DNA of 64,000 bases, from positions 57,937,560 through 58,001,559 of the forward strand of contig NC_134839.1 in the NCBI RefSeq assembly GCF_965363235.1. Reading direction: 5' to 3'. The notes under the pieces were generated by a model. That model saw nothing but the letters and a program-made list of their open reading frames with translations, made no database searches and was not told the origin of the DNA. This DNA comes from Mytilus galloprovincialis. Lineage: Eukaryota > Mollusca > Bivalvia > Mytilida > Mytilidae. Position 1 is the first letter of the stretch. Every line of letters starts with the position of its first letter. Below are positions 1-64,000 of the stretch, in pieces. Both the position numbers and the translations under genes were made by a program.

Positions 1-1140
1 TTATGTTTATGTTCTGCTCTATTGGATTTGTGAATTTAACGAATGAAGATCTCAGACAGAAAAAGTAGCAGATCTCTACTGGTTTTTTTTAAAGTCTATC
101 TTTGTCAACTTCGTGAAAAAAGAAACATTTTGAGCAGATCTCCCAAGTTTACACCAAAATTCTTCTCCATTATGCTCAATTCGTGCGAATGAAGATCTCA
201 GTGACGGAAAAGCACCAAGTTCTCTACTGGTTTTTACTTGGTTTAATAGTTTTATCATCTTCGTAAACACATTCAAAAAATTGAGTAGTCTCACCAAAGA
301 TGAAACAAATTCATAACAAAAACTCCACTCTGTACATATATGGTAAATGTCATTATTATGTATTATGGAAAACTAAACCAAAATCATTTGAACGAAGAAA
401 CATGTATTTCCACATATCACCGAAATCAAAGACAACCAGATGCTCCAAGTCGTAGCTTTATACGACCGCAGAGGTTGAACCCTGAACGGTTGGGGCAAGT
501 ATGGACACAACATTCAAGCTGGATTCAGCTCTAAATTTGGATTGTGATTAAATAGTTGACACAGCATAGGTTTCTGACACAGAATGAATGTGTTCTAATG
601 AACTTAAAATTTTTGTTTTCTCTCAGAGCAATTCACTATGCTGTTGAATATTAATCCTCTCAAAAAAATGTTTGAAGAAATTTTCTTTTTTATTTATGAA
701 ATTTCAAATGAGAAAAATTGAACCCAATTTTTTTAATCACATCCCCCTTTCCCTTATTCCAAAACTAATCTCAATTAAAATTTCTGATGGAGTTTGCAAC
801 AATAACTACTCATTTAAATACATCATAAAATATTAAGATGTAAAAAAACTGCTTGTTATCACTGAATGGTAAAGATTATTTTAATTTATCAGTTGGTAGT
901 AAAAAGTGAATATACATTGTATATTGTATATAACAAAGATTTAAGTTGATTCTGGACAAAGAAAGATAACTCCAATTAAAAAAAATCTTGCTATTGCACA
1001 ATATTTTGCAATGAGATATTTCTTGCTTACTATTCTGGACAAAGAAAGATAACTCTAATTAAAAAAAAAAATTGCTATTTCACAATATTGTGCAATTAGA
1101 TATTTCTTGCCATTGCGCAATACTGTGCAATTGAAAAGAC
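1..1140. other. Non-coding, no gene seen
   Basis: AT-rich sequence with no exon I can support. A short motif (GAATGAAGATCTCAG) occurs near 41-55 and again near 187-201, and a pair of related A-rich segments near 950-1,015 and 1,030-1,110 share a TGGACAAAGAAAGATAACT core followed by a CACAATATT motif. I searched the minus strand for further endonuclease G exons and saw none. Confidence 0.5.
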
Positions 1141-1149
1141 TTGCTATTG

Positions 1150-1690
1150 CACAATACTTAATATAATAATTTTAGATCCTGATTTGGACCAACTTGAAAA
1201 CTGGGCCCATAATAAAAAATCTAAGTACATTTTTGGATTCAGCATCTCAAAGAACCCCAAGATTTCAATTTTTGTTAAAATCAGACTAAGTTTAATTTTG
1301 GACCCTTTGGACTTTAGTGTAGACCAATTTGAAAACAGGACCAAAAATGAAGAATCTACATACACAGTTAGATTTGGTATATCAAAGAACCCCATTTATT
1401 CAATTTTTGATGAAATCAAACAAAGTTTAATTTTGGACCCCGATTTGGACCAACTTGAAAACTGGGAATCTAAGTACATTTTTAGATTCAGCATATCAAA
1501 GAACCTAACTGATTCATTTTTTGTCAAAATCAAACTAAGTTTAATTTTGGACCCTTTGGACCTTAATGTAGACCAATTTGAAAACGGGACCAAAAGTTAA
1601 GAATCTACATACACAGTCATGACAGTTAGATTCGGCATATCAAAGAACCCCAATTATTCAATTTTGATGAAATCAAACAAAGTCTAATTT
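1150..1690 (+). repeat. Alternating tandem repeat, about 130-bp modules
   Basis: Two related modules alternate A-B-A-B: one opens with GATTTGGACCAACTTGAAAAC, the other with GTAGACCAATTTGAAAAC, and both run into TTTAATTTTGGACCC. The reading frame open across them comes from the repeat structure and shows no recognisable domain. The style is that of a dispersed mussel repeat. Confidence 0.7.
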
Positions 1691-1699
1691 TGGACCCTT

Positions 1700-2260
1700 T
1701 GGGCCCCTTATTCTGTTGGGACCAAAACTCCCAAAATCAATACCAACCTTCCTTTTATGGTCATAAACCTTGTGTTTAAATTTCATAGATTTCTATTTAC
1801 TTATACTAACGTTATGGTGCGAAAATCAAGAAAAATGCTTATTTGGGTCCCTTTTTGGCCCCTAATTCCTAAACTGTTGGGACCTAAACTCCCAAAATCA
1901 ATACCAACCTTCCTTTTGTAGTCATTAACATTGTGTTTAAATTTCATTGATTTCTATTTACTTAAACTAAAGTTATTGTGCGAAAACCAAGAAAAATGCT
2001 TATTTGGGTCCCTTTTTGGCCCTAATTCCTAAAATGTAATTCCTAAAATGTTGGGACCAAAACTCCCAAAATCAATACCAACCTTCCTTTTGTGGTCATA
2101 AACCTTGTGTTAAAATTTCATAGATTTCCATTCACTTTTACTAAAGTTAGAGTGCGAAAACTAAAAGTATTCGGACGACGACGACGACGCAGACGACGAC
2201 GCCAACGTGATAGCAATATACGACGAAAAATTTTTCAAATTTTGCAGTCGTATAAAAAGA
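1700..2260 (+). repeat. Three-copy tandem repeat, about 166-bp unit
   Basis: Units start near 1,717, 1,883 and 2,050 with GGGACC(A/T)AAACTCCCAAAA and end in GTGCGAAAA followed by a CTTATTTGGGTCCC motif. The last unit runs into a GAC/ACG-rich stretch at about 2,172-2,208. It directly follows the 1,150-1,690 repeat and is probably part of one composite interspersed element. Confidence 0.7.
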
Positions 2261-2574
2261 TACCCATCCTTTTATTTTTTTATTTTTTTATGCATCATTT
2301 AAAAAATTGTAAATTCAATTAAAAAATTGTAAATTCAATACTTGTCCATTTTTCACTTTACCAGTTTTATGTAGGCATACGAAAACACATGTGCTTCAAA
2401 GAAACGAGAAAAACACATTTCATTATTGTAATTCAAACGATACTATTATGTTGCAAAAACGGGTCTATTGACTATTGTTTTGATTTTTTTTTATAGTTTA
2501 CGGAAAATGTACGAGTTTTCTTTATAGATATGATTGTGTTCATATGTACTCAATATTCCTTACAGACTGCTTGC

Positions 2575-2726
2575 AGACGCGGATTCAGGGGGAGCAGAGG
2601 GCCACGCCCCCTTTTCTGGGAAAAAATGGTTGATTATATAGGAAATCATTGAAGCATCATCGGAGCGGGCCCCCTGTAGTGCAGTCAGTGGGCCCCCACT
2701 TAAAAAAAAATCTGGATCCGCCACTG
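2575..2726. mobile_element. MITE-like element, 6-bp target duplication
   Basis: A short element with imperfect inverted ends (left AGACGCGGATTCAGG; right CTGGATCCGCCACTG) and a G/C-rich interior. It is flanked on both sides by GCTTGC, a 6-bp target-site duplication at 2,569-2,574 and 2,727-2,732. Related copies lie at 16,978-17,124 and 23,038-23,187. No coding capacity, so non-autonomous; the superfamily is not assigned. Confidence 0.65.
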
Positions 2727-3030
2727 GCTTGCTGCTTCTTTGTGTGTATAATAATTTAACTTCTTCTACAGCTATCTATAATAGACATTCTTGGAGAATT
2801 ACAACGGCAATGATCGACCACTTGACATCTAAATTTTATAACTGGGTACATATAAAGAGTTTCAACCAATTTCTAAAAGTTAAAAGATATAGCCTAGACA
2901 AAGGAAGGATTAAATTACCAAAACGTGTATTCTTTCTTCCTATATCCATTTAGTATTTCGAAAACATGAATTTAACTAATATAAAACTTCATTAATAGAA
3001 ATTCAAAAATAAAGTATAAATGCATGTTAC

Positions 3031-5046
3031 CTTGGGAGATAAAGAGGTCCTGTACAACAGTACACATTTCTGCTTTGTCTGGCTTTCGCCCGGACATACT
3101 TTTCCAAATCATTCCAGACATCTCTATTGAAACCCTCTCCGACCTATTCGAAAAATTGACAAAATTAATAAAAATAAATCAGAATGAAAATTCATGTACA
3201 ACAACATGCTAGACGTATTTGACAAAGCAAAAAGACATTTGCAACTCATATTTACTAAAAAAAAAATGTATGATTTTAGCATTTATTACTTACCTGTAGC
3301 TACGTTTCTGTGTATGACCTGGCTTCTGAAAATACCTATTTCTATATTGATGATAATACACAATTTGTATAATATGGTTAAACAATGATGTGCGGGGTAT
3401 ACATCCATGAGAAGCCAACAGTCGATTTACACTATACCGTCATGCATTTATAGTTCCTTAAAGGAATTAACTTTAATTTTATAACTCTGGCAAAAGTTAG
3501 TCAGATATGAATTATATTAAAACTATACTGTTAACCTAGAATAATTTATTTTCAGTTGCATTTCGAGAGCAAATAGCATGTCGTTGTAGTTTCATAGCCA
3601 TTCCCCATATCTATCACCCATCAGTTTTCATTTGCCAAAAATTATCAAAAACTTTATCAAATATATTAGCAGGATGAATATTTTAGTTACTGTGAGGATC
3701 ATTTTTAATCATTAAAGATTATTAATCTTTTCATTAAAATTTGAATGAAATGCAAAATTATTGTAAGTAAAACAAACACGAAATATTATTGTCATATTTA
3801 AATGTGTTTGTTTCAGAATATAAATGATATAGCTTATGTTGGAGATGATAGGTCGTTTAGGCTGGGTTTTTTTTTATTGATAAACAAAATGTTTTAGAAC
3901 AAAGCGAATTTACAAAATATCTGTTTACATGGTTTAATTCCATTAAAAATTTGGCGGAAATATATACAATATTGGGTTTTCTAATAAAATCCTCCCTGTA
4001 TATCATTGAAAAATAAGTTGACATATATGTTATAATTCGGAAGCTTCACCTCTAATATCTAATCTATTTGTCAGTGTTCTTTTCATGTATTTATATCTTT
4101 TTATTCTTCATTCTTCAAGTCAGATTTTTTTTTAATAAAGTTTTTTTTTTTTATCTTTTCGGCAAAAATCCATGTTAACTTTAAATATATATACAGACTT
4201 GTAAAACATAGTTATACATGTAATATATGCAGAAATGTATGTGTATGCTTTTATCTAAAATACATCAAGCTATGAAAAATTTAGAAAGAATTTTGCTTGA
4301 TGACCTCTATACATTTTGAACATGCATGTAATTACATGGAAGATACATTTTTAGTCTACCGAAATAGCTTGCCAAGATTATTATTTTTATAATTGTATAT
4401 TACAACAGAACCCTGTAGGGATTTCAAAAACCTGCATATATGTGTACGAAAAATACTAAATAACCAAAACTAATAAAACTACCTGAGGTGATACATTGCT
4501 GAGAGTAAAAGTCTGGTCCATAGCTTTCTGTGTGTGGCGATGGTTAGCTGCCGCTGCAAGATGTCCTCTGTCATAGCCACTGTTTTTGAAGTCATTTTTT
4601 GTAGCCCGGAAGAAATTGTGGATGATGTTGTCTTCCAGAAATTCTGATTTACCTCTCTTGATGTTTTCATTCTTCATAACATGCTCTGGTTTAATGTGTT
4701 CAAATACCCACTGGGCATTCCTATTTCTTCTGTCATAGGACAGTACAAAATTGTCAAATGATCGAACTTGATCCAGACTAGGAAAGCCAAACTTCATGAT
4801 TTCTGAAACGCGATTTACTGGTTGTGGAAAAGCTGCAGGCATACTTGTACTTGTAGTGGCAGGAATAGACGATGAGGCAAAAACTGACGGAACGAATAAT
4901 GCTTTGGTGTCAGTCAAGGGTAACAAATGAGTTAGAGGGTCTTTATTTTCCTTCTTCAGTTTTTCATATTTGGTACCAAAGAATAAACCAATTCCCATAG
5001 ATGCACCACAAAGGCTGGCAGTTGTGATAAAACGAACTCTTGACAT
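3031..5046 (-). CDS. Endonuclease G, mitochondrial (first two coding exons)
   Basis: Exon 1 is 5046-4483 (188 codons, phase 0, donor CAG|GTAGTT); exon 2 is 3143-3031 (113 nt, acceptor AATAG, donor AG|GTAACA). Endonuclease G is a mitochondrial DNA/RNA non-specific nuclease of the beta-beta-alpha-metal family. Residues 1-28 look like a mitochondrial leader with a hydrophobic anchor (GASMGIGLFFG). Residues 159-170 hold the catalytic DRGHLAAAANHR motif, with the His as general base and the later Asn in the metal site. Exon 2 continues with the family's GFNRDVWNDLEKYVR and TGPLYLPR segments. Intron 1 (3144-4482) holds nothing else I recognise. The family is about 290-310 residues, so roughly 80-90 C-terminal residues are missing; exon 3 was not found between 1 and 3,030 and probably lies beyond the left edge. 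The neighbouring EF-hand genes are on the other strand. Gene assignment is firm; the gene is incomplete here. Confidence 0.88.
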
Positions 5047-7120
5047 GTTCGTGAATAATCCAATGTCAACACTGACAACGTGCTAGATAATGAACCGGAT
5101 GTTCAATAAAATCCAAAGTAAATAATGATGATTAACATGCGGAATATTTATTTCATTAGTTTGTACATTTATTTTTATAGGACGTTCTTAATTCTTTCTT
5201 ATTAAACAGTTTTTGCATGGATTTTTTTCTCGTAATTTTTTTTATATAAAGAGGACTTCAGCTTAACAGAGCTTTTAAAAAGTATCTTTAGACCTAACTG
5301 TGGAAGTAAAAAAAAAACATGACAAAAAACAACAAAATCCAACTTGCAATAATTACAAGATAGCGGTCAGTCTTTTTTTGAGATGTTTGGTTTCAGTTGC
5401 GTGAATTGTTTATTCATCGGTAGTTGTTTACTATATTTAGAATAATTGCAAGATTGATTAGCATTATATATAATTTTTATAAAAAAAAATACTTTTGACG
5501 GTTGCTTGCTTAATGTCTAGTGGCAAGTATTTCATGCATATTTACAGCGAATAAATTAAAAGTACTGAAGTGCTGAACATCGTATGACTGCAAGTTCTTG
5601 TGGATGGTCACGTACTTTTTCAAGAAAAAAAATCACATCTCTATGCCTGAAAGTCACATTACGTCCAGTGGCAAACAAACGTATATGCGTTATCAGGACA
5701 ACCATACATTAACAATTAATACTATAAATAAGTTCTATAATAAGAGGCGAAAAAAATCCGGAACTTTGGAATTGTACTTTTGTTTCAGTTTCCTGAACTT
5801 TGGAATTGTACCTTTATTATTTCGGGAATTTAGGATTGTGCCTTATTTTGTATGGTTATTAGGAGTTTACTCTTATCAGGGCTAGGAATTCAAAAAATAT
5901 TCTTGGAAAGCCGGCAGAGACTTTTTTTAAATTTTTTCGGGACTTCAGTATGGCACTGTTCACTCCCTTTACATAATAGAGCCCGTTTGAAATTAAAATC
6001 GGATGAAATCCAACTGCCACAAGATGATAAGAGAATATGTATAGGGACAAATGTGTTGCCTTTCAGCAATCCACCGACGGCGCACTGAAAGAGTTGTTAC
6101 AAGGATTTTAATGTGCCGAGGAGGTATTTGTTTTAATATCCACCTTATCACATACGTAACACTGCTGCGTACTTTTACAGCCCGCACAGCCGAACGGAGG
6201 ACCAACTTTGGAAAGGGGGATACTGTTATTCATATAAAGACCTAAAGGACTATATATTTCAATTTGCAATGAAATAGTAAAAGGAGTTTACGTCAATGAA
6301 AGAGCAATAGCCAAATAACGGGGGACAATTTGACGTTTTTATAAAATGAACCCGATTGGGTGTTTATAAAAATGACACGCTTTAGTTGCCTTCTACAACT
6401 TTACATATTTTTGAGTTTATGCAGTGACGTTATATGGACACGTTTGGCGGATTCGGACACTCTAAGGGGATGAACACGTTTCTGGGTGCTTCACGGTTTG
6501 ATAATTTCTCTCCATATATTCGTTGTAATGTCGTTAATGAAACTATAAAACCGAACAAATATAAGATATTACTAAATGAAATTAGCCGTAGTCGTGTCAT
6601 TTTCAATATGATAAACTATAGGGAGTAAGTAATCCAGTTTGGTAATCTCCTATGCTTGTCGTTCTGGAGTTATAATGTACATTTCTTTATTTTCGAGAAA
6701 AGGGTGGAAAGTAAAGGGTACGACAAAGTAAATGTGTGACCCCTGATGTTGGGTAATACAAACGTAATTCTATCAAATAACAGTCTTACGAATCTTATTT
6801 TGTTTTCTTTCATTTAATACAAAAATATATAAACTTGGTCGATTGAATCATGGCCATAAATGTTAAGAAATCTCTGGGATTTTGTTTTTTTTCTGTTGGA
6901 TTGTTTTTAGTAAACATTTTAACCCCGAAAACTGCAATAATTATAGTAGATTGAAATTCACGTGTTGTTTACTTTGACAATACATGCACTTGTCTCAGAA
7001 TTTTTTTTCTTATATACCTTAATAAAACACAAGGTACTTAAACTTGCATTTTAAAAAAATGTCAGACGGTGACGAAATTCCGTTATATGCCCCTTTCTAG
7101 GCTGTCAACGCTACTAAAAC
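5047..7120. other. Intergenic, no gene seen
   Basis: Sequence between the endonuclease G start and the repeat ahead of gene A. A slightly more GC-rich patch at about 6,050-6,215 gives overlapping short frames on both strands, none with a recognisable domain. It has the look of an old repeat fragment. Confidence 0.45.
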
Positions 7121-7127
7121 TTGTAAA

Positions 7128-7485
7128 TTGATTTATCTTTACAATGGGGAATAACACGCCTACATTTGTTGTCGGAATCATTCGTAGCAATCCTACCCAA
7201 GTATGTCAATCGTAATAAGTTTGAAAACCGCTGAAAATTTGGAAATAAACGTCTCGCAGTATATTAAGATATATGGGACATTTTTTTTCTGAGATAAGTG
7301 CCTGACTAAATTGATTTATCTTTACAATGGTGTATAACACGCCTACATTTGTTGTCGGAATCATTCGTAGCAATCATACCCAAGTATGTCAATCGTAATA
7401 ATTATACCAACCGCTGAAAATTTGGAAAGAAACGTCTCGCAGTATAATAAGGTAAATAAGATTATTTTTTTCTGAGATAAGTGCC
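7128..7485 (+). repeat. Direct duplication of about 180 bp ahead of gene A
   Basis: Two adjacent copies (7,128-7,300 and 7,308-7,485) share TTGATTTATCTTTACAATGG, a TTGTTGTCGGAATCATTCG core, AACGTCTCGCAGTAT and a TTTCTGAGATAAGTGCCTG end. Copy 2 ends about 140 bp before the gene A start codon, so it lies in the promoter or 5' leader region. No core promoter motif stands out. Confidence 0.75.
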
Positions 7486-7622
7486 TGTGTTTGACAATTA
7501 TAAAAATATTAGGACATAAAAACTTGAGAATAATTGCTATCTTATCTATTTACTTACAGAACAAGGATTGTGAAAGAAGATACACGATCAATTTGTCTAC
7601 GTTTCGTGCAGGCTGTACAAAA

Positions 7623-10600
7623 ATGCACTTATTTATTTTGATTTTGCTAACTGCAGATTTAGTATATGTTAACAGGTCAGTACATGTATGTATGTAATAT
7701 ATATTCACTTTGACTAACCCCCCCCCCCCTAAAAAAACAGAATAAATTTGGTATGCACCAATAAGGAGGTAATAAAGTTATCATTGATATAATATTCATA
7801 AGGTTGCAGGAGCGGTTTTATGTTTCAATTTAAAACATTAAAATGCCTCAAAACAAAATCTGGCAATAAAACTAGCCTTTATACAAACAGGTATCTTGTA
7901 ATCGATCCATCTTGATAAAATTGGAAAAGATTAACTTTTCTCCGAAAGAAGGAATATCTGATCCATGGAAGAGACGCATTAAAAAAAGTCAATATGGAGG
8001 TTTGAACAATATTTTAGCGGTTTTCACGTATTCATGAATTGCCACGAAATTTGAAATCAGCATATGGAAAAGTTAATATTGTCTTAAGCAAAAGATAAAA
8101 ACGTGTCTTTTTAGTGTTCTTGGTGTCTCAGGTGGCTGAGGTTATATTTGATAGATTTGTTTTTTTTTTAAACCAGAATCAGGGATTATAGACTCCATGC
8201 TGAAGCATAATGTCGCCTGCCAAAAGTTGAAATGTTCGAAAATTAAGATGTATAGAAGATCTGTTGCTTAGAATTATCGCCAAACACAATTTTTATTTTA
8301 AAAAATACATTAATTTCAGTCAGGTATAAGAAGTACAATATTTAATTTTAGCCAAACTACACAAGGGTATAATTTGAAAGCTCTGAGCGTCAAGGAATTT
8401 TTACGGTTTGATGCCAACCATGATGGAACCATTACTTTAAGCGAATGGGAAACTGTTCTTCGAGGAGATGATGATGATGGTAAGTCCAATAAATGTTCAA
8501 TGAAAACAGCGATTTTGGAAGGTACGGTATGTGCTCAAAGGAACCGGCGATGTTGGAAGGCACGGTATGTGCTCAAAGGAACCGGCGATGTTGGAAGGTA
8601 CGTTATGTGCTCAAAGGAACCGGCGATGTTGGAAGGCACAGTATGTGCTTAAAGGAACCGGCGATGTTGGAAGGTATGGTATGTGCTGAAGGGAACCGGC
8701 GATGTTGGAAGGCACGGTGTGTGCTCAAAAGAAACGGTGATGATGGAAGGTACGTTATGTGCTCAAAGCAACCGGTGATGTTGGAAGGTACGTTATGTGC
8801 TCAAAGGAACCGGCGATGTTGGAAGGTACGGTATGTGCTAAAAGGAACCTACGATGTTGGAAGGCACGGTATGTGCTCAAAGGAATCGGCGATGTTGGAA
8901 GGTATGGTATGTGCTGAAGGGAACCGGCGATGTTGGAAGGCACGGTGTGTGCTCAAAAGAAACGGTGATGATGGAAGGTACGTTATGTGCTCAAAGCAAC
9001 CGGTGATGTTGGAAGGTACGTTATGTGCTCAAAGGAACCGGCGATGTTGGAAGGTACGGTATGTGCTAAAAGGAACCTACGATGTTGGAAGGCACGGTAT
9101 GTGCTCAAAGGAATCGGCGATGTTGGAAGGCATGGTATGTGCTCAAAGATACCGGTGATATTGGAAGGCACGAGATGTGCTCAAAGGAACCGGAGATATT
9201 AGAAGGCACGGGGTGTGCTCAAAGGAACCGACGATGTTGGAAGGCACAGGATGTGCTCAAAGGAGACGATGATGATGGTAGATACAATGTATGCCTAATG
9301 AAAACGACGATATCGGAAGGTACAAAAAATGCTCAGAGGAGACGACGAGGTCTGACGGTACAGTATGTACTCGGAGGAGACGACGATGTCTGAAGGTACA
9401 GTATGTACTCGGAGGAGACGACAAGGTCTGAAGGTACAGTATGTACTCAGAGGAGACGAGGTCTGAAGGTACAGTCTGTACTCGGAGGAGACGACGAGGT
9501 CTGAAGGTACAGTATGTACTCAGAGAAGACGAGGTCTGAAGGTTCAGTATGTACTCAGAGGAGACGAGGTCTGAAGGTACAGTATGTACTCAGAGGAGAC
9601 GACAAGGTCTGAAGGTACAGTATGTACTCAGAGAAGACGAGGTCTGAAGGTTCAGTATGTACTCAGAGGAGACGAGGTCTGAAGGTACAGTATGTACTCA
9701 GAGGAGACGACAAGGTCTGAAGGTACAGTATGTACTCGGAGGAGACGACGAGGTCTGAAGGTACCGTGAGTATGTACTCAGAGGAGACGAGGTCTGAAGG
9801 TACAGTATTTGCTCAGAGGAGATGATGATGACGGTAGGTACAGTATTTGCTCAGAGGAGACGATGATAACGGTAGGTACAGAGTTTGCTCAGTAAAGATG
9901 ATGACAATAGGTACGATGTACACATGTTAAGAGGAGACGACGAAATTTGACAATGTTGACGGTAGGTGCACATTTTGCTAAGTAACGTTGACGTTGACAG
10001 TAATAAGTAGGGACGATGAGAAGGTGAGATTGGCACGATTAGCGAAATATGATCTTTATAGCTCAAAAATATTGGATTACAAGAAAAAACATGTTCAATG
10101 TTTATGCCATTACCAATTTAATTTATCCATCTGCTAGTTGCAAGAATATATCTTTGTCACTGTCTGAGTGAGTTTTAATGTTTTTAGTTTTGATATTGAC
10201 GACTTAATTGCTGTGATAGGTTATATTTTTGATACACACTGTACATCATTTTATTAATTACTCATTAATTTTGTTATTTTAGAGAGATTAAATTTTAAAA
10301 ATATTCCCAAATAGTAAAATAATTTGAATATGTACTTATGTACTTGTCTATATTTCTTATTTTTTTTTGGTTTTGTAAAAAAAAATGCCCTGAAAGACAT
10401 CATTTTGGTAAGATGCTTGATTTTATTTTTACGCCAGAAAAATTGTATTTTTTTTCCAATAGGTGACGGAATCATAACTTGTGACGAGTATGTTCGTCAT
10501 TCGTCATCACCACATGACATTGCTTTAGGAGTACTGAACCAATTCAATGGCGGCGATTGTAAGTTAACGCACGATGAAGGACTGGTTCCATATCACCACA

Positions 10601-12166
10601 TGGACGGAAACGGTAAATGTTTACTTATATAATTTGTGTCAGCCAAGTAGTGAAATATAATAAAATTGAGAATGAAAATCAGTGGGGAATGTGCCAAAGA
10701 GACAACAACCCGACCATAGAGCAGACAACAGCAGAAGGTATTTATAAGTATTTATTTAAAACCTTTTTTCGTTAGAGTAAACTTACCTTTTATTTCAGTT
10801 CGTATAAAATTTACAAATGTATTATGAAAAAAGAAGAAAAGTGAGGATAATAAATGTAAAATAACTCTTAAGTACTTCTCTGCGCTCGAAGCGCTTTTAT
10901 TGGTTACCATTCATCAAGAACTCCCAGAGTAAAATATTTTGAAAGCCAAAGAAGTACAGAAACAAGAGATGAGTTGCATGGCCAAACATAATTCTAAGGT
11001 GACATCCAAATAACATAAGTTGAAGGAAAACACGCCATGGGGAAAACAGATATACGAAAATTCCACAAAATACCACATAGGATATACTATTACAAAATGT
11101 AGGCAACTCGAGTCCAACAAAATACCGGTGACAGATACTTGGCTGCTCCATAAGCTCCTGCTCTACTAATGACACTCATTGTGTTGTTCATGGCCGGTAA
11201 AAATACTATGATAAACTATCTTCTGTGATGTCGCAATCAATGAACAGCACAGAATAAATGCTACGCCAAATTGATAAAACATATGAAAAATGTGAAATTC
11301 ATTAAGTTTACCATCAACCAAGTCTAGTTACTAGTGTGTTGATGCAAAGACATTAAAAATTCATAATAGAATAATTAAAATCGTCTTTCTTGACTGAAAG
11401 TTATGTAAAGTCACTACCACAGCTGGGATTATCCGTCGATATAAAGTAAGAAAAAATATTTCTTTTTTTCATTGTTTTAATTGTTTAAATGAGCCTTTAA
11501 GAATAGATTTAATAACTGTTCGTTATTTATTTCAGGTGATGGAATTCTTCAAGAGATTGAGTTTATAAATTTCTACATTCAGGTAAATGTCCTTGGGAAC
11601 TTGCATGTTCATATTTTTATTGCACATACGGCATATGAATTAATGTGTTTCCATTTCATTCTTTTTATAAAATTTTAATGAATGTTTTGTTATTTATTAT
11701 TAACATCTTTTAAAAAAACATGGATCGTCGTGCAGGGAAGTTTCATAATGCAGTTTTGTTTGTTTTATAGGGTTCATCTCCATCTTTATATTGTTTGTTG
11801 GATACCAATTTTCGTAGATTACGTGGGTATACAGGTGAACCTCAGATTTGAATGTTCAACGAAGTACAAATTACCCATAGGCTTGTAGACAGACTTTGAC
11901 AAAACCTCGAAATCAAATACAAACTAAAGAATGACATTTTTTCCTCAAACCACGAAAGTTGGTTCCCATAAAAAAATAAATAAATTGAAAGTGAACACGT
12001 TGTGCATGTAGACATTTTTCTTTTGTTCAAATTGACCTCTTGTTACTTTGAATATTTGCGTCATTGGGTTACTTTTTCATTGGAGTAAATATTACATTTC
12101 TTTTTATTTCAGGTTTTGAAAAATCTTGGTCTTACTGATCATGGCCATACAACAAAGAGCACTTGA
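7623..12166 (+). CDS. Secreted four-EF-hand calcium-binding protein, gene A
   Basis: Five coding exons: 7623-7675, 8352-8479, 10463-10612, 11536-11582, 12113-12166, all GT-AG, phases 2, 1, 1, 0; 143 residues. Residues 1-17 (MHLFILILLTADLVYVN) form a signal peptide, so the product should be secreted. EF loops: 1 at 38-49 (DANHDGTITLSE), 2 at 58-69 (DDDGDGIITCDE), 3 at 89-99 (an 11-residue, Asp-poor loop, probably unable to bind Ca normally), 4 at 108-119 (DGNGDGILQEIE). Introns 2 and 4... that is, the exon 2/3 and exon 3/4 junctions, fall inside loops 2 and 4. Cys67 and Cys93 sit in loops 2 and 3 and are kept in all copies. The tail DHGHTTKST ends in a stop that overlaps a poly(A) signal. Intron 2 is filled by a 38-bp minisatellite. 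The start was chosen because its exon encodes a signal peptide and joins in phase. Ca binding is inferred from family knowledge; the physiological role is unknown. Confidence 0.85.
8462..10005 (+). repeat. 38-bp minisatellite seeded by the gene A exon 2 donor
   Basis: The first unit, 8462-8499, is exon 2's last 18 bases plus the first 20 of intron 2 (GAGGAGATGATGATGATG|GTAAGTCC...TTCA). About 40 units of exactly 38 bp follow, in three flavours: about 8,500-9,300 (AACCGGCGATGTTGGAAGG core), about 9,300-9,800 (GGAGACGA..AGGTCTGAAGG core) and about 9,800-9,930 (GAGGAGACGATGATGACGG core, closest to the founding unit). Many units keep a donor-like GGTA(A/G)GT or GGTACGG. Degenerate units fade out near 10,000. 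Confidence 0.9.
10680..11200 (+). repeat. Interspersed repeat fragments in gene A intron 3
   Basis: A short R-d-like piece (about 10,680-10,735, with GGAATGTGCCAAAGAGACAA) is followed by a repeat at about 10,860-11,200 with CTCCCAGAG, GCCAAACATAATTCTAAGG and GGCAACTCGAGTCCAAC motifs. The second repeat also lies in the same intron of gene D (about 57,740-58,060), so it predates the A/D duplication. The frames open across it show no domain. Confidence 0.65.
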
Positions 12167-12171
12167 ATAAA
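12166..12171 (+). other. Poly(A) signal overlapping the gene A stop codon
   Basis: AATAAA begins at the last base of the TGA stop (ACTTGAATAAAAG). Gene D has the identical arrangement at 59,123-59,128. If used, the 3' UTR would be very short. Confidence 0.5.
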
Positions 12172-12219
12172 AGATATATTGACTTAACCTTGTCATTGTT
12201 AAAGGTCACTGGTTTTACT

Positions 12220-12325
12220 ATCATATATATAGGAAGATGTGGTATGATTTCCAATGAGACAACTCTCAACGAGAGACCAAATGACACAGAAATAAACAAC
12301 CATAGGTCACCGTACGGCCTATATA
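12220..12325 (+). repeat. R-d repeat copy
   Basis: Begins near ATATAGGAAGATGTGGTATG and contains TTCCAATGAGACAACTCTC, the hallmark of a very common mussel repeat. Gene D's matching flank lacks it: both flanks read ...TTTTACTATCAT... and later AGTTAATGCTATGAA, so it inserted after the A/D duplication. Other copies: 26,925-27,115 (+), 30,565-30,672 (-), 53,190-53,348 (-), and a fragment near 34,700 (+). Confidence 0.8.
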
Positions 12326-12329
12326 GTTG

Positions 12330-13483
12330 TTAATTTCGATATACTAATAGTTAATGCTATGAAGGTTTATCACTACCTCAGGTTGACTATAAATGCACTG
12401 CCGCTACCTGTACGTTATATGCTATATTTGCACTATTTCATATTGTAATAATTTTCCATAGCAAGAGTAACTCGACGGATGCCACTAATGGAACAGAGAC
12501 AGCTAACCATAATAGAGCACATGAACTTACCCGTAGTTTTGATAGAGGTTCATGTTGCTCATTTTTTAGTTTTCTGCATGCTTAATTTTGAGTTTTTGCT
12601 ATTTTCTTTTTGGTCATGGTGTTGTTTTCTTTTATATGTATTTTGATTTACATCATGGGTATCTTTTTTCTATCTCTTCTCTATCATAGAGGTATTACTT
12701 AAAATATCACTATCTGGTTGATATCTAGTTTTTTTTTTAAGTATTCAATTTGGATTCTTTTATTGTGATACTGTTACAGCGCTGATTACTAGAACTAATG
12801 ACCATTTGTATTGAATTGTTGAATCGTCCACATAAATGTTTTAGTCAAAGTACCTACAAATATATGTATAACAAAAAATACAGTGCAACGCCTAATTGAC
12901 ATGAATTATAGAACAAATAAACTATATAAAAAATGTGAAGATGTGGGGGGGTTGTTTTTTGTTTCTTCCTTTCTATTCTTTGGTCATCGACTACCCCTTT
13001 GCATCACGGCTTTCTATGTATAACTCTTATAAGAATCCAGAGTTTATAGAAGGAAGCATAACACCCAAAACTTACTTGAAAATATTTGTCATACTTATTC
13101 TTTTTTTTTTAGATGAGAAAGGTAGGTGTGGAGGTGTCAGGTAACAATTACATGATCTATGGTAGGAACACACATAACCTTTTTGGCTTAAATAATACGG
13201 TGATGCTAAAAAGTTGGACCAATTAGATCATTTTGCCCACATTAATTAGTGTAAAAAATCGAAGTTTTACCGAGAGTGGAAATATATTGACGACTGAAGA
13301 TTATCTAAATCTACTAGCTTGTCGTTTGCGTCATAAAGCATACGATTGCGCCAATTAGAAGAAAAATTACTTCCCAACTCCTTTATTCGGACTTGGAACC
13401 GGCAATTTGCACAACAAATGTTGCTTTTTCTGAAACATATATATCTTCCTCTTACTGCTGCTGCATGGGTACTTCCAAATTTA

Positions 13484-13519
<36 letters not shown>

Positions 13520-15083
13520 CTTTTAACTTCATTTTATTGTCCAAAAAGACAAACATTGAAGGATGAAATGGATAAAACATTTCATAATAATTCCTTATAA
13601 TTGTAACGGAGATGCTGTGGAATAATCTCCCTTTGTTTAATTCGGAATGACGCAAAATGAACTTTTTCACTGTCAGAGAAAGGAATAACACAGTGTATAT
13701 TAGATAAATTATATGGTAGTGATTTGGTTGACGTTTCATCCAATTTACTGGATATTTAAGAGAAAACTTGGCCATTCTCATGGAGGAATTATACCGTTTC
13801 AAATGGACCTGTGAAAAGTATACACTCATTAAAGAAATATATAGAATTGGGCTTTAAACAGACCACTTGGATTTATCACTAATCCGGCTCCGACCAAACA
13901 TTTGAGCTTTACGGAATCAAATTAATGATTTGGCTTCACTGCTCACATGTACATTATGTGGAACAATTTAATAATGTATCTGAACATCTGTCTTTGGTCT
14001 CATTTGCCAGACCTCAGTCATACCAAGAACGAACCATTAATCGACAAGAGGGAACGGTGACGCATAGTCACCCGACCCTCCTGTTACATAATAATAAAGC
14101 CCATGCGCATGGTGGGAACAAAGCACTGTGTCATCTACATATGTGGCTAAAACATAATCAGCAAAAGCTTCTATTTTCTTCTCTATTGGCATATCTTTAT
14201 TAAATATTCAGCAAAGCAATAAGTTTTATTCTCTCTCTGCACATTGACTGTCTAATGCATGCTAAGTAATCATTAATATTTATAATAGTTATGTGTACAG
14301 GTAAATTGACGCAAATGAGTTCCGAATATTGGCCCAACTTATACATTTGGAAAACACAATTTGTCGTAAATGATACCCATGAAGAACAGTAATTGGCGCA
14401 AAAGGACTGCTGCCCTTAGATTTATATTGTTAGCAATTATTGCAGTCATATTGATTTTGAATGCAAATGCATTAATACGATGTAAATAATTCATAAGTTT
14501 TCAAAGTAAAAATAAAGTATATATACAGTCAGATAAAAAATGTTATTTTTCATTTTGTTACTTTAAAAATGTTTAAATTAAATATGAAGTAGAATAATTG
14601 CTCTACTTTGGAACAACAAACATTTGGGATCATAGTATTAATAGGTGTGGGTGCTTATACAGGTACATGTATGCCATTGTCACACGTTGACCTTGACATA
14701 CATGTATGATCTTTTGTGTCAGAGTAAGCCTTTAATTATTGAAAACATTTTCTTGCAGAGAATATTATTAGGGCATAGTACATAGGTATTTCGTAATGAA
14801 TAGACTTACGTTGTTCCAATGGCGATTGTCGTGCCTTATCAACATATGCATGTATTATTGTCATGTTTAATTCAATGTTTTTCTTGTTCCAACTGTATTT
14901 ACTTTTGACCAACATCTGCAAAGGCGGGAAAAACGAAAATGGCGTCATAGAAGAAACTTAAAAAGTATTTATCAGTCACTGTAACGAAAACATTGCTGCA
15001 TTAGTTAAACCTCATGACTTATTGTCTTTGTTTTCATATTTACAACAATTTACATCTTATAGTTTTGCGCTTTATTGCATGAA
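12330..15083 (+). other. 3' flank of gene A, duplicated after gene D
   Basis: No gene seen. The stretch matches 59,170-60,755 in order, for example the segments around 13,010-13,120 and 59,860-59,970 (AGAATCCAGAGT / AGAATTCAGAGT) and 14,650-15,080 and 60,310-60,745 (ATGCCATTGTCACACGTTGA). Copy 1 is longer, with unmatched sequence near 13,300-14,600. Confidence 0.75.
13487..13518 (+). repeat. TA dinucleotide microsatellite
   Basis: About 16 uninterrupted TA units. Copy 2 of the segmental duplication has no matching run. Confidence 0.9.
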
Positions 15084-16075
15084 CCTTCATGCATATATTG
15101 GCGAGTTTTGGATGTGTCTATGGGCCACTCGATATCTCTCGGCCGGAAGTCAGAATAAAATTCTCGGAACGTCTCTAAAGTTTTCGGTCATTTATACAGG
15201 TCTTAACAGGTTGTTATCTACGTCTTTGATATGGTCCCTTGATGGGCCTTGACAACGCAATTATATTTGTTTTAAAACGACCACTGTACACAAACCACTG
15301 TATCTGGGTCAATTGTAACGTGGTATTGTCTGTTGTCTCGATAATATGTAAACTAATTATGTTTGAAGATTTAACCACGGAATTACTGTGTATTTCATCA
15401 TAGACTTACGTTAGAGAATATTCTGGTTAAAATATTAATATTTAGATCGGAAAATAGAAAGATAATATTCTTATCAAAAGTATTTAATACAATCGGAATC
15501 AAAGAAATATATACAAAATATATACTGTATTTATGTTTCTGAAGAAACTAACAATGATTGAAATCAGAATATTTTCAGAGTTGAAATTAAGAAATTTTAA
15601 AGTATTTCATATGACAAGATACTCAGTCTGCTTTGGTATTTTTAAATATTTATTTGTAAAGGAAACATAAAAATTAAATCTAAATAAATTCTTGCATCCT
15701 ACAAAAAATGTGTATAAACAATATAATCATTATACTTCTACGTTTAAATATTTCATACCATTTTAGTATTTAGGTTTTATGAGTAATCATTATTCATTTT
15801 TGTGCATTGTATTATATCCATAAAACGGAAAGCCAGTAAGATCAATTTATTAAATATTTAAATTTTAAACGGTCGTGAATAAAACTTGTGTGTTTTCAAT
15901 TCGTAAAGCATGATTTTAAATCCTTGCAGCTCACAACAACCGTTAAAATAATTTACAATATTCACAACTAAATTTAATTTCAACCATAACGTTGATTATT
16001 TTTATTTTATACTGTTAGTATGGATTTAGAAGTCTAAGTTTGCTTATATTTTGTATAGTAATATATTCACATAGT

Positions 16076-16445
16076 CACTGGGGTAAAGCTGATGACCGTA
16101 ACTGCATTCACGGTCATCCCAAGATGTCGGATGAAAAAATAGCTCAGTATCTGTATTGTCTGTTACAGTGTTTCTATATCATTTTCTTTACAAAGGAGAC
16201 ATTGATACGATGTAAATTTATAAAAGATTCACACGAAAATCACAAAGTAGCTCCGAGAAATGTCATGAAACAGGAAATTCGATTTAAAAAAATCGCTAAG
16301 ATGACCGTAAATCACAATCGAGATGACCGTAACAGAATCAGCAATTCATAACAAGGGTGACCGTAATTGGTTAAAAGATGACCGTAATTTCTAAATGATG
16401 ACCGTAACTTTTAAAGGATGATCGTCAATTCTAAGAAATATCCGT
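16076..16445 (+). repeat. Left terminal inverted repeat
   Basis: Pairs with 21,145-21,554 in inverted orientation. The outer 60 bases are virtually identical. The inner part carries GATGACCGTAA-type motifs at about 16,300-16,420. Confidence 0.88.
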
Positions 16446-16977
16446 TTTTGTATAACTATTTTTTTTTGTATCAAATGATAAATGGTGTTGATATAACACG
16501 TATTTATATGAGAGTATTATCCTACAGGTAGGAGAAAATAAGACGTGCTTTAAATACAAAGTTCACCATATATATCTTTTTTTACGGTAGAGGTACATTT
16601 TTTAAAATGAACATACAAACGAAATATGCACATGAAAAAGTGGGGAAAACATGCAACAAAAGCGCGATTAAATGACACCTTACAAGTATAATAAATAAAA
16701 AAAATTGTGCTGCACAGCCTCCAACTAAAAGCCAAAAGATTTGTTTTTATTTCTGGAATTCCTTGTAATGACATATAATAAATGCACTTTTTTAAAAACG
16801 CCAATGGATGTACACCCTTTGATATTATATCGTCTTTGATTTGTCTTCTATTTTGTCTTGCAAGTAAAATAACAGAACCTGCTTTAAAATACTACGACCA
16901 AACCAGTAAAGGCGAGCTCCAGCAAAATTGATCCTTAAAATAGTCTTGTGCGTATTACTATAGCGTATCACAAGGGG

Positions 16978-17124
16978 CAAGGGCGGATTAAGCCATTTTC
17001 AAAAAGAGGGGGCCCCAACCCAGGGAAAAGGGGGTTCAAACTATGTGTCCCCATTCAAATGCACTGATCGGTAAATAAAAAGGGGGTTCCAACCCCCGGA
17101 CCCCCTCCCTTGGATCCACGACTG
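16978..17124. mobile_element. MITE-like element, nested copy
   Basis: Same family as 2,575-2,726: inverted ends CAAGGGCGGATTAAG and TTGGATCCACGACTG, with a G/C-rich interior. AGGGG flanks both sides (16,973-16,977 and 17,125-17,129). It sits inside the 16,076-21,554 element and so is younger than that insertion. Confidence 0.65.
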
Positions 17125-17229
17125 AGGGGAACCTTGTCAATTTGTATATACAGCAATGTTATTCATATATAAAGACAAACTAAGATTTTAATCTGCTTCC
17201 TCTGGAACCATACACACAGGCTCGATTAC

Positions 17230-17590
17230 CGGATATTCATGTGTATGATTAGTGTTTTTATGCTCCATTCATGGGCATTTTGTTTTCTGGTCTGTGCGTC
17301 CATTCGTCTGTTCGTCCGTTTGTCTGTTCGTCCGTTTGTCTGCTCGTTCGTCCGTCTGTCCCGACTCAGGTTAAAGTTTTTGGTCGAGGAGGTTTTGATG
17401 ACGTTGAAGTCCAATCAACTTGAAACTTAGTACACATGTTTTCTATGATATGATCTTTGTAATCATAATGCCAAATTACCGTTTTTTTCCTCCATTTTAA
17501 CGGTCCACTGAACATAGAAAATTATAACGTAGATGAGGCATTTAATAGAGACACCTCAGGGGGACACATTCTTGTTTCTTCAACTTTTCG
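17230..17590 (+). repeat. R-e repeat copy
   Basis: A T/C/G-rich run of GTCCGTTTGTCTGTTC-type words, then AAAGTTTTTGGTCGA and CCAATCAACTTGAAACTTAG. The reverse complement of the same repeat lies at 31,313-31,560 in gene B intron 4. The frames open across it are products of the TCTGTTCGTCCG run. Confidence 0.75.
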
Positions 17591-17789
17591 TCGTATCTCT
17601 GTCAATTTGTATTGGAATTTTAAAGTCGTTATCAATAAATATTTCATTGTTTACTCAAAATACGGAAAATAGTTAAAAATAAATTGATGAAACATGTTTA
17701 TATCCTCTAACTAAGCCCCTATTAGAGAATTTTAAGTTTCAAACGAAACTTACGTACGTTAACGCAAGTAACTTAAGCTTACAATTCTA

Positions 17790-19290
17790 CATAAAGACAT
17801 AAGACATAAAGACATAAGACATTTTATTTCACTAAAGCCCCCACATGGGGTATGTTAGTACAACATTTTGTAACAAACAATAAAAGTGTGAACATATTTA
17901 CATTAGAACAACATGGTTAACAAAGGTGCAATAATAGTATATATATAATTAATACAGATATTTGACAGGAAGTACAAATTATAGTAACATGATTAAGCAC
18001 ATGTATTAAAAGGTTTTAATAACACTTTTGCAAAATTTTGCTATTCCAGTAAGTGTAAATAAATCTGATGTATTCATCAATTCTTTAAATTTTAAAACAT
18101 TTGGGTTTTTACATATATTTAAAGGTAAAAATTTAGCTCTTACATTGTTGAAAAAGGTACATTTGAATAAGTAATGAAACTCATCACCAAGTTCATTAGC
18201 ATTACAAAGATTACAATGTCTTTCAGATCTATCAATATTAAAAAATCTGCCCGTGTCAATGGGCAATTTATTACGAAGGCAACGGAATTTACATAAATAC
18301 GTTCTGAGATCAGATGGTAAAACCGATAAATATTTCTCAAAACAAAAATCAGACTTGTATATTCTGTAATTAAGACATTTTGCAGAATTCATAACATTAT
18401 TACTCCAGTTCAACATAAATTTATCACTTAAACATTTCTTGACATTCTTACTAATATTATCAGATTTAGCAATTATTTTATCATCCCACATCAAATTAAA
18501 TCCACATTCATATAAAGTATTTTTAATTTCTAACAACCATTTAGAGTGGTAGATACCCCTTTTACAAAGCTGATACAATATAGAATACAGTGTATATGAA
18601 ATTTTTTCTCTTTTACCACACATGATACGTTGCCAGAAACCAAGCATTCTAGTTTTAATAAGAATATGTAATGGTATTCTACCCAATTCTCCATAAATCA
18701 TACAATGAGCAGTACTTTTTTTAACCTTCAAAATTATTTTACAAAATTGCATATGCAAGTTTTCTATAATATTACAATTTTCAAAACCCCATACTTCTGC
18801 ACCATATAACAAAATAGGTACAACCATTGTATCAAATAGCTCTAATTGCATATCAATTGGTAAATTCAACTTCCTAGCCTTTCTTAAGACTATAAACATG
18901 GCTTTTCTTGCTTGCTGTACAAGATGTGCTTTGGCGTCATTAAATTTACCCTTACATGAAAATATAATACCAAGGTATTGAAAATTTGTAACAATATTAA
19001 GGCTTTCACCACTATATTTAAAGTTCATATTATCTGTGTTAAGTCTAGATCTTGAAAATATTACAACTTTTGTCTTAGATATGTTTACTTGCATTTTCCA
19101 AGTTTGACAATATAAATACATGGCATTTAATGAGGCTTGTAACTCTGCTGCCGATTCGGCTAAAATTACAGTATCATCTGCATACAATAACAAATATAAA
19201 CGAAAATATACAGCGACTTCATCACGGACTTTTAAGACATAATTCAAATTGTGGTTGTCTCCCTTCGCCGGTTCAATCATTTAGATTTCA
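17790..19290 (-). mobile_element. 5'-truncated LINE (non-LTR retrotransposon)
   Basis: The minus-strand fragment carries the 3' part of a LINE ORF2 (18,006-19,280), a 3' UTR of about 190 bp and a tail of about four copies of a heptamer-like TTATGTC/TTTATGTC motif at about 17,795-17,822. Such short-repeat tails are typical of CR1/Jockey-group LINEs. It is inserted in the 16,076-21,554 element. No clear target duplication was found. Confidence 0.85.
18006..19280 (-). pseudogene. LINE ORF2 C-terminal part: reverse transcriptase palm onward
   Basis: An open frame of 424 codons. Residues 33-36 are the reverse transcriptase YADD metal-binding box (LLLYADDTVILAES), followed by the thumb segment with FQYLGI and AEVWGF motifs. 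Near the end a C-x2-C-x9-H-x4-C zinc-knuckle-like motif (CNLCNANELGDEFH..) is typical of LINE ORF2 C-termini. The endonuclease domain and the N-terminal palm and finger regions are absent, which is a common 5' truncation rather than scattered damage. The remaining frame runs uninterrupted to its stop, suggesting a fairly young insertion. The first Met is unlikely to be a real start. The product would not retrotranspose alone. Confidence 0.88.
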
Positions 19291-21144
19291 GTCAGATGGT
19301 TATAATATTGTTTTAATTCTAAAATAACATTCATGTATCAGGTACAGACATTTCGATTTTGGGATGTATGGGGAAAGCGCTTTGATATTGAAATGAAGAT
19401 ATTTCTGGTTCTGATTTTGACTGCATGGAATTGAATTCACAGCTACCAACTTGAGTTAAGAAAAGTCCTACATTTCCCCATGAGATAATTATCAAATTGG
19501 AAATAAGCATATTTTGGGTGAAACAAATTTTGGAAGAGCATTTAAAAAATATTTACAAAAGTGATGTGTAAAGGTTAACAAGTCTACAGGTTGACAGGTT
19601 TAATTTTACAATCAAACAAGTAATTAAGAATAATTAGAAAGGAGTAGGTATAGTAAGACCGCTTTTTGGCCCCAAAATATAGCAGTTTTACAAAATTGTT
19701 AAAATGTAAACTTTAGTTATTTATTAGAAAGTGAAATGCTTCTGCTACATGAATATGGGCTGATTTTGACAATACAGTGTACATATATCAGGTACTAGCA
19801 TCATTAAGTCATGCTAAATTACTGAAATCTTCACAATTTTAGCATTTTTGTAAATTTTTAGACGCTGAGTTTAGTTTTGCATGGTTGACTGAAATAATTT
19901 AAATTAATACGTATCACGTAAAATTTGTTTAGCGTAGCTTTTGGACTTTCAAAGAGTAGCAATTGAAGAAAACGGGTGTAAAATGATGGCAATAACTATT
20001 TTGCCTTGTAATGCGCCAGTTGTCGTTCAATCAATTTTAAACACCAAATATCATCTCTCTGTATTTTAATAACTAGTTTGGCTCCAATATTTAAGGCAAG
20101 GCTACAAGAAAACACCATAAAGATGATCATTTCCGAAAAATCTACTTGACATGGTTTATCTGTTATGGTAATGAATTTGTTTGACAGCTAAGCCAGTACA
20201 ACATTGCCATCTGACATGCAATTTCTTTATAGGTAATAAAAAGTAACACAATGCTACCATCGATCCCTCTGCTTGTCCGTCGGGGCGTCCGTTTGTAACA
20301 TCCCTGTTGACACTATTGAATCTGCATATAAGAAGGGATTCTAAACATGGCAAATTTATCACACTGCGATGTGTTTTTTTTTTTTCACTTGCTAGAATGA
20401 ACTTTCCAGGTAAAGGTTTACAAACATCTTTTCTTGATAGATTATTAAAATGGCACTCACGACACAGATCATTCATTTTAAAAAAGAAAAGCTGAGTTAT
20501 CATTAAGACAAGAATACTCATGTTTGGAGTTCTCACAAATATTTACAACTTAATCATGTTAATGGCAATCCAATAGAACAACTTCCAAAACTATCTGATA
20601 ATCAAATAATCCGGGTATTTTTTATATGCTTATATTAGAAAATCATTACAACCTTTGATCAACGTTATCCTTTTTAGAATAAATATGTTCAAAATCTCAT
20701 TTTCCCGTACATACTTTTTAAACGCGGCATGCCATATTCACAAATTAGTTGAAAATAAAATCTTTTTCTACGAAAATAGGAAAAATGGTTAACTGTATTT
20801 CATTCAAAATATACATGTATTCTCTGTGAACAAAGTTTGCTTTTTCGTAAGTTCAGATATCATGTATAAGACTAATGTAAACTGTCGCTTGTGGATTACG
20901 CTATTTTTAAGAGATTTGAAAAAAAACGGAGAAAGGGAGACAAACACAATTTTACAACAACCAAGTTTAGGTGTATTACGTACGTCAAAATATACGATTT
21001 TTGTTTAGTTTACAAGTTTAATGATCAACGGGAGATAACAATAACCCTTTTTTTTACATGTTAAGGTATGTTACGTTTAAGTAAGTCAAAAACCTAAAAT
21101 TCTCTAATGAGACAATAACACAACAAAAAGCTATGAATACAAAT

Positions 21145-21554
21145 ACGGATATTCTTAGAATTGAGGGTCATCATTTAAAAGTTACGATCACCCTTTATAA
21201 ATTACAGTCAATCTTTACAAATCACGTTCATCTTTTACAAGTTACGGTCATCTGTTTACCAATCACGGTCATCCTTGTTTTATGTAACGGTCATCTTGAA
21301 AATATTTTGATAATGATTTACGGACATCTTAGCAATTTTTTCAAATTGAATTTCGCGTTTCCTGAACATTTTTCGGTAGTAATTTGTGATTTCTGTGCGA
21401 ATCTTTTATAAATTTACATCGTATCAATGTATACTTTGTAAAGAAAATGATATAGAAACACTGTAACAGACAATACAAATACTGACCTAATTTTTCATCC
21501 GACATCTTGGGATGACCGTGAATGCAGTTACGGTCATCAGCTTTACCCCAGTGA
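21145..21554 (-). repeat. Right terminal inverted repeat
   Basis: Inverted partner of 16,076-16,445, with roughly ten percent visible divergence and somewhat more GATGACCGTAA-type units in its inner half. The outermost bases CCCCAGTG are followed by the ATAGT flank. Confidence 0.88.
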
Positions 21555-22189
21555 TAGTGGAATGTTAGAATTTAAAAATAGATTCATTCGATAAATAAAA
21601 TGTCCATCCGTAAATACTTGACGTTCGTGTTTATTGATATTATATATATTATTCAAAAGAATTTGAAAAAAATACTAACAGGAACGTTAATTTATTATAA
21701 AATTTTAATTCAATTTTTGTTTGTTTATTTTAATAGTTTAACCTTATAGCATCTACATATTTGTACTATCATGGTACGGTATTGAAAATTGTATTCATTG
21801 TATTGATTGTGTGTCCAACTATCCTACACGTCTCGATTCATTCAAATTATAGATCACATTTCAAAAGCACACTAACGGTTTGCGTTCTCAAAAATTACGG
21901 ATAAAATGTCAATGAATCCGGAATCAAAACATTTAATGTAGGCTGTTTGACATTCGAATTCAATATTAAATTAAGATATGTGATGACGCAAATGCGTATT
22001 CTTTTCCTGAGTAGCAGTGATATGCTTACTATTTACTATTTCGTGCGCTAAAATACTACTTGCTTGCATGTAATACTATTAAATTCACTCGTGAAAGCCA
22101 ATTTTCGTTTTTGTTATCTAAATTAAGGACACGGCAGAAAGAGCTTTACATGTGACTTTCAAGCACGGTCATCATTATTAACGGTATTC

Positions 22190-22400
22190 TGACCTCGAAT
22201 TGTTTCTTTTTTAAGTCACTGTCCTATTATAACCTTTGACCTTTTCGAAAAGCTAAGGATTATCTACCCAAGGAATAGATTCCTCAACTTTGTAATGTAG
22301 TTAGCCTTTTAACTTTTTTTATTCGAGCGTCACTGATGGTTTTTTTTGTAGACTTAACTCTTTTCTGGCGTTTTTTATATCTACATACCTTTTTATATAC
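22190..22400 (+). repeat. Degenerate hammerhead-family repeat copy
   Basis: Contains TTCGAGCGTCACTGATGG and, later, TTTTCTGGCG, which align to the hammerhead-bearing repeat at 42,485-42,700. The core is altered (CTGATGG, and no GAAA box), so no ribozyme activity is expected. Confidence 0.6.
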
Positions 22401-23037
22401 ATTGGTTATTTTGAAAGTGTGTACAGGTATTCCTAAACTTCTGAATTAAGAAATTCTTCGGCAAAACTAAGTTTCCCTGTAGAATGTTTAAATTGATTTA
22501 AGTAAAATCAGGAAATCCTTAAAATTTGAGATGTTTTATGAATCAAAAATAAATCTCTTCATAAGAGGTCCCAATCAATTGCATGCCAAGACAGCTTCAA
22601 ATATGAGTTGAGAAAATAAAGGCATTCATGTAGGAAGCAAAATATAAAGATATGATAGATGAAATAAATGCATCCAGAATTCCAGATTATAAAGCAAACT
22701 GAGTGCATAATTTATATTGCGATAGGTTTGTTCAATTTGCATAAGTCATCCGGTTAGTAGAAATTAGGATTTGCCAAAGGGTTATAATCGGAAAAATTAT
22801 GTTTATTCTCAAGTAATAAATAAAATAGTCCAGCTTTAAAACAAATATTCAAATAGAAGCTGTAAATATATACTTTTAACTGGCTTCTTCTATTCACAGT
22901 CAATTATTTCAATTCAAAAGCAAACACAAATTCAGCAACAATCTTTTGGTGACCCGGCATTGAGCGGTCTTAGGTTCATGTATTGCTTTTCTTTTTTTTT
23001 TAAAGAAAGCAACTTGTTTTTAGATCGTTACGTCCAG

Positions 23038-23187
23038 CAGTGACGGATCCAGAAATTTTCAAAAGTGGGGCCACTGGCTGCCTAAGAGGGGCCCGATCTC
23101 GTCACGCTTCAGTGATTCCCTATATAAGCAACCAAATTTTTTTCTCAAAAGGGGGGCGGGCTCCCTTCACCCCCTAAATCCGCCTCT
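23038..23187. mobile_element. MITE-like element with empty site in the other duplicate
   Basis: Inverted ends CAGTGACGGATCCAG and TAAATCCGCCTCT, flanked by GTCCAG on both sides (23,032-23,037 and 23,188-23,193). The matching place in copy 2 (about 60,763) has no element: TAGATTGCTTCGTGG runs straight into ATTAAGAATATATG. So it inserted after the duplication, or was precisely lost from copy 2. Confidence 0.75.
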
Positions 23188-24453
23188 GTCCAGGTTAAGA
23201 ATATGTTTAGGATACGTATAGCACGAATCATTGACAGGGTCAAAAAGATGTTTTTTGTATAAACAAAGGTTCCGTGCCATATATCGCTATTAATGTATGT
23301 ATGCCAATGATACAACTCTAATAGTAAAATGAAACAAGTTTGTTAACTTTATATTAAAGTCAATTATTGAACCAATGTATTCATATGTACTAAACGAAGT
23401 CTTCTATGCGCGCTTTATAATTACATTTATTACGAATCCATAAAGTATGTTCGACATAAATATTTCATTCAACGAATGATGATCGAAAACATTGGCTGCT
23501 AAGTAAATTTCTTGTTTTGCCAAAGTTCTAACGATGATTTTGATAATGTTTAGGATTTTAAGTTAAAAGTCAGTCCTTGTACGTGTATTTTATAGTTAAT
23601 AAAAATCCTGTCAAGTATCACACGGCTTCAAGTATAAACCAAAGACTAAATACTCTATAATGACAGTAGTATGATTCCTTTGGGACATGCTTTCAATATA
23701 GTCGGTCAGTCTCTAAATGTTTTCCCACCGAATGTATCCATCTTTCCGTTGAACGAAAAATAATTAACTGTTGACAATGACCTGTGATTGAACTGGTAAA
23801 CACAAAAATTCCCCATATGCACTGATCACTAATTTTCACTCACTTAAACGTGTATATGGTTTATACAAATTGAAAGCATTGATGATAATATAATAGAGAT
23901 TATTTGTATCAATTATAATTCCAGATAGATAAATAAGAATATCATTTAAAGAATATTTGTGATGCATAGAAAATAATTGTGTTGTAAAATTAGTGTTCTG
24001 TCCAATTGTCTGTCCGCAGTCTGACTGGACTCCTGTTCGAATTTCGCATTATGCTATTTTGCCTTTGCTAGTTGTGTTCTTCAAAAGCAGTTATGATGAT
24101 TTCTGGTTGATAAACGCACTGTTAGCTTCTGAAAATATAACTATTAGATAATTAACAATTGTTATAACGGTTGATATTTTCGTATTATTGGTATGGATTC
24201 TCTTTAATCTCCCATTTGATTGACCATTAAAAAGATAATGCATGCAATTTTACGTGTAATTGTTTTTCGTTCCAGCAACCAAGATTAATATGGTGAGACA
24301 AAACATATTACAACACAAATAGCATCAACGCTATCATGACTTGAAATAATGAGGACTATTTCTAACTATGGAAAGAGTAACTAAGGTCAGCCAAACTAAG
24401 GAAAACGTGATCTGTCATAACGTCAGTGAAAGATAAAGGACTAATGACTTAGC

Positions 24454-24507
24454 TTTAAATACCAGTCTAGTCTATCTAGTCTTTGTAAGTCGTCTCTTTG
24501 GATCAAG
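24454..24507 (+). promoter_or_regulatory. Putative promoter and 5' non-coding exon of gene B
   Basis: A TATA-like TTTAAATA (24,454-24,461) precedes a short putative leader exon ending at 24,507 in GGATCAAG with a GTGAGT donor. The next exon starts at 25,471 (acceptor TTTTAG) with ATCACC just before the ATG. The arrangement is repeated upstream of gene E (62,470-62,519). The exact transcription start is not visible. Confidence 0.55.
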
Positions 24508-25079
24508 GTGAGTTCTATATTTATATCGTTCTAGATACCTTCAAATTTATAGTAAAACTTACACTGCCATATATGTGTATTCAAATTTTGTACTTCAAAT
24601 TTTGCTGTTTCTTTGAGATATTAATGTAATCAAATTTTTAAATTTTATGATTTTTTAGGTGTTTTTCTTTCTTTCTACAAAACGTAGAAAGTTACTAAAG
24701 AATGCTTCTGAATGGGGTCCAACTTAGTTCAGTCTAAATTTAGATATTTGTAAATCAATTTTCCTTTCTGGAAGAGAAAAATAAGTGAATAAAATTAAAA
24801 TTAAAAAAATATAGTAAAAGACGACGGTAATAAGTTTATATATGTATTCCCTGACCCAAGGATAAAAAAAGATTACAAATTCTCTCAATAATTCCTGAAA
24901 TGCACGAACACATGTGCAATCAACAACTGGAACATGAGCACACTAGTTCAATATGCATACGAACTATTTGTTCATTTGTAATAGGCATAAAGACAACATC
25001 GACTTGGAAATAATTGAAGTACAGAGAATGTCCATTTATTTTTTGAATACACCCTTTAAGACAAAGAAATACGTCATTG

Positions 25080-25310
25080 TAGTCTCATAAATAAATTCAT
25101 GTAGACTTAGAAAGAAGTATATTCCAACTTAGAAATAACAGTTCCTGTAGACTTGGAAATACGACGTTCATGTCGACTTAGAAATACGTTCATGTAGACG
25201 TAGATATACGTTCATGTACTTATAAATACTTCCATGTAGACTAAGGACATACCCACAAAAATATGGACTACGTCTATGTAGACTTGAACATACGTCCACA
25301 TAAACTTGAG
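25080..25310 (+). repeat. Tandem repeat in the gene B 5' leader intron
   Basis: Roughly 22-bp imperfect units based on ATACGTTCATGTAGACTTAG fill the end of the leader intron. The same array lies ahead of gene E (63,030-63,290), so it is part of the segmental duplication. Confidence 0.75.
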
Positions 25311-25476
25311 AACACACTCAACAATCAAAACAAATATTGACCCTTTGGTGGCCTTTGGCTGTTTTCTGCTATCTGTTCGGGTTGTTGTCTCTGGAACATA
25401 TTCCCCGTCTCAATTTAATGTTGTCAGAAAAACATTCAAGCACTAAAGATTTATTTGAAATTTGTTTTAGATCACC

Positions 25477-28400
25477 ATGCAGTTGCTCGTTGTATTATCC
25501 TTACTTTTTGGATATGCTTATTGGTAAGTCATAATTGTATTTTTTTATACTGTCATCAAATTCTCGAAAAACAAAAACTCGTTATACATTCTGCAGTGTG
25601 TAATCTCCCTAATTTTATCTACTTAAATGATTATAAATTTGACAATGAATTATTCATTATTTACTAAGTAGTTGTTTAGGTATATATACAAAATGAATTT
25701 TCTATCTTATGTCTCGTGAAAATGTATAATATTAAGATCATATATAATGAAATACCTTATAAAGTTGGTTTTTTTTTTTAAATTTGTTGATTTCAAATTA
25801 GTTATCTGATGTTCGGGGTCCGTTGTTTTCCTCTTATAGTAGATGTGTTTTCTTCGGTTATAATTTGTGACCCGGATTTTTTTTTGCTTGATCGATTCAT
25901 AACTATTGAACAGTGGTATACAACTGTTGCCTTTATTGAAATCAGAGAAACTAACCCATGAAAAAAACCCATGTTCTTGCAAATGCATTGCGTTTTTTTA
26001 CAGTCAGATTCATGTCCATGGACATGAATTGAATGTATTGGTAGCTAAAGGGTTTGCTCGTCTTGACACGAATAAAGACGGAATCTTGGAAACCAACGAA
26101 TACGAGGCTGTTTTAAAGGTTGACGACACTGATGGTTTGTAATAATATATAATACATACTTCAATAGGACTCCCAAATCGATGGCCGATTTTATGGCCCT
26201 CTAATCAAAGTTTTTTTTTCAAATCACAAATTGACGTCCAAATCTTTGACTCACGACCTTAAAAATAAAATGTGAAACAAACAGGATAGAATGTTAAGCC
26301 CCAGTCCCACTAGACTACGATCGCACCACGCTCACCGCGATCTAAAATAAATTCAGATCGTGGTGAGGTCGCGGCATGAAAATGAAAATTTCCGTTGCTT
26401 TCACGATGCTACTACGTCATCAATACGCTTCTACAACGATCCCGCTGCGATTATACCACGTTCTCACCGCGCTTATTCTGCGACCTCACTACGCTTATTA
26501 AAATCGTTCTACGCTCATCATGTTCTCACAACGACCATACCACGAGTTATCCGATTGCAACACGATCTTACCACGCTTCTACTGCGATTATAGCACGTTC
26601 TTACCACGATTATACTACGCTCATACCGCGATCTTACTACGTTCTCAGCAATAACGTCAACGTCGTGTTCTATATCAATACAGTTCCATTCCTTCTATTT
26701 CTGATTAATACGTAAATTTCGCGAAAACAATACAGTCATGCCACCAAAATCTACTAGAACACGTGGGCGTGGTGGTAGGGGTTGATGAAGAGGCAGAGGG
26801 AGATCAGATAGTAATGAAGCCGACCAATCCAACCTAAATTACAACCTTTTGTTGGTCCATAAAGCTCAAATGACGATATTTCAGTGAACGATAGCAGAGA
26901 TGACACAGATGTGTCAATAGATATAGGAATATGTGGTATGAGTGCTAATGAGACAACCCTCCATCCAAGTAACAACTTATAAAAGTAAACCATTATAAGC
27001 CAAGGTACGGCCTTCAACACGGAGCATTGTTTCACACCGAACAGCAAGCTATAAAGGGCCCCAAAAATATTAGTGTAATACCATTGAAACGGGAAAATCA
27101 ACGGTCTTATCTATATATTTAAACGAGAGGCATGGTTGAGCCGTTAGAGAAAATAGACAAGAAGTCATAATAACATTCAGACAAACAAAACCTGGAGAGA
27201 TTTAATATATCTTATGTGAAAACGACAATGAGAATGATGGTCGTAGTATAAACGTAGTCAGGTCGTAAGAAGAGCGTGATGAGGACGACAAGGGCGTGCT
27301 AGAATCGTACTATGGTCTTGAACAGCGTGGTGTAAACGTGGTATAGTCGTAGTGGAAGCGTAGTTGGGTCGCGGGGAGAACGTGGTGGTCGTAGTAAGAT
27401 CGTAATAACGTCGCTGTGAGATCGTAGCGCAGTCTCTTCGAATAGAATCCCGCTTTCGCTACGCTCTCTCTACGATGGTACAGCGACCTTTGCGATCTTA
27501 CTACGACCTTAGTGCGCTCTCACTACGCTTTTTCTACGACCTGATTTCACCACGACCGCACCACGATTGTTTTGAACATGTTCAAAGTTGGCCACGCTCA
27601 TCACGATCTTGAAGACCTCACCACGACCGTGATACGACCGTGATACGACCGTGATACGATCTACACGATCGTACTACGATCATCAAAATTTGCATATTTT
27701 TCACAGATCGTAGTGCGATCGTGGCCTAGTGGGACTGTGGTATTATTTAATGCGGGGTTCACACATTGCCGATTATTGCTCCCGTTTGAGATCAGACAGC
27801 GATACGACGCGAAAAGTGAAAAAGTCGGATTACTATCCTCAATTATCTGGAATGTCCTATCATTGTCTGAAAGCAGTCATTTAAGTTCGTAATAGATTCC
27901 TACGGGTCGGGAAGGGTCCGAATAGTTCGCCGAAGTACCCCGACAGTTATGTGCGTCCCGTAACATTCGGGGAAACTCAGCCGATTTTGTCTAGTCGGAT
28001 TACAATCGTGCCTATGTCGTGACAGATTCTGCTGTATCGGATCAAAATCCTAACAATGTTCTGTGTATTCTGGACGGTGTCCTGTGGAACGGGAATGATC
28101 TGGAGAAAATTTTCATTGCTGTTTTTCTACCGATTGAATCCAGATTGAATCCAAATCTTGTCGATTGCGTACCGTTTTTGCCGAAACCGTTCCGGAACAG
28201 TCCCGTTATTAATACGAAATTCGTCAATGATACCCACGTCAGATTCCCGACAATTAAAGAATACAATACGACTAAGACCAGACAAAGCCGTTTGCAATGC
28301 GATAGAGCGGACCGTGATAAGATTACATTACGACAGTACCTGATCCTCCCGAGTATGCAGACAGTTTTCGAACGGATAACTTCCGTCAGCGTCGGTTCAC

Positions 28401-31400
28401 TGTCTTGTCACAGTATGATCTCTGTCGGATTACATTCGGTAAAATCGGGACGCAGTCATGACAGACTCGGTCGAATTTTACCAGGCGAAAGATACAACTT
28501 GGATTAGAAGCGGATTATCGGGATAAATTCGCTTGGAAACGGTTGAATATCGACGCTTCCTGAACAATATCTGATTGTTGTCGTGATTAAATTATTTGTT
28601 TTACATATTTTAATTAAAGTTTGAACTACCATCCACGATTCACAGGATCTTGATCCGACTTTTGACAAATTTTAATCGGGAATGGTCCTGTCAAGGACGG
28701 CAGTAAAATCGTATATGTGTGACCCCAGCTTAATCAAATTAATTGTATGTTGTCATTGATTGTCTTGTTGTCGTTTACAGAACCCACGTTTGTTCTTTTA
28801 TCTTGTTTAAAGAAGTTCGCTTGTCATATTTTGGAATTTTTGTCATATTTTCGAAATCCTCTGGTTTTATCTATTCAAATGCCTTAAAACAATTTGTCCA
28901 TTGACCTCCATATTTCTTTTTATAAATCTTTTACATGTAAAGTCTTATAAGCCATCTGTAAAAAATCTTATAACATTTTTGATATTTTTAATAGTTTTTG
29001 AGAACTTAAACTTGTCAATGATAAAGCTATGAAAAATCAAGAGAGAACATTTTCCCACAAAAATTTCAATGGCTAATATCTCGAAAACAAGCACATTAAC
29101 CTATATTTTATTTTCGCTCTTTCGATTTCTTTATTAATCCACTATCAATATATACTGGTACTGTGAAAAGCTTGTTATTTTGAAATTGAGTAGCGAACTT
29201 CCTTAAGGTGACTCTTTGGGACGGGAATCTGTTCTGTGTTGTTAATTTTCATAAGTCAACTACGTCAGTATGATTTGTATATATATGCCTCTTTCGGCGA
29301 TACAACTGCAAAACCAAAACAATGAATACATGGAATACAGAAGAAATAAGTAAAGTCTAAACTGGGAATAAAACGAATCATTATACCATATATTATTCGT
29401 CGATTAGAGGAGAGAACCCATTCTAACATGACGTCCTTCAAACGCTTTGAGTACACACCCGTGGTAAAATATGAATATATTGGTTGGGCTGTTCTGATTG
29501 TACTCTCACGTCATATGATTGTTTATGGATGGAGTACACGACGTCATAGAATGATAACGTAATAGTTTAAGCATTTTTCGGGAAAATACAGGCTTCTGAT
29601 ACCGAAAATCATCACCAGAATGAAACGTAAACAAACAATACTAAAATGTGGTATAAGCCCTTTTTTATATACATAGAAGATATATAAGTAAATTATCATT
29701 AAAATTCATCCAAATCTATCTAAATATATTATTGTAAATAGTTTGAGCATGTCACTAAATCTGTTTGCTCCGTTCTTTACCGCCAATCTTAAAGTGGGTT
29801 AATTTATGGGAACGGCAAATATTTGCCTCCATCTAGTGCGCTTTGAACCAAAACAATTGCTATATTTGTCTTATCAGAATCGAAATAATTCATGGTGGCT
29901 TGAATATATCTAAATTTTACCACGGGTTGTCCCTTTATGCCGATATTTTACCCCTCGCTATCGCTCAGGGTAAAATATTTGTCATAAAGGGCCAACCCGT
30001 GGTAAAATAACGATATATTCAAGCCCCCATGAATTATTTCTTAAATAGTCTATAACAGATCGGACATCTTTTTGTAATTGTAATACATGACGTCATAGTT
30101 GATTTTGATTAGAAGATGAACAATATTTATTGCCATTGATTTACAATTGTACGTATATTTTGAGACCGGTTGTCGATCTGAGTTTAAGATATATATTCCA
30201 TATACCATACCAATCTCCCAAGAGAGAGAAAGGACCGATAACTTTGCATGGGAGATTGATACCATACGTCTGTTTTCTAGGTGGTCAAAACGTTTTTTAA
30301 ATACAACATATTATTTTAAGACATCGTTACATTCTATTTGTACTGTTATAATGTTTCTATGATTAAAGGTGACGGAACGATTACCTGTGATGAATACGTA
30401 GCTCACTCGTCTGCGCCAAAGGCACTTGCTTTACAAATATTTACCGCAGTTGACCCTGATCATGACTGTTCTCTTACTCATGCAGAAGCTTTGAGCTTAC
30501 TGACAAAAATGGACCAAACAGGTATTTTTTTTTTACTTACAAATCATAGAAAAATCGAATACAAGTGTCGAAGGCCGTACCTTAACCTTTTATGGTTTAC
30601 TTTTATAAATTGTTACTTAGATGGAAATTGTCTCATTGGCACTCATATCACATCTTCCTATATCTATTGAATAATCTGGGAGATGCATACTATGACCTTT
30701 TTTGTCATATACTTCATGTATGTCTCACATCTAACGGTTCGAAATGTTGTTTATTTGTACTCTTTAGTTTGAGAAATGAATATCAAAGATGTCCACATAC
30801 ATTTCGATAAATGAACAGCAGAAGCACAACTGAAATCATAAAAAGAAACGTTATTTATCTCACGCTTTTGGAAGTTCAATGATTTTTTTATTCCAGACAA
30901 AAGTTACACGAATTAAAGCAACATATTTATAATGAATTTTATACAGAAAAGAAATATATAGTAGATGAAACAAAAGACCAAACAAAGGCAAAACTGACAC
31001 CTACATTACATAGGGACCAGTTATCAACGCCATCACTGATCAGGGGGTTTCTATACCTAATATGTTTAAGAAAATAACTATGGTAACCGAATGTGCTTGT
31101 TGATTTGCTGTATTTATTTTCATGTATACATTTCATTTTTACAGGAGATGGACAGGTCAGCGAACATGAGTTTGAACATTATTACGTTCAGGTAAGACTA
31201 TAATGGCAACTTCCAGTGCTCAAGATACTGGCCATGTATGCATTTTTTTTTAATTGAAAAAATTCCCAAAAGCAACAGATTGATTCGATTATGTATCTCA
31301 TTAATAACAAGAATGTGTCCCAAGTACACGGATACCCCATCCGCATTATCATTTTCTATGTTCCGTGGACCTTGAAAATGGGGTAAAAACTCTAATTTGG

Positions 31401-33608
31401 CATTAAAATTAGAAAGATCATATTATAGGGAACAGGTGTCAAGTTGATTGGACTTCAAATTCATCAAAAACTACATCGACCAAAAACTTTAAACTGAAGC
31501 GGGACAGACGGACGAACAGACGGACGCACAGACCAGAAAACATAATGCCCATAAATGGAACATAAACATTGAATATCTCTTTTAAATACGTCTGTAAATT
31601 GCTTTTTGATACCTCTATAAATTGCTTTTTATGGTTGCTTTTGTATGAGACTATATACCTTGCCTACTACAAAGTGGTGTTGTCCTCTTGACATCGATCT
31701 GTGTGGTTATCTTTGTCATGGGGTGGCTTACTCATTGACGTTGAACCCAAAATATACTGTTATGTACAGTTGTATTTGTTTATGTCTGTCATATGTTAAC
31801 AGTCATATGTTAACAGTGTAACATATGACAGACATAAACAAATACAACTGTACATAACAGTTTATTTTGGGTACAACGTCAATGAACTAGCCGCCTAATG
31901 ACAAAGATAACAAACAGATGTTAATTTGATAGATGCTTTTGTGATTTTTGTAAAATTGTTTGTTTTAAGATTTTAACACAGTGATGACTGCCGTACCCAT
32001 ATTTTGACTATTTTTTTTATTATGTCCGTTTTGCTCACGCATCGTTGTAAATATAACGGAATTTGATGAAACTGTCGTACAAGTGAAAGGTTTAGCTCTA
32101 TAAAACCAGGTTCAATCCACCATTTTCTACATTTGAAAATGCCTGTACCAAGTCAGGAATATGACAGTTGTTGTCCATTTGTTTGAGGTGTTTTGTCATT
32201 TGATTTTGCCATGTGATTAGGGACCTTTCGATTGAATTTCCCTCGGAGTTCAGTATTTTTGTGATTTTACTTTTTTGTGTGGCAGAGACATCAGCATTAA
32301 TCTTTAAAATAACTAATTTATACAAATAAAACAGATTTGACGACAATAGACTTCTCCCAATGTTTGAGTATTTTTAATCATGCTTATACGTAAAACAGGA
32401 CAGGAGTTTTGAGTAATGAAAAAAATCAGGACAGGAGTTTTGAGTAAAAAAAAAAAGGCAAAAGGAGCAACTTTGCCAAAAAACGGCAGGATGACAATTT
32501 ATGTAAAAAGTCAGAATGAATATAGGCGGGACCGACTAGAGCAACACATATAAAGGCAGGACAGAAATTACAATTTAAAAAAGACAGGGCAGAAATTTTC
32601 ATCCTAGACCACCCCCTCCCTCTCACAAAAAATCAAAAAAATGAAATTGTAGCTCCCTTATGAAAATATCATTTTTTAGTACAATAATGTCATGACTTTT
32701 GTTTGTTATTGGAAATGTTTTGTTTGTCATCGGCCATCTATAACAGTGATTTTACGCTCATTCAGTGTGTCAGAAGCCTTCAAATAGTGATTAAAATAGA
32801 ATAAAAGAGTAAAGTACATGCAGGTGCACGAGAAAAAAAAATGAAAGTTTAAGGATGCAACATTTAAATCAACACACAAGGTTTAGTCCTTTGCACGTTA
32901 TTCGTATTATTTGATTTAGGCGTTTGGAACCTTTAGCAACCCCACAGTTTAAATGTCTGTAACACGTTCGATATGACAAGTGGGGGTTACAGACGAATGT
33001 TCACCCAATCTGACCCAGTCAATTGATAACCGGAGCGCGCCAAAAAAAAATTCTTGTCCACGTAATTATGAAAATGATTCTGTTTACATATGGCCTGACG
33101 AAGGCTATTTGTTCAGCTAAATTATTTGTCAACACGATTTTATAACATTATCTTCATATATTATCATTTATATGAATACTGTTGCGCAAATCTTCAAACT
33201 TTGTAACATTTTCCTTATTTGCGCAGCATCGTCCTGTACATATTAAATTTGCTGGTCGGTTATTTTCTATAGACCTAGATGTTTCATCTCAAATTTAACA
33301 AAACATTGTAAGATCACTTAATTTGTGTTAGGAAAGTTTTGTTTTTCCCTCAGCGGGGTTCGAACATTTCCGTCTGTGGCATCGTTGCAACTTCGCCTGG
33401 ACCGTGATCAACGCCCTACACCACTGGACCACTTTGGCTACAAAAAAAGATAGCTTTCGGGGGTAGATTTAAATGTAATGACTTTGTTCGTTGATTTAAT
33501 CTAGGGTTGTATATATTTGTCCAAGATCGAAACAAAATTATATTATATTTTTTTCAGATCTTGAAACACCTCGGTCACGTGGACCATGGTCACCAAGTAG
33601 TGGGTTGA
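25477..33608 (+). CDS. Secreted four-EF-hand calcium-binding protein, gene B
   Basis: Coding exons: 25477-25523, 26004-26134, 30369-30521, 31145-31191, 33558-33608; GT-AG introns, phases 2, 1, 1, 0; 142 residues. Residues 1-15 are a signal peptide (MQLLVVLSLLFGYAY), then a His-rich start to the mature chain (QIHVHGHEL). EF loops: 37-48 (DTNKDGILETNE), 57-68 (DTDGDGTITCDE), 88-99 (DPDHDCSLTHAE), 108-119 (DQTGDGQVSEHE). Loops 1, 2 and 4 look canonical; loop 3 has Cys instead of Gly at position 6. Cys66 and Cys93 match those of gene A and could pair in the secreted protein. The C-terminus is His-rich (GHVDHGHQVVG). A leader exon lies upstream at about 24,480-24,507, and a 3' UTR intron (donor after 33,611) joins a last exon at 34,912. 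Introns 2 and 4 carry several transposons. Function beyond Ca binding is not known. Confidence 0.88.
25800..25935 (-). repeat. R-b repeat copy
   Basis: Reverse-complement copy of the family recognised by GGCAACAGTAGTATACCGC, ending at TGCCTTTATTG. Located in gene B intron 1. Other copies: 38,246-38,435, 49,270-49,420, 54,352-54,505, 60,915-61,090. Confidence 0.75.
26301..27740. mobile_element. Inverted-repeat element packed with CACGAT/ACGATC motifs
   Basis: The left end CCAGTCCCACTAGACTACGA and right end CCTAGTGGGACTGTGG are inverted copies, and the outer ~350 bp on each side are built from short words such as TACTACGATC and CCACGCT in opposite orientations. An R-d copy (26,925-27,115) is nested in the middle. 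No transposase, hence non-autonomous. It lies in gene B intron 2. A TTAA sits just outside the left end (26,294-26,297), but a matching right-hand target repeat is not exact. Confidence 0.7.
26925..27115 (+). repeat. R-d repeat copy, nested
   Basis: Starts ATATAGGAATATGTGGTATG and contains GCTAATGAGACAACC and GGTACGGCCTTCAACACGG. It sits inside the 26,301-27,740 element and is therefore younger. Confidence 0.8.
27747..28733. mobile_element. Non-autonomous element with TTAA target duplication
   Basis: TTAA at 27,747-27,750 and 28,730-28,733 encloses inverted ends GCGGGGTTCACACAT and ATGTGTGACCCCAGC. TTAA duplications are the mark of piggyBac- and Kolobok-type transposases. The interior is rich in CGGATTAC/CGACAG-type words and has a 162-codon frame (28,019-28,507) with no recognisable domain, which I take as fortuitous. 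It abuts the previous element in gene B intron 2. Confidence 0.7.
28806..29207. mobile_element. MITE-like element with AAGTTCGCT inverted ends
   Basis: Left end TTTAAAGAAGTTCGCT, right end AGCGAACTTCCTTAAGG; interior AT-rich and non-coding. Length about 400 bp. Located in gene B intron 2. Confidence 0.6.
29882..30040. repeat. Long palindrome in gene B intron 2
   Basis: Two arms of about 72 bp (29,882-29,952 and 29,968-30,040) are inverted copies around a 15-bp centre. Arm words include GAAATAATTCATGG / CCATGAATTATTTC and TTTTACCACGGGTTG / CAACCCGTGGTAAAA. It could form a hairpin in the pre-mRNA or a cruciform in DNA. Probably a foldback element. Confidence 0.8.
30565..30672 (-). repeat. R-d repeat copy
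   Basis: Reverse-complement copy in gene B intron 3, with GGCCGTACCTTAACC, TTGTCTCATTGGCACTCAT and ATCTTCCTATATCTAT. It begins about 45 bp downstream of the exon 3 donor. Confidence 0.8.
31313..31560 (-). repeat. R-e repeat copy
   Basis: Inverted relative to 17,230-17,590: ends in GACGGACGAACAGACGGACG-type words and contains GTTGATTGGACTTCAAATTC. Located in gene B intron 4. Confidence 0.75.
31696..31920. repeat. Foldback element with ~100-bp inverted arms
   Basis: Arms at about 31,696-31,800 and 31,817-31,920 are inverted copies with only a few differences; the inner 45 bp (for example TACAGTTGTATTTGTTTATG and its complement) appear identical. The spacer is about 16 bp. Located in gene B intron 4. 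The transcribed intron would fold into a strong hairpin. Confidence 0.85.
32093..32290 (-). repeat. R-c repeat copy
   Basis: Reverse-complement copy of a common mussel repeat: AAAACCAGGTTCAATCCACC, GTACCAAGTCAGGAATATGA and GTATTTTTGTGATTTTAC. Other copies: 35,600-35,930 (+), 41,140-41,440 (+), 51,028-51,215 (+), 51,520-51,710 (-), 53,905-53,985 (-) and 61,095-61,205 (+). Confidence 0.8.
33340..33440 (-). repeat. tRNA-derived SINE head
   Basis: On the minus strand, TGGTCCAGTGGTGTAGGG (33,431-33,414) fits an RNA polymerase III A box region, and about 50 nt downstream ATGTTCGAACCCC fits the B box (GTTCGAANC type). The rest does not fold into a full cloverleaf that I can support, so I call it a SINE head rather than a tRNA gene. 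Located in gene B intron 4, about 120 bp before the last coding exon. Confidence 0.6.
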
Positions 33609-33799
33609 TCTGTAAGTTCTATGTTGATTATGATTATTAACATTATGCAATGTTGTTTTCTTGTATTATATTTATTTCTGAACATGTACAAAAAGATACT
33701 ATAACCATAATAACTGTATCACACAGAATGTATAAGATATTGTCCTACTTTAAGCGTGTGTAGACTTTTTAGCCCCTTAAAACATTTATTTGAAATGCA

Positions 33800-34160
33800 C
33801 AAAAGATGGAAAATCGGCCTCACCAAATACCTATATCAATCTAAAGGCAACTTTGGCTGAGGGAGTTGAAACCTTAGTTACTAATAATTTCAAAATTATT
33901 AACGAACAATTTTTAAATGTTTTGTTATAAATCGTAAAAGTACCGAAGTTTTGACTTCTGAGCTGATGCTAGCTCGGGAACTGATAGTCCAGTAATAAAT
34001 GAAGCTACACGATACAAATTTCATGCATTTGAAAGCCATTTATATGTAAGAACCTAAACAGTTGGAAAGCTATATAACCAAACATGACATCAACAAATAG
34101 CCATATCAATCTAAGTTAAACTTTGCTTGAGGGAGTTGAAACCTTTGTTTGTTGTTTGAA
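33800..34160 (+). repeat. Dispersed repeat with duplicated segment, gene B 3' UTR intron
   Basis: A segment with ATATCAATCTAA and GAGGGAGTTGAAACCTT occurs at about 33,830-33,875 and again at about 34,105-34,155. Between them, CTTCTGAGCTGATGCTAG resembles a common mussel repeat also present in gene C's last exon. Confidence 0.6.
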
Positions 34161-34911
34161 CTACTGAAAGACAAAACAAGGAGAATATTTACCAAAAGAA
34201 CCGTTGTATAACATAGTCAAAGTCATTCGAGAAATAGCTGTGCTATATGAGGAACATAAATAAGATAATTAAACTTCAATAATATAACAGAAGCTTAGAT
34301 AATAGCGGTAAATTGGAATAAGAAGTAACAGTAGCAGTACCAGAGAAGTGGTAACAGTTGCAGTACTAGTAGAAGCTACATTCGTTGTAGAAGCAATATT
34401 CATACCTTTTCTTCCTCTATTCCTTTAGATCTGTTTTTGGTGTTTCTCTTTCGTCCGCTTATTAGAATTTCATTTTTCAATGTTGTAAAGGTGTATATAA
34501 ACATAAAATGGACGATGCTATTTGTTTTGCTTGTGAAATTGTATTTCATATCACTCTTTTTCAAAATTAAACTAAAACACTCATTTTTGCTGAAATGTGC
34601 AAAGAATTTCATATTTCGTTGTTCTAGAAAGAAACTTAAACGATATGCGTTAGCTCATTTCAAAAACTTTCAAAATAGTTTGATCACCTTATAAGAAAGA
34701 AGAATCGGAATGATTGCCAATGAGACAAATATCCATACAAAAAAGAGCAAAAAATATATTTTAACAATTATAGATCTCGATTCTAGCTACACAAACAACA
34801 TGTAATTTAAAAGTACAAATAAACGTCATTGAACATATAATTAACATTGATAATACTTTTCTGATGATATAATAGTTAAAAACTCACGATAATCATGATT
34901 TCATATTTCAG

Positions 34912-34985
34912 CTCTCCTTACTAAAGCGACATGATACCAAATAGGAGTCAGACCAAGTTTTAATAAAGGACTAGAATTATATCCT
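34912..34985 (+). other. Putative 3' non-coding exon of gene B
   Basis: Acceptor TTTCAG at 34,911, a short exon, and AATAAA at 34,962-34,967. It pairs with the donor TCT|GTAAGT three bases after the gene B stop. Gene C has the same layout (donor just after its stop, acceptor at 54,795), which supports the call. Confidence 0.55.
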
Positions 34986-35025
34986 TAGATTTGTTCTTTC
35001 GATTTTAATAGCATGATTATTTAAA

Positions 35026-35170
35026 AAAAGAGGGACGAAAGATACCAGAGTCAAACTCATAGATCGAAAACAAACTGACAACGCCTTTGCTTAAAATGAA
35101 AAAGACAAAAAGACAAAACAAACTGACAACGCCTTTGCTTAAAATGAAAAAGACAAAAAGACAAATAATT
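35026..35170 (+). repeat. R-a repeat copy with internal duplication
   Basis: Begins AGAGGGACGAAAGATACC. A ~56-bp stretch (ACAAACTGACAACGCC...AAAAGACA) is present twice in perfect tandem at about 35,060-35,165. Other R-a copies: 36,316-36,510, 37,450-37,660, 56,228-56,279, 63,640-64,000. Confidence 0.8.
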
Positions 35171-35297
35171 ATTATATTATAATTAGTACACATGATACAA
35201 GAGGGAAAATGGATTTGAGAATTAGTAAAAACTTGTTATCTGTAATTATGAAATGAACTACAAAATTGATGGTTCAGATATTTTGTCAAATGTAGTG

Positions 35298-35545
35298 ATA
35301 TCACAAACAGTGTCGGCCATTAATACACATCACCTGAGTCTCATATTGGTAATTGATAATATCACAAGCGGTCACGGCCATTAATACAAATCACCTGAGT
35401 CTTCTATCGTGTAATGGATAATATCACAAGCGGTCACGGCCATTAATACACATCACCTGAGTCTCATACCGTGTAATGGATAATATCTCAAGCGGCCACG
35501 GCTATTACTACACGTCACCCGAGTCTCGTACCGTGTAATAGATAA
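35298..35545 (+). repeat. Tandem repeat, four ~65-bp units
   Basis: Units share TATCACAAGCGG, ACGGCCATTAATACACATCA, CCTGAGTCT and GTGTAATGGATAA. The last unit is the most diverged. Confidence 0.85.
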
Positions 35546-35599
35546 TCTATTGTCCAGTGTTTATAAACATTTTCATTTCAAATTGTTTTCCTTCAATTA

Positions 35600-35930
35600 T
35601 AACTAAAATGTAAAATTACAAAATACTGAACTCCGAGGAAAATTTAAAAAGGAAAATCCTTAAGCAAATGGCAAAATCAAAAGTTCATTCACATCAAACG
35701 AATGGATTACAAGTGGCATATTACTGACTTGGTTCACGCATTTTCTTAGTAGAAAATTGTGGCTTAAACCTGGTTTTATAGCTAGCTAAATCTCGCACTT
35801 GTATGACAGTCGCATAAAATTTCGTAATATTGACAACAATGTGTAAACAAAACAAAAAGACATAATAGATAAAAATGTTAACAATAGGTGTGCAGCAGTC
35901 AACATTGTGTTATTATCTTAATCGCCCTAA
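35600..35930 (+). repeat. R-c repeat copy
   Basis: Contains ACTGAACTCCGAGGAAAA, CTGACTTGGTTCACGC and ATGACAGTCGCAT. Full-length forward copy in the B-C intergenic region. Confidence 0.8.
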
Positions 35931-36315
35931 AACAAACAAATATATTAACAAACATTAACCATGGCTAAATAACACAATAAAGATATGTATAAGTACACAG
36001 TGTCATATGTAAAGTTATCAAAACTCAATTAACTATTTCAAGAGGCAAACAAAAACTTTTTTGATACAGAATTTTGCTAATAGATTTTGCAAATCGCAGA
36101 CTATTCAAATCCGTCACTCTACTTCCAAAGATGACGAAAACCTATTTATGTTTAAAGTAGAATTCACTGATTAGTGTGAGGATAAATATAAGCAGTATGT
36201 TTTACCAAAGCATGTACAAGTAATACATAATTTCTTCAAAGATAAAACTTCGCCCGTCATTTGTTATATCAACACCAAACCCACTGCATCCTAGACATCT
36301 CAACGCAAAAGGTAT

Positions 36316-36510
36316 AAAAGAGGGACGAAAGATACCAGAGGAAGAATCAAACTCATAGATAGAAAATAAACTGACAATGTCATGACTAAAATTAAAAAGA
36401 CTAACAGACAAATAATAGTACAGAAGACACAACATACAAAACTGAAGACTAAGCAACACGAACCACACCAAAAACTTGGGGTGATCTCAGGTGCTCCGGA
36501 AGGATAAACA
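36316..36510 (+). repeat. R-a repeat copy
   Basis: AAGAGGGACGAAAGATACCA to CAGGTGCTCCGGAAGG. The short reverse-strand frames here are fortuitous. Confidence 0.8.
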
Positions 36511-37449
36511 GACATTTAACCTATGGGATGTATGCAAAATAAAAATCTATCTGTATATCTTATTTATCAATCCATTTCTTATCGGTATCACAAAATTTGC
36601 CACATCTTATGGCGCTTAGTTATCTAAATTGATATACAGTACGATTGGGTATGTTCACACTATATGGAGTTCATTACCAAGGCTGTGCTCCTTATATAAC
36701 ATACGTGGAAGAACGATGTAAATCGACACGACATAAATTTACGGTCACTAGCAAAAATCGGTTAATCAATACGATATTCTGTGTAGCAACTCACTAGCGA
36801 CATGACATGTGTTCGCGAGCTTAGATATTTAGATAAAAGGATAGTGGTCTGCTCTGTTATCTCACCAATTGTCTCCTATACCCAAATTGGATGTGAAATC
36901 GTTTGGCAGGTTATCCATGCTTATCAGAAGAGGCTAACCCTGTCGATGTAATTGGTCTCCTTTTTTCGAAGAGAGTGGCGAAAGTTCCCAGAGCCACATC
37001 ACCGTGTAGAACGCAGAGATGCAAAATCTGACACCCCGAGCGACACTTCATATTTTGACGAAAAACTAGTTTTAAAAACAATTAATTTTAAGTAAATAGC
37101 CGGTATTTGGTTAAGTTCCATGATAGGAATTCAATTCTATATAAATAATACGGGAGAAAGTCATCTAAAGTAGTTTTTTATCCAGAAATTTGCATATGAA
37201 GCCTCAAAATCTGCAACACGGAAAACTAGGGAGAGGTGTTTGAAGAAACAGAACACTGAAAACGACTGCTTATGCTTGCCGGAAATAGATTATGTTTCAG
37301 TTCATTCCGTGCACTACAATATATAGTACTAAGAATTCTAAAAAAAAGAAATTTTGATACTTGAACTTTCTTTGATAGTTTTTTTCCGCTTCGCAATTGC
37401 CACCCCATGTCAAACATAGCCGACTACCCGCATGTGGTGTTCTACGCGG

Positions 37450-37660
37450 TGACATTCAAACTCATAAATAAAACAATCGTGACAATGTCATGGCTAAAAA
37501 CGAAAAGGACAAATGAAAAAGACAAACAGACAAATAATTATAGTACACAAGACACAACATAGAAAACTAAAGACTTAACAACATGAACCCCATCAAAACT
37601 GGAGGTGAACTCAGGTGCTCCGGAAGGGGTAAGTTCATGCGATTCCCTCCGTTTTCGATT
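37450..37660 (+). repeat. R-a repeat copy, partial
   Basis: Contains CAAACTCATAAATAAAAC, GACAATGTCATGGC and AGGTGCTCCGGAAGGGG. The 5' part of the family is missing. Confidence 0.75.
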
Positions 37661-38199
37661 TATGAGATTCATCAGCATCAAGAGATTTGAAGAACGGTAA
37701 ACTACTGTTGCCCTCAGTCCTCCAAATACAAATGTTTTTATACTTGTCATGTTATTATCCGGGTACCTTGCCACCGTCAACAAGAATACAACTGTAGAAG
37801 TTGTCAATCAAAGACTAAACCTGCTACATTCCCCCTGCCTATCAAGTGTAAAAATAAGGTTACTGATTGGTTCAACCGAGGAATATGTCAGAAACGTCTG
37901 AACGCGAGCAAAATGGGAATTAACCAAACACCTGATTATATAAAAGTTGTTCGGGTTTGCATTTCAAACTGCAGTCTAAACTCTTTCACTATATTTTAAA
38001 ATGATTGAGATTAAATATGCGTTATCTCTGTTATAACAATTATTTTTCTATTCCATAAGGCAAATGAAAAATCCAGTTTTTAGATTGATGAACAAAATAA
38101 ATTGGGATTCATTTCTATTATTAGAATCCTACTTTTAAAACATTTACATTATTCATTTTAGAGGAAATGTGAAATAAATCACAACTCTTTTCTATCCTT

Positions 38200-38830
38200 T
38201 TTGTATTTGATAACAAGCGGTCTTAACCAAAAGTGGATTATTAAGAAGGCAACAGTGGTATACCGCTGTTCGAAACTCATTAATTGATAGAAAAAAAAAC
38301 AAATCCGGGTTACAAACTAAAACTGAGGGAAACGCATTAAATATAAGATGAAAACAACGACACAACAGAAACACAACATAAAAATGTAATACACATAGAA
38401 ACGAACTAAGCATTAGACAAAATCCGATGAGACATGTTCAATTACGATTATTGCATATCAAAATATTATTTACACAACACTTCCATTCCTTATGCTAAAT
38501 TGAAAAAAAAATAAGGGTGATTTTTCTACAAAAAACGGCAATCTTGCAAAATATTATTCTGTATTAATTTACAATGATTTTTACCATGAAGACGATTTAA
38601 CTAGCAATCTTTTTTTGAAACAGGATAAGCCCAACGCGGTTGTTGCTCAGAATAAACCTCCTCCTATTTGATAGTAACACCTGTAATTGTTGATCAAGAT
38701 AAATAGACCAAAGTATTTTGGATAACCTCATTGGTTGATATCTTTTGCGGAAGAACATGTGATACATCCTCATTCTTTGAATATCAAAGCTTGGAAGGTC
38801 GTGCTCCAAGTGTTGTCGGCAAAGTAACTA
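38200..38830 (+). repeat. Local duplication, copy 1 (partner 41,790-42,480)
   Basis: Shared words include AACAAGCGGTCT / AACTAGCGGTCT, TTGCAAAATATTATTCTG and CAAAGTATTTTGGAT. An R-b element (38,246-38,435) interrupts this copy and not the other. A further piece of this copy (AACCTCATTGGTTGATATCT) recurs at about 40,791-40,860. Confidence 0.75.
38246..38435 (+). repeat. R-b repeat copy
   Basis: GGCAACAGTGGTATACCGCT, then CAAACTAAAACTGAGGGA and ATAAGATGAAAACAACGAC. The partner of the surrounding duplication lacks it, so it is younger than that duplication. Confidence 0.8.
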
Positions 38831-38849
38831 TATTCTTTAACTTTTAATT

Positions 38850-39180
38850 ACATTTGCCTTGGTGGCTTTAAGACCTTGGTGGTCATTTATATATGCCTTG
38901 GTGGCAAAAGACCTAGGTGGTCATTTATATATGCCTTGGTGGCAATAGACCTAGGTGGTCATTTATATATGCCTTGGTGGCAATAGACCTAGGTGGTCAT
39001 TTTTATAATTTTTTACATTTGCCTTGATGGCAATATTACATTAAAAATACTAGCCTTTGGGGCGTCAAGACCTTGGTGGTCATTTATATTTGCCTTGGCG
39101 GCTTTTTGATAGAACTAGATAGTAATGTTTGACCTTGGTGGCAAAATGTTTTGGGATTTGGACCTTGGCCGGTAGTTATT
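38850..39180 (+). repeat. 38-bp minisatellite, GCCTTGGTGGC type
   Basis: Nearly perfect 38-bp units (GCCTTGGTGGC, AGACCTAGGTGGTC, ATTTATATAT) at about 38,900-39,000, flanked by degenerate units to 39,180. Sequence-unrelated to the gene A array in spite of the equal period. Confidence 0.85.
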
Positions 39181-40119
39181 ATCAACCCAGGTGGTCAGAT
39201 ATTTGTTATGCCGTAAACGCAGGACAAAGTGCTATCGCTATATAAAATATATGTGGAAGTGGGGGTTCTGGCCATTTTGGGAACCTGTAATTGAAAGGAG
39301 AATAATAAATTGTTTATAGCGTAAATAGTTTCTTTTGAGTGTTGTGCACTTTTCATTGATTATTACATCGTACATACTGATAAAAATGTTCTTTAAAGAT
39401 TTTGTTAGAAAAGAAATATTGAGAAAGTGAAATAATTTAGTGTGGCATGTCACTTGATATTATTGTTATTTACCGGAGTGATGTGTATTGAATTATGAGG
39501 TGTCTTCGTCGAGGTCCGCGTTCAGCGGTCTGTTTGATTGTACATAAAATTGAATAGAATGTTTTTGTTTTCAGATGGTGTTGCCTCTGATGAATGATGG
39601 AGAAGCAATATGACATTGCACGATGATTCATGACTGAGTTCGAATAACCTAAAAGGAAAGGATTTTTCTGATCAGAATATGGTGAGAACAAATTGCAATT
39701 AATATTGAAGTAATGTTTTGATTTCTAAAGATAATTATAAAAATAAAAATAAAAAAAAAAATAAATAATAATGAATGGGAAAAATACGGATATAACACTA
39801 AATTATGTATGTCTGTGTTGAGAAAGGCATTAGAAGTCAATATGGCACGGTATTCAAAAAAAAAATTGATGGAAGCAGCTTTATGGTCAAATGAATCTAT
39901 TAAAGTAATTCTAATAATTTGTCCGTAATTACATGTGGATGTGTATATAATTGCATTGATGTGTTAAAATATGTCACATAAGTCTGTTGTCTTGGCAGAT
40001 TAAATAATGATTGTACTATTTTTTGTTTTGTTTAATAAATATAATGTTGAATGATTTTGTATACTAGTACAAATGTATACTAAAATTTTATTTATGGTTA
40101 AATTTTTTAATTTAAATTT

Positions 40120-40183
40120 CTTTGTCTACAGTTCGAGGGACACTGATTCCCTAGTGGTTTTTCCACGTGGATTGTAGGCAAAG
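40120..40183 (+). other. Possible structured RNA or compound hairpin
   Basis: CTTTGTCTACA (40,120-40,130) pairs with TGTAGGCAAAG (40,173-40,183). Between them AGGGA...TCCCT and GTGGTTTTTCCAC can form two smaller hairpins, giving a three-arm fold. I recognise no RNA family; it may be chance or a small foldback. Confidence 0.3.
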
Positions 40184-40718
40184 GGATTTTTCCTTTTCGA
40201 AGTGTGACTAATGCTGTCTTAAGTACAAATAAACAGCTTGTTATTGGTTAATATATTTTCAGCAGAGTTGTGAAGAATCAAGTGGAAATACAATTGTCAA
40301 TGTTCCTGATTAGGAAGTAAAAAGTGTGTTTGATTCAACAACAGTAAAGAAAGAGACAAGCCAGCATAGTTTACACTTGGAGGTGAAGTCCCTTTGCTTA
40401 CAAGCTTTCCATATGCCGAAGATGTTATTAAATAATGACAATGTTCATTTTGATATGATTTCATTGCCTTAACTCAACTTTTAAAAGTCTATGTGGTCAA
40501 ATTCATAAGAATTTATTGGATTATGAAGTACTTAATATACAGAACTGTGTACATGTATCTTGAAATTTTTAGAAGTGTTTTAAAGTAATTAAGGAATAAT
40601 ATTTAATAAAAGTGTTAAAAGATATTTTTGTTTTGAGTATTGGGAATACTATTACTTCGGGAAAAGCCTTGTTAGTGGTGTAATTTGAGATTGGCCGGCA
40701 AATATGCTGTATGGACTA

Positions 40719-40900
40719 TAGAGTTTTCTATGCCCATAACTTAACATGAACTGGATGCAAGATTATATCAATCACTGAGGATATGTGTATAACCTCATTG
40801 GTTGATATCTTTTGCGGAAGTACATGTGATACATCCTCATTCTTTCAATATCCAAGTGGTGGTTGGTTTAAGGGCTATGTTTGGTCAGGCAATACGTATT
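40719..40900 (+). repeat. Duplicated segment shared with 41,686-41,760 and 38,725-38,800
   Basis: AGAGTTTTCTATGCCCATAA and CACTGAGGATATGTGTAT recur at 41,686-41,760, and the following AACCTCATTGGTTGATATCT recurs at about 38,725. This shows local shuffling of one ancestral element. Confidence 0.7.
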
Positions 40901-41139
40901 GCCTATTGCCTGTTTGGGTTGATGAGAATCTTGATAAGTTCCCCCTTCTCCCACGCATAAGTACCAAAATGTGGATTTGTTTTTTATATTCATATTTTAA
41001 TATTGGTATTACATGTATGCATTTTGGGTTGATGAGTACGAGAAAACATTAAAAAAAAACCCATAAGCATTACCATAGAATCATGTTGATGGAACACTCC
41101 TTCGCTTTATCGATTTTCAAGGGAAAGGTCAAATAGGTC

Positions 41140-41440
41140 AAAAAGTAAGATCACAAAAATACCGAACTTAGAGGAAAATCAATTCGGCAAGTCCATAATC
41201 ACATGGCAAAATCAAAAAACAAAATGCATCAAAAACAAATGGACAAGAACTGTCATATTCCTGACTTAGTACAGGCATTTTCAATTGTAAAAAATGGTGG
41301 ATTAAACTTGGTTTTATAGCGCTAGCCCTCTCACTTTGATGACAGTCTCATCAAATTCCGTTATATTTACATTGATGCGTAAACTAAACAGACACAATAA
41401 ATAAAATAGTCAAAATATGGGTACATCAGTCATCATCGTA
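41140..41440 (+). repeat. R-c repeat copy
   Basis: CATGGCAAAATCAAAAA, CTGTCATATTCCTGACTTAG and GGTGGATTAAACTTGG. Forward orientation. Confidence 0.8.
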
Positions 41441-41789
41441 TAACAATCAAGTGTATTGGTATGTTTGTGCTTACTTTTTCATTACAATGGTAAAAATAAG
41501 ATTATATATCTCGGATGACAATAATGTTGATTATAATGCTTCATTTTATGAGCTCCAGAGTAGTTGTATAAGAAACAACTGCGCACTTTATCCAGTGAGC
41601 TCTTGTGCATTGCATTTTTCATAGTAGTCCACATTTTGGTTTCTGAAACGTATAGATATTATCTTGTATTCGGTTCTTTCCTCTAGAGTTTTCTATGCCC
41701 ATAACTTAACATGAACTGGATGCAAGATTATATCAATCACTGAGGATATGTGTATTTTTCAATCCATTGGAAAGATATGGCTTTTATTT

Positions 41790-42480
41790 TATAGTGATAT
41801 TATAACTAGCGGTCTCAATCAGATGTGAATAATTAAGAATCATATATAAATCTTCAAATACGATAATTGTAGGTTTCCAATGAAATCAAAACATTGTTTA
41901 CATAACACTACCATTCCTCAGGCTCAATTGATGAATCTTTGCATTTAACAGTGATTTTTCTACAAAAAAACGGAATCGCAGATTCGAAAATACTGTTCTA
42001 TATCTTGCAAAATATTATTCTGTATTAATTTAAACGGATATCAACCCGGCAGACGATTTTCAGTTTCGTTCAGCAACATAGTTGTCGGTTATAGAGATTT
42101 GATCCAGTGGATACGCTTTGTATATCCTTATTGGGCGACTTAGGTTTTTAACATACCATTGCTTTATTATAGTATATCCCAATGAATAATGAATACGCAA
42201 CGTGCGTGCACTATACGTATTTCATTATCAAGAAAAATCCCTGACTGCTTTCATGTTTGCAAAGAGCTTTGCGAAAACAAATCTTCAAAATTCCCCATTT
42301 TATTTATAATTCAGGTGTTAACAAGCATTTCTCATTTGAAGCAGGATAAGCGCAACGGGGTTTTTGCTCAGAATACATTTAAGAAAGTTTCACAACCATT
42401 CCCTTTAAACCTCCTCCCATTTGATTGTAACACCTACAGGTGTTGATCTAGATAAATAAAACCAAAGTATTTTGGATTGA
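41790..42480 (+). repeat. Local duplication, copy 2 (partner 38,200-38,830)
   Basis: The uninterrupted partner of the 38.2-kb copy, ending in AACCAAAGTATTTTGGATTG. Confidence 0.7.
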
Positions 42481-42484
42481 TAAT

Positions 42485-42700
42485 CTTATGGCTTTTCTAC
42501 CTCAAGAATAGATTACCTTAGCTGTATTTGGCAAAACTTATAGGAATTTTTGGTCCTCAATGCTCTTCAACTTCGTAATTTATTTGGCATTTTAAACATT
42601 GTTTGATTCGAGCCTCACTGATGAGTCATTTGTAGACGAAACGCGCGTCTGGCGTAAGTTTAAAATATTAGTCTGGTATATATGATGAGTTTATTTATGG
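42485..42700 (+). repeat. Hammerhead-bearing dispersed repeat, best copy
   Basis: Runs from TTATGGCTTTTCTACCTCAA through CCTCAATGCTCTTCAACTTC to GGTATATATGATGAGTTTAT, with the ribozyme core in its second half. Relatives: 22,190-22,400 (+), 50,130-50,250 (-), 52,330-52,460 (+) and 54,825-54,900 (-). It resembles the small hammerhead-carrying retrozyme-type repeats known from bivalves. Confidence 0.7.
42609..42657 (+). ncRNA. Hammerhead ribozyme core, type I, minimal stem III
   Basis: CTGATGA (42,618-42,624), stem II GTC...GAC around ATTTGTA, GAAA (42,637-42,640 region), a very short stem III (CGCGCG) and the cleavage triplet GTC followed by TGGCGT. The strand before CTGATGA (GCCTCA) pairs with TGGCGT through five of six positions, with one mismatch, forming stem I. 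All invariant core bases are present. Minimal stem III hammerheads usually act as dimers. Other copies in the window have damaged cores. Confidence 0.65.
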
Positions 42701-45228
42701 ACAAACATGGCTTTTATTCTATTGTGATATTTTGTTTTCTTCATATTTATGCTTTTTCAGCTCGACATGTAAGCTAGTTTTACAGCATAATGCAAGTAGC
42801 AATGAACATACGTACCTTAAAATAGCTAACTATATTTTAACCGAGAAGATTAATTTTGCTATGCATTGTTCACTTTAGCAAAATGATCAATTTCTGCATT
42901 GGAAAATCAACAGCCTGTACTAGAACTGTCACGTTCAAATTAGATAACGGCTAGGATTGATATGTAGGCTGAGTTCAGGGACGTTGATACATATTTAGAA
43001 ATAATACATGCATTGGTTCAAAATTAAAAGTTGCATTTCTCTAACCAGGTGATAATATAGGGAGAATATTTATAGTTTATCCCATCTAAAATTCCAGCTG
43101 GCGAAATCATGTGTCTATATACATGTAGAATGATAATATAGAATCAGGAGCCGATACGAATTTGCCAATATAAAACTATTAATCGAACCTAGACAACACT
43201 GCACATAATCGCTACATTGAAAATGGGACGGAACAACACCAATCAAATATTATGATGGTTGTTTGTTAACAATTTTCACTTGACGTTCATTTCGAAATAT
43301 TGTGGTTCTTTTTTTATAATTTTTTTATGGCAAGAGATTGTTTGCCAGCAAAGTAGTCAGTAAAATGAATCTTTGGCAAAAATATGTACCACATCAAAGA
43401 TAAAACTAGTTGTCCCAGTCTTAAGTACAGGTTTTGCTACCATGGAACCAGTTATACATGTATGTATCTGATTTTTTAAATTGCTTTTGTACAATATACA
43501 AAAATATATACCACCCAAGCAACTCTCTTCAGTTCATTGGGATCAAACCAAAGTCATAGAAGGAATCAAAGCTATGCACTAGTTGGAATACATTCCTGAA
43601 TTGAAGACATTTTTTATTATTACAACACATTTGTTTTAGCATTATCCGTTTCGCACCCGTACCAAGGCACTTTCTATCATGCTGGCGAAACCATTGGAAA
43701 CTCACAGTTCACTATATGTATAGACCCAGTGGTAGTGATACGATAAACGTTACCAATTGTATTGCAGTAGATACGTATTTCCACAAGTAATGTCTCTTCA
43801 GTGATACTCGAGGGTAAAAATATTTGAAAACCCTCAATTTTGTACAAACATAACAAAAGTTAACCAAAAAAAACGATGGCTTACGGTATGCATATACGAC
43901 TCTGAACCTCGATGGTATTCCAAAACGCGATGGAAATACCACTGGCGATGGTCATGAAATAAGATGGTTTGGTGCTGATGTGCGCTTAAGAAAAGAACAG
44001 AAGGGCGTTGGTGGGATTGTGATGCTATCTTATTGATAGCTACACCGAATTGCGTCAGTGATCATGTTGAGATGTGTTGTTTGTTAGGAGCAGATTTTCA
44101 CATTATCATTACTTGTATGGTAAATTGTTGCAATTCTTTTTACGAGTCATTATTGTAACCATAAACATATATATAATCGCTATCGAAATGCCTTAAAATT
44201 TTTATGGACAATAATGAATACAAACTTATATGCGAACAAAAATAAAAATATATACTTCCCATAATGATTGCAAATCTGTAAATTTAAAACTAGCCATAAC
44301 GCGTCATATGATCCATTGCACTTCAGCGAAAGAACCATCACACTTTGGTGCAGGTCATTGCACTGCAGCATCCCTTTCATGTCATTAACATGTACTGTAG
44401 TATCCTCTTATTTTTCTAAAGAAAAGTACAATAGTTGTAATCAATATAATCACATATATAAATTTTGCCAATCTAGTGACAGGACATAAATGTTAATACA
44501 TGCTTTTTGTATTCTTTTGAGAAGCAAATGGTTAATGTTTACGGCATATGCGTAGAAAAACAAGTCAGTGAGAAGAAGAGCCCAGTAAGTTCCTATAGGA
44601 ATGCCGACTATCTTTTGGTAAACACATGATCCAGCTCGAATAACAGATTTGGTGTTAATAGAATCTTAGCCATCATGATAAGATCAAATGAAATCACTTT
44701 GGTATTCTTAGAGTTCAGCACTAAAGCCACAGAGTGTTCAAAACGCGCCGATCACTTATGCTACTATGGTAATTGTGCATGGGATCTAATTTCTATTTAC
44801 AGTCAAAGTGCGATTTGCCCTTTGCAATAAGATATGTGTATCTTGATTTGTAGAACCAAAGTTTGAATACATTTTTCTTTTAAGTTCAATAAGGAATACT
44901 GAATTAAAAAAATGAAGACGACCTTATAGATTGAACAATTTTGAAATGGTAAAGCAATTATCAAACTTACAATTGTCAAACAGATATTTATACCAAATCG
45001 GTACTAGCTTTTTACTAAGCTTATAATTGCAACACATGTTTTATTATTTATTATATACTAAAGTAAAGAAAAAATATATAATTCAGAGTGCAGTTATCCA
45101 TGCAGGATCTATTCAAAAGAAAATTGAGTTAAATCGACATGGCGTACGTTTGTAACATTCACTGATGTTGTTGAACAAATCGATTGACATGATATTGATA
45201 TGTTATACAATTCTTTGTGGTTAAAATA
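42700..45228. other. Intergenic, no supported gene
   Basis: AT-rich sequence. At 43,860-44,035 a plus-strand frame (GLRYAYTTLNLDGI..) looks slightly coding, but I recognise no family and its flanks carry stops, so it is at most a remnant. Confidence 0.4.
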
Positions 45229-45370
45229 GTGGGAGATATTATGGACATAATTGTGCAAATCGTGATACAAACATGAAATTTGTTATATAGGTTGACTAAA
45301 TGATAATTAAAAGAAATCCGCTGCTGGCCATCAAATTTTTTCATTTTTTCAAAATGGCCACCACCCATTT
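45229..45370 (-). repeat. Left inverted repeat of the 3.6-kb element
   Basis: Aligns to 48,667-48,823 in opposite orientation at roughly three quarters identity over its whole length. Confidence 0.75.
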
Positions 45371-48300
45371 GTAAATGCCGTCATATCCAATTGGCTACAT
45401 TTCGTAAATCCTTTTAAAGTTGTTTTATATGTATAATCCAATGTAAGTTTTGATAAAACTTCAATTAAAGTTTGTAAAGTGCGATAAAACAATACATACA
45501 TGAAGAAAAAAGTGACTTCCGGTTCCAAAATGGCGGCAACAACGTGGAAAATGTCAATTTTATTATTTCTATCAACTTAACAAGAGATATCACGGTCTTT
45601 GTCCGGTTCAAATGCATAAATACAGGTTGACTATCTTATAACTATCTGACAGTGACCAATACACACACTTGTACAAGGAAGACCAGAATGGTAGCATATA
45701 CAGTTACCCACACAGCTTGGTTTCTTGCATTTGCATTTTTTAAAAATCCTGACACGAGGATGCAACGGTAGCCAAAGAAATCCATTTTGGTTTCCAACTG
45801 TCATTGTTTTATTTTCTTTCATCCAACTCTAGTGTTCATGACTTGGTACATGAACCTGTCGAATGAATAAATCCGGATGAGCACAAATATGTTCACTTGA
45901 TATGCTTCTCTTTTGATGTCATCCGGATGAGAACCTCTTGTAGGCAGAATAGCATCATAAAGCCGCTGCTTCCTTGCAAACGATTCAAATCGTGCCTCCT
46001 TAACAGCAAATGTTGATGCTGCAATACATGATGCAAACAAATGCTTCTATGTTGTCAATGTCTGTGTTTTTATACAAAAGCGGGGTAAAACAGTCGGTTA
46101 CATCAGAGAATACTTTTATGTGTGCGAAGTGCCGACACCGTGTCACACCCATTAAATGCATGGCAGAGAAGAAGAGCGGCTACACGAGGACCAAACGATT
46201 TGCTATGACCTGTAGAGGAAGCCATAGAAAGCCTATATTCCTTCAAAAACCTATTCACAATTTGTCCACAACTTATCTTGCGAGTGCTGCAATTTGTAAT
46301 GCTACTACATCTGTGTTAGTACTACTTTTAACAATCATTTTCAGCAGCATGCTTATCATGGAGAATCATCCGTATATTTGTTTCTTCATGGTAAGGGGAT
46401 AGCTGGGAATTATCCGTATTGAAATTGCAAAGAATATTTTCACCTTGAGTAGTATAAGCATTTTTATAAATCACTAAAGAATTATGTCGGCAAGAAACTT
46501 GAACAAATCCGTTTTGTTGTCATCTTCACAGTGAAAACTACTCCAAATCCTTAGCGTGTTACCAGTACCACCAACTTTCCGTTTAGCACCAAAACCTTGC
46601 CTTTTTTCTCGTCCAAGCCTTTAAATCATTCATTTAATAAACATCAAATACAATGTCTACTCTTGGATACTTATCGTTGCAAGATTTTAGGCTATAAGGC
46701 AGTATTACATCATTTGCATAATCATCAGATATTTGTGCCCCACATGGTGGCCTAGAATAAACCATTGCTGCTCCACCAACGACAAATGCGTCAGAACTTG
46801 GATCAGTTGATGGGAAATTGCAAAATGTTTCAAGTATACCTATTTGCTGCGATTTAATACCACTGTTTAAAGTGACATTCTGAGACAAAGACGGAGGAGC
46901 ATTTTGGTTTTCATGGATAAAGAAATCTTCAAAGTTAAACTGTCTACTTTGACAAGAAATTAAAGTAAAATAAAGAGATCGCAATTACTTTTCAGGTTCT
47001 CTAGCGCTTTTTTTTTTTGACAAAGACGTTTCCAGTTTCATTTTACTCCTTTTATAGGGAATTGTTCTTTTTTATCTGGTTATAAAAAGCAGATTCTCTT
47101 TCGTTTTGCATTTGCTTAAAAAGATATCCGTATTGTTTGGACCCAATATCTTGGAGTTTATATACATATCTTACCTGCTTCCGAATCCAAAACTTCCATA
47201 AATGAGCCAATTGTGTAAAAATCTGACGACTCTTCTAGAAATGAATTTTCAAATTAGTTCATCACTTTGGAAAGCCTATGACAGTTTTTTGAAGAAATAC
47301 TTTTGTGTACCGTAGAGTCTTCATGATGTCGTTTATCTGTTATAGAATGACTCAAACCACTAGATATTTAAAATTCATATACCAGTCTACTGACTTCTGG
47401 TCCAGCTACCATCTATCGTCCTAAAGGGATATTCGGTTTAACGTATGCACCAACATCGCCCTTCACAATTGCATTATTCTGTGCTTGTGCCTGATCAGTT
47501 GTGATATAAGAAAACAACTATCTGGTCTTACGCAAAGTAAAATTACCACTTGCAAATTCCATTGCCACCATCGAGCATAATTAACATGATCAAGACAAAC
47601 AAAATACGTATCTTGCATAGTATGGACTGTTTGTAAAGTACGATATCTGACTTGTGAAACGGGCGTACTACCGAAAGCACAAGAAGTTCTTAATTCATAA
47701 TTGAACACCAGAAATTAAACTGTGGTTGAGATGACTCTCTTTCCTTACATCAGTTCATCAAATACTTAAACGTAACAGAGTCATGGCTAATATGTTCTGC
47801 GTTTACGCGTTTATAAGCTGACATTATCAATTCAAGCAAAACACATGCTGTCATCGATGTGCGTGTTTAGTTCTTATTACATTTGAACATATATGAAAAT
47901 AATCAGCCATTCTAGGTGTTGCAATAACGGCTTCAGTGAGGGCACATGTCCATCCACTATCACTCAATATTTCACTCAAACTTTAAGAACAAGTCATTGT
48001 AATGTACAATCCACCAAACATGACGATAAACTTATCTTCTCCGTACATATCTGGCCATTCCCACTGACATTGCTTAGCCAATACCAAAGTGGTTGATCTG
48101 CAGCTATAATTATGGTTGCCCGGGATTTAGAAAGTTAACCACCTTTTCACCTTATTCAATGAATGCTTGATCATTGCACCTGAAAGGACGTGTTTTCAAA
48201 CAGTGGCATCATAAAAGTTACACGAACTTTAACAGAAGAGCCTAAATGTTTAGAGGAATGAAATGATGACAAAGATGTTTACAACATCCAAATCCTCATC

Positions 48301-48666
48301 TGTAAGATGAACTACGATTTACATCATTGTGCCCTTATAGTGCGTGCAAATCTCTCTTTGTGTTTTTAAATAGTCTGCTCATGCGCGAAATTGTTAAACG
48401 CATGTGTATCATAACCTTAAAAATGGTATCAAACAAATGCATAACCTCATTAAAAATCCAAAAGCGCTAAGTATATAATGAATAGTTCAAATGTTTTGTG
48501 TGAATTTTGCTCATGCACAAACCCTAAACATGTAAAATATTCATTTCTAGTATATATGTCACATGAAAAGAAGGTAGCCACCAAATCTGATAATATTTTA
48601 TTTTAAAAGAAGGTCAAAGAAAATGATTTCCAGAAAATAGGTATTTTAAACCTGGAAAAAACAGCC

Positions 48667-48823
48667 ATTTTAGAAAAGGTGGTAGCCATCTTAAAAAAAT
48701 GATTTTTTTTATGGCCAGCAGTTTTTTCTTAAAAAGTATATAATCATGATGCTTCGTGCTAATTTTCATGCTTGTATCATCATTTGCACAATTTCCTCCA
48801 TTTTGCTTGCTAATATCTTCCAC
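48667..48823 (+). repeat. Right inverted repeat of the 3.6-kb element
   Basis: Inverted partner of 45,229-45,370. Homology stops at ATATCTTCCAC. Flanks give only a short, ambiguous target repeat (AAA or TAAAA). Confidence 0.75.
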
Positions 48824-49269
48824 TAAAAGTCTTATTATTTAGTTGTTGATGTGGTTGCTTAGGCTTCAATGATTGGTTTTATGCAGTAAGTGTTGACATT
48901 GATGCCTGAGTCGTATTTGAAAAGTCCTTGTTTGGGTCGGCTGAAGTCATGTTTAAAATGTCCAAGTTTTATGTATCTAGTTTTGATATGTTTTGGTTAA
49001 TAAGTTCAGGTGTAAGTAAAATATACTGAGAACTTATTGTTACTACCGTATTCGGATTTCTTCCAGAGAGAATTTCCTTGTAATGTTTAAATTTACCTTA
49101 AATAAAAGCACGATATTGACGTACTTTAGCGGACTTTTTGAGATTGAAGGTTAAAGGTGTCCACGATCAGAGTATATATACACCTTCGACCATCTTGACA
49201 TTAATCATTTGTGATCAATATTTTAAGGAAAACGGAGAATATTGTAAAGTAAGAATATATTTATTTTTT

Positions 49270-49420
49270 ATAAAGGCAACAGTAGTATACCGCTGTTCAA
49301 ACTCATAAATCCATGGACAAAAAACAAAATCGGGGTAACAAACTAAAACTGAGGGAAACGCATTAAATATAAGAGGAGAACAACGACACAACACTACAAT
49401 GTAACACACAGATGCTTCCT
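49270..49420 (+). repeat. R-b repeat copy
   Basis: AAGGCAACAGTAGTATACCG, AAACTGAGGGAAACGC and AACGACACAACACTAC. The sequence from 49,420 to 50,350 holds only a degenerate hammerhead-family piece and no exon I can support. Confidence 0.8.
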
Positions 49421-50129
49421 TTAGATCGTTTTTGCAGAAACTTTTCAAATTACTTTCAAAATTAGTGTATGATGTTGATTTAATTTAAGCAATGTCAAAT
49501 GGGATGTGTGGCTACTCGTCATGCTGTTTGATATCGGCTTTGAGCTATCATCCTATCAGCATTGCGAAGACATGCAGAAGGTCAATACAAAAAAAGCGTG
49601 TCGTGTAGATGAGCACCGATATCACACAAAGCTTATACGAGAGTCATACTGCCAAAAACCATTAAACATGTAGACATTTGCTAGTCCTAATCTGCGGACT
49701 TGCTTCTTAGATTATATCATTGTCAAAAACAAATGTCGGCCACAACTGGTCGTTTTACTGGTAAAAGAAATTCAATTAAAATCTAATAACTAGTGACACT
49801 AGTTATAAAGACGAATTTTAATTTTAAAAAGGATATGGCTCTCTTTGTTTAAGTATAGTGTGTGCGTATTTTTTTATGATGGTTGATGAATAAAGTGATA
49901 CCTGGTTTTAAAAAAGCTATGACCTAATTCATCTATCCGTGAATGAGAATATTTTAGCATTGTTGTTAATATTTTCTAATCGCTGTTGATAAGTTGTTGC
50001 ATATAACATGTTAGTAAAATGCGTACCAAAATATTATGCTTTGTTCAGTTTGAGGAATAATTTTTTCCGTTTTACCAGATACAATCATTTTATCAAGTCG
50101 ATGAAAGATATTAGGCTAATAATTTATCA

Positions 50130-50250
50130 AGTTAGACGCGCATTTTCTGCTTCGTACTAGAATAGCAACTCGAATACGAAGTTGAAGAGCATTGAAAAAG
50201 AAAAATTCTAAAAGACGTGCCCAATACGGCTAGGACAATATCTGTCTTGT
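50130..50250 (-). repeat. Hammerhead-family repeat fragment
   Basis: Minus-strand copy: AGACGCGC, then ACGAAGTTGAAGAGCATTG and AATACGGCTAGG, the reverse complement of words in 42,485-42,700. The ribozyme core itself is disrupted. About 100-230 bp upstream of the gene C start exon. Confidence 0.6.
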
Positions 50251-50364
50251 GTCGAAAATCTGGAGTGTTTCGAATAATAAATAATGATATACAGAAAGTT
50301 TACTAATAACTACCTTGTCACTGATTTAACCGAAGATTATGTACTTTTATATTCACAGATCAGA

Positions 50365-53300
50365 ATGAAACTGATACTTGCTTTGTCTCTGTTCCTTGGA
50401 TATGTCACTTGGTATGTATGATGACAAAATTATACATTATAAATTGTATACGTCCAAAGTACTTTTTGAGACTAACCTTAACCAAGAACGCTCAAACCAG
50501 AACATTTGAAAGTCAATTATGTATAAAGGCAGAGACATATTGGAAGCTTAAAACATATAGGACATTAAAAGAAGAGTGCTAAATTCATTTACTTTGTTTA
50601 TGGACGACTGAATCTTAGATTCTCAGTTATTTCTTAATTTTTTAACGGAGCATTGTAGGGATTATGTGTTATAAATCGTGTCCGTACCCAGGCACTGACT
50701 ACTGTGCTTGTTATAAATTCAGAGATTAACAGATCAAGTATTAGTAAATGGAAGTCACAAATAAAAGGCATACATTTATATTATTTTTGCTAAATTCTGC
50801 TATTGTATCTAGATAACATATTAAATGCATGTAAAATATGTCAAGTTGTTACAATTGATTTCAACAAAGAAGCACAGAAGAATTGATTACGATGCATGTA
50901 TAATTGTCGAGAGCCTCGATATATTTTATAATCGTAATGTGTCCAAATTACATTTAACTATATTACTACTGTTAATTTAAAACTATTGCAAGGTTTATAT
51001 TAATCCGAATAATGCGACTGGGTAAAAAGTAAAATCACAACAAATCTCCATGCAAATGACAAAATCAAACGCTCAAACACACCAAACGAATGGATAACAA
51101 CTGTCATATTTCTGTCTGGATACAGGCATATTCTTAGGTAGAAAATGGTAAACTTAGCCAGATTTCATAGGTAGCTAAACCTCTTACTTGTATGATTGTC
51201 GCATACTTGTAAATATTAAAATAATACGAATTCGCATTTTGATATCTGATACTTAGAACTGTAAATAGATTTTTCTTAAATCACAATCAGTTATCTCGCA
51301 TTTTTACTCATTTTTTTATATCGCAATAGCACACAATAAGTTTGAAATCTAAAGTTAATGAAGGACTTAATGTGGGTTTTTTTTTCTCTGCGTTTTATTA
51401 GTAGTTTAACTAAGTCTAATCCTTTTAGTCCAAGCCTGGCAGTTTGTTAAATTATGTTTTTCCGAATTTGTTTCAAAGGATTTACAATAAATTCGTACAA
51501 GTCAAGGAAGATATTTAGCGCTATAAAACCAGGTTCAATCCACCATTTTCTACATTTGAAAATGCTTGTACCAAGTCAGGAATATGACAGTTGTTGTCCG
51601 TTCGTTAGATATGTGTTATCATTTATTTTGCCATTTGATTAGGGACTTTCCGTTTCGAATTTTCCGTGGAGTTTAGTATTTTTGTGATTTTACTTCTTCT
51701 TTTTTTTTTGTATTGCAGTCAGCATATCCATGGTCATGAACTGAAAGTATTGGCCCAGAATGAGTTCAATGGCTATGATCACAATCATAATGGTGTTCTA
51801 GAGATGGCCGAATTTGAAGCTTCTGTTCAAGGCACTGACACCAATGGTTTGTATCCTTGTATCATTTATGGAATATTGTCTCTTGAATTTTGAAATGAGA
51901 AGATACTATAGGTTCGTAAAAAAAAAGAACACTTGAAATGTTGACATGACATTGGTCATTGATCTACATGTATGGTCATATAAATTGGTACTATTCATGC
52001 TCTTTTCAATGAAAATCGTGACGTCCCAATGCATTCATAAAAGCACGACAATCTATGAGACGAGGAGGATAATTCTTAACAATCGTGGGCCGCACATTTT
52101 CTCAAAGTAAGACTTTAAAACTTCAAACTTCTTATATTAGAGGATATCGAGCTTTAAAAATTTCAGGAAATAATCGACTACCGCTTATCATCAAAAAGTA
52201 CACGTAAAAGGAAAATATAAATTCATCATAGATACCAGGATTATATGTTTGTACAAAAAAAAACGAACACAAAATATGAACAAGAAAAAATACGAAATTT
52301 AAATACCATTGACAATACTAATGTTTATCATATTCGTACTTTATTTGGTCTTTTTAACTTTATTTTATTCGCGCGACACCGATGAGTCTTTTGTAGCCAA
52401 AACACGGGTCTGGCATGGATACAAAGTTTAAGTCTTGTTATCAATGATAAGTTTATTTTCATGAATGTGTTGCAAAATAATACTACATATGAATGTTTTG
52501 ATTTATCAGAAACATAATCAATGTAAGCACTTACAAACAATTTAAACTGAAATATCTTGATATTGTGTTGAATCGGTATCCATTAAGAACAAGTTTAATG
52601 AAAGAATATGACCTTTCAGTCCTAATATGCCTAGTATCACTGTATTCCTATATCTTTAAATTTGCATCGTTTTGAAAGGTTTGAAGACTTTTTTTCAGTT
52701 TTAATTGTCTAAAGACGAACCTTTTACATAATGCGATTAACCTAGATTTTGCTATTCTCGTTGATACCTATTGTATCTCCTTCATATTTTTTGGGAATCT
52801 GAACATCGTTTAAGAACAACTCATGCTTTTTAAGCTTATATTTTTTTTTGAAGTACCTTGAATTATGATGATAATTGCACATCAAACTCAAATTAAATCT
52901 AAAATTAATTCACAGGTGATGGACACGTTACTTGCGCTGAATATGCCGCTGCAAGTTCACAGCCACATGCTCTAGCACTTGAGATATTCCACCATTATGA
53001 TCAAGATGTAGATTGTATCATGAGTCATGCAGATGCAGTGGCTACATTTCATCAAATCGACTCAAACGGTATGTAGGAATCTGATGTTCAGTGGTTGTCG
53101 TCTGTTTATGTGGATGATACGTGATTCTCGTTTCTTTTTTTTTTTTATAGATTAGACCGCTGGCTTTTTCCGATTGTATGGTTTTACACTAGTAATGTTT
53201 GGAGCCCTTTATAGCTTCCTGTTCGGTGTAAGCCTAGGCTCCGTGTTGAAGACCTTGACCTATTATGGTTTACTTTTATAAATTGTGACTTGGGTATAAA

Positions 53301-54108
53301 GTTGTCTCATTGGCACTCATACCACATCTTCCTATATCTATATATATTTGAAATTAGTTTAAGTAAACCGCTATTCTCAATCGTCTTGGTTTTTTTAAAT
53401 TGATTAGTTATCATTATATATTTGATATTTATCCTCACGCATAGAGAACACGGATACATATTTATGTAGTTATAACCGTTACATATGCGTTGCGTTAAAG
53501 TTTTGGACTAAATGTGGTATAGACACAAGAAAAGGTAACCAAAATGTATTTGCCGATAAGCCATCTATGCTCGGTAACAAATTATTTCTTTAATTGCAAG
53601 ATTGGAACGAAGAAACAAATATATGTACAGATGACCAAACTGCAAACAAATACTTCAACAAATAAAACTAAAAGAAAATCTTTTTTTAAACAGGTGGTGG
53701 AACTGTGAATGAACACGAGTTTGAACATTATTACACACAGGTAAAGTATAAATAATTTACATGGTGCAACACACATTGTTCAATACTAAATTTATTTCTA
53801 TTAATTGCACATTTATCTAACTTTGAATTTCAGTGAATTAAAACATTTGGAATTAAATTTGAGAACTTTTATTTTTTAAAGTAAAAGATGTGTTTAATCA
53901 ATTGATTTTGCCATTTGATTAGGGACTTTCCGTTTTGATTTTTTCTCGGAGTTTAGTATTTTTGTGATTTTACTTTACTAAATGGTATTGATGTGACTTT
54001 TTATTAGCTTGATACATCTACCGGTATGTGTTTTACTTATCTATTTCTCGTTATCTGTAGATAATGAAGCATCTTGGACACATTCCACACGGCCACAATG
54101 GAAGATAA
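50365..54108 (+). CDS. Secreted four-EF-hand calcium-binding protein, gene C
   Basis: Coding exons: 50365-50411, 51719-51846, 52916-53068, 53694-53740, 54061-54108; phases 2, 1, 1, 0; 140 residues. Signal peptide 1-15 (MKLILALSLFLGYVT), then His-rich QHIHGHEL like gene B. EF loops: 36-47 (DHNHNGVLEMAE), 56-67 (DTNGDGHVTCAE), 87-98 (DQDVDCIMSHAD, with Asp at position 12), 107-118 (DSNGGGTVNEHE, with Gly at position 5). Loops 3 and 4 depart from consensus, so two strong sites are likely. Cys65 and Cys92 match the conserved pair. The tail is HIPHGHNGR. The acceptor at 50,358 just before ATCAGAATG implies an upstream leader exon, not located. The final coding exon ends one base after the stop (54,109) at a donor and splices to 54,796. 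Closest to B in its N-terminus and signal peptide, but clearly older than the A/D and B/E pairs. Confidence 0.88.
51028..51215 (+). repeat. R-c repeat copy in gene C intron 1
   Basis: GTAAAATCACAACAAATCTC, AATGGATAACAACTGTCATA and TAGCTAAACCTCTTACTTG. It faces the inverted copy at 51,520-51,710 in the same intron, so the two could pair in the transcript. Confidence 0.8.
51520..51710 (-). repeat. R-c copy abutting the gene C exon 2 acceptor
   Basis: Reverse-complement copy from AAAACCAGGTTCAATCCACC to GTATTTTTGTGATTTTACTT. Its T-rich end runs directly into the TTCTTCTTTTT tract and the TTGCAG acceptor at 51,718. Confidence 0.8.
52330..52460 (+). repeat. Hammerhead-family copy with damaged core
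   Basis: CACCGATGAGTCTTTTGTAG and GGTCTGGCATGG align to the 42.6-kb ribozyme. CTGATGA has become CCGATGA and the GAAA box is altered, so activity is not expected. Located in gene C intron 2. Confidence 0.65.
53190..53348 (-). repeat. R-d repeat copy
   Basis: Long copy in gene C intron 3: GCCCTTTATAGCTTCCTG, CTCCGTGTTGAAGACC, TTGTCTCATTGGCACTCAT and CATCTTCCTATATCTA. Confidence 0.8.
53905..53985 (-). repeat. R-c fragment in gene C intron 4
   Basis: TTTGCCATTTGATTAGGGAC to GTATTTTTGTGATTTTAC, the same 3' piece as at 51,640-51,710. Confidence 0.75.
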
Positions 54109-54351
54109 GGTAAATTTAGTGTTCGTTTTTCCAATTATTATATTATTAAAAACATGATATGTCTTCGACTTTAGAATTTTCAATTAAAAAGGTCTTGTCT
54201 ACAAAAGTCGTAATGTTATCAAACACAAATTCACTACATTTGATGTCTTTAACTGTTGATCTGGTTCTTTAAAGGTATGTTTTCTTACCTTTGAACATTG
54301 TCGATTGTTATCATGCAGTTGCAATTTTGATCAATCAATAACCATCTAAAT

Positions 54352-54545
54352 AAAGGCAACAGTAGTTTACCGCTGTTCGAAATTCATCAATCGATGGAGA
54401 AAAAACAAATCCTGGTCACAAACTAAAACCGAGGGAAACACATCAAAGATAAGAAGAAAAACAACGACACAACATAAACACTAAAATGCAACACACACGA
54501 ATTATACGATAACAATAGCCATTTTCCTGACTTGGTACACAACAA
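54352..54545 (+). repeat. R-b and R-c joined copy in the gene C 3' UTR intron
   Basis: AAAGGCAACAGTAGTTTACC (R-b) runs on into ATAACAATAGCCATTTTCC and TGACTTGGTACACAAC (R-c-like). The same R-b/R-c joint occurs at about 61,090, so the two may be modules of one larger family. Confidence 0.7.
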
Positions 54546-54795
54546 ATTAAGAAAAACAGTTTCTATTAATTCAAATGTTAAATCTACGAATAATTTTTCT
54601 ATACATATAATTTTATTTTCTATCATTTTGAATATGCGGGAAAATATAGCTGTACCATTTTGGGTATCGGGCGGTTATATTCTCAGTCTGCTTAAAAGTG
54701 TGAATAGCTTCTGTTCATTCTCATTTTAAGAGCTAAGAAAAAACGAATGTCTACTTCTAATCAACGAATTATTCTGTACTTTTTTGTTTTTGCAG

Positions 54796-54960
54796 GTTGG
54801 AAATGTTAAAAAGGCCAAATATAGTACGAAGGTGAAGATCATTGAGGACCAAAAATCCCTGAAATTTTTGCAAATACAACTAATATTATCTATTCCAGAA
54901 GTGCTGACTACTGGGTAGATGATACCCTCAAAGAGATACAGGAAGTTACCATGATGTTTT
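54796..54960 (+). other. Putative 3' non-coding exon of gene C, repeat-derived
   Basis: Acceptor TTTTGCAG at 54,795 pairs with the donor at 54,110. From about 54,825 the exon matches the hammerhead-family repeat in reverse orientation (AGGTGAAGATCATTGAGGAC, then TAATATTATCTATTCC), followed by GAAGTGCTGACTACTGGG, another common mussel repeat word. No clear AATAAA; the 3' end is uncertain. Confidence 0.5.
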
Positions 54961-54999
54961 TATGATTAACTTAAATAAGAACTTTGAAAAATATTTAGT

Positions 55000-56227
55000 C
55001 AAACATCTAGATAGGTACACACTATAAAAACAGGATATGTTTATCGTTATTTAAATGTTGATAACAAAATGAGAGAATGTTATATATCCATATCTTTTAC
55101 TAAAACAATTGTCGTTAAAATAGCATAAAGCATCAGCAGCCTAAGGGTTATGGAACGGGTTCGAAATTCGTGTGCTTATGGTACATCGTATTGCGTCTGA
55201 ATGCAGTTCTCAAAACTCATATGCCAATTGTAAAAATAAGAATTAGTAAATAGTGATGCCATCAAAAAAGGGGGAAAAAAACAGAAAACGTATATACTAA
55301 ATAAGCTATCGTTTTTATTGCATGTAACTTTTGTAACAAAATAAAACAAAACACAGTAAACATAGTAAACAAAAAAGGATGAAATACAGTGAAGGGAAAA
55401 AAAGAAGAACAATTGTTAAGCGCTATTCGAAAGGTGGCCATCAACAAACGAAGAAAACAAAAATTTTGATTTAAAAAATACTTGAACAATATCATTCCTT
55501 TGTCTCCCAATATGAAAAAAAAAACAAAACCAGATTTCTTTCTGACTATGCATGATCTGCTAATAAAGCCAAAGTATAACTTAAAAGCAAAGTGATATTT
55601 GGCATACAAAAAATGTCAGAATATAAGATATGTCCATTTGATGGCCAAGTCCCAATGTTTGAATGAAATAGTATCTCAGCATTGGTAAAGTACTTCAACG
55701 GTTGGTCGTCACAGCTCTTGGGAGGTTCCGTGTGTAAAAATCCTATAATAAAAGAACAACCCGGATTAATTGTTGTGGTATTTGAATTAGCGTGTTAATA
55801 TATTAGAAAAAATGTTAGTCTGACCTGACACCCTTTAAACTACTCGGTAGTTAAATTTTTTTGTTTCCATGATATCATTTAATCTGTAATGTCTCTGTTT
55901 TAACACAAATACACAGAACTTCTAATCAACGTTTGATTTTGATTAATAAAAAAAAAATATCTATAATACACTTAAAATATTTTTGTATACAATGATGCAT
56001 TTTGTATTTTTCATTATTGTCTTTTCACTTCCATAGACACACAATTGAGCACTACTTCAACACATATAAGCATACTATGTATTGATAAAAAAAAAAATTT
56101 TAATCACTGATATATTTACATTTCATAATTATGCATCAATTGCATTTTTTATATTTGCACAAGTTTTTATATCTAAAACATTTTGTTATTCGCTAAATAT
56201 AATTTTGATACTTGTTTTTATAAAGAT
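55000..56227. other. Intergenic, no gene and no D exon 1 or 2 seen
   Basis: AT-rich. I looked for a signal-peptide exon and for the EF-hand 1 exon that gene A has ahead of its minisatellite and found neither. Reverse-strand open frames at 55,176-55,609 are A/T-rich with no domain. Confidence 0.5.
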
Positions 56228-56279
56228 GTTTCAAAAGAGGGACGAAAGATACCAGAGGAACAGTCAAACTCATAGATAG
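56228..56279 (+). repeat. R-a fragment at the left edge of the D array
   Basis: AAAGAGGGACGAAAGATACC through CAAACTCATAGATAGA, then an abrupt switch to minisatellite sequence at about 56,280. Only the first ~50 bp of the family are present, so the breakpoint lies here. Confidence 0.8.
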
Positions 56280-56283
56280 ACTG

Positions 56284-56985
56284 AGAGGTACAGTATTTGT
56301 TCAGCGGAGACGGTGATGACGGTAGGTACAGTATTTGCTCAGAGGAAACGATGATGACGGTAGGTACAGTATTTGTTCAGCGGAGACGGTGATGACGGTA
56401 GGTACAGAATTTGTTCAGAGGAGACGATGATGACGGTGATACAGTATTTGTTCAGAGGAGACGGTAATGACGGTAGGTATAGTATTTGTTCAGAGGAGAC
56501 GGTGATGACGGTAGGTACAGTATTTGTTAAGTTAAGACGGTGATGACGGTAGGTACAGTATTGGTTCAGAGGAGACGGTGATGACGGTAGGTACAGAATT
56601 TGCTCAGAGGAGACGATGATGACGGTAGGTACAGAATTTGCTCAGAGGAGACGATGATGACGGTAGGTACAGACTTTGCTCAGAGGAGACGATGATGACG
56701 GTAGCTACAGTATTTGTTCAGAGGAGACGATGATGACGGTAGGTACATCATTTGTTCAGAGGAGACGATGATGACGGTAGGTACAGAATTTGTTTAGAGG
56801 AGACGGTGATGACGGTAGGTACAGAATTTGTTCAGAGGAGACGGTGATGACGGTAGGTACAGTTTTTGGTCAGAGGAGACGGTGATGACGGTAAGTACAG
56901 TATTTGTTCAGAGGAGACGGTGATGACGGTAGGTACAGTATTTGTTCAGAGGAGACGGTGATGACGGTAGGTACAGAATTTGCTA
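56284..56985 (+). repeat. 38-bp minisatellite upstream of gene D exon 3
   Basis: About 18 units of the GAGGAGACG(A/G)TGATGACGG type with GTAGGTACAGTATTTG, the third flavour of the gene A array. The array lies at the place of gene A's intron 2 end, and the sequence after it (about 57,000-57,427) matches gene A's intron up to exon 3. The founding exon is missing. Confidence 0.9.
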
Positions 56986-57427
56986 GGTAAAGTTGACCTT
57001 TTTAGTATGTGCAGAAGCGAAGATGAAAAGGTGAGTTTTAAAACACTTTAGTGATCGAAGCATGATCTGTACAGCTCAAAGATATTGGATTGTAAGAAAA
57101 CTTTCGTGCATTTATCAATTCAATTTATCCAGCCCCTGTGTTGCAACTATATCTTTGTCACTGTCTATGTGAGATTTGTGTTTTGTAAATTGACAACCTA
57201 ATCTTTAATAAGCACTGTACATACTTATTATTTATTTTTTGTTATTCTTGGTATTATTATTTGTTATAATATCCCCAAATAGTAAAATAAGTTCAATACT
57301 CTCTTGTCTAGTATATGGCTTATTTTCTGTATACATATTTTCATAATTGCATGCCCTCAAATAGATCCTTTTGGTTGGATACATGATATAATTTCAAAGC
57401 CAACAAATTGCTATTTTTTTCCAACAG

Positions 57428-59123
57428 GTGACGGAATCATAACTTGCGACGAGTATGTTCGTCATTCGTCATCACCACATGACATTGCTTTGGGAGTACT
57501 GAACCAATTCAATGGCGGCGATTGTAAGTTAACGCACGATGAAGGACTGGTTTCATATCACCACATGGACGGAAACGGTAAATTTTCACTTATATTTTGA
57601 GTGTAAGCCAGCTGATGCGCCTTTGAATAAGTGTTGTAGTAGGTTAAATATTATCATCTATTACTTTTTTATCGTTAAAGTACAATAACCTTTTATTTCA
57701 GTTCGTATTATTATGAAAAGGGATGAAAATCAGGATTATAAATGTAAAATAAGACTTAATAAATTGTATGCGTCCGGAGCATTTTTTTTTTTTGGATTAT
57801 CTCCATCAGGAACGCTCAGAGCCAAATATTTAAAAGCCAATGAATTTCAGAAACACGAAAAGAGAAACAAGGCCAAACGTAACTCTAAGCTAACATTTAA
57901 AAGAAAACACATCATGGCAAAAAACATACGAAAAGTCCACAAAAAACTACACAGGCGACAATATTAGGCAACTCGAGCCCACCAAAGTACATGTGGCAGA
58001 TACTCGGATTCTCCAGACTCTCCTGCTCTAATAATGACACTAGTTGTTTTGTTCATGGGAAGGTAAAATACTGTGATAAATTCCTTTCTGATGGGTCACA
58101 ATTAAAAAAATGGGTGGAAGTTATTTACGCCATCTTAAAACGTCTGTGAAATTATTTAACAGTCATCCAAATGGTAATGACTCTAACTTACTCTTCAGAG
58201 CCCCTGATGCAAAAGTTTCAATGTAAACATCAATCCCCTCTCAAAATAATCATTGTAGCAAAGTCTTGTATTATAGAACTACTTATAGGGAAATATTTAC
58301 TTCATATTTAGGTTCTCTTAGTATGTTGTTGCATAGACATGGAAAATTCCTAATAATAGAATAACTGAAATCGTATTTCTTGACGCGAAATTATGTGTTA
58401 GGTCATTGTCAAATCTGGAATGATCCCTCTTTATAAATTAAGATTGTTTAAATGGTGCTTTAAGAAAAGAATATACAATTTCGTTATTTATTTCAGGGGA
58501 TGGAATTCTTCAAGAGATGGAGTTTATAAATTTCTACATTCAGGTAAATGTTCTTGAGAACTAAACTGTTCATAATTTTATTGCTCATTCAGCATATAAA
58601 TTAATGTGTTTATATTCTATTATTTTTATAAGATTTAATGAATGTTATTTATCATTATTAAAATCTTCAAGACAAAAATACATGAATCGTCACTGTGAAG
58701 TTTTATATACAGATTGAAATGGAAATAATTTTGTCTTTGTTTTGCTTGTTTTAAATCAGTCATCACCATCTTGTTTTATGCTGGATACCAATTTTCGTGG
58801 GTTTCGTTGGTATAGGTGAACCAAAGATTTGAATGTTCAACGAAGTACTAATTTTTCATAGGCTTGTAAATGCCGACTGTTGCCAAAAGCAGAAATAAAA
58901 TAACACAAAAATGCGTTTTCCCTTATATCAACGAAAATTGGTACCCACTAAAATAAACAAATCAACGGTATACATGTTGTGTCGATATCTGTCTAGTGTC
59001 TTTTGATTATTTTTCGTCGTTGGGTTACGGTTTCCAAATATTAACACATCATATTTCTTTTTATATCAGGTTTTGAAAAATCTTGGACTTACTGATCATG
59101 GACATACAACAAAGAGCACTTGA
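57428..59123 (+). CDS. EF-hand protein gene D, exons 3-5 only (duplicate of A)
   Basis: Exons 57428-57577, 58497-58543 and 59070-59123 match gene A exons 3, 4 and 5 in length, phase and nearly all residues (changes include Pro103 to Ser and Ile118 to Met). They encode the rest of EF loop 2, the shortened 11-residue loop 3, loop 4 (DGNGDGILQEME) and the tail DHGHTTKST, with no internal stop or frameshift. Exons 1 and 2 (signal peptide, EF-hand 1) are absent upstream; sequence switches to an R-a fragment at the start of the minisatellite. Either D is a headless duplicate, or exons from elsewhere are spliced on: gene C exon 2 ends in the same phase (1) 5.6 kb upstream on the same strand. The stop overlaps AATAAA as in A. 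Open but possibly a pseudogene. Confidence 0.72.
57740..58060 (+). repeat. Repeat in gene D intron 3, shared with gene A
   Basis: TTATCTCCATCAGGAACGCT, AGCCAAATATTTAAAAGCC and GGCAACTCGAGCCCACC. The open frame at 57,713-57,967 lies in this repeat and is not taken as a gene. Confidence 0.7.
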
Positions 59124-59128
59124 ATAAA

Positions 59129-60755
59129 AGATATTTTGAATAAACCATGTCATTGTTAATGGTCATTGGTTTTACTATCATGTCGATAAAGTAGTTAATG
59201 CTATGAAAGTTCACTACGACCTCAGGTTGACCATAAATTCACTGTCGTAACCTGAACGTTATATGTTATGTTTGTATTATTTTATAATGTGATAATTATC
59301 CATGACGAGAGTGAAACGGCGGGTGCCACCAATGAAGCAGAAACTGCAAACCATAGAGGAGCACATGAGTTTACCCGTAGTTTTGGTTGTGGTTCATGTT
59401 GCTCATTCTTTAGTTTTCTGTGTAATGTTTGATTTTTTTTGTTGTTTTCTTTTTGGTTCTGGTGTTGTCTTCTATTATAGGACTTTTGATTTATATCATG
59501 GGTATCTTTTCTCGGTCTTTTTTCCATTATACAGGTCTCACTTGAAATATCACTATTACTATCTGGTTGAAATCTAGTTGAAATCTGGTATTATTGTTTG
59601 GTGTTACACCGTTGTCCCAAGTAAATAATTTTAATTGCATTGTTGAATCGTCCATATAAATGTTTCAGTGAAAGTCAAAGTTGCTGGAAAGTCAATATTA
59701 CAATATAGACCTTCGTATGTTTCAACCAAATGAATGTATAACAAAAGATACATATGCAAAGCCTTATGCATGATTGAACCAATAAACTATATAAATAATA
59801 TGAAGATGTGTACGGTTTTTTTCTTTCTATTCTGTGCCATCGACTCCCCTATTATATCACGAAATTCCACTTATAAGACTTATAAGAATTCAGAGTGTAT
59901 AGAAAGTAGCATTACACCCAAAACTTACTTCAAAATATATTATATTTATCCTTTTTTTTTTTTTAGATAAGAAAGGTAGTGAGGGGGTTACGGGTAACAA
60001 AAATGACATTTTTGGCTCAAATAATATGGTAAATAATACTAAATGAAAAAGACCAAATGCCATTTTCCCCATAAAAATATAAAAGATCGAAGTTTTACCG
60101 AAATTGGAAATCGATTGACCAAGATTTTTAAAATCTGGTGGCTGAAATTTATTCCGTCAGCAAATAATGCAAAGTTGTATTGTAGTGTAAATAGTTCATT
60201 CGTTTTCAACAGCAAATCATAAAAAAATGTTTGTTTCTTTCGTCATATTAAAATAATTTAAATAAAAAAGGAAAAAAGTAAAAGAATTGCTCAACTTTGG
60301 AACTTTGGTGCTTATATAGTTACATATATGCCATTGTCACACGTTGACCTTGGCATATGATCTTTTGTGTCAGACTAAGCCTTTAATTATTGAAAATAAA
60401 TTATCTTCGTGCAGAGGATATTATTAGGGCATAGTACATGATAGATATTTCGTAATGAATAGACTTACGTTGTTCCAATGGCGATTGTCGTGCCTTATCA
60501 ACATATGCATATATTATTGTCTGATTTTTAACAATGTATATTCAATGTTTTTCTTGTTCCAACTGCATTTACTTTTGGCCAACATCTGCAAAGGCGGGAA
60601 AAACGAAAATGGCTCCATAGAAGAAACTTAAAAAGTATTTATCAATCACTGTAATGAAAACATTGATGCATTAGTTATACCTCATGACTTTTTGTCTTTG
60701 TTTTCATATTTACAACAATTTATATCTTACACTTTTGCGCTTTATTTTTAGATTG
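59129..60755 (+). other. 3' flank of gene D, copy 2 of the segmental duplication
   Basis: Co-linear with 12,170-15,083 but without the R-d insertion and several other stretches found in copy 1. No gene seen. Open frames at 59,282-59,577 and 59,734-59,970 have no domain and are not conserved as frames in copy 1. Confidence 0.7.
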
Positions 60756-62469
60756 CTTCGTGGATTAAGAATATATGTTTAGGATAAGTATGGCACGAAT
60801 TTTTGGCAGATTCAAAAAGATATATTTTTGTATTATAAATAAATGTTCTGTACTATATATCACTATTAATGCATGTATGCCAATGATACAACTCTTAAAG
60901 TAATATAAATAAAGAAAGACAACAGTAGTATGTCGGTGTGCACGTCATAAATCGATTGAGAGAAAATAAATCTGGGTATCACTTAAAACCGAAGGAAACA
61001 CATCAACTATCAGAGGAAAACAGAAGATCAACAGGAATACTGACGTGCAAGAAAAACAAAACAAACGTCAACATTCATAGAAAACGAACTATTTGATAAC
61101 AACTGCCATATTCCTGACTTGAAACAGAACATTTTAGAAAAAATGGTGGGTTGAAGCTGGTTTTATGGCTAGTCAAACCTCCCGTTCATATGACATAGTT
61201 AAACTAGTTTGTTGAATTTGATTTGAAACGGGTTTCCAGTTTTGTAATCATTTCATTAAGGCCTCTGTGTGCGCTTTTTATTACAATTATTACAAATCCA
61301 TAAAGTTTAATCGACAAAAATATTTCATTTAACGAATGATGATCGCGTATTAAATATCTGGTTTTGCCGAAGTTCTAACGAAAGGTCACTGCATATGAAA
61401 ATATTTTCGGCGAATAAGCAGTACGGGAAGATGATTCATAATTCAATAACAGTTCATTTCAGCAGATTTTGATAAAACTCAGGATTTTAAGTTAAAAGAC
61501 AGTCCTTGTACAAGCATTTTATAGTAGAAAAATCAAGTGAATTATCATATGGCTTTAAGTATAAACCAAAGACTTAATACTTTATAATGACATTATTATT
61601 CCTTTTGATCATGCTTTCAACTTATTCTGCCAGTCGTTATATGTTTTCTCACCCAATATATCCATAATTTCGTTGAACGAAACATAATTGTTGACAATGA
61701 ACTGTGTTTGAACTGGTAAACATAAAACAATACCCCGTAATTTTCACACACTTAAATGTATATATAGTTTACACAAATTAAAACATTGTTGATGATATAA
61801 TAGGGATCATTTATATCAATTATACTTTCAGATAGTAAAACAAGGCTATCATTTTAAGCATATTTGTGAAACATAGAAAATAATTGTGTTGTCAAGCAAG
61901 ACTTATTGTTCTTTTCACTTGTCTGTCTGCAATCTGAAATGTACTAGCTTCCGAATGCTAGCAAAAATTTATAATCGTTTGAGGTATATCCTAAACAATA
62001 TAGCGACCTCGTTATATTTTGCAGTTAGACTGGACTCCTGTTCGATTTCGCAATTATGTTGTTTTGCCTTCGCTAGTTCTGTTCTTTTAATTATAAAAGC
62101 AGTTATGGTTTCTGGTCGACAAGTGCACTGTCATCTTCTGAAAATATAACTATTAGATAATTAACAATTGTTATAACGGTTGATATTTGCGTATTATTGG
62201 TATGTATTCTCTTTAATCTGCCATTTGATTGACCATTAAAAGGACAATGCATGCAATGTTGCCTGTAATTGTTTTTCGTTTCAGCTAACAAGATTAACGT
62301 GTGGAGACAAAATATATTACAATACATATATAATAGCATCAATGAAATCATGACTTGAAATAATGAGGACTATTTCTAACTAAGGAAAGTGTAACTAAGG
62401 TCATCCAAACTAAAGAAAACGTGATTTGTCATTTATTACCTGCGTGAGAGATAAGACTAATGACTAAGC
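60756..62469 (+). other. Upstream region of gene E, duplicated ahead of gene B
   Basis: Co-linear with about 23,190-24,450. Conserved words include GCCAATGATACAACTCT, CAGTCCTTGTAC and TTGACCATTAAAA. Holds the R-b/R-c insertion 60,915-61,205, absent from copy 1, and no gene. Confidence 0.7.
60915..61205 (+). repeat. R-b and R-c joined copy, copy-2-specific insertion
   Basis: AGACAACAGTAGTATGTCGG (R-b) continues into GATAACAACTGCCATATTCC and GGTTGAAGCTGGTTTTATGG (R-c). Copy 1 runs straight from GATACAACTCT into unrelated flank, so this inserted after the duplication. Confidence 0.75.
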
Positions 62470-62519
62470 TTTGAATACCAGTCTAGTCTAGTCTTTGTAA
62501 GTCTTCTCTTTGGATCAAG
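62470..62519 (+). promoter_or_regulatory. Putative promoter and 5' non-coding exon of gene E
   Basis: TTTGAATA at 62,470-62,477 replaces gene B's TTTAAATA. The leader CTTTGTAAGTCTTCTC...GGATCAAG ends at 62,519 with a GTGAGT donor. The next exon starts at 63,456 after TTTTAG. Confidence 0.55.
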
Positions 62520-63029
62520 GTGAGTCCTAAATTTATATCGTTTTAGATATCTTTTTAAACTTACACTGCCAGATGTGTTATTTCTACTTCAAATTTTACT
62601 GTTTCTTTGAGATATTAATTTCATCAAATTTTAAATTGCTATATGATATGATTCTTTTAGGGTTTTTTGGGGTTTTTTTTTCAAAATATCAGAAAATTAT
62701 TAAAGAATTTGGTTTAGTCTGATATTTGTAAATAAACATTCATTTCTGGAACAGTTAAAAAAAGTAAATTAAATTAAATTTCTTAATATAATAAAAGACG
62801 ACGGTAATGAATATATACATTGTGCAATCAACAAATGGAGCATGAGGACAACTAGTGCAATAGGAATACTAACTGCCTGATCACTTGAAATATATAGTTA
62901 TAAAGACTTAGAAAAACGCCCATATAGCCTTACTATTGAGTCCATTTATACTTCGGACTGAGACGACATCGACTTGGAAATACGTAAAATTTGTTTAAGT
63001 ACATAACATGCCCATTTATTCTTAAGATA

Positions 63030-63290
63030 CACATGTAGACGAAGGAATATGTCATTGCAGACTTAGAAATAAGTTCATGTAGACTTAGAAAGACTTATAT
63101 TTCAACTGAGATATACGTTCATGTAGACTTGGAAATACGACGTTCATGTTGACTTAGAAATACGTTAATGTAGACGTAGATATACGTTCATGTACTTAGA
63201 AGTACTTCCATATAAACTTAGGCTATACCAATATAGAACATGGAATACGTCCGTGTGGACTTGGAAACACGTCCAAATAAACTTATGAAC
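63030..63290 (+). repeat. Tandem repeat in the gene E 5' leader intron
   Basis: Imperfect ~22-bp units around ATACGTTCATGTAGACTTGG, the counterpart of 25,080-25,310. Confidence 0.75.
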
Positions 63291-63461
63291 ACACTCAATA
63301 ATCAAAACAAATATTGACCCATTGGTGACCTTCAGCTATTTTCTGCTCTTTGGTCGAATAGTTATCTCTTTAACACATTACCCGTTTCCATTCTCAATCT
63401 TTTGTTGTCAGAAAAACATTCAAGCACTAAATATTTGTTTGTCATTCTGTTTTAGATCACC

Positions 63462-63508
63462 ATGCAGTTGCTCCTCGTATTATCCCTACTTTTTGGATAT
63501 GCTTATTG
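63462..63508 (+). CDS. EF-hand protein gene E, first coding exon (duplicate of B)
   Basis: Encodes MQLLLVLSLLFGYAY plus two bases, the same signal-peptide exon as gene B with Val5 changed to Leu and the same phase 2 donor (TTG|GTAAGTC). The leader exon, leader intron array and ATCACC before the ATG are all conserved, so the gene is probably expressed in the same way. The window ends 492 bp into intron 1; the EF-hand exons would lie beyond 64,000. Identity as a B-type four-EF-hand secreted protein is inferred from exon 1 and synteny. Confidence 0.75.
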
Positions 63509-63639
63509 GTAAGTCATAATCATATATTTATCAAAATTTAAGATTTGCAAAAACGTCAATCTGACTGACATTAAAGGCGCTATGACGTCTTCAATTGGCA
63601 ATTTTTTTCTATGTTAAGCTCTTGCTTTATCTTGAAAAT

Positions 63640-64000
63640 TATAATAACAGAAAGACAGAAAATTTAATCAGCAGTTCGATAAGATCTACAAATAAATCAA
63701 TCGTCAATCGAATCCTTATAAGAATTTCTTACTTTCCTGTACCATTTTCCCCATTTAAAAAAAAGGTCTTAGCTATTAGCTTCAAAAAAGAGACTACTAC
63801 CAACTTAATGGTAACATTCAAAACTCTTAGGAAACTGGCATCGTTATGGCGAAAAAAAACACGAAAGACTGTGAAAAGACCAACAAGTTTACAAAATACT
63901 ACATAGAAAACTGAAGACTGAGCTACATGTACCCCACCAACAATCTTATGTGCTCCAGAAGGATAAGCAGATCCTGCTCCACTTACGATACCGTTGTGTT
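63640..64000 (+). repeat. R-a repeat copy in gene E intron 1, reaching the window end
   Basis: ACATAGAAAACTGAAGACTG, CTACATGTACCCCACC and ATGTGCTCCAGAAGGATAAG match the 3' half of the R-a family. The open frame 63,595-63,906 overlaps this repeat and is not a gene. Confidence 0.7.

Follow-up and report, generated by a model that had tools for sequence, protein, structure and literature searches.

What does a tandem repeat that opens directly behind an exon, in register with that exon's end, owe to the exon, and what does it do to splicing at the donor it adjoins? This question is raised by an EF-hand gene, gene A, in a window of 64,000 nucleotides of Mytilus galloprovincialis DNA (contig NC_134839.1, positions 57,937,560 to 58,001,559 of the forward strand; all coordinates below count from the first letter of this stretch). 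Our answer, to which we assign a probability of about 0.82, is that the array arose by tandem duplication of the exon 2 junction and mostly leaves splicing at the original donor. The product of gene A matches M. galloprovincialis LOC143062319 isoform X3 with 100% identity ("uncharacterized protein"; P0003, 183 aa), and the 40 further N-terminal residues of this isoform map to 7144-7200 and about 7557-7622. EF-hands are recognized in the protein by Pfam, so that it is predicted to bind calcium, and the hydrophobic N-terminus encoded by the bases that follow 7622 is a putative signal peptide. Intron 2 splits EF-hand loop 2 in phase 1 (...LRGDDDD/GDGIITCDE, the slash marking the splice site here and below). 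Gene A also carries a second boundary-spanning duplication, a two-copy tandem repeat of 183 bp (90%) at 7124-7487, which covers the exon that extends isoform X3 at the 5' end (7144-7200) along with its donor; the two donor copies lie at 7201 and 7384, and the duplication is possibly the source of isoforms X1/X2.

The initial annotation reported a 38-bp minisatellite at the start of intron 2. It is real and comprises ~1.5 kb, with 39 units from 8480 on. TRF returned period-38 rows at 8509-9264, 8518-9881 and 9798-9914, and wrap-around alignment to a 38-base consensus starting at the donor GT placed array A between 8462, inside exon 2, and 9943, followed by a degenerate stretch with one further GGTAGGT that extends to about 10005. 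The end of exon 2 at 8479 and the start of the donor at 8480 are in register with the units, which measure 38 bp, in some cases 35 bp, a size in the minisatellite range. Within the first block, six units are duplicated exactly (8670-8897 and 8898-9125, identical at 228 of 228 positions), and this duplication together with the 133-base exact run in the second block points to recent expansion of array A. Exact repeats of 228 and 133 bp combined with a diverged edge unit (22/38) would fit homogenisation of this array, while the edge units of the second array described below are not diverged (33/36 and 17/18 to consensus). Judging from the exact internal duplication of 228 bp in the single assembly, differences in array length between individual mussels are plausible. 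When the two-unit pair between the first two blocks was compared with the 56-base junction region, it agreed at 42 positions, the best result among 55 units; the next best, a unit of array B, reached 40 and the median was 34. Since this lead is narrow (42 versus 40 of 56), the pair is kept as a possible second junction copy inside the intron.

Table 1 Features of the 38-bp arrays and their host genes in the window.
Feature	Coordinates	Strand	Remarks
Gene A, five-exon model	7623-7675, 8352-8479, 10463-10612, 11536-11582, 12113-12166	+	encodes 143 residues, all matching P0003
Gene A exon 2	8352-8479	+	100% match to P0003 isoform X3; last residues in EF-hand loop 2
Junction copy of the 38-bp unit	8458-8495	+	22 terminal bases of exon 2 joined to the opening 16 of intron 2; alignment core from 8462; 29/38 to consensus
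Canonical exon 2 donor ATG/GTAAGT	8480-8485	+	used by RefSeq isoform X3; outscores all other GT sites in 8480-10010 on the matrix
First intronic unit	8480-8517	+	22/38 to consensus, the lowest count among 38-base units
Decoy donor AAG/GTACGG	8522-8527	+	sole decoy of 24 that preserves the normal C-terminus; in-frame gain of 14 aa within EF loop 2
Block A1	8518-9239	+	19 units, type GAAGG(T/C)ACGGTATGTGCTCAAAGGAACCGGCGATGTTG; contains exact 228-bp duplication
Two-unit pair	9240-9315	+	resembles exon end plus first intronic unit; donor changed to GTAGAT
Block A2	9316-9795	+	38/35-bp units, type GAAGGTACAGTATGTACTCAGAGGAGACGACGAGGTCT; identical to itself over 133 bp when shifted by 108
Block A3	9796-10005	+	array-B-like units; GTAGGT at 9834, 9872, 9962; degenerate tail after
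Gene A exon 3	10463-10612	+	completes EF loop 2
Dispersed repeat fragment adjoining array B	56233-56280	+	95.8% to 36316-36363; A:B homology begins here
Array B	56286-56984	+	17 full units plus partial ends; in-register GT 17/17, GTA(A/G)GT 15/17
Paralogue B exon 3	57428-57577	+	followed by exon 4 (58497-58543) and exon 5 (59070-59123); exon 2 not found

The proposal that the array originated in the splice donor of exon 2 is supported by homology in register between junction and unit. The junction 38-mer agrees with the unit at 29 of 38 positions, as compared with a maximum of 22 at 61,542 plus-strand positions outside the arrays, and the best ungapped match outside both arrays for any rotation of the unit on either strand of the 64-kb window was 23/38. 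For the 22 exon bases of the junction alone, agreement was 18/22 (maximum outside the arrays 14, at 61,558 positions), and the unit ending at 9833 agrees with this exon tail at 19 of 22. The paralogous genes C and D encode the same EF loop at the end of exon 2, yet agreement with the unit is 12 and 8 of the 22 positions there, so the likeness is not explained by shared function or by an Asp-rich exon end. The founding unit had been given as the last 18 bases of the exon and the first 20 of the intron; that it spans the junction is borne out, while the exon share may have been 18 or 22 bases, as a tandem array can be cut into units at more than one point.

All four mismatches between exon tail and consensus are synonymous (CTT/CTC, CGA/AGA and, twice, GAT/GAC), for which P is about 0.001-0.003 if four changes fall at random. 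This is as expected if the exon was kept under selection after its end had been copied. Note that the consensus was our choice and is weighted to array A, and that bases common to the exon and the B-like units of array A were taken as ancestral, so that the argument from synonymy is partly circular. Two columns of the exon part have another prevailing base in array B than in the consensus (T instead of C in 13/18 units, G instead of A in 11/18), and both differences are of the replacement type. The majority base per column of array B accordingly encodes FRGDGDD and agrees with the exon tail at 16/22, and three of the 18 array B units encode LRGDDDDG exactly.

Array B, which the initial annotation did not contain, is a second array of the 38-bp unit; its host is paralogue B, where it resides in the intron that corresponds to intron 2 of gene A. 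The units of both arrays align to one common consensus. Homology between A and B starts at the array and continues through exons 3-5 and beyond. In exons 3-5, 244 of 251 positions are identical, and the seven changes comprise five synonymous and two replacement changes (dN 0.010, dS 0.10); in the introns between these exons and in intron 2 beyond the array, identity is 0.46-0.89 in 50-column windows. No exon resembling exon 1 or 2 of gene A was found upstream of array B, in a search that an unrelated first exon would escape. Paralogue B was consequently rejected as an intact gene despite the 244/251 identity in exons 3-5; it may be a gene with other 5' exons, a converted pseudogene or a read-through from gene D. 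The presence of the unit in the matching introns of both paralogues indicates that it is probably older than the A/B split, and array B has likely outlived its founding exon.

The neighbourhood holds further relatives and repeats. In the paralogous EF-hand genes C (26038-33593) and D (51744-54096), exon 2 is followed by an intron whose place and phase agree with those in gene A; their exon 2 donors are the weak GTTTGT, and no 38-bp array is present there. Intron 2 of gene C contains 11/22-bp minisatellites at 26426-26645 and 27484-27659, starting about 290 bp past exon 2. The region upstream of gene C (23195-25544) is duplicated downstream of B (60765-63529), each copy with a 22-bp minisatellite, which suggests block duplication of A plus C. 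An apparently unrelated array with a period of 38 bp is found at 38848-39007 (TTATATATGCCTTGGTGGCAAAAGACCTAGGTGGTCAT).

What do the copies mean for splicing? The statement that many copies retain GGTA(A/G)GT does not hold for array A, where the motif is in register in only two of the 38 aligned intronic copies (9834, 9872), with one more at 9962 past the aligned part. Most array A copies carry GGAAGGT in place of GGTAGGT. Besides the canonical donor, an in-register GT is present in 3/38 intronic units of array A, compared with every full unit of array B, and for GTA(A/G)GT in register the figures are 2/38 and 15/17. Array B contains 16 GGTA(A/G)GT and 14 TTTG(C/T)TCAG motifs, array A three of the latter, and only in array B are both motifs common.

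The loss of donors in A and their retention in B is the pattern expected from selection, because only A has an exon in front of its array. One can thus envisage that selection against mis-splicing purged the donors behind the live exon 2 of gene A, whereas in B the exon was lost, the donors were kept and the array outlived the exon. Taken as a whole, we consider this scenario unlikely. Donor purging was discarded as a main claim and is unproven, as nearly all losses in array A share a single change, GGTAGGT to GGAAGGT, which may have arisen once and then been passed from copy to copy by homogenisation. After this change an overlapping site is present, AAG/GTACGT, which the matrix scores higher than the old site (5.35 versus 3.72); U1 pairing ranks the two in the opposite order (-6.4 versus -10.4 for the old site). 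The A/B contrast, with donors mostly lost in one array and kept in the other, whose founding exon is gone, is a fresh and as yet unproven point. With one paralogous array still following its founding exon and the other orphaned, the pair could be used to test whether the harm done by decoy donors is large enough for selection to remove them.

The idea that intron 2 is lined with decoy donors proved correct in one respect. Donors were scored with a metazoan matrix that was not trained on mussel. The threshold was the weakest of the four scored gene A donors, that of exon 3 with 2.48, in a set without the donor at 7201. On this scale, 24 GT sites pass; none of the 145 GT sites in 8482-10010 exceeds the canonical donor, however (best site 5.35, canonical 6.29). 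The three GTAGGT sites at 9834, 9872 and 9962 do surpass it in U1 pairing, with -10.4, -10.4 and -10.1 as compared with -9.1. It is conceivable that the array is a working splicing regulator, in which decoys and purine-rich exon copies would tune the amount of full-length EF-hand protein according to array length, on the model of TERT VNTR6-1 or ABCA7. In addition to the 24 sites in 8482-10010 that are at least as strong as the weakest scored gene A donor, this would be in line with the in-frame insert of 14 amino acids provided by the decoy at 8522, and with the human ABCA7 array, which also begins at an exon donor, is reported to leak a unit into mRNA and affects exon 19 skipping through its length (PMC5954066). 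It would also fit the outcome of 200 shuffles per array at a lower threshold, the lowest score of a predicted donor (exon 2 of C and D), where donor-like sites numbered 56 in A against a shuffle mean of 35 and 30 in B against 14, counts that 0/200 shuffles reached in either case. At scores of at least 5, by contrast, the sites are not clearly enriched (A, 5 versus 1.96, reached by 12/200 shuffles; B, 1 versus 0.74, reached by 105/200). Moreover, 23 of the 24 decoys would, if used, destroy the normal C-terminus, isoform X3, the one read of the three that its name implies (X1 to X3), uses the canonical junction of exons 2 and 3, and regular splicing was reported in amphioxus (PMC3087553). Weighing these points, we regard a regulatory role as distinctly unlikely.

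The intronic copies had also been read as possible 17-nt micro-exons encoding acidic stretches. For the few intact copies the length is correct, and our data speak neither for nor against the use of such exons; inclusion of one of them would shift the reading frame. The array acceptors TTTG(C/T)TCAG have 8-10 pyrimidines among 17 bases, those of the four real acceptors of gene A amounting to 9-14. Such counts are compatible with micro-exons, because the acceptors predicted for exon 3 in C and D have 10 and 8 of 17. An array-encoded peptide was not present among the matches listed (the best 1 of 1005, which is P0003, 2 of 4 and 3 of 29), P0003 standing there for the nine cluster members behind it.

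The exact register of the array with exon 2 also speaks against a further explanation, in which the array reached intron 2 as the tandem core of a mobile element, its likeness to the exon being accidental or produced by overwriting of the exon end. In its favour, tandem cores occur in mobile elements of bivalves, and array B is adjoined by a dispersed repeat fragment (56233-56280), but this fragment has no match longer than 9 bases at array A. The absence of any unit copy outside both arrays in the window (best ungapped match, as stated above, 23/38) and the fact that C and D have the exon end for the same EF loop and the same intron phase likewise argue against such an insertion, which we deem highly improbable. 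An exact-match scan of prokaryotic genomes gave 0 hits and is uninformative on mussel elements. That the array built the intron in the first place, by intron gain through tandem duplication, can be practically dismissed even though a CAG and a GT signal are both found in units of the ancestral type, because C and D have the intron at the same position and in the same phase without a 38-bp array, so that the intron is older than the array and this model is ruled out provided that C and D are genuine paralogues.

According to the reading that we prefer, origin of the array in the exon 2 junction, the end of exon 2 and the start of intron 2 of an EF-hand gene would have been duplicated in tandem, creating a "mirage" minisatellite, and this founding duplication would have preceded the separation of A and B. 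Unequal exchange or slippage would subsequently have enlarged and homogenised the array. The canonical donor would stay dominant, because it has the best matrix score and is the only donor beside a defined exon, and occasional use of an array donor would mostly yield messages without the normal C-terminus.

How does this array compare with known systems? In the model of Rogers (1989) and Hellsten (2011), both cited in PMC4974935, an intron is gained when an exon segment that contains AGGT is duplicated in tandem. The mussel array resembles this model in that tandem duplication copies splice signals and differs from it in that the intron predates the array. Among molluscs, a 27-bp minisatellite in intron 3 of an abalone TSSK1-like gene differs in repeat number among individuals (PMC6905558); it is a mollusc intron minisatellite like that of the mussel but is not described there as spanning a boundary. 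A limited search of open-licence literature found no boundary-spanning minisatellite in molluscs, from which we do not claim absence. VNTR6-1 in intron 6 of human TERT also has a 38-bp unit, is situated more than 1 kb from exon-intron junctions and acts through RNA:RNA pairing (PMC11830802, PMC3948165). Unit length and intronic place are thus shared with the mussel array, and we take the common length of 38 bp as coincidence.

Closer parallels come from human exon-intron boundaries. Internal tandem repeats at such boundaries in human segmental duplications have a mean unit of 30 bp (Genome Biol 2009, R137; PMC2812944), and 27 intron modifications were kept there after inspection. As in the mussel, these are minisatellites at exon-intron boundaries of recently duplicated paralogues; they were mostly called through exon-retained repeats and RNAs (PMC2812944), whereas the mussel array is intronic and was read from DNA. 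In ABCA7, an intron 18 VNTR has a 25-bp unit whose first GT is the exon donor, leaks one repeat unit into mRNA and ranges in measured length from 298 to 10,678 bp; the length affects exon 19 skipping and not unit retention (PMC5954066). The register of the mussel array likewise begins at the exon's own donor GT (8480). Unlike the mussel unit, that of ABCA7 is described as starting at GT, with no exon-derived coding bases (PMC5954066), and splicing and length have been measured for ABCA7, whereas the mussel array is known from the sequence of one assembly. ABCA7 is a close human counterpart in which the array changes splicing and Alzheimer's disease risk.

The mirage minisatellites of amphioxus, reported for Adh3, the globins BflGb6/BflGb9, troponin C and PGBD5, consist of tandem units that straddle the boundary of an exon and an intron, and some of the units contain splice signals; the cluster is homogenised with the exclusion of edge units (PMC3087553, PMC3902484). 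Unit sizes are 10-72 bp for Adh3 and 10-160 bp over the reported cases (PMC3087553, PMC3902484), and regular splicing is described as undisturbed (PMC3087553). The mussel units, too, span the boundary, some copies carry splice signals, and 38 bp falls within the Adh3 range. The gene for troponin C (TnC) is also an EF-hand gene. The diverged edge unit and recent expansion of array A resemble the amphioxus clusters, whereas the edges of array B do not. Further differences are the mollusc host, the size of ~40 units, the occurrence in a pair of paralogues, in one of which no founding exon is detectable, and the loss of the original donor from most array A copies. Lancelets gave the named mirages and human duplicated genes the boundary repeats (PMC2812944), so the kind is already known. 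By boundary span, unit size and splice signals in part of the copies (in-register GT in 17/17 units of array B, a weaker 3/38 in array A), the mussel array is structurally a mirage minisatellite, and the two mussel arrays offer a case in which to ask how the true site is recognized in splicing when dozens of similar copies lie close by.
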